Notes under the pieces: generated by a model
The model's database searches: none
What the model saw: only the letters and a program-made list of their open reading frames with translations
Told to the model about the DNA's origin: nothing
Position numbers and translations under genes: made by a program
Shown: piece after piece, positions 1 through 43,820 of the stretch
Layout of the letters: each line of letters starts with the position of its first letter
How positions within the stretch are numbered: position 1 is the first letter of the stretch
IMG/VR virus record: IMGVR_UViG_3300033145_002303
Location: 1 to 43,820 of that record
Source: a virus
Strand: one strand, 5' to 3'
DNA length: 43,820 bases

Positions 1-3
1 TGA

Positions 4-112
4 GCGGCGGTAGCTCAATAGGCCAGAGCGGAGTTAGAACATGGATTCCCGCCAATGTGGCGTATTCAACCATGACTGGCTCAGGGTGCAGGTTCAAGTC
101 CTGTCCGCCGCT
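4..112 (+). tRNA. tRNA-like gene with a large insertion in the anticodon region (element f)
   Basis: A perfect 7-bp acceptor stem pairs 4-10 (GCGGCGG) with 105-111. It is followed by TA, a 4-bp D stem (13-16 with 26-29), a D loop containing GG, and a T arm at 88-104 (stem GCAGG/CCTGT, loop TTCAAGT). A 5-bp anticodon stem can pair 31-35 (GAGTT) with 78-82 (GGCTC), leaving a 5-nt variable loop AGGGT. The anticodon loop would then be 42 nt instead of 7. Inside it, 40-44 (CATGG) pairs with 70-74 (CCATG) and GCC pairs with GGC around 51-61. No U33 or clear anticodon is visible, so it may be an intron-containing, degenerate or repurposed tRNA. It is the last member of the array that fills the right end of the window. 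Confidence 0.5.
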
Positions 113-139
113 TTGAGACAACAGGAAAGGAATAGAGCC

Positions 140-316
140 ATGAAGACCATCAAACTCAGGTGTGATGACTCAGACTATCGAGCGATTCAACAGGCTATCT
201 TGGAGCGTGAGATACTGATGGGATTGCCCCGTGGTGGTGGCCCGATTAATAGGGGCAGTAATCATGAGGGTCATGTCATTGCTGGAATCTGTCGAGGATG
301 GCTAAGGCTTGTTTGA
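140..316 (+). CDS. hypothetical protein, 58 aa
   Basis: Short early gene just downstream of the tRNA-like element. The ATG at 140 is preceded by an AGGAAAGGA-like ribosome binding site. It encodes 58 residues beginning MKTIKLRCDD. I recognise no family; there is no transmembrane segment or zinc motif. The first half looks helical and the second half is rich in glycine, arginine and asparagine. An upstream in-frame ATG at 41 lies inside the tRNA-like element and is not a credible start. Confidence 0.6.
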   Translation: MKTIKLRCDDSDYRAIQQAILEREILMGLPRGGGPINRGSNHEGHVIAGICRGWLRLV

Positions 317-331
317 AGAGGAAGGAAGGTA

Positions 332-661
332 ATGTCCAGGAAGCAGAACCATAGGCCACACCTTTGGATAGGCTGGCACAAGAAGCGCCAGCGGTGGCAG
401 GTGATAGTGAGGCTGATGGGAAAGAGGATTTACATTGGTTCAACGAAAGATATTACAGATGCAGTTATTATGAGGAACGCTTGGCTTGGGAGGTTTGGTG
501 GCTTGGGGATGGCTTGGAGGAGAAGGAGGCAGAGGAAGGACAAGGTCTTGGAGTTTGAGCAGGGGGTGGCTGAGGCGGAAGTTTTTCAGGAGATGGCGAG
601 TCAGGAGGAAAGAGAGCTTTTAGGGACGTTGGATGAGCTCCTGCAGGGAGAGGGAGGGTGA
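332..661 (+). CDS. AP2-like DNA-binding domain protein, 109 aa
   Basis: Residues about 12-50 (IGWHKKRQRWQVIVRLMGK, then RIYIGSTKD) match the AP2/integrase-type three-strand DNA-binding fold. In phages that fold usually sits beside an HNH homing-endonuclease domain. Here no HNH catalytic motif follows; the rest is an arginine/lysine segment and an acidic glutamate-rich C-terminal half. It is probably a stand-alone DNA-binding protein or the remnant of a homing endonuclease. The start ATG at 332 follows a GAAGGAAGG ribosome binding site. The stop codon at 659-661 opens a 16-nt tandem duplication. Confidence 0.7.
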   Translation: MSRKQNHRPHLWIGWHKKRQRWQVIVRLMGKRIYIGSTKDITDAVIMRNAWLGRFGGLGMAWRRRRQRKDKVLEFEQGVAEAEVFQEMASQEERELLGTLDELLQGEGG

Positions 662-696
662 AGGGAAGGCTAAATGAAGGGAAGGCTAAATGAAGG
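659..696 (+). repeat. 16-nt tandem duplication at the AP2 gene stop
   Basis: The unit TGAAGGGAAGGCTAAA occurs at 659-674 and again exactly at 675-690, followed by a partial third copy from 691. The first copy begins with the TGA stop of the AP2-like gene. Each copy carries a GGAAGG Shine-Dalgarno-like core. Confidence 0.9.
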
Positions 697-907
697 GCAA
701 ACTAATGAAACAGCTCTCCCGCCGCGAGATTCGCTAGAGAGTGGAATGAAGCTAAGGCAACGAACAGTGGAGGCAAGTCAAATGAGATGAGAACTTTCAA
801 GGAAAGAGTCATCAAGAGTAAGTTCGTGAAATCCCATTTTGGGAGATGAGGTGACGGAAATGAGGCAACGGCGGTGAAGGCCGCCAAAAGGAGAAGGAGA
901 AGCAGTT
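697..907 (+). other. intergenic leader with micro-ORFs
   Basis: About 210 bases without a normal gene. The only plus-strand candidates are very short; the best is ATG 787 to TGA 849, encoding 20 residues rich in lysine and arginine (MRTFKERVIKSKF then VKSHFGR). GGAGGC lies about 20 bases upstream of it. A strong purine-rich ribosome binding site (AGGAGAAGGAGAAG) precedes the gene at 908. Longer minus-strand open frames here are shadows. I see no convincing terminator. Confidence 0.4.
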
Positions 908-1345
908 ATGAAGATGTTGGAAGGTGTGAAGATTACATCCCGTTTGGGGCAGAAGGGTGGACCAGCGAAGGTCGTTGGGGAAATCTCCATCGAGCAGTTC
1001 GAGACGATTGCGGAGGCCACGCAGTTCCTTGGTAGTGAGGAGGAAGTGCTGGGGCTGATTAACACGCAATACGCGACGAACATGAAGAACAAGGTGAGGG
1101 CCCTGGCAAACGTTACCATCAGCGACCGGAAGTTGCGGGAGATGGCGACGGATAGAGTTATCGGTGATAAGGATTGTTTGGAGGAGCTGATGACCACAGA
1201 CAATCCGACCGAGACGAAGGAGAGGCTCGTCACTGAGAAGATGGCGGAGATTCAGGCAGAGCTGGATGCGAAGAGGGCTCAGGCAGCAGAAGCAGTTGCA
1301 AAGGGCACCAAGGATGAGGATGAGGATGAGGATGAGGATGATTAG
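908..1345 (+). CDS. conserved phage hypothetical protein, 145 aa, acidic tail
   Basis: The ATG at 908 follows a strong AGGAGAAGGAG site. The protein is mostly charged and helical with no recognised catalytic motif. The segment around residues 40-65 (ATQFLGSEEEVLGLINTQYA) looks like a conserved phage core protein. The last residues alternate Asp and Glu (DEDEDEDEDD), encoded by about five copies of a GATGAG hexamer, an obvious slippage-prone microsatellite. Codon use differs from its neighbours, with more C-ending codons than the AGG/GAG-rich genes around it. Possibly a ssDNA- or transcription-associated acidic protein; function unknown. Confidence 0.7.
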   Translation: MKMLEGVKITSRLGQKGGPAKVVGEISIEQFETIAEATQFLGSEEEVLGLINTQYATNMKNKVRALANVTISDRKLREMATDRVIGDKDCLEELMTTDNPTETKERLVTEKMAEIQAELDAKRAQAAEAVAKGTKDEDEDEDEDD

Positions 1346-1353
1346 GGAGCAAA

Positions 1354-1438
1354 GCGCAGGTAAGGCTTTCATCTCGGCCACTCCGCCTGCGTGAGGCTCT
1401 CGGTAGGAGGGTCTGAGCAGAGCTTGGGCCCTCCTGCC
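1354..1438 (+). terminator. two tandem hairpins, possible terminator or leader
   Basis: Hairpin 1 pairs 1355-1360 (CGCAGG) with 1386-1391 (CCTGCG). Hairpin 2 pairs 1402-1411 (GGTAGGAGGG) with 1429-1438 (CCCTCCTGCC): ten pairs including one G-U, with a 17-nt loop. There is no U-tract after the second stem, so a Rho-independent terminator is not proven. It could instead be a processing or attenuation structure between the genes at 908 and 1488. Confidence 0.45.
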
Positions 1439-1487
1439 ATAGTTGGGGGAGGGGTTGGGTGGGAGAAGGAGAGGCAAAGGAGAGGCA

Positions 1488-1754
1488 ATGGACCATTGGA
1501 AGCTAGTGATGCACGTAGGAGTGAGGAAAGAGAGACCTAAGGGATGGATGGTCCAGTTAAGGGAAGGAAGGCTGGCGGCCAGGGCGTTGATTGTAGGGAG
1601 GAAGGGGAGAAAAGCGAAAAAGGGGAAGAAGAAGCGGCAAACAGCGAAGGAAAAGGAGGATGAGAAGTTCAGGAGAGCACTTCTAAGGCTAGGGGGAGAG
1701 AAGACAATTGCAAGGATGGGGTTAGGGACTGAGGTAAGAGGAGTTGAGGGATGA
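1488..1754 (+). CDS. highly basic small protein, 88 aa
   Basis: The start at 1488 (MDHWKLVMHVG) is chosen because it follows AGGAGAGGCA; an upstream in-frame start at 1443 has no such site. The middle (residues about 50-75) is a dense lysine/arginine block, so nucleic-acid binding is a fair inference. No family is recognised. Its stop overlaps the ATG of the next small membrane protein (ATGA). Confidence 0.6.
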   Translation: MDHWKLVMHVGVRKERPKGWMVQLREGRLAARALIVGRKGRKAKKGKKKRQTAKEKEDEKFRRALLRLGGEKTIARMGLGTEVRGVEG

Positions 1755-1846
1755 GTAGAATCTCGGCATTTATGTTGGTGATATTGGCAGCAATGCTTAT
1801 ACTTTGGTCGATTTTGTTGGTGCTTGAGTTGAAGAACCTTTTATAA
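1751..1846 (+). CDS. small single-pass membrane protein, 31 aa
   Basis: The ATG at 1751 overlaps the previous stop and follows GTTGAGGG. The 31-residue product (MSRISAFMLV, then ILAAMLILWSILLVLELKNLL) is almost entirely one hydrophobic helix with a short charged C-terminus. It has a good AGGAG site just after its stop for the next gene. Function unknown; such peptides sit in many phage early operons. Confidence 0.5.
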   Translation: MSRISAFMLVILAAMLILWSILLVLELKNLL

Positions 1847-1856
1847 GGAGAAGGTC

Positions 1857-2021
1857 ATGGACACTATCAAGGTTGAGGTTTGGCTAACAACGTCGTCACA
1901 TCCGGTGGTGCATGATGCGGAAGCAGTTTTCACGCAAGGGGCGCTGCTGTGTATTCGAGAAGCAGAGTGGCATGTTGATTATCCCTTGTGCCATGTTCAC
2001 AAGGTGGTATCAGAGAGATGA
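1857..2021 (+). CDS. hypothetical protein, 54 aa
   Basis: The ATG at 1857 is preceded by AAGGAGAAGG at ideal spacing. The 54-residue product (MDTIKVEVWL at the start, CHVHKVVSER at the end) is compact and mixed alpha/beta in look, with two cysteines and four histidines. It overlaps the next gene by ATGA. A longer open frame from 1912 in another frame is a shadow: this frame and the next both have proper ribosome binding sites and tile the region. Confidence 0.6.
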   Translation: MDTIKVEVWLTTSSHPVVHDAEAVFTQGALLCIREAEWHVDYPLCHVHKVVSER

Positions 2022-2161
2022 AGTATGGACTTTATGGAATCATCGTAGGGTGCTTTTTGGTGGCGGGAGTGCTAGATCTTTGGGCCTGTCAGTGGAAACT
2101 TGGCATTCTTGCGTTGCTGTTTGGAATGATGAACGGGCTAATTTTCTTTTGGAGAGAGTGA
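2018..2161 (+). CDS. small membrane protein, 47 aa, two hydrophobic segments
   Basis: Starts at the ATGA overlap with the previous gene; the SD-like sequence is CAGAGAG. Residues 4-22 and 28-44 are hydrophobic and could form a two-helix hairpin in the inner membrane. It ends in a charged WRE. No family is recognised. It sits directly before the radical SAM gene, with 1 base between stop and next ATG. Confidence 0.55.
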   Translation: MKYGLYGIIVGCFLVAGVLDLWACQWKLGILALLFGMMNGLIFFWRE

Positions 2162-2162
2162 G

Positions 2163-3029
2163 ATGAAGCAAAAGAGGGAAGGAGAGCTTGTGGTGCCAGT
2201 AGCTTGTCCCAGCTGTGGTGAGAAGTACAGCCTGCAGTGGAATGGAGGGCAGGAGCTACTGTGCACGGAGTGTCTAAAGACATTCCAGCTTGGCGGTTAT
2301 CTGACAAACTCCTATAAGGAAAATCCTAAGACGAAGGGGAGTGGAATAGTTTGTGTCATTCCACAGAAAGGTCGGTGCCCACACGAGTGCAAGGATTGTT
2401 TCTTCCAGGGAGGGCGTTCCTATCTGGAACCTCTTGAGGAGAATACCCCTAATATGTGTAGTGTGGAGGAGGCGGAAGGGAGGGTAGTGCGGATCAATGA
2501 TGGAAATGATAGCTCGAATGACGTTGCGTTGGTGATGGCGGCATGTGAGAAGTACAAGATGAAGTTCTATAACACAAGTTCGTCAAGGTGTCTAAATCTT
2601 TTCAATGCTCCAGTAGTATTGACTGTGAATCCAGGAACAACGACGGATGTGCAGTCTACGTTATTACTCAAGATTCCAAAGAACTTGATGTTTGTACGAG
2701 TAAGGGTGAATACCTGGAATCGGCATGTGGTGAAGGCAACAGTCGAGCATTATGCAAGGTATGGGGTGCCGGTTGTGTTTACCTTCATGGCATATTTGAA
2801 CGAGGAGTCGATTCCACTGAGGTATAGGTGTGATTATGAACTCAGGAAGAGGACACTTAATAACTATTGGGCTATTAAGGGGATAGTGTGGGAGGAGTAC
2901 ATGCAGGAGTTCAAGTCCTGTGAGTGGGTTCATAGCTGTGGGGAGAGTAGGACAGGGACTATTAGTTGTAGAACTTGTGGGAATTGTCTCCGAGAGTACT
3001 TCGCTACGATGGAAAGGATGAGAGGATGA
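2163..3029 (+). CDS. radical SAM protein with zinc-ribbon N-terminus, 288 aa
   Basis: The N-terminus carries a zinc ribbon (CPSCGEKYSL, then CTECLKTF; residues about 15-40). A radical SAM cluster motif CPHECKDCFF lies near residues 76-85, whose three cysteines (CxxxCxxC) would bind a 4Fe-4S cluster and S-adenosylmethionine. The C-terminus has another cysteine group (CGESRTGTISCRTCGNC), which may hold an auxiliary cluster or zinc. Length and layout fit stand-alone phage radical SAM enzymes of unknown substrate. Nucleotide, tRNA or protein modification are all possible; no QueE-type context (QueC/QueD/FolE) is present. Expressed in a tight early operon, with ATGA overlap to the next gene. Confidence 0.8.
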   Translation: MKQKREGELVVPVACPSCGEKYSLQWNGGQELLCTECLKTFQLGGYLTNSYKENPKTKGSGIVCVIPQKGRCPHECKDCFFQGGRSYLEPLEENTPNMCSVEEAEGRVVRINDGNDSSNDVALVMAACEKYKMKFYNTSSSRCLNLFNAPVVLTVNPGTTTDVQSTLLLKIPKNLMFVRVRVNTWNRHVVKATVEHYARYGVPVVFTFMAYLNEESIPLRYRCDYELRKRTLNNYWAIKGIVWEEYMQEFKSCEWVHSCGESRTGTISCRTCGNCLREYFATMERMRG

Positions 3030-3418
3030 GAAAAGGACCGGCAGAGGGGCTGGGACAGCGACTGAGCAGGTTGGAAATGTGTGTGGGGAGTCTATTGCCT
3101 GAGGCGGAGGAAGGTGAAAATATGAACTTCCTGACTGAGGAGACCGAGAAGGCCATCAACGACGTTCTGGCCGAGCGAGCACGGCAGCGGAAGCTAACGT
3201 TCGATGGTGTTTCGTGCGATGAGTTCGACAAAGAGAACTCACAGAATGATTGGGTAGCCTACATTACAAGCTATGCTGGGAGGGCTTCTCAAGAAGTGAA
3301 GCGTAACGAAGAGGAAGGTCAAGAGTTTCGAGAGTGCATGGTCAAGGTCGCAGCGTTAGCGATTGCTGCAGTAGAGGCTTATGATAAGGGCTATTGTCCA
3401 GGAGCAGCAACGGGATGA
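3026..3418 (+). CDS. conserved phage hypothetical protein, 130 aa
   Basis: The ATG at 3026 overlaps the radical SAM stop; a second start at 3122 (MNFLTEETEK) has a better ribosome binding site (GGAGGAAGGTG) and may be the real one, giving 98 residues. The core (residues about 45-120) reads as a helical phage protein with NDWVAYITSYAGRA, then MVKVAALAIAAVEAYD. I recall this pattern in small phage proteins near nucleotide-metabolism genes, but cannot give a function. Its end overlaps the start of the fusion gene at 3381 by 38 bases. Confidence 0.6.
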   Translation: MRKGPAEGLGQRLSRLEMCVGSLLPEAEEGENMNFLTEETEKAINDVLAERARQRKLTFDGVSCDEFDKENSQNDWVAYITSYAGRASQEVKRNEEEGQEFRECMVKVAALAIAAVEAYDKGYCPGAATG

Positions 3419-4445
3419 GGCTATCAAGGCTTCTACCACTGTTACTATTGCCCTCAATGGCCCTAGCCGTGGTGGTGAAGCGAGGGAGGATGAGATTGTG
3501 GTGCATGGCCATGTAGCACGTGCGATTGCTGAGGAAGTCGAAGCTATTGCACTGAAGGACGATAAGGTTGCGGAGGTGACTGGGGCCACTAAAAGTAGCG
3601 GCGCTGGAAAAGGACGGCTCGACCTGCTGCCTCCTTGGGCTATCATTCGCTTGGCAAAGCATTATCAGGAAGGAACCGTCGGTCCTCACGCTTATCCAGC
3701 AAGGGATTGGGAGAAGGGTATCAGGATTAGCAGGTACGTGGATTCAGCCCTCAGACACCTTCTACAAGGGTGGGGAGGGTTAGGGAGGGGCGAGCCTCAT
3801 TTTGTTGCGGCCTTCTGGAATCTCTGTTGCCTTGTGGAGACGTTGCATAGGGTTGAGATAGGAGTGCTGCCGAAGGAACTGGATGATAGGGTGGTGCTTG
3901 AGAAGGAGCAAGAGATGGAAGAGCAAGGGATAGAAGAGGCACGGAAAGAAACGTTCGAGGCGTCCGACGACGAGGTGGAGCGCATGTGGAAGAGGGTTCG
4001 TGGGGTAGCGAGGGCGATGATTGGGGATTATCACTTAGCAGAGGAAATGACGGCGGAGGTGACCCTGAAGCTCATCGAAAAGAGGACGAGAGAGGGGGAG
4101 CTCAGCTTCATTATGCTAAAGCACATGATGATAGATGCCCTCAGAAAGTACCGCCGTAGGGAAATGCAGTCGTTGGAGGGAGATGTGGCAGAGCCGATTA
4201 GGAATGATGCCGCTGTGAAGGCAAAAGAAAAGGTGGCGGAGTTGATGGAGGGGGCGAACTTGACGGCCTTGGAGGGTAAGGTCATTTATGAGCTTTACTA
4301 TCTGGGTTTGCCACTCATAAAGGCGGCACTTAAGACGGGTCTTGGAGTAGATAAGGTTCGAGCGTTGAAGCAGTCGTCGTTGGAGAAACTAGCGAACGCG
4401 GAATGGAGAAGGCAGGTAGCGGAAGAAGAGGAAAGTGATGATTAA
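3381..4445 (+). CDS. dATP/dGTP pyrophosphohydrolase-like (DUF5664) domain fused to sigma-factor-like domain, 354 aa
   Basis: Residues about 78-170 (DLLPPWAIIRLAKHY, ARDWEKGI, SRYVDSALRHLLQGW, HFVAAFWNLCCLVE) match the phage DUF5664 / dATP-dGTP diphosphohydrolase N-terminal family. Residues about 196-262 (VRGVARAMIGDYHLAEEM, then LKHMMIDALRKYRRRE) resemble sigma-70 region 2. Residues about 296-338 (LEGKVIYELYYLGLPLIKAA onward) resemble region 4 with its helix-turn-helix. The two halves are joined by a glutamate-rich linker in one uninterrupted frame. Inferred role: dNTP pool control plus redirection of host RNA polymerase, or a DNA-binding pyrophosphohydrolase. The start at 3381 follows GAGG but is only moderately supported; residues 1-75 are poorly conserved in look. 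Confidence 0.7.
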   Translation: MIRAIVQEQQRDEAIKASTTVTIALNGPSRGGEAREDEIVVHGHVARAIAEEVEAIALKDDKVAEVTGATKSSGAGKGRLDLLPPWAIIRLAKHYQEGTVGPHAYPARDWEKGIRISRYVDSALRHLLQGWGGLGRGEPHFVAAFWNLCCLVETLHRVEIGVLPKELDDRVVLEKEQEMEEQGIEEARKETFEASDDEVERMWKRVRGVARAMIGDYHLAEEMTAEVTLKLIEKRTREGELSFIMLKHMMIDALRKYRRREMQSLEGDVAEPIRNDAAVKAKEKVAELMEGANLTALEGKVIYELYYLGLPLIKAALKTGLGVDKVRALKQSSLEKLANAEWRRQVAEEEESDD

Positions 4446-5742
4446 GAGTGATAGGATAAGGGAGTTGCTGTTGCAGGGCCTCTCATTGAGGAAGGTACAG
4501 GCAGTAATGGAAAAGGAGGGAACGCCTACAAGTCTTGGTAATATCTCAAAGGTGAAGAAGGCTATGTTGGGAAAAGGCATCGTGGTGGAGGGAAAGCCAA
4601 AGAAGGATGGCGAGACTTTCGAGAGGACAGGAGGGAAGGGAGGGAGAGAGCAGTCGCTGAAGTTTATTGGAAGTAGGGTTAGGACGGTGGAGGACGCCCT
4701 CGAGAAGGCGGAAATTGACGTTAGGTTATGGGACGTTGAGAGGTTCAAAGTCAACTCTTGGGAGGTAGCATCAAAAGACCCTAGTGGAAAGGTTACGACG
4801 ACTCCGTTGTGGCAGGTATGTGTTTGGCTCAGGAGGAAGGCAGAGGACATTTTGCAGTTGGAGGTAGTGGCAGAGAGGACCATTGAGCAGATGAAGGTCT
4901 ACGCTCCTAAGACGTTCAAGATTTTGGAGAGGGCTCCGATGAAGGCAACTGGACGGATGTTGGAGCTGGACCTTTTCGATGTCCATCTTGGGCTCCTTAG
5001 TTGGGCAGCAGAAACAGGCGTGAACTACGATACGGAGATTGCGGAGAGTAGGTATATGAGGCTATTGAAGCAGCTGTTGGTAGTCGCAGGGCCAGGAGCT
5101 GCAGAGGTGGCGTTGTTGGTAGCAGGGAACGATTTTTTACAGGTTGATACGGAAAGGGCTACGACGACGCAGGAGACGGCGGTTGATGTGGATACGAGGG
5201 CCACGAGGGTTTTCGAGAGAGGGAAGTGGTTGATGGTGAGTGCCATAGACCTTTTGCTCCAGCAGGTAGGGAGGGTGGTAGTGCCGATAGTGCCGGGAAA
5301 TCATGATAGATTCAGCATGCTGCACCTAGGCCACGTGTTAGCAGCGTGGTATAGGCATGCTGGAGGGAAGGTTCAGATAGACTTTTCGCCGAAGTTGAGG
5401 AAGTATGTGGAATGGGGGCAATGCTTGTTAGGCTTCACACATGGGAGTGAGGAGAAGAAGGAGCGCTTGCCGATGATAATGGCACATGAGCAGAAGCAGG
5501 CATGGGCAAGGACGAAGTACAGGACATGGAGGATAGGGCATAAACACTCACCGAGGGCACTTTTGTTGAAGGTAGGGGACACATTGGATGGCGTGTGGGT
5601 GAAGCAATGTGCGGCGCTTACATCCAGGGATGCCTGGACTACAAAGAAAGGCTTAGGTGCGATGGGAAGTGCACCAGGAGCGTCGGCTACAGTCTGGGAC
5701 AAGGAGTTAGGAAGTATTGCGGAATATACGCTGAGTGTTTGA
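4438..5742 (+). CDS. HTH plus calcineurin-like metallophosphoesterase, 434 aa
   Basis: N-terminal residues 1-45 form a helix-turn-helix-like segment (RIRELLLQGLSLRKVQAVM). A metallophosphoesterase domain follows with its metal ligands in order: D181 and H183 (LFDVHLG), N231-D232 (GND), GNHD with H289, THGSEE around 335, and GHKH with H368/H370. It probably cleaves phosphodiester or phosphomonoester bonds; phage relatives lie in replication regions. The start is ATG 4438 after GAAGAGGAAAG; a GTG three bases earlier is also possible. It overlaps the sigma-fusion stop by 8 bases, so the two are probably translationally coupled. Confidence 0.8.
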   Translation: MIKSDRIRELLLQGLSLRKVQAVMEKEGTPTSLGNISKVKKAMLGKGIVVEGKPKKDGETFERTGGKGGREQSLKFIGSRVRTVEDALEKAEIDVRLWDVERFKVNSWEVASKDPSGKVTTTPLWQVCVWLRRKAEDILQLEVVAERTIEQMKVYAPKTFKILERAPMKATGRMLELDLFDVHLGLLSWAAETGVNYDTEIAESRYMRLLKQLLVVAGPGAAEVALLVAGNDFLQVDTERATTTQETAVDVDTRATRVFERGKWLMVSAIDLLLQQVGRVVVPIVPGNHDRFSMLHLGHVLAAWYRHAGGKVQIDFSPKLRKYVEWGQCLLGFTHGSEEKKERLPMIMAHEQKQAWARTKYRTWRIGHKHSPRALLLKVGDTLDGVWVKQCAALTSRDAWTTKKGLGAMGSAPGASATVWDKELGSIAEYTLSV

Positions 5743-5775
5743 AGGAGCAAAAGAGAACTTTTAAGGAGTGAAACT

Positions 5776-6720
5776 ATGGAGGCGGGTAAAGTTGAGGTAA
5801 GGGAAAAAGACCATCGGAGCGTGTCCTCCATGTGTGACTTTGCGAGGTGTCCAAGGAGGCATTGCTGGAAGCATCAGTTGAGGCTCTCGAAACCTTCGCC
5901 GCAGCGGGACCTGGCGATGCTTTTTGGGAGTGCTATTCATGCAGCGATTCCTTTCACATTCACGCGCGAGTTAGGGAAGGCTGCGGAGGCTTTTAATGAG
6001 ATTTGGAAAGATGGGGATGAATGGGATGACCCGAAGCGAAACTCAAGGGTTGCGAAGAACATTCTACTGGACCTTTTAGGTGTCTACGGAGCAGCTTCCT
6101 TCCCTTATGAAGTTCAGGTGCCTGAGGTAAAGGCAGGCGTTGTTAAGGGAGTAGGCCCTCATGAAATCGAGTTCGACATTGATGTTGGCTTTGAGAGTGG
6201 CAAGACGTTGATGGGTAGGATTGATGCGATGTGGAGGGAGAAGAAAGGTGGAGGGCTCTGGTTGGTGGAGTATAAAACGGCGACTCAGCTGTGGGGAACC
6301 TTTCCACAGATGTTCGTCATGGCACCACAGCCAGAGACATATGCACTTGCGATGAAGATTGCAGGATATGAGGTAGTAGGGGTGTTGGTGGAGGGCATTC
6401 TCGTGGCAAAGACGAGGGTAGAGAGAGTTTCAGTGCCACTCATCCTGGGAGATGAGGACCTTGAGGATTGCCTTACCTGGTGGAAGGCGAAGGATGCAGA
6501 GTTGCTGGAGCTGGAGCGCAACACGATGGACCCCATGGACTGGCCGATGGAACGAGCCATGTGCGCACCTTATGCGTGCTTCGGGCTGCAAGGATGGCCG
6601 TGTGAGTATCAGCCACTTTGTCAGGCGAGGGGAGAGTGGGAGGGGCTGGTGGGGATGTATGAGGTAACGCCTGATAGGCCAAGGGGAGGAGAGGAGGTGA
6701 GGGCTGATGAGTCAGCATGA
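5776..6720 (+). CDS. PD-(D/E)XK nuclease, Cas4/RecB-like, 314 aa
   Basis: The core motif GRIDAMWREKKGGGLWLVEY followed by KTAT gives the D-x(n)-E-x-K arrangement of the PD-(D/E)XK superfamily (around residues 152-173). Cysteines flank it: C20, C25 and C30 at the N-terminus and a C-terminal group (CAPYACFG, CEYQPLCQ), as in Cas4/AddB-like nucleases that hold a 4Fe-4S cluster. Likely a 5'-3' exonuclease making ssDNA ends for the Sak4/DUF669 recombination pair downstream. Start ATG 5776 after AAGGAGTGAAACT. It overlaps the ArsR gene by 14 bases. Confidence 0.8.
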   Translation: MEAGKVEVREKDHRSVSSMCDFARCPRRHCWKHQLRLSKPSPQRDLAMLFGSAIHAAIPFTFTRELGKAAEAFNEIWKDGDEWDDPKRNSRVAKNILLDLLGVYGAASFPYEVQVPEVKAGVVKGVGPHEIEFDIDVGFESGKTLMGRIDAMWREKKGGGLWLVEYKTATQLWGTFPQMFVMAPQPETYALAMKIAGYEVVGVLVEGILVAKTRVERVSVPLILGDEDLEDCLTWWKAKDAELLELERNTMDPMDWPMERAMCAPYACFGLQGWPCEYQPLCQARGEWEGLVGMYEVTPDRPRGGEEVRADESA

Positions 6721-7024
6721 AGCATTGGTGGAGAAGTTGTTGAGCCTTAGCCAAGCACTAGGAGCGAAGGCAAGGGTAAGGATATTGCTCTGGCTCTGGA
6801 ATGAGGAAGGGACAGGTCAATTGACAATGACTGAGCTAGCGGAAAATCTAGATATGAGTCTCGGAAGCGTTAGCCACCATGTAGGCATCTTGAAGGCCGC
6901 TGGCCATGTGAAGGTTGAGGAGGTAGGAAGGCTTCGGTATGTAAAGCTTGGAGACATCAACTGGGTTTTGGGGAAGATTTTAGAGAGTTTCGAGGGAGAG
7001 GAGAATGACGATGAAGCTAGCTGA
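6707..7024 (+). CDS. ArsR-like winged-helix transcription regulator, 105 aa
   Basis: Residues about 15-80 (KARVRILLWLWNE, then LTMTELAENLDMSLGSVSHH, VGILKAAGHVKVEEVGR) are a classic ArsR/SmtB winged helix with the DNA-reading helix at LGSVSHHVGIL. No CxC metal-sensing motif is seen, so it is probably not a metal sensor. The start at 6707 has a strong GGAGGTGAGG site. It sits between the nuclease and the Sak4-like ATPase with overlaps at both ends, suggesting co-translation and possible autoregulation of the operon. Confidence 0.8.
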   Translation: MSQHEALVEKLLSLSQALGAKARVRILLWLWNEEGTGQLTMTELAENLDMSLGSVSHHVGILKAAGHVKVEEVGRLRYVKLGDINWVLGKILESFEGEENDDEAS

Positions 7025-7748
7025 TTATCCAGTAGGTGCTCCGAAGATACTGCTCATGGGACCGAGTGGGGCAGGAAAGACTTGCTTGGCGACGACGTTA
7101 GGAGAGAAGGCCACGTTGATAGACATGAATGGAGGCCTGATGTCGGCAAAGACTCTTCAGGACAAGTTCACTCAGGCAAGAAACGCTGTGGATGTGAAGG
7201 ACTGTAGTAGTACCGACTCACCAATGGTCATGTGGAGGAAAGCCGTTGGATACATGACGAGTTGGGTGATAAAGCCGGAGAGACCGGCACTGATAATTGA
7301 TGGTCTGAGCGACCTTACCGAAGCGAGCTTAGGCGGAGTCCTGTTCAACTCTGGGAAGTGGGAAATAGAGGCGATTAAGGTCGGGAAGGGAGCGACTCAG
7401 CCAGAGTGGGGTGTGGCGATTGCACAAATTGAGAGGCTGCTATGGAGGCTGAAGGCAACGAAGGGACCGGTCATCATGATTGCTCACACTAAGAGGGTTG
7501 AGCATGATAAGGTAGAAAAGGAGGTGCTAGGGTGTTATGGGAAGTCTCTGCCAGGGAAGATTGCAGCGGCTTTCGACGAGGTATGGTATACGAAGGTAGA
7601 AGGCATTGGAGCAAGCAGACGCTGGTTGCTGCAAACACAGTCAAGTAGCGGAGTGGAGTGTAAGACGAGGAGACAGCTGCCGGATAAGTCTGATATGAAT
7701 CTCGGCATGCTGGAGTTACTGAAAAGTGTTGGCTGGGAGTGGAAGTAA
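7005..7748 (+). CDS. Sak4-like RecA-fold ATPase (AAA_24), 247 aa
   Basis: Walker A GPSGAGKTC lies at residues about 19-27, followed by LIDMNGG, and Walker B-like ALIIDGLSD around residues 92-100. The layout fits Sak4 / phage AAA_24 single-strand annealing ATPases, which work with an ssDNA-binding protein on phage recombination and replication intermediates. The DUF669 protein just downstream is its usual partner. ATG 7005 and ATG 7011 are both possible starts; GAGGAGAATG favours 7011. It overlaps ArsR by 20 bases. Confidence 0.75.
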   Translation: MTMKLADYPVGAPKILLMGPSGAGKTCLATTLGEKATLIDMNGGLMSAKTLQDKFTQARNAVDVKDCSSTDSPMVMWRKAVGYMTSWVIKPERPALIIDGLSDLTEASLGGVLFNSGKWEIEAIKVGKGATQPEWGVAIAQIERLLWRLKATKGPVIMIAHTKRVEHDKVEKEVLGCYGKSLPGKIAAAFDEVWYTKVEGIGASRRWLLQTQSSSGVECKTRRQLPDKSDMNLGMLELLKSVGWEWK

Positions 7749-7806
7749 GGCTCTGAAGGGTGGTCCTGAAGAGCGGAACGTAGGCGAGAAGGCAGAGGAG
7801 AAAATC

Positions 7807-8199
7807 ATGCCAAGGATTCAATTCAATGGTGACGAGACGCCGGAAGCGATGCCGCTTCCCCCAGTTGGAGTCCCTGTGGACTTCGAGGTGGCGAAGGTGG
7901 AGATGAAGGAGTCGAAGAGCGGGAAGCCCATGTTGGAGGTCCAGATGACAATCATCGGGACCGAGGCAGCGGGCGACTCAATGTGGGACTACTTCACGGA
8001 GCCGACGTCCAGTAAGCGGACGCAGATTGCGCTCAAGCGCATGGCTGCGGCAGTGGGAGTGAAGATTGGTGCGGATGGGTTGGAGTCGGAAGAGTTGCTT
8101 GGAAGGACTGGGCAGTTCGTTCTGAAGGCTGAGAACTACCAGGGCAAAGAGCGACGGCGTATCTCGGACTACGTTGTGTTGGAAAAGCCAGCAACGTAG
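7807..8199 (+). CDS. DUF669-like ssDNA-binding protein, 130 aa
   Basis: The start ATG 7807 is chosen for its AGGAGAAAATC site; the open frame continues further upstream without one. Sequence features VPVDFEVAKVEMKESKSGK, MLEVQMTIIG and MWDYFTEPTSSKRTQIALKR are typical of DUF669 phage proteins, which pair with Sak4-type recombinases and are thought to bind ssDNA through an OB-like fold. C-ending codons are more frequent than in neighbouring genes, as in the gene at 908, which may mark high expression. Confidence 0.75.
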   Translation: MPRIQFNGDETPEAMPLPPVGVPVDFEVAKVEMKESKSGKPMLEVQMTIIGTEAAGDSMWDYFTEPTSSKRTQIALKRMAAAVGVKIGADGLESEELLGRTGQFVLKAENYQGKERRRISDYVVLEKPAT

Positions 8200-8212
8200 G
8201 CATTACAGCTTA

Positions 8213-8256
8213 GGGAGGGGTTCGAGGTCACTCGCCCGAGGTCACTCGCCCCTCCC
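8213..8256 (+). terminator. branched hairpin built on a 14-nt tandem repeat
   Basis: An outer 8-bp perfect stem pairs 8213-8220 (GGGAGGGG) with 8249-8256. Between the arms lie two exact copies of CGAGGTCACTCGCC (8223-8236 and 8237-8250). Each copy can itself fold as CGAG-GTCA-CTCG, giving a three-way junction. It lies between the DUF669 gene and the ParB-methyltransferase gene and is followed by a weak pyrimidine run (GGCTTTCTT). Terminator or RNA-processing element. Confidence 0.6.
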
Positions 8257-8267
8257 AGGGCTTTCTT

Positions 8268-9626
8268 ATGGAGAATAGTGGCATGGAACCTAAAGATGCT
8301 AAGGTTAGGATTAACGCGAAGGTAGGGAGTTACAGGACGGTTCTTGCAAGGGAGATTAAACTGAGGGAACGGGCTCGCAAGGCTTTCAGTGGGATACAGG
8401 AGTTAGCGGATAGTATTGAAAAGTTTGGGCTAGATAATCCATTGACAGTAGTGAAAGGTGAGGAAGAAGGGAAGTGGGAGCTGGTGGCAGGAGAGAGGAG
8501 GTTTAGGGCACTGGTGCTGTTGGGGGCTGCTGAGATTCCGGTAGTAGTGAGGGAGGACCTTGATGAGGTTAGCCGAAAGGGATTGGAGCTTGAGGAGAAC
8601 CTTCAAAGGGAGAATCTATCATGGGAGGAGCGTATTGAGGGAGAGCGTCAGCTGGATGAGATTAAGAGGAAGTCGCACGAAGATTGGACGCTACAGGATA
8701 CGGCCGAGGCAGTACAGAGCAGTAGGAGTACGGTTGCGAGGGAGGTCGCGTTTGCGACGAAGCTGAAGGCGAGGCCCGAATTGAGGGAGGCAATAAAGGA
8801 CCTTCCATTGCATGCGGCGATTAAGAGGGTTGCGAGGATTGAGGAGGCTGAGAAGGCTTCAAGGAGGGATGTAGAGGTTAAAGGGCTACTAGTGCGAGGG
8901 GATGCGAGGAGAGAGATGAAGAAGGTGAAGGCAGGGAGCGTCGCACTTGTGCTCACCGACCCGCCCTATGGAATAAAAGAGATTGAGAAGAATAGAGATA
9001 AGGGATGGAGCCCTCAGAGAGCGACCCTTCAGGACGCCGATAACCTTACGGAGGGGAAGGTTAAGAAGTTGATGAAGTGGTTTCTAAAGGAGGTCGCTCG
9101 TGTGTTGATGGAAGGTGGGCATTTTTATATCTTTTGTTGTAATCAACTCTGGAGTACCATTAGGGAGGAGGCTCTGGAGGCAGGGCTCGAGACACAAAAC
9201 TACGCGATTGTTTGGTGGAAGGGAAGGACTACAGCGCCAGGAAGGGGTTATCTGTGGACGCCCTGCTATGACCTGATAATGTTTGGGTGGAAGCCTCCAA
9301 GAAAGAGGATGTTAGAGAAGAACGCTCCTTCACTGGTGATGGTGAAGCCGGTAGGGCGCAAGAGTATGATTCATCCCTTCCAGAAACCTCAGGAGCTTTT
9401 GAGACTTTTCATTACTCAAAGTACTATTCCTGGAGAAGTAGTGCTTGATCCCTTTGCAGGCTCAGGGAGTACTCTTGTGGCAGCGATTGGACTAGGACGT
9501 GTAGGACAAGGCATTGAGTTAGATGAGGGAGGGAAGGTATTTCCCCTTGCGGCAAAGAGGGTGGAGAAGGCGTTGAAGAAGTTTAGGTCGAAGGTAGAGA
9601 ACGTGAATTTCCAGAATGGGAAATGA
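8268..9626 (+). CDS. ParB-like nuclease domain fused to DNA N4/N6 methyltransferase, 452 aa
   Basis: Residues about 20-150 are ParB/Srx-like (IQELADSIEKFGLDNPLTVV, GERRFRALVLLGAAEIPVVV, LEENLQRENLSWEERI) with the GERRFRA motif. Residues about 205-440 form a beta-class amino-methyltransferase: motif IV LTDPPYG near residue 227, then HPFQKPQELLRL and motif I DPFAGSGSTLVAA near the C-terminus, the order expected for N6-adenine or N4-cytosine enzymes. Probably protects phage DNA from restriction or marks it for packaging or regulation. ATG 8283 has better SD spacing (GGAG nine bases upstream) than ATG 8268. Confidence 0.85.
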   Translation: MENSGMEPKDAKVRINAKVGSYRTVLAREIKLRERARKAFSGIQELADSIEKFGLDNPLTVVKGEEEGKWELVAGERRFRALVLLGAAEIPVVVREDLDEVSRKGLELEENLQRENLSWEERIEGERQLDEIKRKSHEDWTLQDTAEAVQSSRSTVAREVAFATKLKARPELREAIKDLPLHAAIKRVARIEEAEKASRRDVEVKGLLVRGDARREMKKVKAGSVALVLTDPPYGIKEIEKNRDKGWSPQRATLQDADNLTEGKVKKLMKWFLKEVARVLMEGGHFYIFCCNQLWSTIREEALEAGLETQNYAIVWWKGRTTAPGRGYLWTPCYDLIMFGWKPPRKRMLEKNAPSLVMVKPVGRKSMIHPFQKPQELLRLFITQSTIPGEVVLDPFAGSGSTLVAAIGLGRVGQGIELDEGGKVFPLAAKRVEKALKKFRSKVENVNFQNGK

Positions 9627-10510
9627 GGAGAGAGTTAGTGATGGACATGGACGATGGGTTTACGAAGTTGCTTTCAGACCTTGGCATAAAGACGCGTGGG
9701 CCAGGGCATTGGCAGCCAATGCTCGCAAAGGTTTATCGAGGAGAGGAAGAAGGGGGTGACCCCCGAACCACTCTTCACTTCCCACTGATGGCTCAACCGA
9801 AGTATGATGGGGTCAGAGCCCTTTGGGACGGGGAGAAGCTCTGGAGTAGGAGTGGCAAGACGGAGCTGAAGCCGGAGGGAAGGCTTGTTGAGGAGCTGAA
9901 GCTAATGTTCCCAAGGATTCAGCTTGATGGAGAGCTTTATCTAGGCTCCATTCCCTTCGAGGAGATAGTTTCAAGGGCAAGGGTAGGTGGTGAGTTATTC
10001 TACTATGTGTTTGACCTACTGACGTCAGAGTCCTTCGTAGATAGATGGAAACACTTGGAGCAGCTTTTCACCCACCGAACGACCTCTCATGTGGTACTCG
10101 CGGAGACGAAGGTGATGGTTAGTAGTAAGGACCTGCGGGAGCACATGGAGCGGATGCTAGAGGAGGGGTTTGAAGGTCAGATGCTACGGACTATGGATGG
10201 GAAGTATGAGCACAGGAGGACCAGAGCGCTGCTGAAGCATAAGAGGACATTCGAGGCGGAGGGAACGGTAGTAGGAGTCGTTCCGGGGAAGGGAAAGCAT
10301 GAGGGAAGGATGGGAGCGTTGGAGGTGGTAGGAAGAAGAGGGGTTGCGGAGTGGAGGTGTAAGGTAGGGACGGGGTTTACTGATGAGGAAAGGGAACGAG
10401 GAGAGGAGTGGTGGATGCACAGGACAATAGTAGTTACTTACCAAGAGCTTACGAAGTATGGAGTTCCAAGATTTCCGAGGTATAGCAGGGAGAGAGAGGA
10501 AACTTTATGA
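9623..10510 (+). CDS. ATP-dependent DNA ligase, 295 aa
   Basis: Nucleotidyltransferase motif I KYDGVR (in MAQPKYDGVRALWDGEKLWS, near residues 55-60) carries the lysine that is adenylated. Motif III FYYVFDLL, motif IV EGFEGQML and motif V LLKHKR follow in order, then an OB-fold C-terminus. The length is that of minimal viral ligases that lack extra DNA-binding domains. Acts in sealing nicks during replication and repair with the polymerase and UDG-exonuclease downstream. ATGA overlap at both ends; an internal start at 9641 (MDMDDGF) is also possible. Confidence 0.85.
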   Translation: MRRELVMDMDDGFTKLLSDLGIKTRGPGHWQPMLAKVYRGEEEGGDPRTTLHFPLMAQPKYDGVRALWDGEKLWSRSGKTELKPEGRLVEELKLMFPRIQLDGELYLGSIPFEEIVSRARVGGELFYYVFDLLTSESFVDRWKHLEQLFTHRTTSHVVLAETKVMVSSKDLREHMERMLEEGFEGQMLRTMDGKYEHRRTRALLKHKRTFEAEGTVVGVVPGKGKHEGRMGALEVVGRRGVAEWRCKVGTGFTDEERERGEEWWMHRTIVVTYQELTKYGVPRFPRYSREREETL

Positions 10511-10905
10511 GGTACTACATTGCAGGGCCAATGACAGGGTTGAGGGATTCGAATAGGCCGGCATTCAAGGCTCTCCGAGAGCAATTACGGGCTCAGGGCC
10601 ATTTCGTAATATGTCCAACGGAGCTTGATTTCCTTCCTGCTGACCCCTCTGCATCCGATGCAGACGTTCTTTGGAGGGGTTTCCTTACGAGGGATGTGGC
10701 GATTATTCTCACCTCCGATTTTGATGCTATTGTGATGTTGGAGGGATGGAAAAAGTCGAGAGGAGCGAGGTTAGAGCTGATGGCGGCGCTGACGGTGGGG
10801 TTGGGGGTGTTGAGGGCAGATACGATGAGGGAGATAAAGGTGGGATTCTTGGAAGTAAGGGACCTGGAAGGGGAGGAAGGGGAGGAAGGGGACAATCATG
10901 GCTAG
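10507..10905 (+). CDS. DUF4406 protein (nucleoside 2-deoxyribosyltransferase-like), 132 aa
   Basis: Begins MRYYIAGPMTGLRDSNRPAF, the hallmark N-terminus of DUF4406, a Rossmann-like fold related to nucleoside 2-deoxyribosyltransferases. The segments VICPTELDF and FDAIVMLEGWKKSRGARLEL complete the family pattern, including the conserved S-x-G-A-x-x-E like stretch. It may act on modified nucleotides or nucleosides; the catalytic role in phages is not established. The C-terminus is glutamate/glycine rich (GEEGEEGD) from a duplicated GGGGAGGAA nonamer. Confidence 0.8.
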   Translation: MRYYIAGPMTGLRDSNRPAFKALREQLRAQGHFVICPTELDFLPADPSASDADVLWRGFLTRDVAIILTSDFDAIVMLEGWKKSRGARLELMAALTVGLGVLRADTMREIKVGFLEVRDLEGEEGEEGDNHG

Positions 10906-12010
10906 GACCATTAGGGCAACTGGCCCAAGGGGAGCGAAGATTGCGATTGTTGGTGAGGCGCCAGGGAGGTTGGAGGAGCAGAGAGGCGAGCCCTTCGTTG
11001 GGCCGAGTGGGAAGCTCCTCTGGCAAATGGTTGGAGCAGCGGGCTTCGAAAGGAGAGACTGCTATGTTACGAATGTTGCGAAGGAAAGGCCAAGAGGAAA
11101 TGACTTCAGATTGAGGTACTATGAGGATAAGAGAGGCACGGTAGAGAAGGCGGAGCTAAGAACTCTTTGGAGGGAGCTTGAGGCAGAGTTGCTTGAGGTT
11201 AAGCCCAACGTTACGGTAGCACTAGGGGAGGAGCCATTGAGGGCCCTTACAGGCAGAAGAGGCATCGGGAAGTGGAGAGGCTCGATTTTGGCTACACCTG
11301 TTGGGAAGGTAGTGGCGACGTACCATCCAGCAGGGGTGATGAGGAAGTACATCTGGAGGAGAGTTGTTGAGCATGACTTGAGGCGGGTGAAGGAAGAGGG
11401 AAAGGAAAAGGAGCTTCATCTTCCTGAGCATCTCTTCATCATTGACCCCTCCTTCGAAGAGGTGATGGACACACTTGGAGGGTTGAGAAAGGGCACTAAG
11501 GTAGCGTATGATATCGAGACATTGGGCTCCACGGTTAGATGCATCGCGTTTGCGTGGAGTCCTCTTGAAGCCATTAGTGTTCCGTTCGTGAGCACGAAGA
11601 TGCCGAAGGGAAGTACGGTCATTCCAATGATGAGCGATACGCCGTTCCATTCACACTGGACCAGGGAAGAGGAGGTCATGATTCTAGATAAGGTAGAGAG
11701 AGTCCTTGGTGACCCTTCCATTCCCCTTATTGCACAGAACCATCCCTTCGATGCGAGCTTCATGGAAAGGGAGTTTGGAATTGTGTGCAGGGGACTGGTG
11801 ATGGACACGATGGTGGCCCATCATTGTTGCTACTGTGAGCTGCCAAAGAGTTTGGACTTCCTCTGTTCCTTCTACACCAGGGTCCCTTACTATGCAGACT
11901 ACAACGCGAGCAGTGATGTTGAGACATGGAGGTATAATTGTTACGACGCAGCGGTTACGCTTGAGGTGGCAGGAGCGTTGGAAGTGGAGATGAAGGAATT
12001 AGGGATATGA
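10898..12010 (+). CDS. uracil-DNA-glycosylase-like domain fused to 3'-5' exonuclease domain, 370 aa
   Basis: Residues 15-165 are a family 4-type UDG: GEAPGRLEEQRGEPFVGPSG from residue 19 and the second motif HPAGVMR from residue 143. The four cysteines that hold the 4Fe-4S cluster in cellular family 4 enzymes are not seen. Residues 200-370 are a DnaQ/PolA-type proofreading exonuclease: Exo I D205-x-E207 (DIET), Exo II D285 (QNHPFD), Exo III Y346/D350 (YNCYD). The polymerase domain expected next is in a separate gene (12222). I recall that the SPO1 phage polymerase also carries a UDG-like N-terminus. Start ATG 10898 follows GGAAGGGG. Confidence 0.85.
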   Translation: MARTIRATGPRGAKIAIVGEAPGRLEEQRGEPFVGPSGKLLWQMVGAAGFERRDCYVTNVAKERPRGNDFRLRYYEDKRGTVEKAELRTLWRELEAELLEVKPNVTVALGEEPLRALTGRRGIGKWRGSILATPVGKVVATYHPAGVMRKYIWRRVVEHDLRRVKEEGKEKELHLPEHLFIIDPSFEEVMDTLGGLRKGTKVAYDIETLGSTVRCIAFAWSPLEAISVPFVSTKMPKGSTVIPMMSDTPFHSHWTREEEVMILDKVERVLGDPSIPLIAQNHPFDASFMEREFGIVCRGLVMDTMVAHHCCYCELPKSLDFLCSFYTRVPYYADYNASSDVETWRYNCYDAAVTLEVAGALEVEMKELGI

Positions 12011-12246
12011 GTAAGGAAAAAGGAATAGTTCAATCTGAACACGGCGTGATAAAGATTCTTCCTAGGTATGATGGTGAACAAACGTGTCGTGTCGTGATGC
12101 CTGAAGATATGACAGCTCTAGACATGGGAATGGGTTGCGAGCACTTGATGTCAGTGATTGCCTCAAGCATGGATTCAGGCTATGAAAAGGCCCTTGAAAA
12201 CCTATGTGAAGGAGCAATGAGGTGGAGGATGAGGAGACGGATGTGA
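12007..12246 (+). CDS. hypothetical protein between exonuclease and polymerase genes, 79 aa
   Basis: A small ORF that overlaps the exonuclease stop (ATGA) and the polymerase GTG start. Product MSKEKGIVQSEHGVIKILPR onward, ending in an arginine-rich RMRRRM. The body looks like a real small protein, with a beta-rich first half and helical second half; the arginine-rich tail lies in the region that overlaps the polymerase gene. It physically separates two parts of what is one polypeptide in other family A polymerases. Unknown function; it may help tether the two subunits. Confidence 0.6.
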   Translation: MSKEKGIVQSEHGVIKILPRYDGEQTCRVVMPEDMTALDMGMGCEHLMSVIASSMDSGYEKALENLCEGAMRWRMRRRM

Positions 12247-13511
12247 ACTTCTATTCAACCTTTGCTCAGCCTGCGATGATAGCCCTTGCGAGGGCAGGGA
12301 ATCGAGGGGTGAGGGTGGATGTTGGGCTTCGCAAGACGCTGGAGCTGAAGGCAGAGCAACAGAAGGAAGAAACGACGGAGAAACTTCTCAAGATACTTGG
12401 CCACGAGGTGAACCCCAACTCGCCGAAGCAAGTTAAGGAGTTGCTTTATGAAGAACTCGGCCTTCCAGAGCAACATAAAAGGAAGGTAGGAGGGAGAGGA
12501 ATAGGGGCGGTGACGAGCGATGAAGAGGCGATTAAGAAGTTAAGGAGGCTTGACCCTACAAAGAGCGATGTCTTGGACCTACTGCTCGACTTCAGGGGCT
12601 TCTCAAAAATGGCCTCGTCGATGAGGACGTTATTGGAGGAGCGAGAAGGGGAAAGTTATTTTGTTACGTCCTACAATGCGACAGGAACGACAACAGGGCG
12701 CATCAGTTCGTCGCAAACAATCCTTGGACTTGGAGGCAACCTGCAGAATCAGGCTCGCGGACCTTCCCGTCGCATCTTTGTACCCCGAAAGGGCTATTGC
12801 TTTGTAAAGGCTGATGCGAGTCAGGCAGAAGCGAGGGTAGTAGCAGTCCTTATGGGGGATGAGAAGTTGCAAGCTCAGTTCGCGGACCCTTCATGGGACG
12901 TTCACTTGGAGAACGCTCAGTTACTTTATGGTGGGACGCTGGAGGAGCTTAGGGAGGAGGACGCAAGAAGGGAGCGCAAGGAGGTAAGGGATTCGAGAAG
13001 AAGGAAGACGAAGGCCATTACACATGGGGCGAATTACAAAGGAGGCCCTCATGTGGTGGTGAAGTCTGCGGATATTCCCTACAACGAGGCGAAGCTGATG
13101 ATTGCAAAGTACCGCAGGTTGCATCCATTGCTGCTCTTCTGGTGGGAGAAGGTCGAGGCGTTGGTAAGGTCGAGAGGGGTGATGAAGACGACTTGGGGAA
13201 GGATACGTATTTTCCTGGGGAGGATAGACGAGGCGACGTTCCGGGCAGCGGTGGCACATGAGCCACAGTCGACTGTTGGAGACCTCATTAACAGGGCGTT
13301 CTTTAGACTGGATGCCAGAGGGGAGGGGAAGTGGTGGCCTTTGCTTCAGGTCCACGACGAGATAGTTTGTGAGGTAAGGAAGGAGGATGTGGAGGAGGTA
13401 ATAGCTGCGATGAGGGAAGAGTTTACTTTTCCAATGGAGGGACTTGGAGGACTTTCCATTCCGGTGGAGGTTGCAGTAGGGGATAACTGGTATGATGTGA
13501 AGGAGATTTGA
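12222..13511 (+). CDS. family A DNA polymerase, polymerase domain only, 429 aa
   Basis: Motif A KADASQAEARVV has catalytic D198. The motif B O-helix has R260, K264, H268 and Y272, spaced as R754/K758/F762/Y766 of E. coli Pol I, so the F762 position is His. Motif C VHDE has D379. The N-terminal FYSTFAQPAMIALARAG matches the segment that normally follows the exonuclease domain. The GTG start at 12222 is supported by AAGGAG seven bases upstream. It would pair with the UDG-exonuclease protein (10898) to make a proofreading replicase. About 430 aa is the size of a bare polymerase domain. Confidence 0.9.
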   Translation: MEDEETDVNFYSTFAQPAMIALARAGNRGVRVDVGLRKTLELKAEQQKEETTEKLLKILGHEVNPNSPKQVKELLYEELGLPEQHKRKVGGRGIGAVTSDEEAIKKLRRLDPTKSDVLDLLLDFRGFSKMASSMRTLLEEREGESYFVTSYNATGTTTGRISSSQTILGLGGNLQNQARGPSRRIFVPRKGYCFVKADASQAEARVVAVLMGDEKLQAQFADPSWDVHLENAQLLYGGTLEELREEDARRERKEVRDSRRRKTKAITHGANYKGGPHVVVKSADIPYNEAKLMIAKYRRLHPLLLFWWEKVEALVRSRGVMKTTWGRIRIFLGRIDEATFRAAVAHEPQSTVGDLINRAFFRLDARGEGKWWPLLQVHDEIVCEVRKEDVEEVIAAMREEFTFPMEGLGGLSIPVEVAVGDNWYDVKEI

Positions 13512-13512
13512 G

Positions 13513-13947
13513 ATGAGCAAAGGAATGCTAGACTTTATGGTTGAGTACCTAGCATCTTCAAAGGTAACCATGGAGGCTTTCGAGGGCGAGACTCTAGCAC
13601 TGCTGGCTAATAAGTACTCAGGTGAAGGACACGATACTTTGTGGCAATGTGTGAACCTTCTGTTCAGGCTGAGTAAATGCTTGCAAGACCGCATAGTGGA
13701 GCTTGAGGCAATAAAGGAAAGGTTGCCTAAGACAGCGGACGGAGTGTCGGTTGTGCCAGGAGAAGATACTGTGTGGGACTGGCGGATGAGAAACGGCCCT
13801 GGCACCGAGACTTGGGTTGAGTGCGCCGTAGAAATACCGCAACCGTATGCCGAGATTAACTATGATTATGTGGCCCCCAACGATGTCGGTGGCTGCTACT
13901 CCACCCTTGAGGCGGCGAAGGCAGCGAAGGAGAAGAACGATGGTTAA
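13513..13947 (+). CDS. hypothetical protein, 144 aa
   Basis: Starts 1 base after the polymerase stop. N-terminal half helical (LDFMVEYLASSKVTMEAFEG, then LWQCVNLLFRLSKCLQDRIV); C-terminal half contains several Trp/Tyr (WDWRMRNG, YAEINYDYVAP). No family is recognised and no membrane or zinc features are seen. Its end overlaps the next gene by 8 bases. Co-expressed with the polymerase. Confidence 0.6.
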   Translation: MSKGMLDFMVEYLASSKVTMEAFEGETLALLANKYSGEGHDTLWQCVNLLFRLSKCLQDRIVELEAIKERLPKTADGVSVVPGEDTVWDWRMRNGPGTETWVECAVEIPQPYAEINYDYVAPNDVGGCYSTLEAAKAAKEKNDG

Positions 13948-14359
13948 AGGCATGTACTGGCATCCGCATCACGACAGAATAGTCGAATACTGCTGGGATT
14001 ATGAGGAGCGCGCGGAGTACATACGCAACTACAAACCTTTCAATGAGATAGAGACCAGACTTCGCTTGTTCCAGCCAGTAAGAGGTAAGCTGCCGGATGA
14101 GGTGGTTACTGCTGGAATTGCTCACGGCGAGGCATGGGTTGCCTACGACAAGGCACAGGTTGCTCGTGACAAGGCGCTGGATGCTTACAACAAAGCGCAG
14201 GATGCTCACGACAAGGCATGGGGTGCTTACTACAAGGCACAGGATGCTTACAACATGGCCCTTTCCAGGCACATGCCCACCATTGAAGCCTTACATGCCA
14301 AGGAGTGTGGGTGTAAGGAATGGAATGGCGTAGAACTTGACATCCATGAAGGAAATTAA
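13940..14359 (+). CDS. alanine-rich heptad-repeat protein, 139 aa
   Basis: The start ATG 13940 (MVKGMYWHPHHDR) follows GAAGGAGAAGAACG. Residues about 60-105 are five to six copies of a seven-residue unit of the form A-[YH]-[DN]-K-A-[QWL]-D, which should form a long amphipathic helix or coiled coil. The corresponding DNA repeats a 21-nt unit across about 14140-14260. Flanks are non-repetitive, with an MPTIEALHAKECGCKEW tail carrying two cysteines. Function unknown. Confidence 0.65.
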   Translation: MVKGMYWHPHHDRIVEYCWDYEERAEYIRNYKPFNEIETRLRLFQPVRGKLPDEVVTAGIAHGEAWVAYDKAQVARDKALDAYNKAQDAHDKAWGAYYKAQDAYNMALSRHMPTIEALHAKECGCKEWNGVELDIHEGN

Positions 14360-14411
14360 GCGCCTGCGCGCTCGCATAGCAAAGCTTAAGAGGACCTATC
14401 TGCATGAGTAA
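14346..14411 (+). CDS. possible micro-ORF, 21 aa
   Basis: ATG 14346 to TAA 14411 encodes MKEIKRLRARIAKLKRTYLHE, an amphipathic basic helix. It overlaps the preceding stop and the next ATG. The ribosome binding site is poor, so it may be a chance frame; the helical periodicity is the only positive sign. Confidence 0.25.
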   Translation: MKEIKRLRARIAKLKRTYLHE

Positions 14412-15603
14412 ACTTACTCCTCAACCTAACTTCGTTCTAGAGTTCACTCGTCTTTGCAAGGGCACAGAGATACCTGAGCTCTTCGCAGTCTGGAGCAGCT
14501 TAGGGGTCGTGGGAGCAACGCTTGGCAGGAATGTCTGGCTGGATATGGAGTTCTTCATGGTGTTTCCTAATCTTTTCATAGTACTGGTGGCGTCTAGTGG
14601 GAGGTTCAGGAAGTCCACGAGCATCGAAGCTGCAGTGGACCTATTAAAGGAAAGTAACGTAGAGCCAGCGATAAACTTTATTTCGCAAACACTCACGCCG
14701 GAGGCTCTCATAGGCAGCCTTCTTGGAGGGCAGCGCCAAGAAGGGAATGGCGACCTGATTTGTGAAGGGTTTGTGGTTGCAGATGAGCTAAGTACGTTTC
14801 TGAATAGAAAGTACTATGACCTTGGCATCGCACCGTTGCTGATTAACTTCTTTGATTGTAAGAGGCGGTATGTGTATGAGACAAAGAAGAGAGGAAAGGA
14901 GATACTTAATAACATCTGCTTAGGTATGCTTGCGGGGAGCACCATCAGTTCGATTCGTAATGCAATTCCTTCAGACGCGGTAGGAGGAGGGCTTACGAGC
15001 AGACTTATCTTCGTATATGCCAACATCCCTCCGAAGCCGGTCGCAAGGATAAGGCTATCAGAAGAGCAGCTAACGATAAGGGCAGAGCTACCGAAGGTGC
15101 TAGAGGAGATAAGGAAATTGAGAGGGCCAGTAGTGTTGACCCCTCAATCGTGGGAGCTTTACGAAGAGGCATATGTGAAGCACTGCGAAACCTCGCCATT
15201 TTTCATCGTACCTTTCCTCTCAGGGTATGCAAGTCGATGGCATGTACATATGTTGAAGGTTGCAATGATATTGAGCGTAAGTGAGAGACCGCTGAAGGAG
15301 CCGGTGGAAGTGCTTCCAAGACATATCACGGGCGCCATTCAGATTTTAGAGGCTTCGGAGGTCTATATGCCGAAGATTTTGACTCTGATTACCTCCACTG
15401 AACGAGGGGCATTAGGAGAGATGATGGCTTGCAACGTGGAACAGATGGGAGAGGGAGGAGTAGGAAGGGCGGATTTGATGAGAAGCGTCGCCCATAAAAT
15501 CACTGTTCGAGAATTCGAGGAGTTGGTAGGGACGCTTGTTGCGGCGGGAAGGATTGAGAGGCTAGCAGGACCAGGGGGTACGAGGTATAGGGCAAGGAAG
15601 TAG
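14404..15603 (+). CDS. DUF3987-like helicase/primase-associated ATPase, 399 aa
   Basis: The opening (FVLEFTRLCKGTEIPELFAV onward, then PNLFIVLVASSGRFRKSTSI) fits DUF3987-type proteins that serve as replicative helicase or primase-helicase in phages. The Walker A region reads ASSGRFRKST, lacking the usual Gly before Lys. Walker B-like GFVVADELSTF is near residue 125, with a sensor-like LGMLAGST near 180. The C-terminus (about 340-399) is winged-helix-like. As the only helicase candidate in the window it probably loads or drives the fork for the family A polymerase. The last gene of the plus-strand left arm. Confidence 0.6.
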   Translation: MSKLTPQPNFVLEFTRLCKGTEIPELFAVWSSLGVVGATLGRNVWLDMEFFMVFPNLFIVLVASSGRFRKSTSIEAAVDLLKESNVEPAINFISQTLTPEALIGSLLGGQRQEGNGDLICEGFVVADELSTFLNRKYYDLGIAPLLINFFDCKRRYVYETKKRGKEILNNICLGMLAGSTISSIRNAIPSDAVGGGLTSRLIFVYANIPPKPVARIRLSEEQLTIRAELPKVLEEIRKLRGPVVLTPQSWELYEEAYVKHCETSPFFIVPFLSGYASRWHVHMLKVAMILSVSERPLKEPVEVLPRHITGAIQILEASEVYMPKILTLITSTERGALGEMMACNVEQMGEGGVGRADLMRSVAHKITVREFEELVGTLVAAGRIERLAGPGGTRYRARK

Positions 15604-15628
15604 GGCAAGGAAGTTCTTAGGTCCTTCC
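15588..15628 (+). terminator. convergent-gene junction: 13-nt duplication and hairpin
   Basis: The unit TAGGGCAAGGAAG is exactly duplicated at 15588-15600 and 15601-15613; the second copy starts with the stop codon of the DUF3987 gene. The second copy also supplies AGGAAG, which can pair with CTTCCT at about 15623-15628, giving a short hairpin in the 25 bases that separate the two converging operons. It would read as a weak bidirectional terminator. Confidence 0.5.
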
Positions 15629-18600
15629 TCATTCCGTAAGGTAATCTTCTAGCATGATGTCAAGGAGGTCGGGAGGAACCTTTTCCTTCCTTTTGCCTTC
15701 CAGCTTTCGTATTGCGGCGGCTTCGAGAAGGATGAGGCGAAAAGTTGCAGGGCAGCAAGCGACTTTGAGTTGCTTGAGGTGGTAGATTTGTACTTTTAGT
15801 AGCTTCTCAGCCTTATGCTTTTGAGCAGGGGTACTCTCCAAGGAGCCGAGCACACGGAGTTGTGCGTAGACGTTGCGTACCATTGCCGCACGGGCAACGA
15901 TGTCGGCCTTCTCTAGGCCCGTTTCAGTTCCGAAAGCAATGGCTTGTATGGCCTGCACAAAGCCTCGATGAACTTCAGTAACCTTCACTTCATCAATGGG
16001 AGGAAGAGCATCAAGGTAGTCACCCGCAAGTTTGCGTAGCTTCATAGCGAGCCTTACATCGATGCCCTCTCGTTGAGGAAGATTAGCGATGACATTCACC
16101 GTCCCTACAATCTGCTTCATACCAGGCACGAAGCGCTTGGAGGTGCGAGAGAGCTTAGTAGAGAGTAGCTTAAAGGCAGGTTCGTCTCCACCAACTACTC
16201 TCTGAGCAAGGCGAATAATCTCGGCTCCTTCTTCTGAAAGGCCCAAAACGAGACCGCCTGGAGACCAGGAGACAGTTTTGAGGATGTCATCAAGGAAGCG
16301 TTCAGTGGGGCCCTTCATGGCCCTTCTCTCCTTCATCCATTCGGAACGGCCACGCAGACGTTCGTAGAGATTCTGGTTAACACCCATCATCACTGCAATC
16401 GTGGCAAGAGAAACTGCAGCATCGAGGCGTTCAAGGAAGGGTGAGTTCTTTTGAAGCAGCCTTCTACCACCAAGCCCTAAGCGCTCCACCATCGAGCGAG
16501 GGTAGGTAAGGAGAGAAGCACCTATGTGACCTACCTCACCCATTTCGAGCTGACTCCGTGCCCATCGGTCGTAGAAGACATGGACACGGCCCACATGACG
16601 GTGTGAAGCGAAGTAGGTTGCAGGGAGGAGACCCTTCGTGGCCCATAAGTGGAGGAACTCTTTTCGCTCAGAGGGCTCAAGTCCACCTAGGCGGGCTCTG
16701 AGGAGGGCCTTATCGAGGCTTGCGGGCGTGGCCTTTGCAAGGTTGAAGTTTTTAAGGGCTTGGTAGGTTAGGTGCACACGAGTGTTGAAGACCCACCACC
16801 GGCCGCCACGGTCACCAAGCTCAAAGCTTTTCGCGGGGTACTCGACGCGGGACATTACAAACCCAAAGCCTGGCTTGAGGGGCTTTCCAAGAAGCCACTT
16901 TGCAAGGTAGCCGTGATAAACGGGGGCATCAGCCATGAAGGTCTGCTGCATCATGGAGTAGCTCTCATTGACGTAAAGGTCAAAGTAACGCTTCTCGCCT
17001 TTAAGAAGCTTGAGGTTCCTTGGGTCAAAGAGGAACGGAAGGTCCTCATTTGCAAGGCTTTGAAGTGCGAAGTTTCGTAGGCCGGGGGCGATGGTGGCAA
17101 AGTGGATGGTGAAGAAGCGCCTCAGGAGGCTACTAGCACTACGGGACCAGAAGGATTTGATGGAAGGACTGGAGGCAATGTAGGATTGGTACTCAGCTGC
17201 ATAGCGGTCTCGGACCTTCCGTTGCTTACGAGCAATGAGGTCAGCGTTTTGAGGAGTTCGGCCTTCCGCTATCTTGGCTTGAATGGCCTGGGAGATGAGG
17301 TTCATAGTATCACCGTAAGGGGAGTAGTACGTTGCGGTAAAGATGTTCTTCAAGCTGCGGCGGTATTTGGTGAGGAAGGGCGCATCATAGGTAGGAGGCT
17401 CCTCAGCAGTTCGAGCTTTTAGGGTTCCTCCTATGCCGGCTCCAAAAGGCTTAGCCTTCTCGGAAGCAAAGGTCATTGGGTCCTCCCGAGCTAAGCGGGG
17501 TGTATAGTGCTTGCGAACCACGCCCCAAGTCTTATCTTTCAGATACCTTCGCAGGAGTCTCCTTAACTGTGAGAAGGACTCTGCCCTGGCAGCGATTTTT
17601 CGAATAGCAAAAAGGTCTTTAGAAGGGGCATTGGGAATTTTTGTGCCCCTTCGAATGTAGAGGAGGGCCCGTGCAAGACGGACGTCGGGCTCGAGCTTCT
17701 TGAAGTAGTGGACTTGAAGGTCCAAGAAATCGCGTTGAAGGGGAGTGAGCTCTCCAGGGTCCAGCTTCCCTTCCATCGCAAGATTAACGCGGTTGATAGT
17801 GTCGACATCCTTCAGGAGCTTATGTAATGAGACCTTATGTCTCTTTGCAAGGGCCCGAACCGCCTTCTCAACGCGGTAGTTCAGGTAGGCTTCGAGACGA
17901 TGAGGCTTATCCATTCGAGAATAGAGGCTGCTGATGGGAAGGCCGGTGAACTTTTCATCATGCATGAAGGCAAAACGGGTGGAAAGGAAAATGGAAGGGT
18001 CCTTATATCTCTTCGCAATGTCCTTCACGGTGGTAGCGACAACGCCTTGCCAAACAATAGGGTCGATGCCAGGAGGAGCCTCATCGGATGTGATGAGGTC
18101 ATGAAGATTCTGGAGAGCTCTGTTGACTTTCTTCCAGGAAGGTTGTTTTGCTCCTCTCCTTGTGAAACGTTTCTGCACCCAGTTGACGAACTCCAGGTGG
18201 GTCCTGGAAAGCTTTGCAGAGGCTTTTCTGCCAGCAGTTTCATTTATGATACGGAGCTCTACCTTTTGGGCTTCAGCAATAGTCTTAGCAACCTTTGGCA
18301 CTCGCCTCTTTCCTTTTCCTTTTCCATATTTCTGATAATACTCATGGCGCCAAGCGGTGTCCATTCCCATAGCATCTAGCTGAGCACGGGTTTCTTTTAT
18401 GAGGACATCAAGTCTAGCGCGCTCTTTTGTAGGAGCAATCCTTCTAGCTTCCTTAGCAGAGGTAAGCACGTTAAGGAGGGCAGCACCTTTAGATGAGATT
18501 TTCCTCACATTACGAGGGGTGTAAAGGACGGCACCAATGGCACGAACGGCGTTGAGCTTGCCTCTGGCAGCGGCATCAAGAACTTTTTCAACAGGACCGA

Positions 18601-21600
18601 TAAGGTCGTCCGCAGCTTTACGAAGGACAGGGTAAGGAATATTTCCTAAGCGTGCACGCTCGTAGATGTCGAAGGTATGGTTACAGAAGGCATTGAGGAG
18701 GGCTTGCTCAAGACCAGGGTCCTTCACATGAATGCCCTTCCAGAAGGCTTTATCTTGAGCAAGAAAGAAGAAAAGAGTGGGTAGAGCTTCGACTCTGATT
18801 TCAGCTAGTGGAGTGGAAGGGCTCATCCTTCGGTAGTACTTCATAAGGCGAGCCTTCAAGGGACGGTTCGCGTTGAGATAGGCAGTAAAGGGAGCAGCAA
18901 GTGTAGAGTTTCGCTGAACTATGTGGCCAAATTCATGGAAAAGTCCAATAGCGAGGACGCCAGGACCAGCGTTGAGGTTTGAGAGGATTGTTCCATCATG
19001 GAGTACTACTGCTCCAAAGGGAGCACCTTGGATGAAGTGGAGCTTGAGGTTCAGGACCTTCGCAAGTGTGGCAGTGGTATGGGGAATTGGTTTAGAGACT
19101 TGCTCAGGAGTAGCGAACTTGTAGCCCATAAGCTTCATGGTAGCATCAGTGATAGAGGAGCCAGACACTGAGGCGAGAGGTTTTCCAGGCTGAATACCTT
19201 TGTGGTAGAAGAGGATAGTGCCATCGGCATAACGGACCATCCATCTCTTTCCAGTAAGACCTATTATCTTGCCGATGATGTAGCCACGGTTCTCACTTAC
19301 TGCATAGTTTCCGACGGTAAAAGGTTCGAGTGCAGCAAGTCCTTTCCGAACCTTCGGAGCCTTCTTGCCCTTCTTCCATACCGTTGGAGGTGGAGGAGTT
19401 GCAGCTTTGTAGGCTTCCTTTTGGAAGGCTTCCAGCGTCATGCCACGCCTCTTTGCTTCGGCCTTGAAGCGAGCAAGGGAGGCTTCGATAGCAGCTCTCT
19501 TGGCTAAGTGAACCTTAGACTTTCGGCTTTTTGGAATGGCAGCGATGGAAGCCTCATAAAGTTCAGCCTCGTGAGCAAGAAACTTCCCCATTGGGGTGGC
19601 TCTCGCCTCAGCGATAGCTGCTGCAGTGAGAGGTCCAGGAGTCCTAGCTTTCACAGCTGCTGCCTTCTCTTCAGCTACTGGAGCAGGTTGACGCTTGGTG
19701 ACGCTGACCTTCTTGCCTTCCTTCTCCACACGATAGGACTTGAGGTAAGAGGTCTGGCGAAAGGCTCCACGAGCGGTCAGGCGAATGAGCTTTCCAATAG
19801 GTGCAGAAGGGTCTGCTATGATTGTCTTTGAAAGGGACTTGAGTCCGGCTCTGCCATAGATGGCATCAAGGACCTTCGCGACTGCTGCGGCCTGAAGCTC
19901 AGGGCGGGCATCGGCAGGAAGGCCGTGCTGCTTTATTGACTTCTCAACTTCCTGACGAATGACAGGGGCGGAGAGCGAGAGGAGGCGGGTAGCAGCGACT
20001 CCCGCATCTCCACCGCCTGCCAAGACTTGCTTCGCAAGGGCGACTTTATCATAGGTAGCGAGTTCAGCGCGGTCAGCCTTAGTGAGGGGCTTACCAGCGA
20101 GACGGCGTTCTAGGAAGCGGTCAGCAGAGGTAAGAGGCTTAGTGGGCTTGGCCTTCACAGGAGCCTTAGCCTTGGCCTTAGCTGCAGCCTTAGCCTCAGC
20201 CTTAGCCTTAGCCTCAGCCTTAGCCTTAGCTGCAGCCTTCTCCGCATTTAGAAGGTCGAAGAGCGGGCGTAGGCGAGGGGTGGTCCCTTTCCGAAGCTCC
20301 ACAAGTCTACCTTTCAATGCTGCACGAACCTCATGCTCATAGGCCCACTGAATGGCTTGCTTCATGGTGTAGGCCCTTGCAAGGGTCTTGGCTGTTGAGT
20401 GGATTTCCTTTGGGGTCATTTCCTTCAGATTAGGATTAGACTTCAACGCTGCCTTGATAGAGCCCTCAATTATTGCAGTTTTTTGCTTCACGTTCCCTTG
20501 CTTGAGTCGAGCCTTAATAGCGCCTGTTAGTTGAAAAGCCAGGACGCTAACACCTGCTTCAATAATGTCACTGACGGAAGCACCGGTAGCTGCTGATGCT
20601 GCCATCACGGTGGAAGTTGAAAGGACAGTGCGTGCCACCGGTTGAGGAACTTCTATTCCAATCTTTGCGAAAATGAGTCCCCAGGCGGCACTCATCCCTA
20701 CCGACCCTACATCGAACTCCTTATGACCCGCAACAGCAGGAGCAAACTGACTTAGAGCGTCCCTTAAGGCAAGGCTGCTTGAAGAACTTAGTAATGCCCT
20801 TGCCTTTGGACCCATTTCCGTAACGAGCGTTCCCATTCTTCCAATCACAGCCTTTGGAAGTACTGCAGCGCTTACGCCAGCAGCTAATTCCATCGTTGCG
20901 GCTATCAAGGAGAACTCTGCAACGGCACGGAAGACGTTACCACTAAGGTCCGCCAGGCGCGCCCAGCTAACAGGGTCGGAGTCATTCCGCATCATTGCCA
21001 GTCGCGCATAGGCTATCTGCTCGGCTCCAATAGTCTCCGCGTAGTTCTCAGGAAAACTAATCCCTCGGTCAGCGGTGGACATGAGATTGAAAACATCAAG
21101 CCAAGTGTTTATCCGTGCTGACCAGAAGTCCAAGTCCTTCCCATGCCTTAGCCGTTTCATGTTACTGAGAATGGCAAGCTCCCACTGAGCGTCCTTGTAA
21201 AATTGCTCCGAGATGGAAGATAGCTCAGGTGGTCGGTCTATCCGCTCGTAGTAAGTACGAACAACAGTCTTGAGGGCCTCCTCAGGCCAGAGATACATTT
21301 CAGGGAGGTGCTTGTGGAACAGCGTAAGTGTTTGGACAAGCTCATCATAAGTCCTGTTAGCCACAGTGGAAACAGGTGCCCAGACAGGTTCGCCCTTGAT
21401 GTTAACTCCAGTAGGAAGAAAGGTATCGTCGGGAAGGGCCTCAAGGTCGTAGAGGTAATTTAAGTCATTAGCGAGGCCGGAGCTCTCAAGGTAGGCTCTA
21501 GTAACGAGGTCCTTCGCAGCCTTTCCTGCCTGATCCCTTTTTTTATTCTGAGCTTTGAATATCGCTGCTTTACCCCAATCTGAGATGCCACCTAAATTAG

Positions 21601-22033
21601 AGACAGCGCGAGCAGCATCTCTTTGAGGGGTAGGAACAACGCCTTGGTAGTCGAGGGAAGGTATCTCTTCTCGAAGGTCAATCTCAGGAACCGATTTCTC
21701 TGCGACTCTTACAACCCTTACCCAATCCTTCTTCATCTCCTTCCAATTGACAGGGTCGGGGAAGTTCTTGAAGTCAGGAGGACCAAGAGCGACATCAGGC
21801 TCAGCAGGCTCAGAGGCAAGCTCGTGAATGGCAGCTGCTTGCTCAGGTTCTGTAACCTTAGGAGGCTCCATCCCTGGAAGCTTTCCTTCCGCAAGCCTTT
21901 TTCGCAAAGTTGCGAACTCCTCGTCGCGAGTGAGAGGAGAAGGAAAGGTCATTTCCTTGTCCTCATCCTCTCCCTCTTCTCGAAGCCTTCGTCGAAGCTC
22001 TAGGAACTCTTCTTCTTTGGAAGATGGACTCAA
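15629..22033 (-). CDS. giant internal virion (polyvalent) protein with HEFGH motif, 2134 aa
   Basis: By far the largest gene, last in the late operon, as for ejected internal proteins of podoviruses. Visible parts: a charged N-terminus; hydrophobic/Ala-rich stretches near residues 370-500; a low-complexity Ala/Lys/Glu segment (about 595-635, repeats of KAKAEA); a zincin-like motif HEFGH at 1033-1037 in GLFHEFGHIVQRN, which may cleave host or virion proteins; and a long helical C-terminal half typical of phage large polyvalent proteins. No lysozyme or transglycosylase motif is evident. It probably forms the ejection channel after capsid exit and carries effector domains. Starts with an ATGA overlap to the 516-aa gene. 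Confidence 0.8.
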   Translation of the reverse strand: MSPSSKEEEFLELRRRLREEGEDEDKEMTFPSPLTRDEEFATLRKRLAEGKLPGMEPPKVTEPEQAAAIHELASEPAEPDVALGPPDFKNFPDPVNWKEMKKDWVRVVRVAEKSVPEIDLREEIPSLDYQGVVPTPQRDAARAVSNLGGISDWGKAAIFKAQNKKRDQAGKAAKDLVTRAYLESSGLANDLNYLYDLEALPDDTFLPTGVNIKGEPVWAPVSTVANRTYDELVQTLTLFHKHLPEMYLWPEEALKTVVRTYYERIDRPPELSSISEQFYKDAQWELAILSNMKRLRHGKDLDFWSARINTWLDVFNLMSTADRGISFPENYAETIGAEQIAYARLAMMRNDSDPVSWARLADLSGNVFRAVAEFSLIAATMELAAGVSAAVLPKAVIGRMGTLVTEMGPKARALLSSSSSLALRDALSQFAPAVAGHKEFDVGSVGMSAAWGLIFAKIGIEVPQPVARTVLSTSTVMAASAATGASVSDIIEAGVSVLAFQLTGAIKARLKQGNVKQKTAIIEGSIKAALKSNPNLKEMTPKEIHSTAKTLARAYTMKQAIQWAYEHEVRAALKGRLVELRKGTTPRLRPLFDLLNAEKAAAKAKAEAKAKAEAKAAAKAKAKAPVKAKPTKPLTSADRFLERRLAGKPLTKADRAELATYDKVALAKQVLAGGGDAGVAATRLLSLSAPVIRQEVEKSIKQHGLPADARPELQAAAVAKVLDAIYGRAGLKSLSKTIIADPSAPIGKLIRLTARGAFRQTSYLKSYRVEKEGKKVSVTKRQPAPVAEEKAAAVKARTPGPLTAAAIAEARATPMGKFLAHEAELYEASIAAIPKSRKSKVHLAKRAAIEASLARFKAEAKRRGMTLEAFQKEAYKAATPPPPTVWKKGKKAPKVRKGLAALEPFTVGNYAVSENRGYIIGKIIGLTGKRWMVRYADGTILFYHKGIQPGKPLASVSGSSITDATMKLMGYKFATPEQVSKPIPHTTATLAKVLNLKLHFIQGAPFGAVVLHDGTILSNLNAGPGVLAIGLFHEFGHIVQRNSTLAAPFTAYLNANRPLKARLMKYYRRMSPSTPLAEIRVEALPTLFFFLAQDKAFWKGIHVKDPGLEQALLNAFCNHTFDIYERARLGNIPYPVLRKAADDLIGPVEKVLDAAARGKLNAVRAIGAVLYTPRNVRKISSKGAALLNVLTSAKEARRIAPTKERARLDVLIKETRAQLDAMGMDTAWRHEYYQKYGKGKGKRRVPKVAKTIAEAQKVELRIINETAGRKASAKLSRTHLEFVNWVQKRFTRRGAKQPSWKKVNRALQNLHDLITSDEAPPGIDPIVWQGVVATTVKDIAKRYKDPSIFLSTRFAFMHDEKFTGLPISSLYSRMDKPHRLEAYLNYRVEKAVRALAKRHKVSLHKLLKDVDTINRVNLAMEGKLDPGELTPLQRDFLDLQVHYFKKLEPDVRLARALLYIRRGTKIPNAPSKDLFAIRKIAARAESFSQLRRLLRRYLKDKTWGVVRKHYTPRLAREDPMTFASEKAKPFGAGIGGTLKARTAEEPPTYDAPFLTKYRRSLKNIFTATYYSPYGDTMNLISQAIQAKIAEGRTPQNADLIARKQRKVRDRYAAEYQSYIASSPSIKSFWSRSASSLLRRFFTIHFATIAPGLRNFALQSLANEDLPFLFDPRNLKLLKGEKRYFDLYVNESYSMMQQTFMADAPVYHGYLAKWLLGKPLKPGFGFVMSRVEYPAKSFELGDRGGRWWVFNTRVHLTYQALKNFNLAKATPASLDKALLRARLGGLEPSERKEFLHLWATKGLLPATYFASHRHVGRVHVFYDRWARSQLEMGEVGHIGASLLTYPRSMVERLGLGGRRLLQKNSPFLERLDAAVSLATIAVMMGVNQNLYERLRGRSEWMKERRAMKGPTERFLDDILKTVSWSPGGLVLGLSEEGAEIIRLAQRVVGGDEPAFKLLSTKLSRTSKRFVPGMKQIVGTVNVIANLPQREGIDVRLAMKLRKLAGDYLDALPPIDEVKVTEVHRGFVQAIQAIAFGTETGLEKADIVARAAMVRNVYAQLRVLGSLESTPAQKHKAEKLLKVQIYHLKQLKVACCPATFRLILLEAAAIRKLEGKRKEKVPPDLLDIMLEDYLTE

Positions 22034-23580
22034 GAACTCTTTCCTTTCTTGGCTGTGGACTTAGACTTAGGCTTAGGTCTAGCAGCTCTCAAGAAACCTT
22101 CGTCCTCTAGTATTGTAACCATAGCGGCATAGGTCCGCTTCATATCGTCCTCTTCATATTCCTCTCCCATCTTGGCATACGCACTATCGAGGAACTTTAC
22201 AATCTCCATTCTTCGCTGGTCATCCGTCATTGCCAGCCGTCCTCGGATGCGCTTCCATTGAGCCTTGAAGCCCCTTACGAGGCCGACTGCGAGAGACTCA
22301 GTCATGCGAGAGACATAGGTATCGTGCTGCAGGAGCGCGTCGTCTGAGGAGACACCATACTCTCTTCGGAGAACGTCCAATGCTTTCCGTGCCTCCCTTT
22401 TGCGACTTGCTTCCAGCTTCTTATCTACTCCCGTCGTTGCTCTAAGGGAAGTGATAAGGTATCGAGCCGACTCAACGAGCTTATCTGCAGTCTCGTAGAG
22501 CGCTGCAGTGGAGGTAGCCTTGTTCGAGGCAACCTCGGAGTACTTCTTATTCGTGTCAGCCATTAGATTCTTCAGCTTCTCAGCATCCAACTTTGCCCGT
22601 GTAGCTAGTTGCTTTTCAAGGCGCTTGCGGTCTTCCTTGTTGGCTTCAATTCTAGCGACAGTCTCTCTCTTCTGCTCCTTCGTTAAGTCAGTTCGAGCCT
22701 TTAGATTCGCGTCTTCTAACTTAAGCCTCTTAGCCTCCTCTGCCAGAAACTCAGGAGTCAACTTTCGTGCCACCACCTTCTCTTGCGTTTTGGTCAGGAT
22801 GGTCTTAGCCTTAGTTAGACCGGTCTCAGCCTTCCTTTCCTCAAGTTTCGCCTTTCTTTGTTCCTTTAGGAAGGTAGAGCGCTCAACTGCAGCCCGCGAG
22901 GGGCCCCTGGTTGGAGCCGGCTTTCTCATTTCGGCCCTGATACGAGCGGTCTCTGCCGTTTGGCGCTCCCGCACAATCCTGCTCCTCTCGGCAAGAATAT
23001 CTTCGACGAATGTAAGGAAGGCATCCTCATTCTCCCTCGTTCCAATCTTCCCGCCCCTCGCTATCCACTCTTCTATGAGGTCATTGACAATTCCACCTCC
23101 GAAAGTTTTCGTTCCTGTTCGTCTATGTGCCACGGCTTGAATGGCGATGGAGGAATGACCTTCAGCGAACTCGCTAGGATTAAGGAGGATTTCTCGAATG
23201 GCCTCTGACTCTTGAGGGGTAGGGTAGTGAGCCCTAGGTCTCTCCATCGCCCGCTGCACCTCCATCGCACCTACGGCGCGTTCCTCAGGAGTAGCTCTGG
23301 CTGCGGCAGAATCCTTCGCAATGCTCTTTGGCTGAAGTCTCTCTGCCGCCTGTACCGCTTGACCGAAGATTTCCATTTCCTCGCGAGGAGAAAGCTCTCG
23401 CGAGGGCCTGCCAGCAGTCCTTTCCTCTGGCAAGAGGCCATCAAGCACATCAGCCCGCTCTTGGAGGAGGTCCTCCGCAGCTCTGGCTGGAGCACCGTCG
23501 GGGTACCTTCCAGTTAGTGCGTCGTGAACATCCTCAGCTGTAGTTTTCTTACGTTTCTTGCTCACTTCGAGCTCCTTCAA
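22030..23580 (-). CDS. coiled-coil internal virion protein, 516 aa
   Basis: Almost entirely Lys/Glu/Arg/Ala and predicted helical; long coiled-coil stretch at about residues 200-360 (TKAKTILTKTQEKVVARKL and neighbours). Basic C-terminus ending KPKSKSTAKKGKSS. No enzymatic motif. It lies between the tail genes and the giant protein with 4-base overlaps on both sides, the position of ejected core proteins in podovirus-like phages. Probably a structural partner of the giant protein. Confidence 0.65.
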   Translation of the reverse strand: MKELEVSKKRKKTTAEDVHDALTGRYPDGAPARAAEDLLQERADVLDGLLPEERTAGRPSRELSPREEMEIFGQAVQAAERLQPKSIAKDSAAARATPEERAVGAMEVQRAMERPRAHYPTPQESEAIREILLNPSEFAEGHSSIAIQAVAHRRTGTKTFGGGIVNDLIEEWIARGGKIGTRENEDAFLTFVEDILAERSRIVRERQTAETARIRAEMRKPAPTRGPSRAAVERSTFLKEQRKAKLEERKAETGLTKAKTILTKTQEKVVARKLTPEFLAEEAKRLKLEDANLKARTDLTKEQKRETVARIEANKEDRKRLEKQLATRAKLDAEKLKNLMADTNKKYSEVASNKATSTAALYETADKLVESARYLITSLRATTGVDKKLEASRKREARKALDVLRREYGVSSDDALLQHDTYVSRMTESLAVGLVRGFKAQWKRIRGRLAMTDDQRRMEIVKFLDSAYAKMGEEYEEDDMKRTYAAMVTILEDEGFLRAARPKPKSKSTAKKGKSS

Positions 23581-24488
23581 GGCAAGTCTATTATGTCACA
23601 ACCATGCATTCCCCAAGTGCCACCACCCATGCCGTCTGGTTGCCAAACAGGAATATATACCTCATCCGGTCCTGGTGGTGCTTCTAAGGCACTGTAAGTC
23701 TTTCCACTTCCTGTCAGAAGCCATGAGGCATAGCTTGATGGGTCGTCTGTCATAGCAATCCAAGCTTGTCCACCTGACTCATCCCATGAAAGTACTTGTC
23801 CATTCGCCGTACCGTCTGGTACGTCTGGAGGAGATACCTCTCCAGCACCAAGAAGAACAACGCAGTCTTTAGTGCCAATGCCATCAGAGCTTTTGTAAAT
23901 AATCTTTGCAGCACCAATAGCAGCGGACTCTAGTTTTGTGGTATCAGTGTTCTTCACATCAGCGTAAAAGTGGTCAGCATTAGTGATGTCAACGTTCACT
24001 GAGCAAATACCACTAACGTAGGCCCACCCTAGCTTCCCATCCGCAATGAACTGGTCCAGGACCACAAACTTTCCCAAATGGGAAGCTGTCGCAGGAGTGC
24101 TGCCTTCGAGAACGAGCTTATCGCCCTCATCGCTCTCCCTGGAGTCAATCCCAAGGATGTCGAAGCGGTTGAGGTCGCTCCCAGAGGAGTTACGCACGAG
24201 CACACGACACCCCTGGCGGGTAGGTCTTGGAAGGGCTTGAAGGACTTGTCTCGCCGTCTCACGAATGTCCCTCTTATTAGGAGCGGAGGGGGAAGGCTCC
24301 ACACGGATTTCCTCTAACCTCTCCTCCTCTATTTCCTCTCTCTTTGCAGCTTCTGCAACGAGCCCTTGCTCCACCGCTGCTATTCGAGCTGTTAGGTCCT
24401 CAATTCCCACTTTGGGAGATGAGCGGAAGCCCCGGACGGCACGATTAAGTGACCTGATTGCATCCCAGATTGAGCTCAGTCCAGCCAT
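23577..24488 (-). CDS. probable tail/fibre-associated protein, 303 aa
   Basis: The start at 24488 (MAGLSSIWDAIRSLNRAVRG) is chosen because the upstream gene ends at 24490; an in-frame start at 24566 would overlap it by 77 bases. N-terminal coiled coil (about 30-70), then a beta-rich body (SGSDLNRFDILGIDSRES and on). Near residue 230 is NGQVLSWDESGGQAWI, a motif common in tail-fibre and receptor-binding proteins. It could be a tail needle, fibre or tube-tip protein. Confidence 0.6.
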   Translation of the reverse strand: MAGLSSIWDAIRSLNRAVRGFRSSPKVGIEDLTARIAAVEQGLVAEAAKREEIEEERLEEIRVEPSPSAPNKRDIRETARQVLQALPRPTRQGCRVLVRNSSGSDLNRFDILGIDSRESDEGDKLVLEGSTPATASHLGKFVVLDQFIADGKLGWAYVSGICSVNVDITNADHFYADVKNTDTTKLESAAIGAAKIIYKSSDGIGTKDCVVLLGAGEVSPPDVPDGTANGQVLSWDESGGQAWIAMTDDPSSYASWLLTGSGKTYSALEAPPGPDEVYIPVWQPDGMGGGTWGMHGCDIIDLP

Positions 24489-24489
24489 A

Positions 24490-25452
24490 TCACCACCAGA
24501 GAAGTCCTGCAAGATAGCTAAAGACGTCAGTGTTATCCTCGATTTCAACGACCTCAACAGGGTCACCGATGGACAGCGTTGAGATTACCTCTCGCGTTTC
24601 GGCATCGGCCTCTTCAGATACTTCCTTTCCATCCTTTCCCCACCACTCCATTGGGTCACCTTTCTTATAACCTGAATCATAGAGTGGATTGGTTTTGTCA
24701 TACTGGTCCGCATCTCGCCAGTCTTTCTCAATGGCAGCATATTTGATTACCTTTCGATACTTCTGGACGGAAATGGTAGTGGGCCAGCCATCGGAACGAT
24801 AAGCCATGAGGTAAGACATCGGTACGACAGTGTCATCGCCTCCTATGAGGAACCACTCAGGCACTTCACCTCCGATAAGGAGGATAGTTCCTGCGTCGGC
24901 TCCAAGGAAAGGCGCCGCATTACGCTTCGCCGAACGCTCAATGATGTCACCTTCGAGTGAAAAGTTCGAGCGCCTGATGCCGGTGTTAAGGCGAAAGGTG
25001 GTGACGATGCGAGGTACATGAGAAGCTCCCTTAACAATACGGTAAAAGATACCATGAGAAGGGGAGCCAATAGGATTGTTGATTTCACCCTTTACAGGAA
25101 CTTCCCCATCGTCAGGGTGTGTGACAGAGGTTCTCTCCTCCCATTCTACTTGAACTTTAGCCTGAATAGAGGAAATAGTGGCGGAGCCTTCGGGAAAGGC
25201 TTGTGGGTCGAGGCCTTCGTAGAGGGCAGTGATGAGAGCCTTCGTTGGAAGGTAGTTTGGCTTGACCCGAACCTTCGTTGGGGTCATTATAAGGTTTCCA
25301 AGGGTCCAGGGCTCGGCCCACACAACGTTCTCGGCAACATCGGCATCAGCTAGGTCCACCTGCCAAATGCGCTTCCCCTTCCAGCGAGTTCGGGTATGGG
25401 ACTCACGGTAGCGACTTCTTGAGAGCTCTTTAGATGAGGCCGGCATTGCCAT
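24490..25452 (-). CDS. virion structural protein, 320 aa
   Basis: Beta-rich with WQVDLADADVAENVVWAEP at the start and an acidic C-terminus (EEADAETREVISTLSIGD). No domain is recognised. Position between the adaptor and the fibre-like gene suggests a tail or neck component. It begins with a TAATG overlap with the 94-aa gene. Confidence 0.6.
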   Translation of the reverse strand: MAMPASSKELSRSRYRESHTRTRWKGKRIWQVDLADADVAENVVWAEPWTLGNLIMTPTKVRVKPNYLPTKALITALYEGLDPQAFPEGSATISSIQAKVQVEWEERTSVTHPDDGEVPVKGEINNPIGSPSHGIFYRIVKGASHVPRIVTTFRLNTGIRRSNFSLEGDIIERSAKRNAAPFLGADAGTILLIGGEVPEWFLIGGDDTVVPMSYLMAYRSDGWPTTISVQKYRKVIKYAAIEKDWRDADQYDKTNPLYDSGYKKGDPMEWWGKDGKEVSEEADAETREVISTLSIGDPVEVVEIEDNTDVFSYLAGLLWW

Positions 25453-25736
25453 TAGGAGTACTCCTCAGGGTCAAACCCTATGACTTCAATAAGCCTTCGG
25501 GAGGTCCCAGAGAGGGCACCTCGCGTCACGGAGACAACGAACGCAGCAGAGCCCTTTCCAGAAGCTGGTCTATCAGGCATCGCGGCTCCGAGGGAAAGAC
25601 CAACAGCGCTAAGGTCCACATCCCACGTTGCAGAGTAGAAGTGCCGAAGGCGAGTACCAACAACGTCCTCTGCCTGCATAACACCGTCTTCAAGAGTCCA
25701 GCGATCCTGCTCATACTTTTGTAAGGTCTCAGGCAT
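25452..25736 (-). CDS. small virion protein, 94 aa
   Basis: 94 residues (MPETLQKYEQDRWTLEDGVM onward) with a predicted beta core and no known motif. Its start codon lies 8 bases after the adaptor gene stop. Size and position fit a small neck or tail-completion protein. Confidence 0.6.
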   Translation of the reverse strand: MPETLQKYEQDRWTLEDGVMQAEDVVGTRLRHFYSATWDVDLSAVGLSLGAAMPDRPASGKGSAAFVVSVTRGALSGTSRRLIEVIGFDPEEYS

Positions 25737-25743
25737 TTAGCTT

Positions 25744-26718
25744 TCACCATCTGACAACAGTTGGGTCACGGTAAGGAGGTTTCTTTTCCTTGAGTAAGCG
25801 AGTGTCAACCTTGTACTCCACTCCAGTGGATGCTTGGGAAAGTCTCTTCCTCACAACCCTTCGATGGAAGATTCTCCACCAGCGTTCCGCTGAGCGGTCT
25901 CCATGCTCAAGGGCTTCAAAGACTTCAGCAGTTGCATAGGCGACAAGTAAGGAGTTGAAGCCTTCCGCGGACATCGTCCCATAGGGAGACTCCTCTGAGG
26001 TTGAAAGTACCAAGGCGGCCCGATAAGCTACGCGAACGGTCCAGGCAACATCAGGGCAAGGAACGAAGTAGAGGCGGTCGCCCTCACGATAGCAGCCCTC
26101 TGGGCTTCCAACTGGAAAAACATCGGCAGCAGGATAGCGCCTCTCGGCCTCGTGCTTGGCCCACAGAGGGACGTTGTAAGAGCGAGTACCATTTCCAAGG
26201 AGGACAGTAAGGGTATCGGCATCTTCGTTAATGGCAATGAGGCCACTTGAGCCTCCAGTGGAAGCGTGGGAGGCGGTGTCATAAAGGGTATAGGTGTAAG
26301 CGCCGCTAGTACCAGCAGCTTTTCGCAGGAAGTAGGAGGTGTTGAGGGCTAGCGCAGGAGTCGCATCCGGAAGGGAGCCGGCAGTGAATTGCACCTTCGT
26401 CCCGGAGGCAGAAGCCACGGTAGGGCCAGTGATGGTAAGGAGGTCCCCAGTGTTGGCGAGCTCGCAGCTAGTATAGGAGACCTTGTCAATGAGCTGAACG
26501 CGGAGCACTTCCTCGATATCAGAAGGAAGGGAAACATATTGGACGTTCGCAACAGTCGCAACCGACGCATCCCTTCCTGTAAGTTCTCGCCATGAATAGC
26601 GGGACAGCTCCTCGCAGCCGCTATCGAGTGCGACATCAATGGCGGATTCCAGGTCGGTGCGACCCTGGACATGTGCGGCCACTGAGGCCCTTAAAGTTAA
26701 TCGCGTTGTCGCAGCCAT
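25744..26718 (-). CDS. head-tail adaptor-like protein with inserted beta domain, 324 aa
   Basis: N-terminal helices (LTLRASVAAHVQGRTDLESA, CEELSRYSWRELTG) and C-terminal helices (LLVAYATAEVFEALEHGDRS, WWRIFHRRVVRKRL) match the layout of podovirus adaptor/tubular proteins. Between them, about residues 88-175, sits an Ig-like beta insert (TITGPTVASASGTKVQFTAG, YFLRKAAGTSGAYTYTLYDT) of the kind found as a decoration on many tail proteins. Binds under the portal and starts the tail. The gene is followed closely by small structural genes. Confidence 0.65.
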   Translation of the reverse strand: MAATTRLTLRASVAAHVQGRTDLESAIDVALDSGCEELSRYSWRELTGRDASVATVANVQYVSLPSDIEEVLRVQLIDKVSYTSCELANTGDLLTITGPTVASASGTKVQFTAGSLPDATPALALNTSYFLRKAAGTSGAYTYTLYDTASHASTGGSSGLIAINEDADTLTVLLGNGTRSYNVPLWAKHEAERRYPAADVFPVGSPEGCYREGDRLYFVPCPDVAWTVRVAYRAALVLSTSEESPYGTMSAEGFNSLLVAYATAEVFEALEHGDRSAERWWRIFHRRVVRKRLSQASTGVEYKVDTRLLKEKKPPYRDPTVVRW

Positions 26719-26730
26719 TGGCCTGTCTCC

Positions 26731-27051
26731 TTAGGTCGCAGTGGCTTCGAGAATCTTGAGAGCTTTAAAGGTGTCTGCAGCGGACCAGTCGTAGATAAGG
26801 TACAGGTCGTTCGCACTGGTGTCAATAACGAAGCAGAGGTCTTGGCCTGGGCTGTCCGCCGAGGTGTTCGTCGCCGGAGCGCCATCTTTCGTAAAGACAC
26901 GAGTGTGTGCACGCTTTCCATAGAACGTAACGGTCGCACCGTTAATGAGATTTAGCTTCTCAATGAAGACCTCAAGAGCGATGGAAAGGTCGCGGGCCTC
27001 CTTTGATGAGAGGACCGGATGGAGGTTAGCTCCTATTGTGTGAGTAGCCAT
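26731..27051 (-). CDS. small virion protein, 106 aa
   Basis: 106 residues (MATHTIGANLHPVLSSKEAR) with helix then beta regions (GATVTFYGKRAHTRVFTKDG, DLCFVIDTSANDLYLIYDWS). No family is recognised. Lies between the glycan cassette and the adaptor gene. C-ending codons are frequent, like the capsid gene, suggesting high expression. Confidence 0.6.
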   Translation of the reverse strand: MATHTIGANLHPVLSSKEARDLSIALEVFIEKLNLINGATVTFYGKRAHTRVFTKDGAPATNTSADSPGQDLCFVIDTSANDLYLIYDWSAADTFKALKILEATAT

Positions 27052-27054
27052 TTG

Positions 27055-27687
27055 TTAGTCTCCTTCAGTAGGTAATACTACCGACAGCCTTCCAGCACTT
27101 CGTAGCTCATTAAGGCCGTAAAGGAAGTCGGCAAGGTCGTCGTCGGAAGTTGCATGGTTGCCATGAAAGTAACGGTAGTCAATGCCAGAGAAGTCCAGGT
27201 CAGGAAAGACTGTTGATTCAAGGGCCGCAGAGCAAGGTAGCTTTAGGTCGGGGGCATCATTCTCAAAGCGGACATCTCTGAGGATGTACCCTTCGGTGAT
27301 GAGGTCACTGAGCAGCCCCTGAGGCCACTTCCCTCCACGGGAGCCGAACGGGAGGGCAAGGAGCTTTGAGGCGTAGCTTCTTTCGGCCAGCCATTCCGCA
27401 GCTTTTTCAATGGAAGCTACGGTGTCAGCAACTCCTACCATACCGGGCGCTTCATGGTCCCACGTGTGGTTGCCAATGGTATGGCCCCACTTGGCCATGC
27501 GCTCGACATGCTCCTCGGTAAGGAACCACTCACAGCGCTTGAAGTTGGGAGGTCTGTTCAGGCGTCCTGGTGAGACATAGAAGACACCCTTGAGGTTCAG
27601 GAGCGCCATTGTACGAGCCCACTTGAACTGGTCGACAAGGGAGTCATCGAAACTGAGGCTAACCTTTAACATGGATGTACTCCTCAC
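27055..27687 (-). CDS. polysaccharide deacetylase (NodB-like), 210 aa
   Basis: The NodB motif starts with LSFDDS (catalytic and metal-binding aspartates near residue 12). NHTWDH (near 77-82) provides the H-x3-H metal site after WGHTIG. LPFGSRGGKW resembles the third motif. Likely removes acetyl groups from glycan or peptidoglycan/capsule. ATG 27672 (MLKVSLSF) may be the true start, since the gene upstream in transcription ends at 27659. It is the third gene of the glycan cassette inside the structural operon. Confidence 0.75.
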   Translation of the reverse strand: MRSTSMLKVSLSFDDSLVDQFKWARTMALLNLKGVFYVSPGRLNRPPNFKRCEWFLTEEHVERMAKWGHTIGNHTWDHEAPGMVGVADTVASIEKAAEWLAERSYASKLLALPFGSRGGKWPQGLLSDLITEGYILRDVRFENDAPDLKLPCSAALESTVFPDLDFSGIDYRYFHGNHATSDDDLADFLYGLNELRSAGRLSVVLPTEGD

Positions 27688-28291
27688 GATGCTTATCCGC
27701 GGTGGTAGGCCAGACGACTGGAGGGTCCATCAGGTGCCCCACGGACACCCTTGTATCAATAAGAATCTTCTCGCCTGCCTTCCTAAAGGCACGGCAAAGG
27801 TTCAGGTCGCTTCGACCAGTGGCGTTATCAAAGAACCAAGGCTTAGGAAGCCTCTGCAGCTTTCTAAGGTTCACGAGTGTGCATCCAAAGGCGCAAGCAT
27901 CAACCTCGACAACACCAATGTTGGGCTTGATTATGACAGTCTGAAGGTCATTCTCTCCAAGGAAGCGGAACGCAACAGGAGTGTAGGGGAAGCCTCGCTT
28001 GGTGATAAGGGCCGACACCATTGCGGCTTCACGATTTTCCCACAGGAAGGGAAGCAAGTCGCTGCTGACGACATGATCGGAGTCCAATGACATCCACCAT
28101 CCACAACCCTCCTTCAAGGCTTCGCGAACAATGATGCCACGGGCATCCACAGTTCGGACCCTTGAGGTTCCAAGAAACGCGAAGTCGACATCGTGGAGTC
28201 TCCTAATCCAGCTGCCAACTTCAGCGATGTGGTTGAAGTAGATTGGTGCCAGGACAGCCTCGCTCGTGTGCACCCCTATTCCTATCTTCAT
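27659..28291 (-). CDS. glycosyltransferase-like protein (GT-A fold), 210 aa
   Basis: Begins MKIGIGVHTSEAVLAPIYFN. A D-x-D motif for metal/nucleotide-sugar binding lies in SLDSDHVV near residue 70. The acceptor-side pattern (AAMVSALITKRGFPYTPVAF, CAFGCTLVNLRKLQ, GRSDLNLCRAFRKAG) matches phage-borne GT-A-like enzymes. Probably glycosylates virion proteins or host glycan, together with the methyltransferase and deacetylase on either side. Overlaps both neighbours. Confidence 0.7.
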   Translation of the reverse strand: MKIGIGVHTSEAVLAPIYFNHIAEVGSWIRRLHDVDFAFLGTSRVRTVDARGIIVREALKEGCGWWMSLDSDHVVSSDLLPFLWENREAAMVSALITKRGFPYTPVAFRFLGENDLQTVIIKPNIGVVEVDACAFGCTLVNLRKLQRLPKPWFFDNATGRSDLNLCRAFRKAGEKILIDTRVSVGHLMDPPVVWPTTADKHREEYIHVKG

Positions 28292-28875
28292 TTCACTACC
28301 CTCTCAATCTCATAGTAGAGGTCGGAAGCGGTCGTTCCAGGCCCTACTGCTCTGAAGTCACCAACTGAAAGTATCTTACCTACCCTCCAGCCTTCGTTCT
28401 TGGCAACTAGTGCGAACATTTCATCTATTGTAGGTTCATGCTCATGAAGCTGATTTCCACTTTGACCAAGACCACCGTTTGGCGTTGTGATGATTACCTT
28501 CCTCTTGGCAGCCTTCAGCATGTTCTTCATCACAGCATGCTGGTCCTTTACATGCTCCAAGGACTCGATTGCGATGACGATGTCGAACTTGTCGTCGAAA
28601 GGTTCGATACTAAGGTCTGTAAGAAACCAATCTAGCCAAGGGTACAAACTACGAGCCATTTGAAGAGCAACGCCATCGACATCAGTGCCCATTGTCTTGA
28701 AGCCACTCCAGGCAAGAAAGGCGGTGCCTGCTCCAAAGCAACAACCGACGTCGAGGAGTGAACCTCTCTCTTGCGTCCTGGCAATGTACGAGTAAGTCGC
28801 ACGAGAGCCAGGATACAGCACATCGCCCTTGGCTCGAAGCCAGTGGAGGAGCCTTGCTATTCCTTCTAGCATCAT
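28288..28875 (-). CDS. SAM-dependent methyltransferase (class I), 195 aa
   Basis: Motif I LLDVGCCFGAG near residue 36 and motif II-like GTDVDGVALQMA near 58, followed by FDIVIAIESLEHV near 103, give a standard Rossmann methyltransferase. The LEHVKD segment and downstream TTPNGG are those of small-molecule and glycan methylases. Expected substrate: a sugar or protein within the cassette. A strong hairpin (28897-28936) lies just upstream of its start. Confidence 0.8.
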   Translation of the reverse strand: MMLEGIARLLHWLRAKGDVLYPGSRATYSYIARTQERGSLLDVGCCFGAGTAFLAWSGFKTMGTDVDGVALQMARSLYPWLDWFLTDLSIEPFDDKFDIVIAIESLEHVKDQHAVMKNMLKAAKRKVIITTPNGGLGQSGNQLHEHEPTIDEMFALVAKNEGWRVGKILSVGDFRAVGPGTTASDLYYEIERVVK

Positions 28876-28896
28876 CCTGCTACCCTTTCACAAGCG

Positions 28897-28936
28897 GAGG
28901 GAAAGGAGGGAAGGCAAATTCCCTTCTCTCCCTCCA
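28897..28936 (-). terminator. 17-bp stem-loop between capsid-proximal gene and glycan cassette
   Basis: 28897-28913 (GGAGGGAAAGGAGGGAA) pairs with 28920-28936 with a 6-nt loop. Read on the minus strand only one pair (A-C) is a mismatch. No U-run follows, so it is not a classical Rho-independent terminator; it is more likely an attenuation or RNA-processing stem that lowers expression of the glycan genes relative to capsid genes. Confidence 0.55.
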
Positions 28937-28948
28937 CAAGTCGCTCAT

Positions 28949-29563
28949 TCAGGACATTAGTCCCTTTACTAGGATTGACAGCGTCTGAGCAGTCGTTAGG
29001 GCTGCGGCAGTCGCTCTTGAGGCACACACATCCATGAGGACGGCGTGGGGCTGCATCAGCTCACCGAGGGTGATAGAAGTCCTCGCCGTTCCCGTTATCG
29101 CCGGCTCTGCGATGATAACGAAGGAATAAGGCGCATCTGCGCCCGTCGCATCAGTAGCCGTCGCAGCATTCGGCTTCAGGAGGGCTCCTACACCATAGGA
29201 CGTCGCGGACGCAGCCGCAATACGGCCAGTATCGTAGACGCCTGAGGTGAGAATCCACCCATACGAGCCACCAGCGACTGCGGCCATCCACACACCTGCG
29301 AAGTATGGGAGGTCATCGGAGGCAATGTCCTCGACAGGGATGCGCTCTAGGAAGTACGTCTGAGCGACATTCCCTTGGTCATAGCAGGCAGGACTTCCCG
29401 CCCTTGCAGCATCATCACCAGAGTTCTTCACCCAGCGATAACGCCTGCCGTGCTGGTCTACACGGATGGTTCCAACACCTTCGAGGTCCGAGGTACTCTG
29501 CTCGGTATAGGACGTCACGAAGGCTATCTTTCGGGCTGTCCCAATTTCTGCTTGCGTTCCCAT
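28949..29563 (-). CDS. virion structural protein next to capsid, 204 aa
   Basis: 204 residues, small-residue rich, with beta-strand segments (TYFLERIPVEDIASDDLPYF) and an Ala/Thr-rich C-terminus (ALTTAQTLSILVKGLMS). No domain recognised. Position directly after the major capsid gene suggests a decoration or head-completion protein. The codon mix resembles the capsid gene. Confidence 0.6.
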   Translation of the reverse strand: MGTQAEIGTARKIAFVTSYTEQSTSDLEGVGTIRVDQHGRRYRWVKNSGDDAARAGSPACYDQGNVAQTYFLERIPVEDIASDDLPYFAGVWMAAVAGGSYGWILTSGVYDTGRIAAASATSYGVGALLKPNAATATDATGADAPYSFVIIAEPAITGTARTSITLGELMQPHAVLMDVCASRATAAALTTAQTLSILVKGLMS

Positions 29564-29591
29564 TACAGCTTTCTCCTTTCAGTTTCAGCCA

Positions 29592-29607
29592 CTAAGCCTT
29601 CGCTTAG
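29592..29607 (-). other. small hairpin over the capsid stop codon
   Basis: 29592-29597 (CTAAGC) and 29602-29607 (GCTTAG) form a perfect 6-bp stem with a four-base loop. It covers the stop codon region of the major capsid gene at 29604. It could stabilise the capsid mRNA 3' end; there is no U-tract. Confidence 0.4.
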
Positions 29608-30626
29608 CTAGTGTACGCACCTAAGCGGCCCTGACGTCGCAACTGATAGCAAATGGGGCCAGTGAAGGTACTGACGATTCTGGCAATCCGCTCCAGTTGA
29701 TTGGGCAGGAACATCCATGGAGTCATGGAGAACCAAAGAGCCGGGTCGTAGACGACATCAATCCATTTGGTGTTGAGCATCATCATCGTCCCGGAGGGCC
29801 AATCAGCATGTGGAGTCCAAATGACGTTTGCACCTTTGTAGCGGAGCACATCGTAGCCGAGGTCGGCAACGCGTGAACCCACGGAGGTCGTACGCTGAAT
29901 CTTCGTGCCAGCAAGGTCCTCGTAGATTTCAAAGAGCGTCTGGTTGGTGATGATAAGGTCCGGGAAGTCGCCGGAGCCACCAGAGCAATCGTTGAAAAGG
30001 GTCCTCATCTGGTCCTCAAGATTCATGAGGGCAGGATTGACTGCCGTCGCATACTGCCCCTGCCACCAGGCATTGCCAGTGCCGGTATCTACATCACCAT
30101 AGGTGTAACTGCCAGGCGCCTGGTTGTAGTAGCTACCACCAGGTAGCATGTTAAGCAAGGAATAAGGGTCGCGGGCAGCCCGCAACTCTGTACCCCCTCC
30201 AGTATCGACTGCTGCGATGAGGGAACCCTCGTATTTGGTATCAAGAGCATCCCTCGCAGCTTCAGTCTTAACTTGGACAAGGGACTTGATTTTCCCTGCT
30301 CCAGCATTCTGCTGGTCATCTTGCAGGCTTCTCTGGATATGAGCAGCGAGGTACTTCCACTTCCAGTGACCTGCCGTCTCGATTTCATCCTCACCGACTG
30401 GCAACGTGTCGCCTTTCGCAACCGCTATCGCCGTCTTGGTTCCATAGCGAATGGTACGTTCAATGTACCGCTCGCCACTCTGTTTCTTGAAGCATCCAGC
30501 AGCCTTGAGTGCTGCTGAAATCACGTTTGCTTCAAGAATGTTGTCCACTGCCTTCTTCTGAATCTCATACCACGTGGTAGTGAAGAAGGTATCAACTGCT
30601 TCTGTCAAGGTCGGAAGCGTAGTCAC
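29604..30626 (-). CDS. major capsid protein, 340 aa
   Basis: Size, position after an acidic scaffold and before adaptor genes, and sequence (EIQKKAVDNILEANVISAAL at the start, TKWIDVVYDPALWFSMTPWM near the end) fit an HK97-fold coat protein. The early region (KQSGERYIERTIRYGTKTAI) is compatible with the E-loop; the end is a conserved beta-rich P-domain-like part. The start has a good AGGAGATAGAAG site. C-ending codons are frequent, consistent with high expression. Confidence 0.8.
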   Translation of the reverse strand: MTTLPTLTEAVDTFFTTTWYEIQKKAVDNILEANVISAALKAAGCFKKQSGERYIERTIRYGTKTAIAVAKGDTLPVGEDEIETAGHWKWKYLAAHIQRSLQDDQQNAGAGKIKSLVQVKTEAARDALDTKYEGSLIAAVDTGGGTELRAARDPYSLLNMLPGGSYYNQAPGSYTYGDVDTGTGNAWWQGQYATAVNPALMNLEDQMRTLFNDCSGGSGDFPDLIITNQTLFEIYEDLAGTKIQRTTSVGSRVADLGYDVLRYKGANVIWTPHADWPSGTMMMLNTKWIDVVYDPALWFSMTPWMFLPNQLERIARIVSTFTGPICYQLRRQGRLGAYTS

Positions 30627-30675
30627 TGCTTCTATCTCCTTCTATTTTGCTACCCAACCTAGTTAAAGTTCACGT

Positions 30676-31356
30676 TCAGCCTTGCGGTACAGTAAAGTCC
30701 ATTCGGTCAAGAACCTCCTTAAGGTCCTCGGAGAAGCCTCTTGGACCTATCTTCGCTGGCTTCTCATCCTTTGCCTTGCGAAGAACCACGCTTGTCGGTC
30801 TCTCAGAGGCCGTAGCCTTTTTCCTCGCTTCAGGAAGGCCCTTACCACTACGGAGTCTCGCAATCATGTAAGCCTCTCTCATTCCAAGCCCATTCGCAGC
30901 AAGTGCCACGATGGCCTTTTTGTGCTCAAGAAAGTCAGGGAACTCTTTTGCAAGAGCTTCAGCCTTGGCGGAGAGCTCATCGGTACGACGCTTCGAGATA
31001 CTACCTTCTACAGCGGCAATCCTCGTTTCGAGGTCACTGGAAGTAACCTGGTCCAGGATGGTTTTTGCCAGTTCGGTATTACTCATTTCTTCAAGCGTCT
31101 CAGGGGAAGGGAGCTTAGAGAACTTTCCCTCATCCTCTCCCTTATCCTCTCTAACCGCAGCAATCATTGTGCCCTGCTCCTCAACCTTCGCCTCCAGCTC
31201 CTTATTTCTTTCTTCTGCAATGTCTAGGCGGGCTTGAAGTGTAGCAAGCTCATTGGAACCTTCATTAGAGCCTTCATTGCCTTCACCCTGGCCTTCGCCC
31301 TCTTCACCTTCGTTCTCATTCATGTCGTTAACATCTACTTCGTCGTCGTCTGGCAT
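30676..31356 (-). CDS. scaffolding protein, 226 aa
   Basis: Highly acidic N-terminus (MPDDDEVDVNDMNENEG and on), central coiled coil (ELATLQARLDIAEERNKELE), and a basic/helical C-terminus (ARKKATASERPTSVV, SEDLKEVLDRM). This is the usual composition of phage scaffolds, and it lies directly upstream of the capsid gene in transcription order. The C-terminus may bind the capsid. Confidence 0.75.
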   Translation of the reverse strand: MPDDDEVDVNDMNENEGEEGEGQGEGNEGSNEGSNELATLQARLDIAEERNKELEAKVEEQGTMIAAVREDKGEDEGKFSKLPSPETLEEMSNTELAKTILDQVTSSDLETRIAAVEGSISKRRTDELSAKAEALAKEFPDFLEHKKAIVALAANGLGMREAYMIARLRSGKGLPEARKKATASERPTSVVLRKAKDEKPAKIGPRGFSEDLKEVLDRMDFTVPQG

Positions 31357-31520
31357 CGCTTCAATCTCCTCTGGATTAACTGCTTCCTTCGCTGCTGTTG
31401 ATAGCCCATGTTCAGTACTCGCTCAGCCGCCTTGTAATCACGGATGGTAAACCCACCCTTGGCTATAAACGTAGCGGTCCAAGCACCATCCTCCGATTGT
31501 TGTAGGACAATTTTCTTCAT
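31335..31520 (-). CDS. hypothetical protein, 61 aa
   Basis: ATGA overlap with the zinc-ribbon gene at 31517-31520 and overlap with the scaffold start. Product MKKIVLQQSEDGAWTATFIA onward, ending in a basic arginine-rich tail. The overlap arrangement supports it being translated; no family recognised. Confidence 0.5.
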   Translation of the reverse strand: MKKIVLQQSEDGAWTATFIAKGGFTIRDYKAAERVLNMGYQQQRRKQLIQRRLKRCQTTTK

Positions 31521-31804
31521 AGTATCGCCTGACTTTCAAGGCCCTCAGCCTTACAATACCTTCGTAGGTCTGCCTCAGACATAAACTCCTTCCCTTCCGG
31601 ACTCGCGTCTCGCATCATATAACCGCCATTCGGACCAATCAGTGCCCCACGCGGTGGCCACTCCTTCATGGCAAAGCGGGATGGAATCCGCACCATGATT
31701 ACGCCACAGGCACTACATTCCTCCGGCAAGTTCCTTTGTGCCACCGGACGGCGAACCTCTACCACCCTCTGGCACTTCGGACATTGGTGTTCGTACAGCA
31801 CCAC
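31517..31804 (-). CDS. FmdB-type zinc-ribbon protein, 95 aa
   Basis: The N-terminal YEHQCPKCQRVVEVRRPVAQ with a second pair CSACG at about residue 31 is the FmdB/CxxC-CxxC zinc ribbon found in regulatory proteins and phage head-region genes. The reading frame is certain, yet its first 92 bases overlap the 3' end of the portal gene. Probably a small regulator or a head-assembly accessory. Confidence 0.75.
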   Translation of the reverse strand: MVLYEHQCPKCQRVVEVRRPVAQRNLPEECSACGVIMVRIPSRFAMKEWPPRGALIGPNGGYMMRDASPEGKEFMSEADLRRYCKAEGLESQAIL

Positions 31805-33437
31805 TGCCTCCTTTCTTTACCTTCCTCACACCGGGCCTATTATACGCCGCAAGCAACTCGTCAAAGAGTGCCTGCTTGTCAATACGAGGGTCGCTACTAA
31901 GATTGGCATAGAGTTGCATAGCCGTTTCCTGACGAGTAAACGGTGTCGCGTAGTGTTCTGTGGAGAAGGATATCTTGTAGGAAAACCTCCCGTTGGAGAG
32001 GATTTCAGCACTAATCATCTCCCATCTTTCCCCTCCCTCAGCACCCACGACCTTCACACTCTGAGGAACGGTCCAATGAGCAGCAACGATGTTGTTAAGG
32101 ATGCGAACAAAGTCACGGTAGGACTTACGAAGGCTCTTTTGCTTACGACCAAGGCGTAGCTCCCCACCACGAGTTACCACGTTGGTTTCCGTGGCAGTAG
32201 TACGTGAAAATTCAGAATACTCACCAGAGAGGTTCCGAGAGATGCCTAGAGCCTCACGAGCATTTTGATGAATTACGTCCTCCTCTTGATGAAGGAGTGT
32301 ATTGATGGAAACATTTCCTCCAATATACTTCACAATTTCGTCCAACGGAACGCCAATTTCCTCAAGCTCCACCAACATGCCAGGAGTTCCATTAAGAAGG
32401 GCCGCACGAGCTTCAGGACTGAAGGCTTCCTTCTTTGCAATGAGCTTGAGTATGCTCGCCCTCCGTTGTCGTTTGGCCTGAAGATGAATGTCATCGAGCT
32501 CATTCTGATGAGGGGCGGCATAATATGCAACGGGTGTTGTCCAAAAGGCTCTTGTACGAAGGCCCAAGCAGACATCTACCCAGGGAAGGACGTTATCAAT
32601 TTGAAGGGTATTGATTACATTCCTAATGATGACCGGCTGCTCATCAAGAGCAACAACGATTACCTTCCCACTCTCCCGGTCCATAATTTCCCAAAGTTCA
32701 ATGAAATCCTGCTCACCCTTACCCTTCCCTTCAGTCTGTCCTTGGCGTTCCTCGACGGATTCACGGGGATGGGAGAGACCAAGCAGAAGCTCCTTCGCTG
32801 TCACACGGCCCTGCAAACTTCCTGCCTTCTCATTGTACTTCGGGTCAGCACGAACCTCCTCTACCTTCCTCACCACACGGTGAAATACTTGAGGGGCGGT
32901 TGCAAGGTCGCGGGTTCCCCAAGGGACTACGACGTTGTGGGGAAGGACGAAGGCGGCCCAAGGAAGGCCACTCCGAGCAATACCACTCTCTATCATGCCA
33001 CCCTCATCGTCGAACTGCGTCATGGTGCCGCCCAATTGACCCAGGCGAAACCTTGGGTCATAGCCGAATTCACTATCGTAGCCGAGTTTGATGAAGCCAA
33101 CGCCAAAGAGGTAGGAGGAAGTGAGGGCATCCTCCATAATGTCGGACACATCAAGACCCTTCAGCATCGCGTTATCAAAAGACTCGACGATGGGAGCGGT
33201 AAGGGCAGAACGCTCAGTTCGAGGTTCCACCATCACAGCTACCTCAGGGACTGAAAGGGCGGAAATCATCGTGTCGCCTTTAGAGGAAATAATGTTCGGT
33301 CCAGTGTCGCAGGAGGTTGCGATAGAGAAGAACTTAGCCTCAAGGTCGCTCCAAATGTCCTCAAGACCGAAGACCTTGCGAAACTCCAGACCGTAGTTGA
33401 TAACATCGACCCATTCTTGTGCAGTTCGCTCTTTCAT
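31713..33437 (-). CDS. portal protein, 574 aa
   Basis: The start at 33437 (MKERTAQEWVDVINYGLEFR) is chosen for its ATGA overlap with the 49-aa gene; an in-frame start at 33470 lies inside that gene. Size and sequence (DVSDIMEDALTSSYLFGVGF, FIKLGYDSEFGYDPRFRLGQ, then PWVDVCLGLRTRAFWTTPVA) match podovirus-type portals. Forms the 12-mer at the unique vertex. The final 31 residues are glycine-rich and overlap the FmdB-like gene. It is the central head gene of the minus-strand operon. Confidence 0.8.
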   Translation of the reverse strand: MKERTAQEWVDVINYGLEFRKVFGLEDIWSDLEAKFFSIATSCDTGPNIISSKGDTMISALSVPEVAVMVEPRTERSALTAPIVESFDNAMLKGLDVSDIMEDALTSSYLFGVGFIKLGYDSEFGYDPRFRLGQLGGTMTQFDDEGGMIESGIARSGLPWAAFVLPHNVVVPWGTRDLATAPQVFHRVVRKVEEVRADPKYNEKAGSLQGRVTAKELLLGLSHPRESVEERQGQTEGKGKGEQDFIELWEIMDRESGKVIVVALDEQPVIIRNVINTLQIDNVLPWVDVCLGLRTRAFWTTPVAYYAAPHQNELDDIHLQAKRQRRASILKLIAKKEAFSPEARAALLNGTPGMLVELEEIGVPLDEIVKYIGGNVSINTLLHQEEDVIHQNAREALGISRNLSGEYSEFSRTTATETNVVTRGGELRLGRKQKSLRKSYRDFVRILNNIVAAHWTVPQSVKVVGAEGGERWEMISAEILSNGRFSYKISFSTEHYATPFTRQETAMQLYANLSSDPRIDKQALFDELLAAYNRPGVRKVKKGGSGAVRTPMSEVPEGGRGSPSGGTKELAGGM

Positions 33438-33583
33438 GACTTCTTCTTCTTTCGCCACTGAGAATAGCACACCGCTGCTCGCTGCTTCTGAGTAGGGAAC
33501 TCCTTGTTCATTACCTTGTTGTCTATGCAGCGGCTGATGAACTTTCGCCTCGCTTCACCTTTCCTAGGCTTTGGAAGTGGCAT
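33434..33583 (-). CDS. small conserved phage protein, 49 aa
   Basis: MPLPKPRKGEARRKFISRCI then DNKVMNKEFPTQKQRAAVCY then SQWRKKKKS. I recognise the pattern MPLPKPxKGExxxxFISRC...VMNKEFPxQKQRxAVCYSQW as a widely shared small phage protein that usually lies beside the portal gene. Function unknown. The stop at 33434 overlaps the portal ATG. Confidence 0.8.
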   Translation of the reverse strand: MPLPKPRKGEARRKFISRCIDNKVMNKEFPTQKQRAAVCYSQWRKKKKS

Positions 33584-33595
33584 TTAAGTCCTTTC

Positions 33596-34102
33596 TCATT
33601 GCGCGAGTTCATGAACAGTAAGCGCTGCGAAAACGCCTTTACCGAGAGCTCCAGTGCCAACGGTAGCAATCACGACAACTTCCAATACGTCGCCGTCGAC
33701 AAGGCCAGCAGTCGCTACGGAAGCAGCTTGAACGACGTAGGCAGCGCTTCCTTCTGCAACACTGAGCTCGATAGGGTCGTCAAGGATGCTTGCACCGTTT
33801 TTATGCAGGTCGACAGTAATGGTGGCATTGCCAGTACAGACAGTGACACTCCCAGCTTCAAAAGCGACGATGTCGCCTGTCGCACCATAGACCACATGAA
33901 TAACGTGGTCCTCAGTAGCACTCGTTGTATCACTTTCTTGACTGTAGTACGCACGATGCTGGTGCTCTAGTTTCGTAGCGTCAACGTCGGACCCTGCAGC
34001 GATAGCATCATCGTTGATGCTGCCATCAGGAGCGGTAAAGTCCAGGGCGCGCAGGTGGCCGTTGATGTAAACATCGCCTTGCCATCTTGAAGGTGCTGCC
34101 AT
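33596..34102 (-). CDS. virion protein (decoration or fibre-like), 168 aa
   Basis: Beta-rich sequence starting MAAPSRWQGDVYINGHLRAL, with KLEHQHRAYYSQESDTTSAT in the middle and small hydrophobic strands (VVIATVGTGALGKGVFAALT) toward the end. The opening (WQGDVYINGHL.ALDFT.P.GS) recalls N-terminal anchor segments of head-fibre or tail proteins. Lies between the portal-side small gene and the membrane cassette. No catalytic motif. Confidence 0.6.
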   Translation of the reverse strand: MAAPSRWQGDVYINGHLRALDFTAPDGSINDDAIAAGSDVDATKLEHQHRAYYSQESDTTSATEDHVIHVVYGATGDIVAFEAGSVTVCTGNATITVDLHKNGASILDDPIELSVAEGSAAYVVQAASVATAGLVDGDVLEVVVIATVGTGALGKGVFAALTVHELAQ

Positions 34103-34103
34103 T

Positions 34104-34364
34104 TCATTCTCCTAGAAGGGGTGGCTCAGTAGCCAATAGCTTCTTGCGGCCCTTCACACTTGTGTAAATGGAAACGCCGACAAGTGCAAGTGCTCCAAGA
34201 GCGTTGCCAATCTGTGTTGCTAAGCTTTGGGACTCCACCGCAGCGAATCCAAGCTTGGCCGCAAGTACCCAGGCGATGCCCCGAATGACAATCGGCACCA
34301 GCCATGCGATAAATCTTTTGTGGTCCATGATCCATAACCTCATAATTAATTTCCAACCCATCAT
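34104..34364 (-). CDS. holin-like membrane protein, 86 aa
   Basis: Two predicted transmembrane segments (FIAWLVPIVIRGIAWVLAA and IGNALGALALVGVSIYTSV) with a basic tail KGRKKLL, the layout of small phage holins. ATG 34328 (MDHKRF) is a possible start with a GAGG site nine bases upstream; 34364 also has a GAGG. It forms a membrane cassette with the genes at 34369, 34716 and 34975. Confidence 0.6.
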   Translation of the reverse strand: MMGWKLIMRLWIMDHKRFIAWLVPIVIRGIAWVLAAKLGFAAVESQSLATQIGNALGALALVGVSIYTSVKGRKKLLATEPPLLGE

Positions 34365-34368
34365 TACG

Positions 34369-34719
34369 TTAAAGCCTCACCGCAGCGAAAAGACCGTATA
34401 GCACTATTCTGAGAATAGCCTCGACTGCTTGACGTTGCAATGCTACACCTGCCTTGTTCTTTGCATTCAAGACTTGCCAATCAGTCTTGAGCTTTGCTGC
34501 TTCGTTGAAGGTAGTAGGGTTGCTTGAAGCCGCAATGAGCTCCGCATACGCTCCAGCCAGGTCGCCAACGATGAGCTTATCTACCCAGGGCCAGACATTC
34601 TGCTCAGCAATCATTTTCAAAAGAGCCGGGCCGTAGTCACGAATGACAGGACGGTACTCCTTTGGAACTTTTAGAAGCAGTTCTTCAAGGGTCATAGTAG
34701 GAATTGCTGGTTCCATCAT
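34369..34719 (-). CDS. hypothetical protein with C-terminal hydrophobic helix, 116 aa
   Basis: Mostly helical (MTLEELLLKVPKEYRPVIRD), with a hydrophobic end (AILRIVLYGLFAAVRL) that may insert in the membrane. It overlaps the lipoprotein gene by 4 bases, suggesting coupled expression. Could be a holin/antiholin or lysis accessory; no family recognised. Confidence 0.5.
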   Translation of the reverse strand: MMEPAIPTMTLEELLLKVPKEYRPVIRDYGPALLKMIAEQNVWPWVDKLIVGDLAGAYAELIAASSNPTTFNEAAKLKTDWQVLNAKNKAGVALQRQAVEAILRIVLYGLFAAVRL

Positions 34720-34961
34720 TGCTCTCCCGTAGTCTTGCCATCCTTAGCTGCACGAAACTCCGCCCAGAAGTCGGCATTAGCACGGAGGGCTGCAGTCTTT
34801 TCTTCCGGCGTCATTGTCCCGGCCTCGGCACGGTCGGCCCACGCGTCGGACAGGATGGAGGTCTTGTCAAGAAGCTCAGCATACTTGGGGTTCATGATAA
34901 CCCCACTACACCCGGCCATTAGGACGAGCAGAACTAACATGATTATCAGCGTACTACGCAT
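34716..34961 (-). CDS. lipoprotein, 81 aa
   Basis: Signal peptide followed by a lipobox: MRSTLIIMLVLLVLMAGC, with Cys18 as the lipidation site. The mature part is short and charged (KYAELLDKTSILSDAWADRA). In a lysis-type cassette a small lipoprotein may act as an outer-membrane spanin. It implies a bacterial host with signal peptidase II. No spanin partner with a long coiled coil is obvious nearby. Confidence 0.65.
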   Translation of the reverse strand: MRSTLIIMLVLLVLMAGCSGVIMNPKYAELLDKTSILSDAWADRAEAGTMTPEEKTAALRANADFWAEFRAAKDGKTTGEQ

Positions 34962-34974
34962 TTTACCTTCTCCT

Positions 34975-35142
34975 TTAGTTAATACAGAGTCTCACTACGA
35001 CAGCACTAAGGGTAGCAAGAAGGGCTGTCAGAAGCACCATCGTAACCATCCAATGATGCCGAAGGTGGTTCGACAGACCTTTGTCCACTCGCTTGACTAT
35101 CGTGTGGACCTCAACCAGGATGTCGTGGTCGTTATCAAGCAT
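34975..35142 (-). CDS. hemolysin XhlA-like holin-associated protein, 55 aa
   Basis: MLDNDHDILVEVHTIVKRVD then KGLSNHLRHHWMVTMVLLTA then LLATLSAVVVRLCIN. The short N-terminal coiled coil ending in a histidine-rich loop and a C-terminal membrane helix match XhlA-like proteins that work with holins. It starts within the end of the 86-aa gene (overlap) and ends 14 bases before the lipoprotein start. Confidence 0.65.
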   Translation of the reverse strand: MLDNDHDILVEVHTIVKRVDKGLSNHLRHHWMVTMVLLTALLATLSAVVVRLCIN

Positions 35143-35395
35143 CAGGTATTCCTTGCGGCGTGATACCTGTTCCTACCTTGACAGCGGCTTTGAGATTGTT
35201 GTAAACAGTCAGCATCGCAGCAGCATCGGGGCCAAGTTCGGCAGCAACCGATGCTCGCTTCCCTTGAACCTCTCTACGAATCCCGGCCAACGCACGGCTT
35301 GCCTCAGCCAGTACCTTCGCTGTCAGCCTACGCACCTGCATTGCCGCAATTTCTGCTTCACTGTGTGTACCTCGTGGAATGTCGGTTAATGCCAT
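35135..35395 (-). CDS. hypothetical protein, 86 aa
   Basis: Alanine-rich helical protein (MALTDIPRGTHSEAEIAAMQ, AKVLAEASRALAGIRREVQG). Predicted coiled-coil-like, no membrane span and no known motif. Overlaps the XhlA-like gene by 8 bases and follows the 137-aa gene after 13 bases. Confidence 0.55.
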   Translation of the reverse strand: MALTDIPRGTHSEAEIAAMQVRRLTAKVLAEASRALAGIRREVQGKRASVAAELGPDAAAMLTVYNNLKAAVKVGTGITPQGIPDA

Positions 35396-35408
35396 TGTTC
35401 TTCTCCTA

Positions 35409-35822
35409 TCAAGCGGTCCAATGAAGCTGTCCAGTTATGGCGAATCTGCCTTCAACATAGCCACCAGCGTACTTTATAACGTCACCTGCGTTCTCGACGG
35501 CCAAGTCAAGCTGTCCATTGGCGTCCGTTTTTGCCAAGTAGTCTAGTTTGTCAACGACAGTTTCAATCGTATTGCCGACACCAGCATCAATAACGCTTGT
35601 ATTAGTACCTGTCTTTTCACCGGTACCAGCACTTGAAATCCACACTCGCAGGATGAACGTATCCGCGACATTGTTACCGTCGGCATCCTGCACCTGCCAA
35701 GTGATAACACGAATATCACCATCCTCAGCAGCCGCAGTGATAAGCAAATTTAAGCTCAAGCGAGCCTTCACCTCGGGAGCAAGGTTTACGAGTTTCTTCA
35801 GTTGATTACCAAGAAATCCCAT
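35409..35822 (-). CDS. virion or decoration-like protein, 137 aa
   Basis: Beta-rich protein (LSLNLLITAAAEDGDIRVIT, WQVQDADGNNVADTFILRVW, GQLDLAVENAGDVIKYAGGY). The strand pattern resembles Ig-like or head-decoration proteins. Codon use is like the structural genes. Function not assigned. Confidence 0.55.
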   Translation of the reverse strand: MGFLGNQLKKLVNLAPEVKARLSLNLLITAAAEDGDIRVITWQVQDADGNNVADTFILRVWISSAGTGEKTGTNTSVIDAGVGNTIETVVDKLDYLAKTDANGQLDLAVENAGDVIKYAGGYVEGRFAITGQLHWTA

Positions 35823-35855
35823 TCCGTTCTGTCCTTATATCGAATGTACCAACTC

Positions 35856-36275
35856 TTACCAAGGCCAAGTAGCCCATGCAGTGTCAGGCAATGCTGCATA
35901 TTCTTTATGTCGTGAGATGCCCAAAACGAAATCTCCAACTGTGTTTACACCACCACAAGCGAGCCGGCCCCACACACCTTCGTTCGCTTCACCAAGCATC
36001 TGAACACTGCTAGGACTCGCCGCCTTCGCAAACTGAATCCAATAATCATCAGCCGTTACAGAGTGCATGTTAAAACCACAAAGGTGGTAAGTGAATAAAA
36101 TGGTGTTTATCGGTATCATCACCGTCCACGCACCAAAGGCCCCCGCGCCTCCACTGGTCAACTGCAACACCGAAGTTGCGCTCTGTGGATAAACACGAAT
36201 CCTCGCGTGTCTATCCTCAACTAGCGCGCGTGCTAATGGAAAAGCACTTCTTTCACCAAGGAAGCTCATATCCAA
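35856..36275 (-). CDS. hypothetical virion protein, 139 aa
   Basis: Beta-rich protein (MDMSFLGERSAFPLARALVE, IRVYPQSATSVLQLTSGGAG, WTVMIPINTILFTYHLCGFN) ending in TAWATWPW. The beta-strand pattern suggests a structural or carbohydrate-binding role. It lies just downstream of the 164-aa gene in transcription, six bases from its stop. Confidence 0.55.
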   Translation of the reverse strand: MDMSFLGERSAFPLARALVEDRHARIRVYPQSATSVLQLTSGGAGAFGAWTVMIPINTILFTYHLCGFNMHSVTADDYWIQFAKAASPSSVQMLGEANEGVWGRLACGGVNTVGDFVLGISRHKEYAALPDTAWATWPW

Positions 36276-36281
36276 ATGTCC

Positions 36282-36776
36282 TTATGCCGGAATATACCAG
36301 CCGACAACACCATCATCGTTGTTGTCCGCGTCAACATAGATGTTGTTTAGGTCAACCTTGTCTCCAGCGGGCATCACAAGTTCCTGCGTCGCTCCAGGGG
36401 TAAGCTCGAACAGTTCGGCAGCGCCTTGGTCCAAGTCGCTTAGTCCAATGAACACGTTACCAGTATTGTCACCATCAACCTTCCGTGCCTGCAAATGCAA
36501 TACCTTGGCGAATGTTTGGCTGGCTACTAAAGCCTCTGCCGTAGAAGCTGCCGCGACGAATTGCGTGACTTTAACCGGCGTTTTTTCGACAGGGGCACTA
36601 GTGAGTTCAGCCAGGTCAGCCACTATGGCATCAAGGTCGGTGTTGGCGTCCTCATCCTTGACTCTCAAGTCACCGTTGGCGGTCATCTGAAGTTCCCCAT
36701 AGCGCCCATCCGCCACAGCAGTATCCGCCCTTGTGTCCTTCCTTTTCGCAAACAACTTCATCCAGCCAGCCATCAT
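36282..36776 (-). CDS. virion protein near terminase, 164 aa
   Basis: Acidic, small-residue-rich protein (NANGDLRVKDEDANTDLDAI-like region near 32-52) with a beta-rich C-terminus (VFIGLSDLDQGAAELFELTP, KVDLNNIYVDADNNDDGVVG). The start MMAGWMKLF lies just after the large terminase stop. Likely a capsid-decoration or tail-associated protein; no recognised domain. Confidence 0.55.
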   Translation of the reverse strand: MMAGWMKLFAKRKDTRADTAVADGRYGELQMTANGDLRVKDEDANTDLDAIVADLAELTSAPVEKTPVKVTQFVAAASTAEALVASQTFAKVLHLQARKVDGDNTGNVFIGLSDLDQGAAELFELTPGATQELVMPAGDKVDLNNIYVDADNNDDGVVGWYIPA

Positions 36777-36783
36777 TCGTCTC

Positions 36784-38562
36784 CTAATTCCATTTGAAGC
36801 CTCTCGAAGGGTCTACGCCTGAACCAACGCCGCCGTCAAATACCAAACTGGGAATTGACATGCCCCAAGCTGGAGTTGGACGGTGGTCAGTGCCTGCCGC
36901 ATCCATCTTCGCCTGCTGCTGCCTCGCCATTGCCATTACGGTGTCAAAATCATTCGGCCCACCTTCGCTCGCAACAGCGCTTTCTTGATGGGAGGGGCTT
37001 ACCCTCCAAAGCTCCAACTGCATTGCCAACGCGTCGATAAGGTCGTCGTTGGTCCCAAGTGGATATACGAGAAGCTCATTTACAAGTGCATCCATGTAGG
37101 CCCTCAGGTACATCAAACCTCCAGCGAAGGCTGGCTGAAGTCCCCTGATTCTCGCGGCCTTCGCAATGCGAGAGTGACTGAGGGGCGTTACTGCAAAGAA
37201 CATTCCCGTCGTTACCTGCCGCTGACGAATCCAATGTAGCAGGCTCTTCTGATAAGCGGTTGTTTCAATCCCAGTCGTCACCGGATGCCACTTCCTGACC
37301 TGCTCCCACAGGAGGTCCAGCACCTTTGAAGGCGAGCATCTCTCCCTCGCATACTCCAACACATATATCTTCCCCTCATGCATGTCCTTCCCACAGGTCA
37401 TAACGACGTTGTAGTCCGGTGGGCCTTTCGTGTCTGTAGGGTCACCCCCAAGATCAACAGTCGTAAAGGTCATGAGTCTTGGGGGCTCTACATCATAGTA
37501 GCGTATCCACTCAGCTCTAAAGAGCATGTTGTCTGCTTGAACAGGGGAGTTAAGATAAAGGCTCGAGAAGAGGTAAGGGCCTTGCGAGGCTGCAATCCCT
37601 GCAAGTACTTTCTCTCCGAAACGCTCTGGCCACATGAGCTTCCCTCTTATGTCAGGTCGAGCATCAGTTTCCTTCGCTGCCCACTGGAACACTATGAAGG
37701 CTGGCTCATGCTCCATTACCCAGGCAAGAAAGTCCCTAACATACCACCGCGTTCCAACAATAACATTCTGGTCGAACTCTGCCTCGTCGAAAAGGGATGG
37801 AACAAGGCGATGCCAGCCGATTGCTTGCGAAACATCCGCCTTTGAAGGCAACACCGAATCTTCACCAAGGTCGTCCTTGTCAGGTGCAACAGTGTCATCC
37901 TCAACAATGAGATTGAAGTGACGGGAAGTTACCTGTGTCCTTACTCCAGCAAACTCGTAGGTACTTTCTGCATAGTTGCCACTCCTTCTCAAGCACCTTC
38001 CATCCTCACTCCATTTTTCAACAGGGGAGGGCATGATGGAAGGGAAAAGGACTCGAAGGAGAGCAGAAGAGGTTATAGAGCTTCCTAACGCACTACCTTT
38101 GGCCTTAGCATTAGTCGACGTGTTTTGAGCCAGCAGACATCGAACATTAGGATTCCGAACTCCCCTCCAGGCAGAGTAGGCAATGGAGACAAGGGTGGTT
38201 TTGTACCACCCACGAGGCATGAGAATGAGGAGCTTCTTAATCCCGTTGGCTTTAATGTCGGCGAGGCGTTCAGGCCAGGTTTCCTCAGGAACGCCCGCCC
38301 TAGCAAAGACCCAACGAAGGGTTTTCTCATAAACCTTCCAAGGGTGGACAAGTGAGGCATTATGACCCTTGTAGAGTTCTAACAGGCGGCATAGAGGCTT
38401 GTGAATACGAGGATGAAGGCGGTCGAAGCCCAGGACGCCTTTCGCAAAGAAGTAGAGGTCACCAAGGGCGTAAATGCGAATACGAGCAAGGAGTTCCTCG
38501 TCTGGTATAGGGACAGACTCCGAAACTTCTGCTTGCGACTCTTTTGTCATCGCTACTGACAA
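36784..38562 (-). CDS. terminase large subunit, 592 aa
   Basis: ATPase domain: Walker A-like MPRGWYKTT (M115, K121) and Walker B VEDD with E221/D222 (preceded by FNLI). The RNase H-like nuclease domain has TVDLGGDPTDTKGP near residue 358 and a C-terminal DDLIDALAMQLELW, which supply the acidic metal ligands. Length is normal for TerL. Pumps DNA into the procapsid through the portal. Ten-base overlap with the small subunit gene. Confidence 0.9.
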   Translation of the reverse strand: MSVAMTKESQAEVSESVPIPDEELLARIRIYALGDLYFFAKGVLGFDRLHPRIHKPLCRLLELYKGHNASLVHPWKVYEKTLRWVFARAGVPEETWPERLADIKANGIKKLLILMPRGWYKTTLVSIAYSAWRGVRNPNVRCLLAQNTSTNAKAKGSALGSSITSSALLRVLFPSIMPSPVEKWSEDGRCLRRSGNYAESTYEFAGVRTQVTSRHFNLIVEDDTVAPDKDDLGEDSVLPSKADVSQAIGWHRLVPSLFDEAEFDQNVIVGTRWYVRDFLAWVMEHEPAFIVFQWAAKETDARPDIRGKLMWPERFGEKVLAGIAASQGPYLFSSLYLNSPVQADNMLFRAEWIRYYDVEPPRLMTFTTVDLGGDPTDTKGPPDYNVVMTCGKDMHEGKIYVLEYARERCSPSKVLDLLWEQVRKWHPVTTGIETTAYQKSLLHWIRQRQVTTGMFFAVTPLSHSRIAKAARIRGLQPAFAGGLMYLRAYMDALVNELLVYPLGTNDDLIDALAMQLELWRVSPSHQESAVASEGGPNDFDTVMAMARQQQAKMDAAGTDHRPTPAWGMSIPSLVFDGGVGSGVDPSRGFKWN

Positions 38563-39071
38563 GGAACTGCCTCCGGGGAAGGTTCCTCAGAAGGTTCTTC
38601 CTCCATGACCTTCCCTTCCTTCATGACTTCTGCCTCCCCCTCCTGCGACTCCTTGAGAGCCTTCAGCAGCACCTGAATATTTATTTGACTCATCACTACC
38701 GGCGCCTTCTTGGCATCGACGCCCTTAAGGTCAAAGGCCCTTGTAAGGAGTTCCGTAGCACTTTTTAACTTCACAGCATCGCTTCCAGTACTCATCAAAC
38801 CCCTCAAGGCCTCAACTGCTGAGCTGGAAGCCTTCGCAAGGGCCCTTTTCGCTGCGGCAATATCGTCTGAGGCTGTCTGGTCAGCGATGCGCAAAAGCTC
38901 GCGCCTCCTTCGAGCGACATGACTCTGAAAGAGGGGCGATTGAGCAATGCGCGACACAGAGTTAACGGTCATCCCTAGCTCACCGGCGATGTCGGTGATG
39001 GTATGGCCACCAAGGAACAGCTCCGCAATCTTCTGATGCCGAGTTTGTAGCCTCTGAAGCTCTCTTGCCAT
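38553..39071 (-). CDS. terminase small subunit, 172 aa
   Basis: An N-terminal helix-turn-helix (RHQKIAELFLGGHTITDIAG, ELGMTVNSVSRIAQSP) recognises the packaging site. A central helical region (RRRELLRIADQTASDDIAAA) provides oligomerisation, and an acidic C-terminus follows. First gene of the minus-strand late operon, overlapping TerL. ATG at 39071 after GGAAGGCAAA. Confidence 0.75.
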   Translation of the reverse strand: MARELQRLQTRHQKIAELFLGGHTITDIAGELGMTVNSVSRIAQSPLFQSHVARRRRELLRIADQTASDDIAAAKRALAKASSSAVEALRGLMSTGSDAVKLKSATELLTRAFDLKGVDAKKAPVVMSQINIQVLLKALKESQEGEAEVMKEGKVMEEEPSEEPSPEAVPCQ

Positions 39072-39314
39072 TTTGCCTTCCTCATGCTCAAAAGAAAAAG
39101 CCTTTGCTCATGGAGGTAGCGAGTAGTGGAGGAACTCCCACCGTTCGAGAAGGCTCGGAGGTTCCAAAATATCATGTGAAGGTAGAGGGAGGCAGATTAT
39201 GCTGAGGCGGGGCGGGGGAGGGGACATCGCTATACTACATGGCGGAGGCGTATCCGCCCGCAAGCGATAGGCTCGCGAGTTTTGTACCAAACTTTTGAAA
39301 ACAGGAGAAAAGCC
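39072..39314. promoter_or_regulatory. divergent control region between late operon and right arm
   Basis: 243 bases between two divergently transcribed genes. A perfect hairpin GGCGGA-GGCGTA-TCCGCC lies at 39241-39258, just after TATACT (39231-39236), a possible -10 box for the right arm. No convincing -35 partner 17 bases upstream. A palindrome CTCGCGAG follows near 39273. The right-arm gene at 39315 has AGGAGAAAAGCC before it. Both promoters probably lie here but cannot be assigned by eye. Confidence 0.4.
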
Positions 39315-39794
39315 ATGGATGCTAACAACGCGAATGAGTTCATCGTGTGGACAAAAGTAGCAAGCAGCCGCGATGAAGGAAAGCATCATCGTCTTGCGCC
39401 TTTACCAATGCCGAAACTGGGCAAACAATTCCTCCAGTTTTTCGCTAAACTTGAGGAAGTGAACAAGGCATGGTTCTATCGAGCGGTCGTGGCGTGGTTC
39501 AAAGGTATCACGTTAGAGGCACAGGAAGGCTTGTGGCCGGACGTAGTACCAAAAGGCTCTTCGGTCTCCGACAAACGGGCACTGGAGTATGTCTTGGACC
39601 ACCTTCAAGACGAAGCTTTCGCGGGCATCAAAGGTCGTCCGGCGCTTGTCGCCAAGGCAAAGACAATTTTGCAGGCGGAAAACGGCGTTGACACCGCTAA
39701 GAATTGTAGCAAGGCGGAAGCGGTCGAAACGAACAAGGTCTTTCGGGCAATGAAAGACGCGTATTTGGCCGAACTCGCAACCCATCTGAAGTAA
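39315..39794 (+). CDS. hypothetical protein, 159 aa
   Basis: The start ATG 39315 (MDANNANEFIVWTKVASSRD) follows AGGAGAAAAGCC; an earlier in-frame start at 39282 lacks one. Contains WFYRAVVAWFKGITLEAQEG and a helical C-terminus (KVFRAMKDAYLAELATHLK). No known motif. C-rich codon use unlike the left-arm genes, closer to the structural genes; possibly a separately acquired or highly expressed early protein. Confidence 0.6.
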   Translation: MDANNANEFIVWTKVASSRDEGKHHRLAPLPMPKLGKQFLQFFAKLEEVNKAWFYRAVVAWFKGITLEAQEGLWPDVVPKGSSVSDKRALEYVLDHLQDEAFAGIKGRPALVAKAKTILQAENGVDTAKNCSKAEAVETNKVFRAMKDAYLAELATHLK

Positions 39795-39818
39795 AACGCA
39801 GCGGATGCGGCGTGGCTA

Positions 39819-39845
39819 GGCGAGGCTGGGCAACTAAGCCTCGCC
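39819..39845 (+). terminator. 8-bp perfect hairpin downstream of the 159-aa gene
   Basis: 39819-39826 (GGCGAGGC) pairs with 39838-39845 (GCCTCGCC) with an 11-nt loop. No U-run follows, so it is a possible terminator or RNA 3' end stabiliser. Confidence 0.45.
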
Positions 39846-39917
39846 TGCCCGTCGTGGAATCTGCAAGCCTCGGTAGTGGCAATAGAGAGAGAGCGGGAAA
39901 ATGATGGCAAGCTAGTC

Positions 39918-40065
39918 ACCGGCGTTGCGGGCGACATCCCTGCATCCCCGCATCCCTGCATCCCATCCCTGCGCCCTGTATATATACCCCCCCCCCCTCC
40001 CCTACCATAAAGAGAGAGGCATGGGAAGTCAAGATGTCGGGAAGTCGGGATGTCAGAGCGCCGGT
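39918..40065. other. iteron-like inverted-repeat region: candidate origin or packaging site
   Basis: Two nested inverted arms: 39918-39924 (ACCGGCG) with 40059-40065 (CGCCGGT), and 39933-39940 (GACATCCC) with 40047-40054 (GGGATGTC). The left flank holds four tandem octamers ending CATCCC at 39933-39964. The loop contains TATATATA and a run of 11 C (39987-39997). The right flank has a 16-nt tandem repeat (GGGAAGTCAAGATGTC at 40023-40038, and at 40039-40054 with two changes). Together this fits a replication origin, packaging signal or protein-binding site. No gene overlaps it. Confidence 0.5.
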
Positions 40066-40103
40066 AGGTTTGCCGCAGTAGCAACTCTACAGGAGAAGAA
40101 GCC

Positions 40104-40280
40104 ATGATTGCAATCGACGTTTACCATCCACTCGACGGGCATAGACAGTCTGTTGAGACTAAACATGTTCATAGCAAAGAGGAGTTATTTACTACCTTGA
40201 AGGACATCGTAGCACGCTATGGAGTAGATTCCATCGTGCGGTTAAGCTACGACGATGAGGTAGTGAATGACCTGCGATAG
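40104..40280 (+). CDS. hypothetical protein, 58 aa
   Basis: ATG 40104 follows AGGAGAAG at good spacing. Product MIAIDVYHPLDGHRQSVETK then HVHSKEELFTTLKDIVARYG then VDSIVRLSYDDEVVNDLR. Looks like a small alpha/beta protein; no known family. It is the first right-arm gene after the iteron-like region. Confidence 0.65.
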   Translation: MIAIDVYHPLDGHRQSVETKHVHSKEELFTTLKDIVARYGVDSIVRLSYDDEVVNDLR

Positions 40281-40342
40281 ACAGGTAAGCGTTCAATCGG
40301 CTGGCATAGCAGGAACAAGACTCCTGAACAGGAGAATGAGCG

Positions 40343-40513
40343 ATGGACCCTTCAGAGAAAAGAATCGAGAACGCGCGAGACGCACTTGGCGTGCTAAGGA
40401 CGGTAGAGCTTCGTCGCTTGGCAAAGTATTTGCTGCGGCACATTCGCAAAGACCATCAGCCGACGCAGAAGGTGATGGACGCGCTGGATGCCTGGGCCGG
40501 TGGAGCAGATTAG
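40343..40513 (+). CDS. small helical protein, 56 aa
   Basis: ATG 40343 is preceded by AGGAG eight bases upstream. Product MDPSEKRIENARDALGVLRT, then VELRRLAKYLLRHIRKDHQP, then TQKVMDALDAWAGGAD. Strongly amphipathic and helical. The longer frame over 40267-40581 is a shadow of this gene plus the leader of the next one. No family recognised. Confidence 0.6.
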   Translation: MDPSEKRIENARDALGVLRTVELRRLAKYLLRHIRKDHQPTQKVMDALDAWAGGAD

Positions 40514-40581
40514 AAGAGTCTGTAAGCGAATGTAAGCCGTTATGGAAGGTAGAAAGGGAAAGAACAGGAAAGGAACAGCCG

Positions 40582-40791
40582 ATGTACGTTAGTCCAAACT
40601 TCAAGACGAAGAAGGCACTTAGGAAGGCTGTGGCTGATGGAGCAGAAGTAACGACCTTCCAGCCTGGGCCATTCGGTGGAAGAGAGCCAAAAGATGGCTG
40701 GTTATCAGTGGAGGGGCCGCATTATCCGAAGCCTCATACGTGGTACGCACGAGTTGAGGTAAAGGATGGGAAGGTTGTGAAGGTTCAGTAA
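40582..40791 (+). CDS. hypothetical protein, 69 aa
   Basis: The start ATG 40582 (MYVSPNFKTKKALRKAVADG) follows GGAAAGGAACAG. Contains VTTFQPGPFGGREPKDGWLS and the ending WYARVEVKDGKVVKVQ, which looks like a small beta-rich phage protein of a kind I have seen but cannot name. Ten codons or so of acidic/basic alternation at the end. No catalytic motif. Confidence 0.65.
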   Translation: MYVSPNFKTKKALRKAVADGAEVTTFQPGPFGGREPKDGWLSVEGPHYPKPHTWYARVEVKDGKVVKVQ

Positions 40792-40816
40792 CGGAAGGGA
40801 GGAGAAGGAGAAAGTG

Positions 40817-40966
40817 ATGTCAGCTACTAACATTCTAGTGTTGGTTGGAGCAATGGCAGCAGCGATAGTTCTAGGAACAGTAACTACCCTGTTGGTGATT
40901 ACCCTTTGGGAGTACGTTGTAGAGAAGGTCAAGTGGTGGAGTTGGAAGAAAGGCGGTGGGATATGA
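40817..40966 (+). CDS. small membrane protein, 49 aa
   Basis: ATG 40817 after GGAGAAGGAGAAAG. One long transmembrane segment (MSATNILVLVGAMAAAIVLG then TVTTLLVITLWEYVV), then a basic/aromatic tail (EKVKWWSWKKGGGI). Its stop overlaps the next ATG. Function unknown. Confidence 0.55.
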   Translation: MSATNILVLVGAMAAAIVLGTVTTLLVITLWEYVVEKVKWWSWKKGGGI

Positions 40967-41112
40967 GCAAGGACTCGAGAGGTGGAAAGAGCAGGAAGGT
41001 TGTGCGGGCAAAGAGGCGTCGTAAGGCGAAAGCAGCGGGAAGAATTACTAGAGGGCCGGCAACAGCACAGGAGAGGGTCAGCACGTGGGACACGGTAAAG
41101 GGAAGGTCATGA
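40963..41112 (+). CDS. small basic protein, 49 aa
   Basis: ATG 40963 overlaps the previous TGA. The product (MSKDSRGGKSRKVVRAKRRR and on) is dense in Lys/Arg, suggesting nucleic acid or nucleoid binding, and ends with TWDTVKGRS. No family recognised. Confidence 0.55.
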   Translation: MSKDSRGGKSRKVVRAKRRRKAKAAGRITRGPATAQERVSTWDTVKGRS

Positions 41113-41171
41113 AGTAGGAAGAATGTCCATTGAGCATGTAGTGTTCACATTTACGAAAGGAGCAGGAAGTC

Positions 41172-41354
41172 ATGATGAATACGATGATGCAGGTGGATGG
41201 TGACATTTTGAAGATTGAGGTGGACCTTTCCAAGGAGCACGGGCGCAGTAAGAGTGGCAAAAACATTATCATCGCCAGTTCGGAAGGCATTGTGCCAGTT
41301 CCAGGGAAGGGAGACGTGAAGATGGGCCTGAATGTGTTCAAGGCACCGAAGTGA
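41172..41354 (+). CDS. hypothetical protein, 60 aa
   Basis: ATG at 41172 (MMNTMMQVDGDILKIEVDLS) follows AAAGGAGCAGGAAG. The region LKIEVDLSKEHGRSKSGKNI resembles small single-domain phage proteins whose beta-hairpin and SKSGKN segment recur, but I cannot assign a function. The stop lies inside a long hairpin (41351-41434). A 26-codon frame from ATG 41124 upstream is probably chance. Confidence 0.6.
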   Translation: MMNTMMQVDGDILKIEVDLSKEHGRSKSGKNIIIASSEGIVPVPGKGDVKMGLNVFKAPK

Positions 41355-41434
41355 GGGAGCAGTAGGGTAGTGTGAGCTGGGAAGGCGTACGAATTGAATC
41401 TCCTCGTCGACCCAGCTCACCGCCCTGCCCTCAC
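41351..41434 (+). terminator. large two-stage hairpin overlapping a stop codon
   Basis: The inner stem pairs 41372-41381 (GTGAGCTGGG) with 41411-41420 over ten perfect pairs. The outer stem pairs 41351-41357 (GTGAGGG) with 41428-41434. The TGA stop of the 60-aa gene is inside the outer 5' arm. No U-tract. It may end transcription or protect the mRNA 3' end. Confidence 0.5.
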
Positions 41435-41450
41435 TTCCCACTTTGGGAAT

Positions 41451-41480
41451 AGAGGCTAGGGCGGAAGAGGCTAGGGCGGG
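41451..41480 (+). repeat. 15-nt tandem duplication in a leader
   Basis: AGAGGCTAGGGCGGA at 41451-41465 is repeated at 41466-41480 with one change at the last base. It precedes the AGGAGAAG site of the gene at 41497. Confidence 0.85.
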
Positions 41481-41496
41481 TTCAGGAGAAGAGACC

Positions 41497-41799
41497 ATGA
41501 GTCCAGAAGAACGAGAGTATCAGACAGCGATGGTGGTTCAATGGGTATGGAGTTACATGGTTGGGGAGGTGAGGGCTTCACGCTCGATGATTGCAAACAA
41601 AGCGAGGTATGCATTAGCCGTTGCCACGCAGGAGACAGTAGAGAAGTTGCAGATAGCAAGGCGAGGCTTCGACCGCGTGCTGGTAGAGGTCAGCAGGCTG
41701 CACGCAGAGGCGGTTCATAGGGTGGAGGAGTTAGAGGTGAGGCTGTCGGCAATGGAGGAACAGGAGGAAAAGGAACAGGAGGAAAAGGACCATGAATAG
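41497..41799 (+). CDS. coiled-coil protein, 100 aa
   Basis: The start ATG 41497 follows AGGAGAAGAGACC. Sequence MSPEEREYQTAMVVQWVWSY, then a Lys/Glu/Arg/Ala-rich helical part (TQETVEKLQIARRGFDRVLV, HRVEELEVRLSAMEEQEEKE) forming a coiled coil with an acidic tail partly encoded by a 15-nt duplication. No enzymatic motif. Overlaps the next gene by 8 bases. Confidence 0.6.
   Translation: MSPEEREYQTAMVVQWVWSYMVGEVRASRSMIANKARYALAVATQETVEKLQIARRGFDRVLVEVSRLHAEAVHRVEELEVRLSAMEEQEEKEQEEKDHE
41758..41787 (+). repeat. 15-nt tandem duplication at a gene end
   Basis: GAACAGGAGGAAAAG at 41758-41772 and again exactly at 41773-41787, lengthening the acidic tail by five codons and doubling the AGGAGG Shine-Dalgarno core before the next ATG at 41792. 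Confidence 0.9.
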
Positions 41800-42064
41800 A
41801 AGCGAGCGCGTTCATGCGGAGCTAGAGATTGAAAGGGAGTGGTCGGAGATTGCTAAGGGAGCATTGAAGGAAGCGGATGAGATGAAAAAGCGGCTCCTTG
41901 TGATGAAGGACACTAGGGAGCTGATAGGGATGAAGAAGCAATATGTTATGGAGAAGCTCATTGCAGGGTCGCTAAAGTTGGCATTAAGGTGTGCGGCTAC
42001 CGCGAACGAGGTTGTGGACGAGGCAAGGGAGCGTAGGAAGGTGATTGAACAGGAAGGTGATTGA
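41792..42064 (+). CDS. helical hypothetical protein, 90 aa
   Basis: Helical, charged protein (MNRSERVHAELEIEREWSEI, then MKKQYVMEKLIAGSLKLALR) with strong AGGAGG upstream. The end (ERRKVIEQEGD) is lengthened by a 16-nt duplication that carries the stop codon. No family recognised. Confidence 0.6.
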   Translation: MNRSERVHAELEIEREWSEIAKGALKEADEMKKRLLVMKDTRELIGMKKQYVMEKLIAGSLKLALRCAATANEVVDEARERRKVIEQEGD

Positions 42065-42073
42065 ACAGGAAGT
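42035..42073 (+). repeat. 16-nt tandem duplication spanning a stop codon
   Basis: AGGAAGGTGATTGAAC at 42035-42050 and exactly at 42051-42066, with a partial third AGGAAG. The TGA stop of the 90-aa gene lies in the second copy, so the duplication also duplicates the end of the gene and an SD-like AGGAAG. Confidence 0.9.
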
Positions 42074-42090
42074 CTTAGGAGACATGAACG

Positions 42091-42312
42091 ATGTCGCAAT
42101 TACACGATAAGGTAGCGGATGTGGCAGAGGCAGTGGATAGGTGGCGGATATTTGGAAAGAGACTGCAGAAAAGGGAAGATAATCTGTTTAGTGAGGGCCA
42201 GGCTGGAGCAGCGACAGCCGTTGGGGAGGAAAGACGAAATGTTGAGACTCATTTAGCAGTAGCGGAGGCAGTGTGGTATCTGTTGAATGTAGAGGTGAGG
42301 AGAGGTAGTTGA
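42091..42312 (+). CDS. hypothetical protein, 73 aa
   Basis: Product MSQLHDKVADVAEAVDRWRI then FGKRLQKREDNLFSEGQAGA, helical and charged, no known motif. TTAGGAGACATGAACG lies before its start, giving an adequate AGGAG site. Part of the same small-gene operon. Confidence 0.55.
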   Translation: MSQLHDKVADVAEAVDRWRIFGKRLQKREDNLFSEGQAGAATAVGEERRNVETHLAVAEAVWYLLNVEVRRGS

Positions 42313-42316
42313 GGCA

Positions 42317-42427
42317 ATGGACCTTGAGGATTGGCTAACCCTGGTACTTTCGCTACTCTATTGGGCCTTCGGTCTGGGAGCGATTATCGTGTGGTTACTG
42401 GTCGCAGAGGAAATACGGAAGTGGTGA
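42317..42427 (+). CDS. small membrane protein, 36 aa
   Basis: ATG 42317, GAGG five bases upstream. Product MDLEDWLTLVLSLLYWAFGL then GAIIVWLLVAEEIRKW: a single hydrophobic helix with acidic start and basic end. It ends just before a terminator-rich gap. Function unknown. Confidence 0.5.
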   Translation: MDLEDWLTLVLSLLYWAFGLGAIIVWLLVAEEIRKW

Positions 42428-42472
42428 TGAAGGCGGTGGCGGCGTCCTCATACGTATCGCCTTGGTAACTGG

Positions 42473-42571
42473 CTGTCGTTCCGTGGCGACAGTGGTAGGC
42501 TTACTAAGGCGAAAGAGGGAGAGGCGGTTGAGCGCGTGGTTCCTCCTGTGCCATGCGCTCCTGCCTCTTTT
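42473..42571 (+). terminator. two hairpins, the second a probable Rho-independent terminator
   Basis: Hairpin 1: 42473-42478 (CTGTCG) with 42487-42492 (CGACAG), 8-nt loop. Hairpin 2: 42530-42539 (GAGCGCGTGG) with 42551-42560 (ten pairs, one G-U), extended outward by GAGGC (42521-42525) with GCCTC (42563-42567) and followed by TCTTTT. The second is a good Rho-independent terminator in the 181-base gap after the small-gene operon. Confidence 0.65.
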
Positions 42572-42608
42572 AAAGGGACGATTAGGTTAAGGTGGAAGGA
42601 TAAAAACT

Positions 42609-42908
42609 ATGAAAGACACGAAGAACTGTCCGAAGTGTGGAGCGTTAGTCGTCTTGTTCGCTGACTACAACAAGAACGACCTCTTCGCCCTCGGTCTTAG
42701 ATGTGCAAGGCGATGTGGCTGGAGGTTGACTATGGGGGATGTCTTGGCAGAGAATGAGAAGCTGCGGAAACTTGTTAAGGCTGCATACAGGGAAGCTCAG
42801 GACAATACGATTGGGCTGCTTGGAGAGAGGTCGTCAGCTTACTACACAGCCAATTTGGATGAGGATTGGGATGACAGTGAGGCCCGCAAAGCATTGGAGA
42901 AGCCATGA
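42609..42908 (+). CDS. zinc-ribbon protein, 99 aa
   Basis: MKDTKNCPKCGALVVLFADY with C7/C10 and CARRCGW near residues 33-39 forms a zinc ribbon; small zinc-finger proteins of this shape in phages include restriction-alleviation (Lar-like) proteins, though this is only a guess. The remaining part is helical (NEKLRKLVKAAYREAQDNTI). GGAAGGATAAAAACT precedes the ATG. Confidence 0.6.
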   Translation: MKDTKNCPKCGALVVLFADYNKNDLFALGLRCARRCGWRLTMGDVLAENEKLRKLVKAAYREAQDNTIGLLGERSSAYYTANLDEDWDDSEARKALEKP

Positions 42909-43009
42909 ACGACCTTATCGCAATCTTATTATGTTCGCCCTTCGCCTTAATGATACTTGCGAATTGCCTTGCCTATACAAAGCTCGCGCGAGAGGCAGGA
43001 GTCGCGTAA
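42905..43009 (+). CDS. small membrane protein, 34 aa
   Basis: ATG 42905 overlaps the previous TGA. Product MNDLIAILLCSPFALMILAN then CLAYTKLAREAGVA: one hydrophobic helix and a short basic end. Translational coupling is the main support. The last protein gene before the structured end of the window. Confidence 0.5.
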   Translation: MNDLIAILLCSPFALMILANCLAYTKLAREAGVA

Positions 43010-43047
43010 CAAGACATGTTGGGTGCTGATATTTGACAATCGAATAT

Positions 43048-43183
43048 GCTGGCGTGTGGGAATCTGGACATAGTGGCCCTGTATCGCCATGGGGCACTGG
43101 TACTGAGTTGGGGCGGCGATATAACCCCACGCTACCTGCCGACTGTGGAGCCAGCCGCATGAACGTCGGCCACGCCAGCACCA
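43048..43183 (+). ncRNA. structured RNA-like element a, closed by a 9-bp stem, ends in CCA
   Basis: 43048-43056 (GCTGGCGTG) pairs perfectly with 43171-43179, followed by A and then CCA (43181-43183), as at a tRNA 3' end. Inner pairings include TATCGCC/GGCGATA and GCCGAC/GTCGGC enclosing TGTGG/CCGCA. No T-arm with a TTCRA loop is present. The element follows TTGACAATCGAATAT, repeated before element e. Confidence 0.5.
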
Positions 43184-43188
43184 TATTT

Positions 43189-43325
43189 GGCAGCCTTACT
43201 CCGGCCTCAGCAGCCAAGCCAACCCTGAGGCTTAGGAGATGCGTCGAGTCCTGCTGCGAACGGACTTGGCCAATGAACGCAGGAACTTAGCTTATAGGCT
43301 TCGACATCGGCGCTTACGGCTGCCC
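43189..43325 (+). ncRNA. structured RNA-like element b, 7-bp closing stem
   Basis: 43189-43195 (GGCAGCC) pairs perfectly with 43318-43324. Inside, GCCTCAG/CTGAGGC (7 bp) and TCCTGC/GCAGGA pairings are possible, and GGCTTCGACATCGGC contains a TTCGACA T-loop-like stretch just before the 3' arm. It starts only 5 bases after element a. Confidence 0.4.
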
Positions 43326-43353
43326 CGGAAGTGAAAGGTGAAGATAAAAGGTT

Positions 43354-43369
43354 CCGCCCCTTTGGGCGG
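43354..43369 (+). other. perfect hairpin between elements b and c
   Basis: CCGCCC-CTTT-GGGCGG, a tight 6-bp stem with a 4-base loop. It could separate transcripts or act as a processing signal. Confidence 0.5.
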
Positions 43370-43372
43370 TTG

Positions 43373-43482
43373 GCTGGTCTGCGGGAAACGCCCTCGAACA
43401 TCGACGCAACTTAGAGCGCGGTGAAATATCGAGCACCGAGAGTCCTGACGAGGATGCAGGTTCGACTCCTGCCAGACCAGCA
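43373..43482 (+). ncRNA. tRNA-like element c with T arm
   Basis: 43373-43381 (GCTGGTCTG) pairs perfectly with 43473-43481. A canonical T arm precedes the 3' arm: stem 43456-43460 (GCAGG) with 43468-43472 (CCTGC), loop TTCGACT. A variable-arm-like hairpin (GTCCT-GACG-AGGAT) lies before it, and CGGTG/CACCG with a 10-nt loop could be an anticodon-like arm. The D region is not standard. About 110 nt, like element f. Confidence 0.5.
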
Positions 43483-43491
43483 CCTTTAGTG

Positions 43492-43658
43492 AGCGGTGGC
43501 GACCACGGTGGAACAGTGGTACGGAAGCGGAAGGAAATGCGACAGTCACTGAAGCAACTGGAAACTGTCAGTAGCGGCAAGTCTAGTTGGCTACCTTCAG
43601 CAAAAACGGCAGTACCGTAACCGTATTGAAAGAGACGGTATCGAATCCGTCCGCCGCT
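43492..43658 (+). ncRNA. tRNA-like element d, 167 nt
   Basis: 43492-43498 (AGCGGTG) pairs with 43652-43658 (one G-U). A T-arm-like hairpin GACGG/CCGTC with an 8-nt loop TATCGAAT lies directly before the 3' arm. Inner hairpins include CCAC/GTGG near the 5' end, GACAGT/ACTGTC and GTAGC/GCTAC. Its closing sequence resembles that of element f (GCGGCGG). Confidence 0.45.
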
Positions 43659-43675
43659 TTTTGACAACCAAATAT

Positions 43676-43820
43676 GCTGGTCTGCGGCGTGTGTGAAACG
43701 CAAGTGGGCGTATCCCACCCTTCGGGAGCGTGGCCCAACCTATGCGAATCTGCGGGTACCCAATACGATTCGAGGCAACAGCGGGCAGCAGGTAGCGGGT
43801 AATGCCAATCCTGCCAGACC
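43676..43820 (+). ncRNA. tRNA-like element e, cut by the window end
   Basis: Begins GCTGGTCTGCG like element c. The pairing 43679-43684 with 43815-43820 (CAGACC) closes six pairs before the window stops. Inner hairpins: GTGGG-CGTAT-CCCAC and CGAATC/GATTCG. TCCTGC before the 3' arm matches the T-stem of element c. Preceded by TTGACAACCAAATAT, the second copy of the leader seen before element a. Confidence 0.45.

Follow-up and report, generated by a model that had tools for sequence, protein, structure and literature searches.

The window, the whole 43,820-nucleotide stretch of DNA analysed here, comprises the linear IMG/VR virus record IMGVR_UViG_3300033145_002303, which derives from a tailed phage. 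The genes for the terminase (36784–38562), the portal (31713–33470) and the major head protein (29604–30626) lie on the minus strand, and that for DNA polymerase A (12222–13511) lies on the plus strand. An array of tRNA-like elements occupies positions 43047–43820 (denoted as a–e), together with one element at the window start (3–112, denoted as f), on the same strand as the early genes. In the relative IMGVR_UViG_3300037087_000168 (denoted as G001), the flanks of both window ends adjoin each other. Since this synteny makes the start and the end of the window neighbours, elements a–f belong to one cluster, in which f is the sixth member, as originally proposed. Elements e and f are probably separated by a short gap, perhaps of about 11 nt by analogy with the c–d junction. 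No convincing reading frame was found between the elements, up to six of which adjoin one another. A small protein encoded beside the array (332–661) matches an HNH endonuclease profile weakly and has homologues in G001 and in the related loci L051 and L067. The minus strand also carries a 2134-aa reading frame (15629–22033) that matches nothing in Pfam or PHROGs.

All six elements are oriented on the plus strand. Element a (43047–43183) is closed by a 10-bp stem, TGCTGGCGTG/CACGCCAGCA (43047–43056/43171–43180), which is directly followed by CCA at 43181–43183, as had been noted from the sequence; a canonical T arm or T loop is absent from it. Element b (43189–43324) has a weak 7-bp closing helix, GGCAGCC/GGCTGCC (43189–43195/43318–43324). 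Element c (43373–43481) is closed by a 9-bp stem, GCTGGTCTG/CAGACCAGC (43373–43381/43473–43481), adjoined by a perfect T arm with a normal 7-nt loop, GCAGG-TTCGACT-CCTGC (43456–43472). It also contains a variable-arm-like hairpin, TCCTGACGAGGA, at 43443–43454 and the motif GGTGAAATATCGAGCA at 43420. Element d (43492–43658) combines an acceptor-like stem with one G-U pair, AGCGGTG/CGCCGCT (43492–43498/43652–43658), a D-like arm, ACCAC-GGTGGAACA-GTGGT, and a T arm with an 8-nt loop directly beside the closing stem, GACGG-TATCGAAT-CCGTC (43634–43651). Element e (43676–43820) is truncated by the window end, and its closing stem reads GCTGGTCTG on the 5' side and CAGACC... on the 3' side. It carries the motif GCGGCGTGTGTGAAACGC at 43684–43701 and a T arm with the motif GGTAGCGGGTAATGCCAATCC at 43791–43811; this arm holds an insert, GCAGG-TAGCGGGTAATGCCAAT-CCTGC, in place of a canonical T loop. 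Element f has an acceptor stem, GCGGCGG/CCGCCGC (4–10/105–111), a D arm (13–16/26–29), the variable sequence AGGGT (83–87) and a perfect T arm with a 7-nt loop (88–104).

In c, d and f, a T arm with a 5-bp stem and a TTCRA loop thus directly adjoins the 3' strand of a 7-bp acceptor stem; the 5' strand of this stem lies 105–109 nt upstream in c and f and 167 nt upstream in d. The full combination of a 7-bp acceptor stem, an adjacent 5-bp T stem and a 7-nt TTCRANY loop is present in c and f, is altered in d by the 8-nt loop, and is absent from a, b and e. The T-arm-like hairpins originally described beside the closing stems of c and d are therefore both present, and f has one as well. The outer 12–20 nt are common to c and e and likewise to d and f, in line with the shared closing sequences noted at the outset. 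Because these ends are alike, c/e and d/f may represent tandem duplications whose interiors have diverged. A direct repeat with 77% identity between its copies leads into a (43025–43059, TTTGACAATCGAATATGCTGG) and lies between d and e (43653–43687, TTTGACAACCAAATATGCTGG), both on the plus strand.

Both strands were scanned for a T arm with a 7-bp acceptor strand 60–230 nt upstream. The scanner matched c, d and f and made five other, weaker matches in the real window; shuffled whole windows gave 0–2 matches. For perfect 9-bp pairs at a spacing of 100–180 nt, 0.23 are expected per 773 nt of the window, and two places were observed (a and c). Since about 4.6 comparable 7-bp pairs are expected per 773 nt at the same spacing, the closing helix of b is at chance level. 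The original description of closed segments thus holds for a (10 bp), c (9 bp), d (7 bp with one G-U) and f; it fails for b, and e runs off the end of the window. The z-scores of the folding energy relative to mononucleotide shuffles are −3.2 for f, −3.0 for c, about −1.6 for a, b and d, and +0.5 for e. The overall folding energy is moderately unusual at most, and the case rests on specific tRNA features and on homologues. The retention of arms is partly a matter of construction, because the scanner selects elements on their T arm and acceptor, and single D arms often do not exceed shuffles.

Standard tools recognise little of this array. In the window, the Rfam check first suggested for the array gives a match to the tRNA family RF00005 for f alone (46.4 bits; gathering threshold 29). 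ARAGORN without the intron option calls no tRNA in the window, and with introns it calls f as tRNA-Ala or tRNA-Val, depending on the options. Neither Rfam nor ARAGORN finds a tmRNA in the window; a tmRNA reading was rejected, and c resembles no more than the T-arm fragment of a tmRNA model. Among the relatives, ARAGORN without introns detected no canonical tRNA in about 1 Mb, and a search with RF00005 over 42 of them gave nothing above the cut-off; in a closer scan, a 68-nt element of the locus L070 reached 36 bits.

Relatives were gathered by terminase alignment, which yielded 80 related loci, many of them in fragmentary records. Neither single proteins encoded near the array nor the spacer repeat, used as a DNA pattern, retrieved any relatives, and the terminase with one window protein as the only query gave distant matches only. 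In genome contigs, neither the motif of e nor a relative of the terminase was found, and a similarity search against annotated phages returned T arms or short tRNA pieces only, or no match. In 1.13 Mb of relatives, the scanner made nine perfect-loop matches, compared with none in one shuffled set; seven of the nine are convincing, and those in L102 and L104 look like chance. The elements located by the scanner lie in L051 (5176–5301, 123–126 nt), L067 (2670–2846, 177 nt; 1809–1933, 125 nt), L069 (6374–6484, 111 nt), L070 (4214–4265, 52 nt; 4305–4372, 68 nt, scoring one lower), the relative G048 (L129, 1502–1562, 61 nt) and the relative IMGVR_UViG_3300018080_000043 (denoted as G029; L131, 2106–2235, 130 nt). 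The T-arm core GGTTCRANYCC occurs 26 times in 46 whole records, against 11 matches for the reversed pattern, and this search added two further elements of 119 and about 100 nt in the relative G016. The elements of the relatives thus span 52–177 nt. Those in L051, L067, L069, L070 and G029 are oriented opposite to the terminase, as in the window. The slot itself varies: in L051 the small terminase gene and a homologue of window 40267–40788 flank the array, which in the window comes after 40267–40788. In G001, the closest relative, the matching gap contains no such element; it was accordingly rejected as an array homologue, and the phage family can do without the array. A noncoding region of G001 (L033, 10620–10880, minus strand) forms long hairpins, including one with the closing stem GGGACTGGCCCCC/GGGGGCCAGTCCC, and has no T arms.

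In L051, homologues of a and e, denoted as a' and e', were recognised from their flank and interior motifs and not through the scanner. The direct repeat that leads into a also precedes a', which differs from a in the closing stem at two pairs: one has changed on both strands, and one G-C has become G-U. The e' element (about 5010–5190, minus strand) is a full-length homologue of e. The two share GCGGCGTGTGTGAAACGC (18 nt) and GGTAGCGGGTAATGCCAATCC (21 nt) without mismatch, and the T-arm insert of e is identical letter for letter in L051, at a terminase identity of 50%. For a, a', c and e', all 36 cells of the closing stems are paired, four of nine pairs have changed on both sides, and the covariation score is reached by one of 500 shuffles. 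With four sequences whose arms were joined by hand, this result is supportive, not conclusive. Lack of covariation had been set beforehand as a refutation of the original prediction; in this small sample, the a-type and c/e-type closing stems do covary. Together with the presence of the same kind of element in relatives, this supports the proposed family of phage tRNA-like RNAs.

These comparisons bear on the view that the elements are decaying pseudo-tRNAs, left without function after duplication. The apparent tandem duplicates with diverged interiors, the imperfection of several arms and the empty gap in G001 are all compatible with it. However, decay does not account for compensating changes on both sides of the closing stems or for the repeated appearance of one anticodon-less design among several relatives, and the identity of the e/e' motifs at about 50% terminase identity argues against it. 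We regard this explanation as unlikely.

The elements have no usable anticodon, the part of a tRNA that would make decoding possible. In none of the 13 elements scanned in the window and its relatives is there a 7-nt anticodon loop with U33; 4 nt or 42–98 nt take its place, or the arm is missing or unparsed. In f, the anticodon stem GAGTT/GGCTC (31–35/78–82) encloses 42 nt instead of 7. The corresponding loop measures 44 nt in L069, 55 nt in the long element of G029 and about 98 nt in d, where a TACGG/CCGTA stem at the anticodon position was read by eye. The 68-nt cloverleaf of L070 has an anticodon stem, CCTGG/CCAGG, capped by a GAAA tetraloop, and the 52-nt element of the same locus and the G048 element have no readable anticodon arm. 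Because the parser saw no anticodon stem in several elements, the anticodon is more safely described as "lost or rearranged".

If these were true tRNA genes that introns interrupt in the anticodon arm or at other sites, as the original prediction had also considered, splicing would restore decoding. Element f does resemble a tRNA with a single anticodon-arm insert and is called as such when ARAGORN allows introns, and the L067 element at 2670–2846 has a D arm of the classical tRNA-Leu type. ARAGORN also reports a tRNA-Leu in L070, although we rejected this call, which spans two separate short elements. Several observations speak against splicing. A strict bulge-helix-bulge motif is not above shuffles in 12 elements; no group I intron matches Rfam in the window, and the inserts, at about 35–100 nt, are too short for one. 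Both intron types were rejected on these grounds. No RtcB gene is present in 47 records, though the host could supply the enzyme. Where the 5' strand of the anticodon stem is readable, in f, d and L051, no U33 follows it; the 52- and 61-nt elements of relatives, shorter than a tRNA, leave no space for a normal anticodon arm, and the T-loop insert of e is conserved in sequence. Intron-bearing tRNAs are therefore quite improbable.

Some relatives carry a second topology, which is absent from the window. In G029, two tandem circularly permuted tRNA-like elements (L131, 1505–1548 and 1657–1701, within 1505–1760) run in the order T arm and acceptor 3' strand, 13–14 nt linker, acceptor 5' strand, U8-A9 and D arm; in the second of them, GACGG pairs with an upstream CCGTC at the anticodon position. 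ARAGORN makes no call on either. A distant phage, IMGVR_UViG_3300028563_000035 (denoted as L029), shows a similar permuted layout at 6514–6550 and 6670–6712, and no permuted match of the quality of G029 or L029 arose in shuffled sequence. Within L029 6514–6900, CCA directly follows the discriminator base in the linker, and an additional T arm with CCA has no clear 5' partner. An unannotated permuted YrlA-like element also lies near annotated tRNA genes in a second distant phage, Virus Rctr197k (KX853510.1; L159, 1504–1560). The parsed structures of f and the 68-nt L070 element, and likewise the permuted elements of G029 and L029, combine D, T and acceptor arms but have no normal anticodon arm.

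This arrangement recalls the bacterial Y RNA YrlA, in which the D, T and acceptor arms are kept but there is no anticodon arm (PMC8394870). Phages have been reported to carry Y RNAs (PMC12282133, PMC7765460). As Y RNA relatives, the elements would be scaffolds in which the tRNA-like module and an extended stem tether the Ro60/Rsr protein or PNPase. The permuted elements match the YrlA family RF02553 weakly, with 33.3 bits in G029, 26.9 in L029, 20.2 for a third permuted element and 24.5 in Rctr197k, far under the gathering threshold of 69. By contrast, the window elements are unpermuted and give no YrlA match even at E ≤ 10, and no TROVE/Ro60 (Rsr) gene occurs in 47 phage records. A Y RNA scaffold is therefore improbable for the array. 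Since YrlA also lacks an anticodon arm, the layout suggests that the window elements may be the same type of mimic, opened at the acceptor end. As for tRNA-like punctuation, by which RNase P and RNase Z would trim a long early transcript through signals with no function of their own, the location between early genes on the coding strand and the recognition of the acceptor and T arm by RNase P would suit it, but up to six adjoining elements with no convincing reading frame between them, and interiors that are long and conserved in e, make it very unlikely.

On balance, we slightly favour the explanation that the array encodes several small RNAs derived from tRNA genes that do not decode and instead bind host proteins. 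That the elements are non-decoding tRNA mimics is likely from their sequences, and decoding is improbable because a usable anticodon is absent. Most elements keep the top half of the tRNA, namely the acceptor stem, the T arm and often the D arm; this is the part that RNase P, the CCA-adding enzyme, EF-Tu, T-arm modification enzymes and some tRNA-directed effectors read. A long segment stands in place of the anticodon loop; in relatives a GAAA tetraloop does so, or the arm is lost. Most probably the RNAs are transcribed as part of the early operon, and host tRNA-processing enzymes would then excise them as presumably stable products. These could bind a host tRNA-recognising protein as a competitor, sponge or scaffold. 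A binding role of this kind has been proposed for the tRNA-like module of YrlA and may hold for phage T4 RNA C.

The YrlA tRNA-like domain may competitively inhibit an anticodon nuclease (PMC7790460), and phage tRNAs have been argued to be shaped for resistance to anticodon nucleases (PMC10264068). Because of these two proposals, competition with tRNA-binding host proteins is our first choice of action, tentatively and at less than an even chance. With the anticodon loop gone, anticodon nucleases could not cleave the RNAs, and competition for binding alone is conceivable. A role as decoys for tRNA-targeting defence, as first suggested, is possible. More speculatively, and on present evidence rather doubtfully, this lineage may have swapped its tRNA genes for anticodon-less decoys, in open and permuted forms of one fold, that occupy host effectors recognising the acceptor and T arm, such as tRNA-tail nucleases.

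Among known systems, the small stable RNAs C (species 1, 139 nt) and D (species 2, 119 nt) of phage T4 lie beside the phage tRNA genes, are expressed late and have no known function (PMC9697503). RNA C resembles the array in its 3' part, where a canonical T arm (CCGGG-TTCGAAT-CCCGG) precedes a closing strand, and in its long interior. Its acceptor-like stem, read by eye, is imperfect, and no sequence homology to the array has been shown. Neither T4 RNA matches an Rfam family at threshold. T4 also has eight normal tRNAs, whereas none was found in the present phage family, with up to six elements in the array. In structure the window elements are comparable to these T4 RNAs, and they may likewise give stable RNAs. 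They share with YrlA, which also occurs in phages and resembles the elements of G029, L029 and Rctr197k, a tRNA fold without an anticodon arm, and differ in being open at the acceptor end rather than at the stem that replaces this arm. Canonical phage tRNA arrays are likewise tandem among small early genes and have acceptor and T arms, but their members measure about 70–90 nt, in contrast to 52–177 nt here, where the 7-nt anticodon loop is missing and ARAGORN without introns is silent. In archaea and algae, circularly permuted and intron-bearing tRNA genes (PMC3978253) have a disrupted layout too, and G029 similarly places the 3' half before the 5' half; the present elements differ in their bacteriophage setting, without a bulge-helix-bulge motif or a recoverable anticodon.

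No report of such arrays was found in the open-licence literature, and their novelty is provisional because of this coverage. The findings describe compact phages in which tRNA mimics, in many lengths and two topologies, are the only detectable tRNA-like genes. Such phages offer comparative material on what tRNA mimics do for a phage. They also serve as a warning that a class of phage RNA genes escapes standard tRNA finders.
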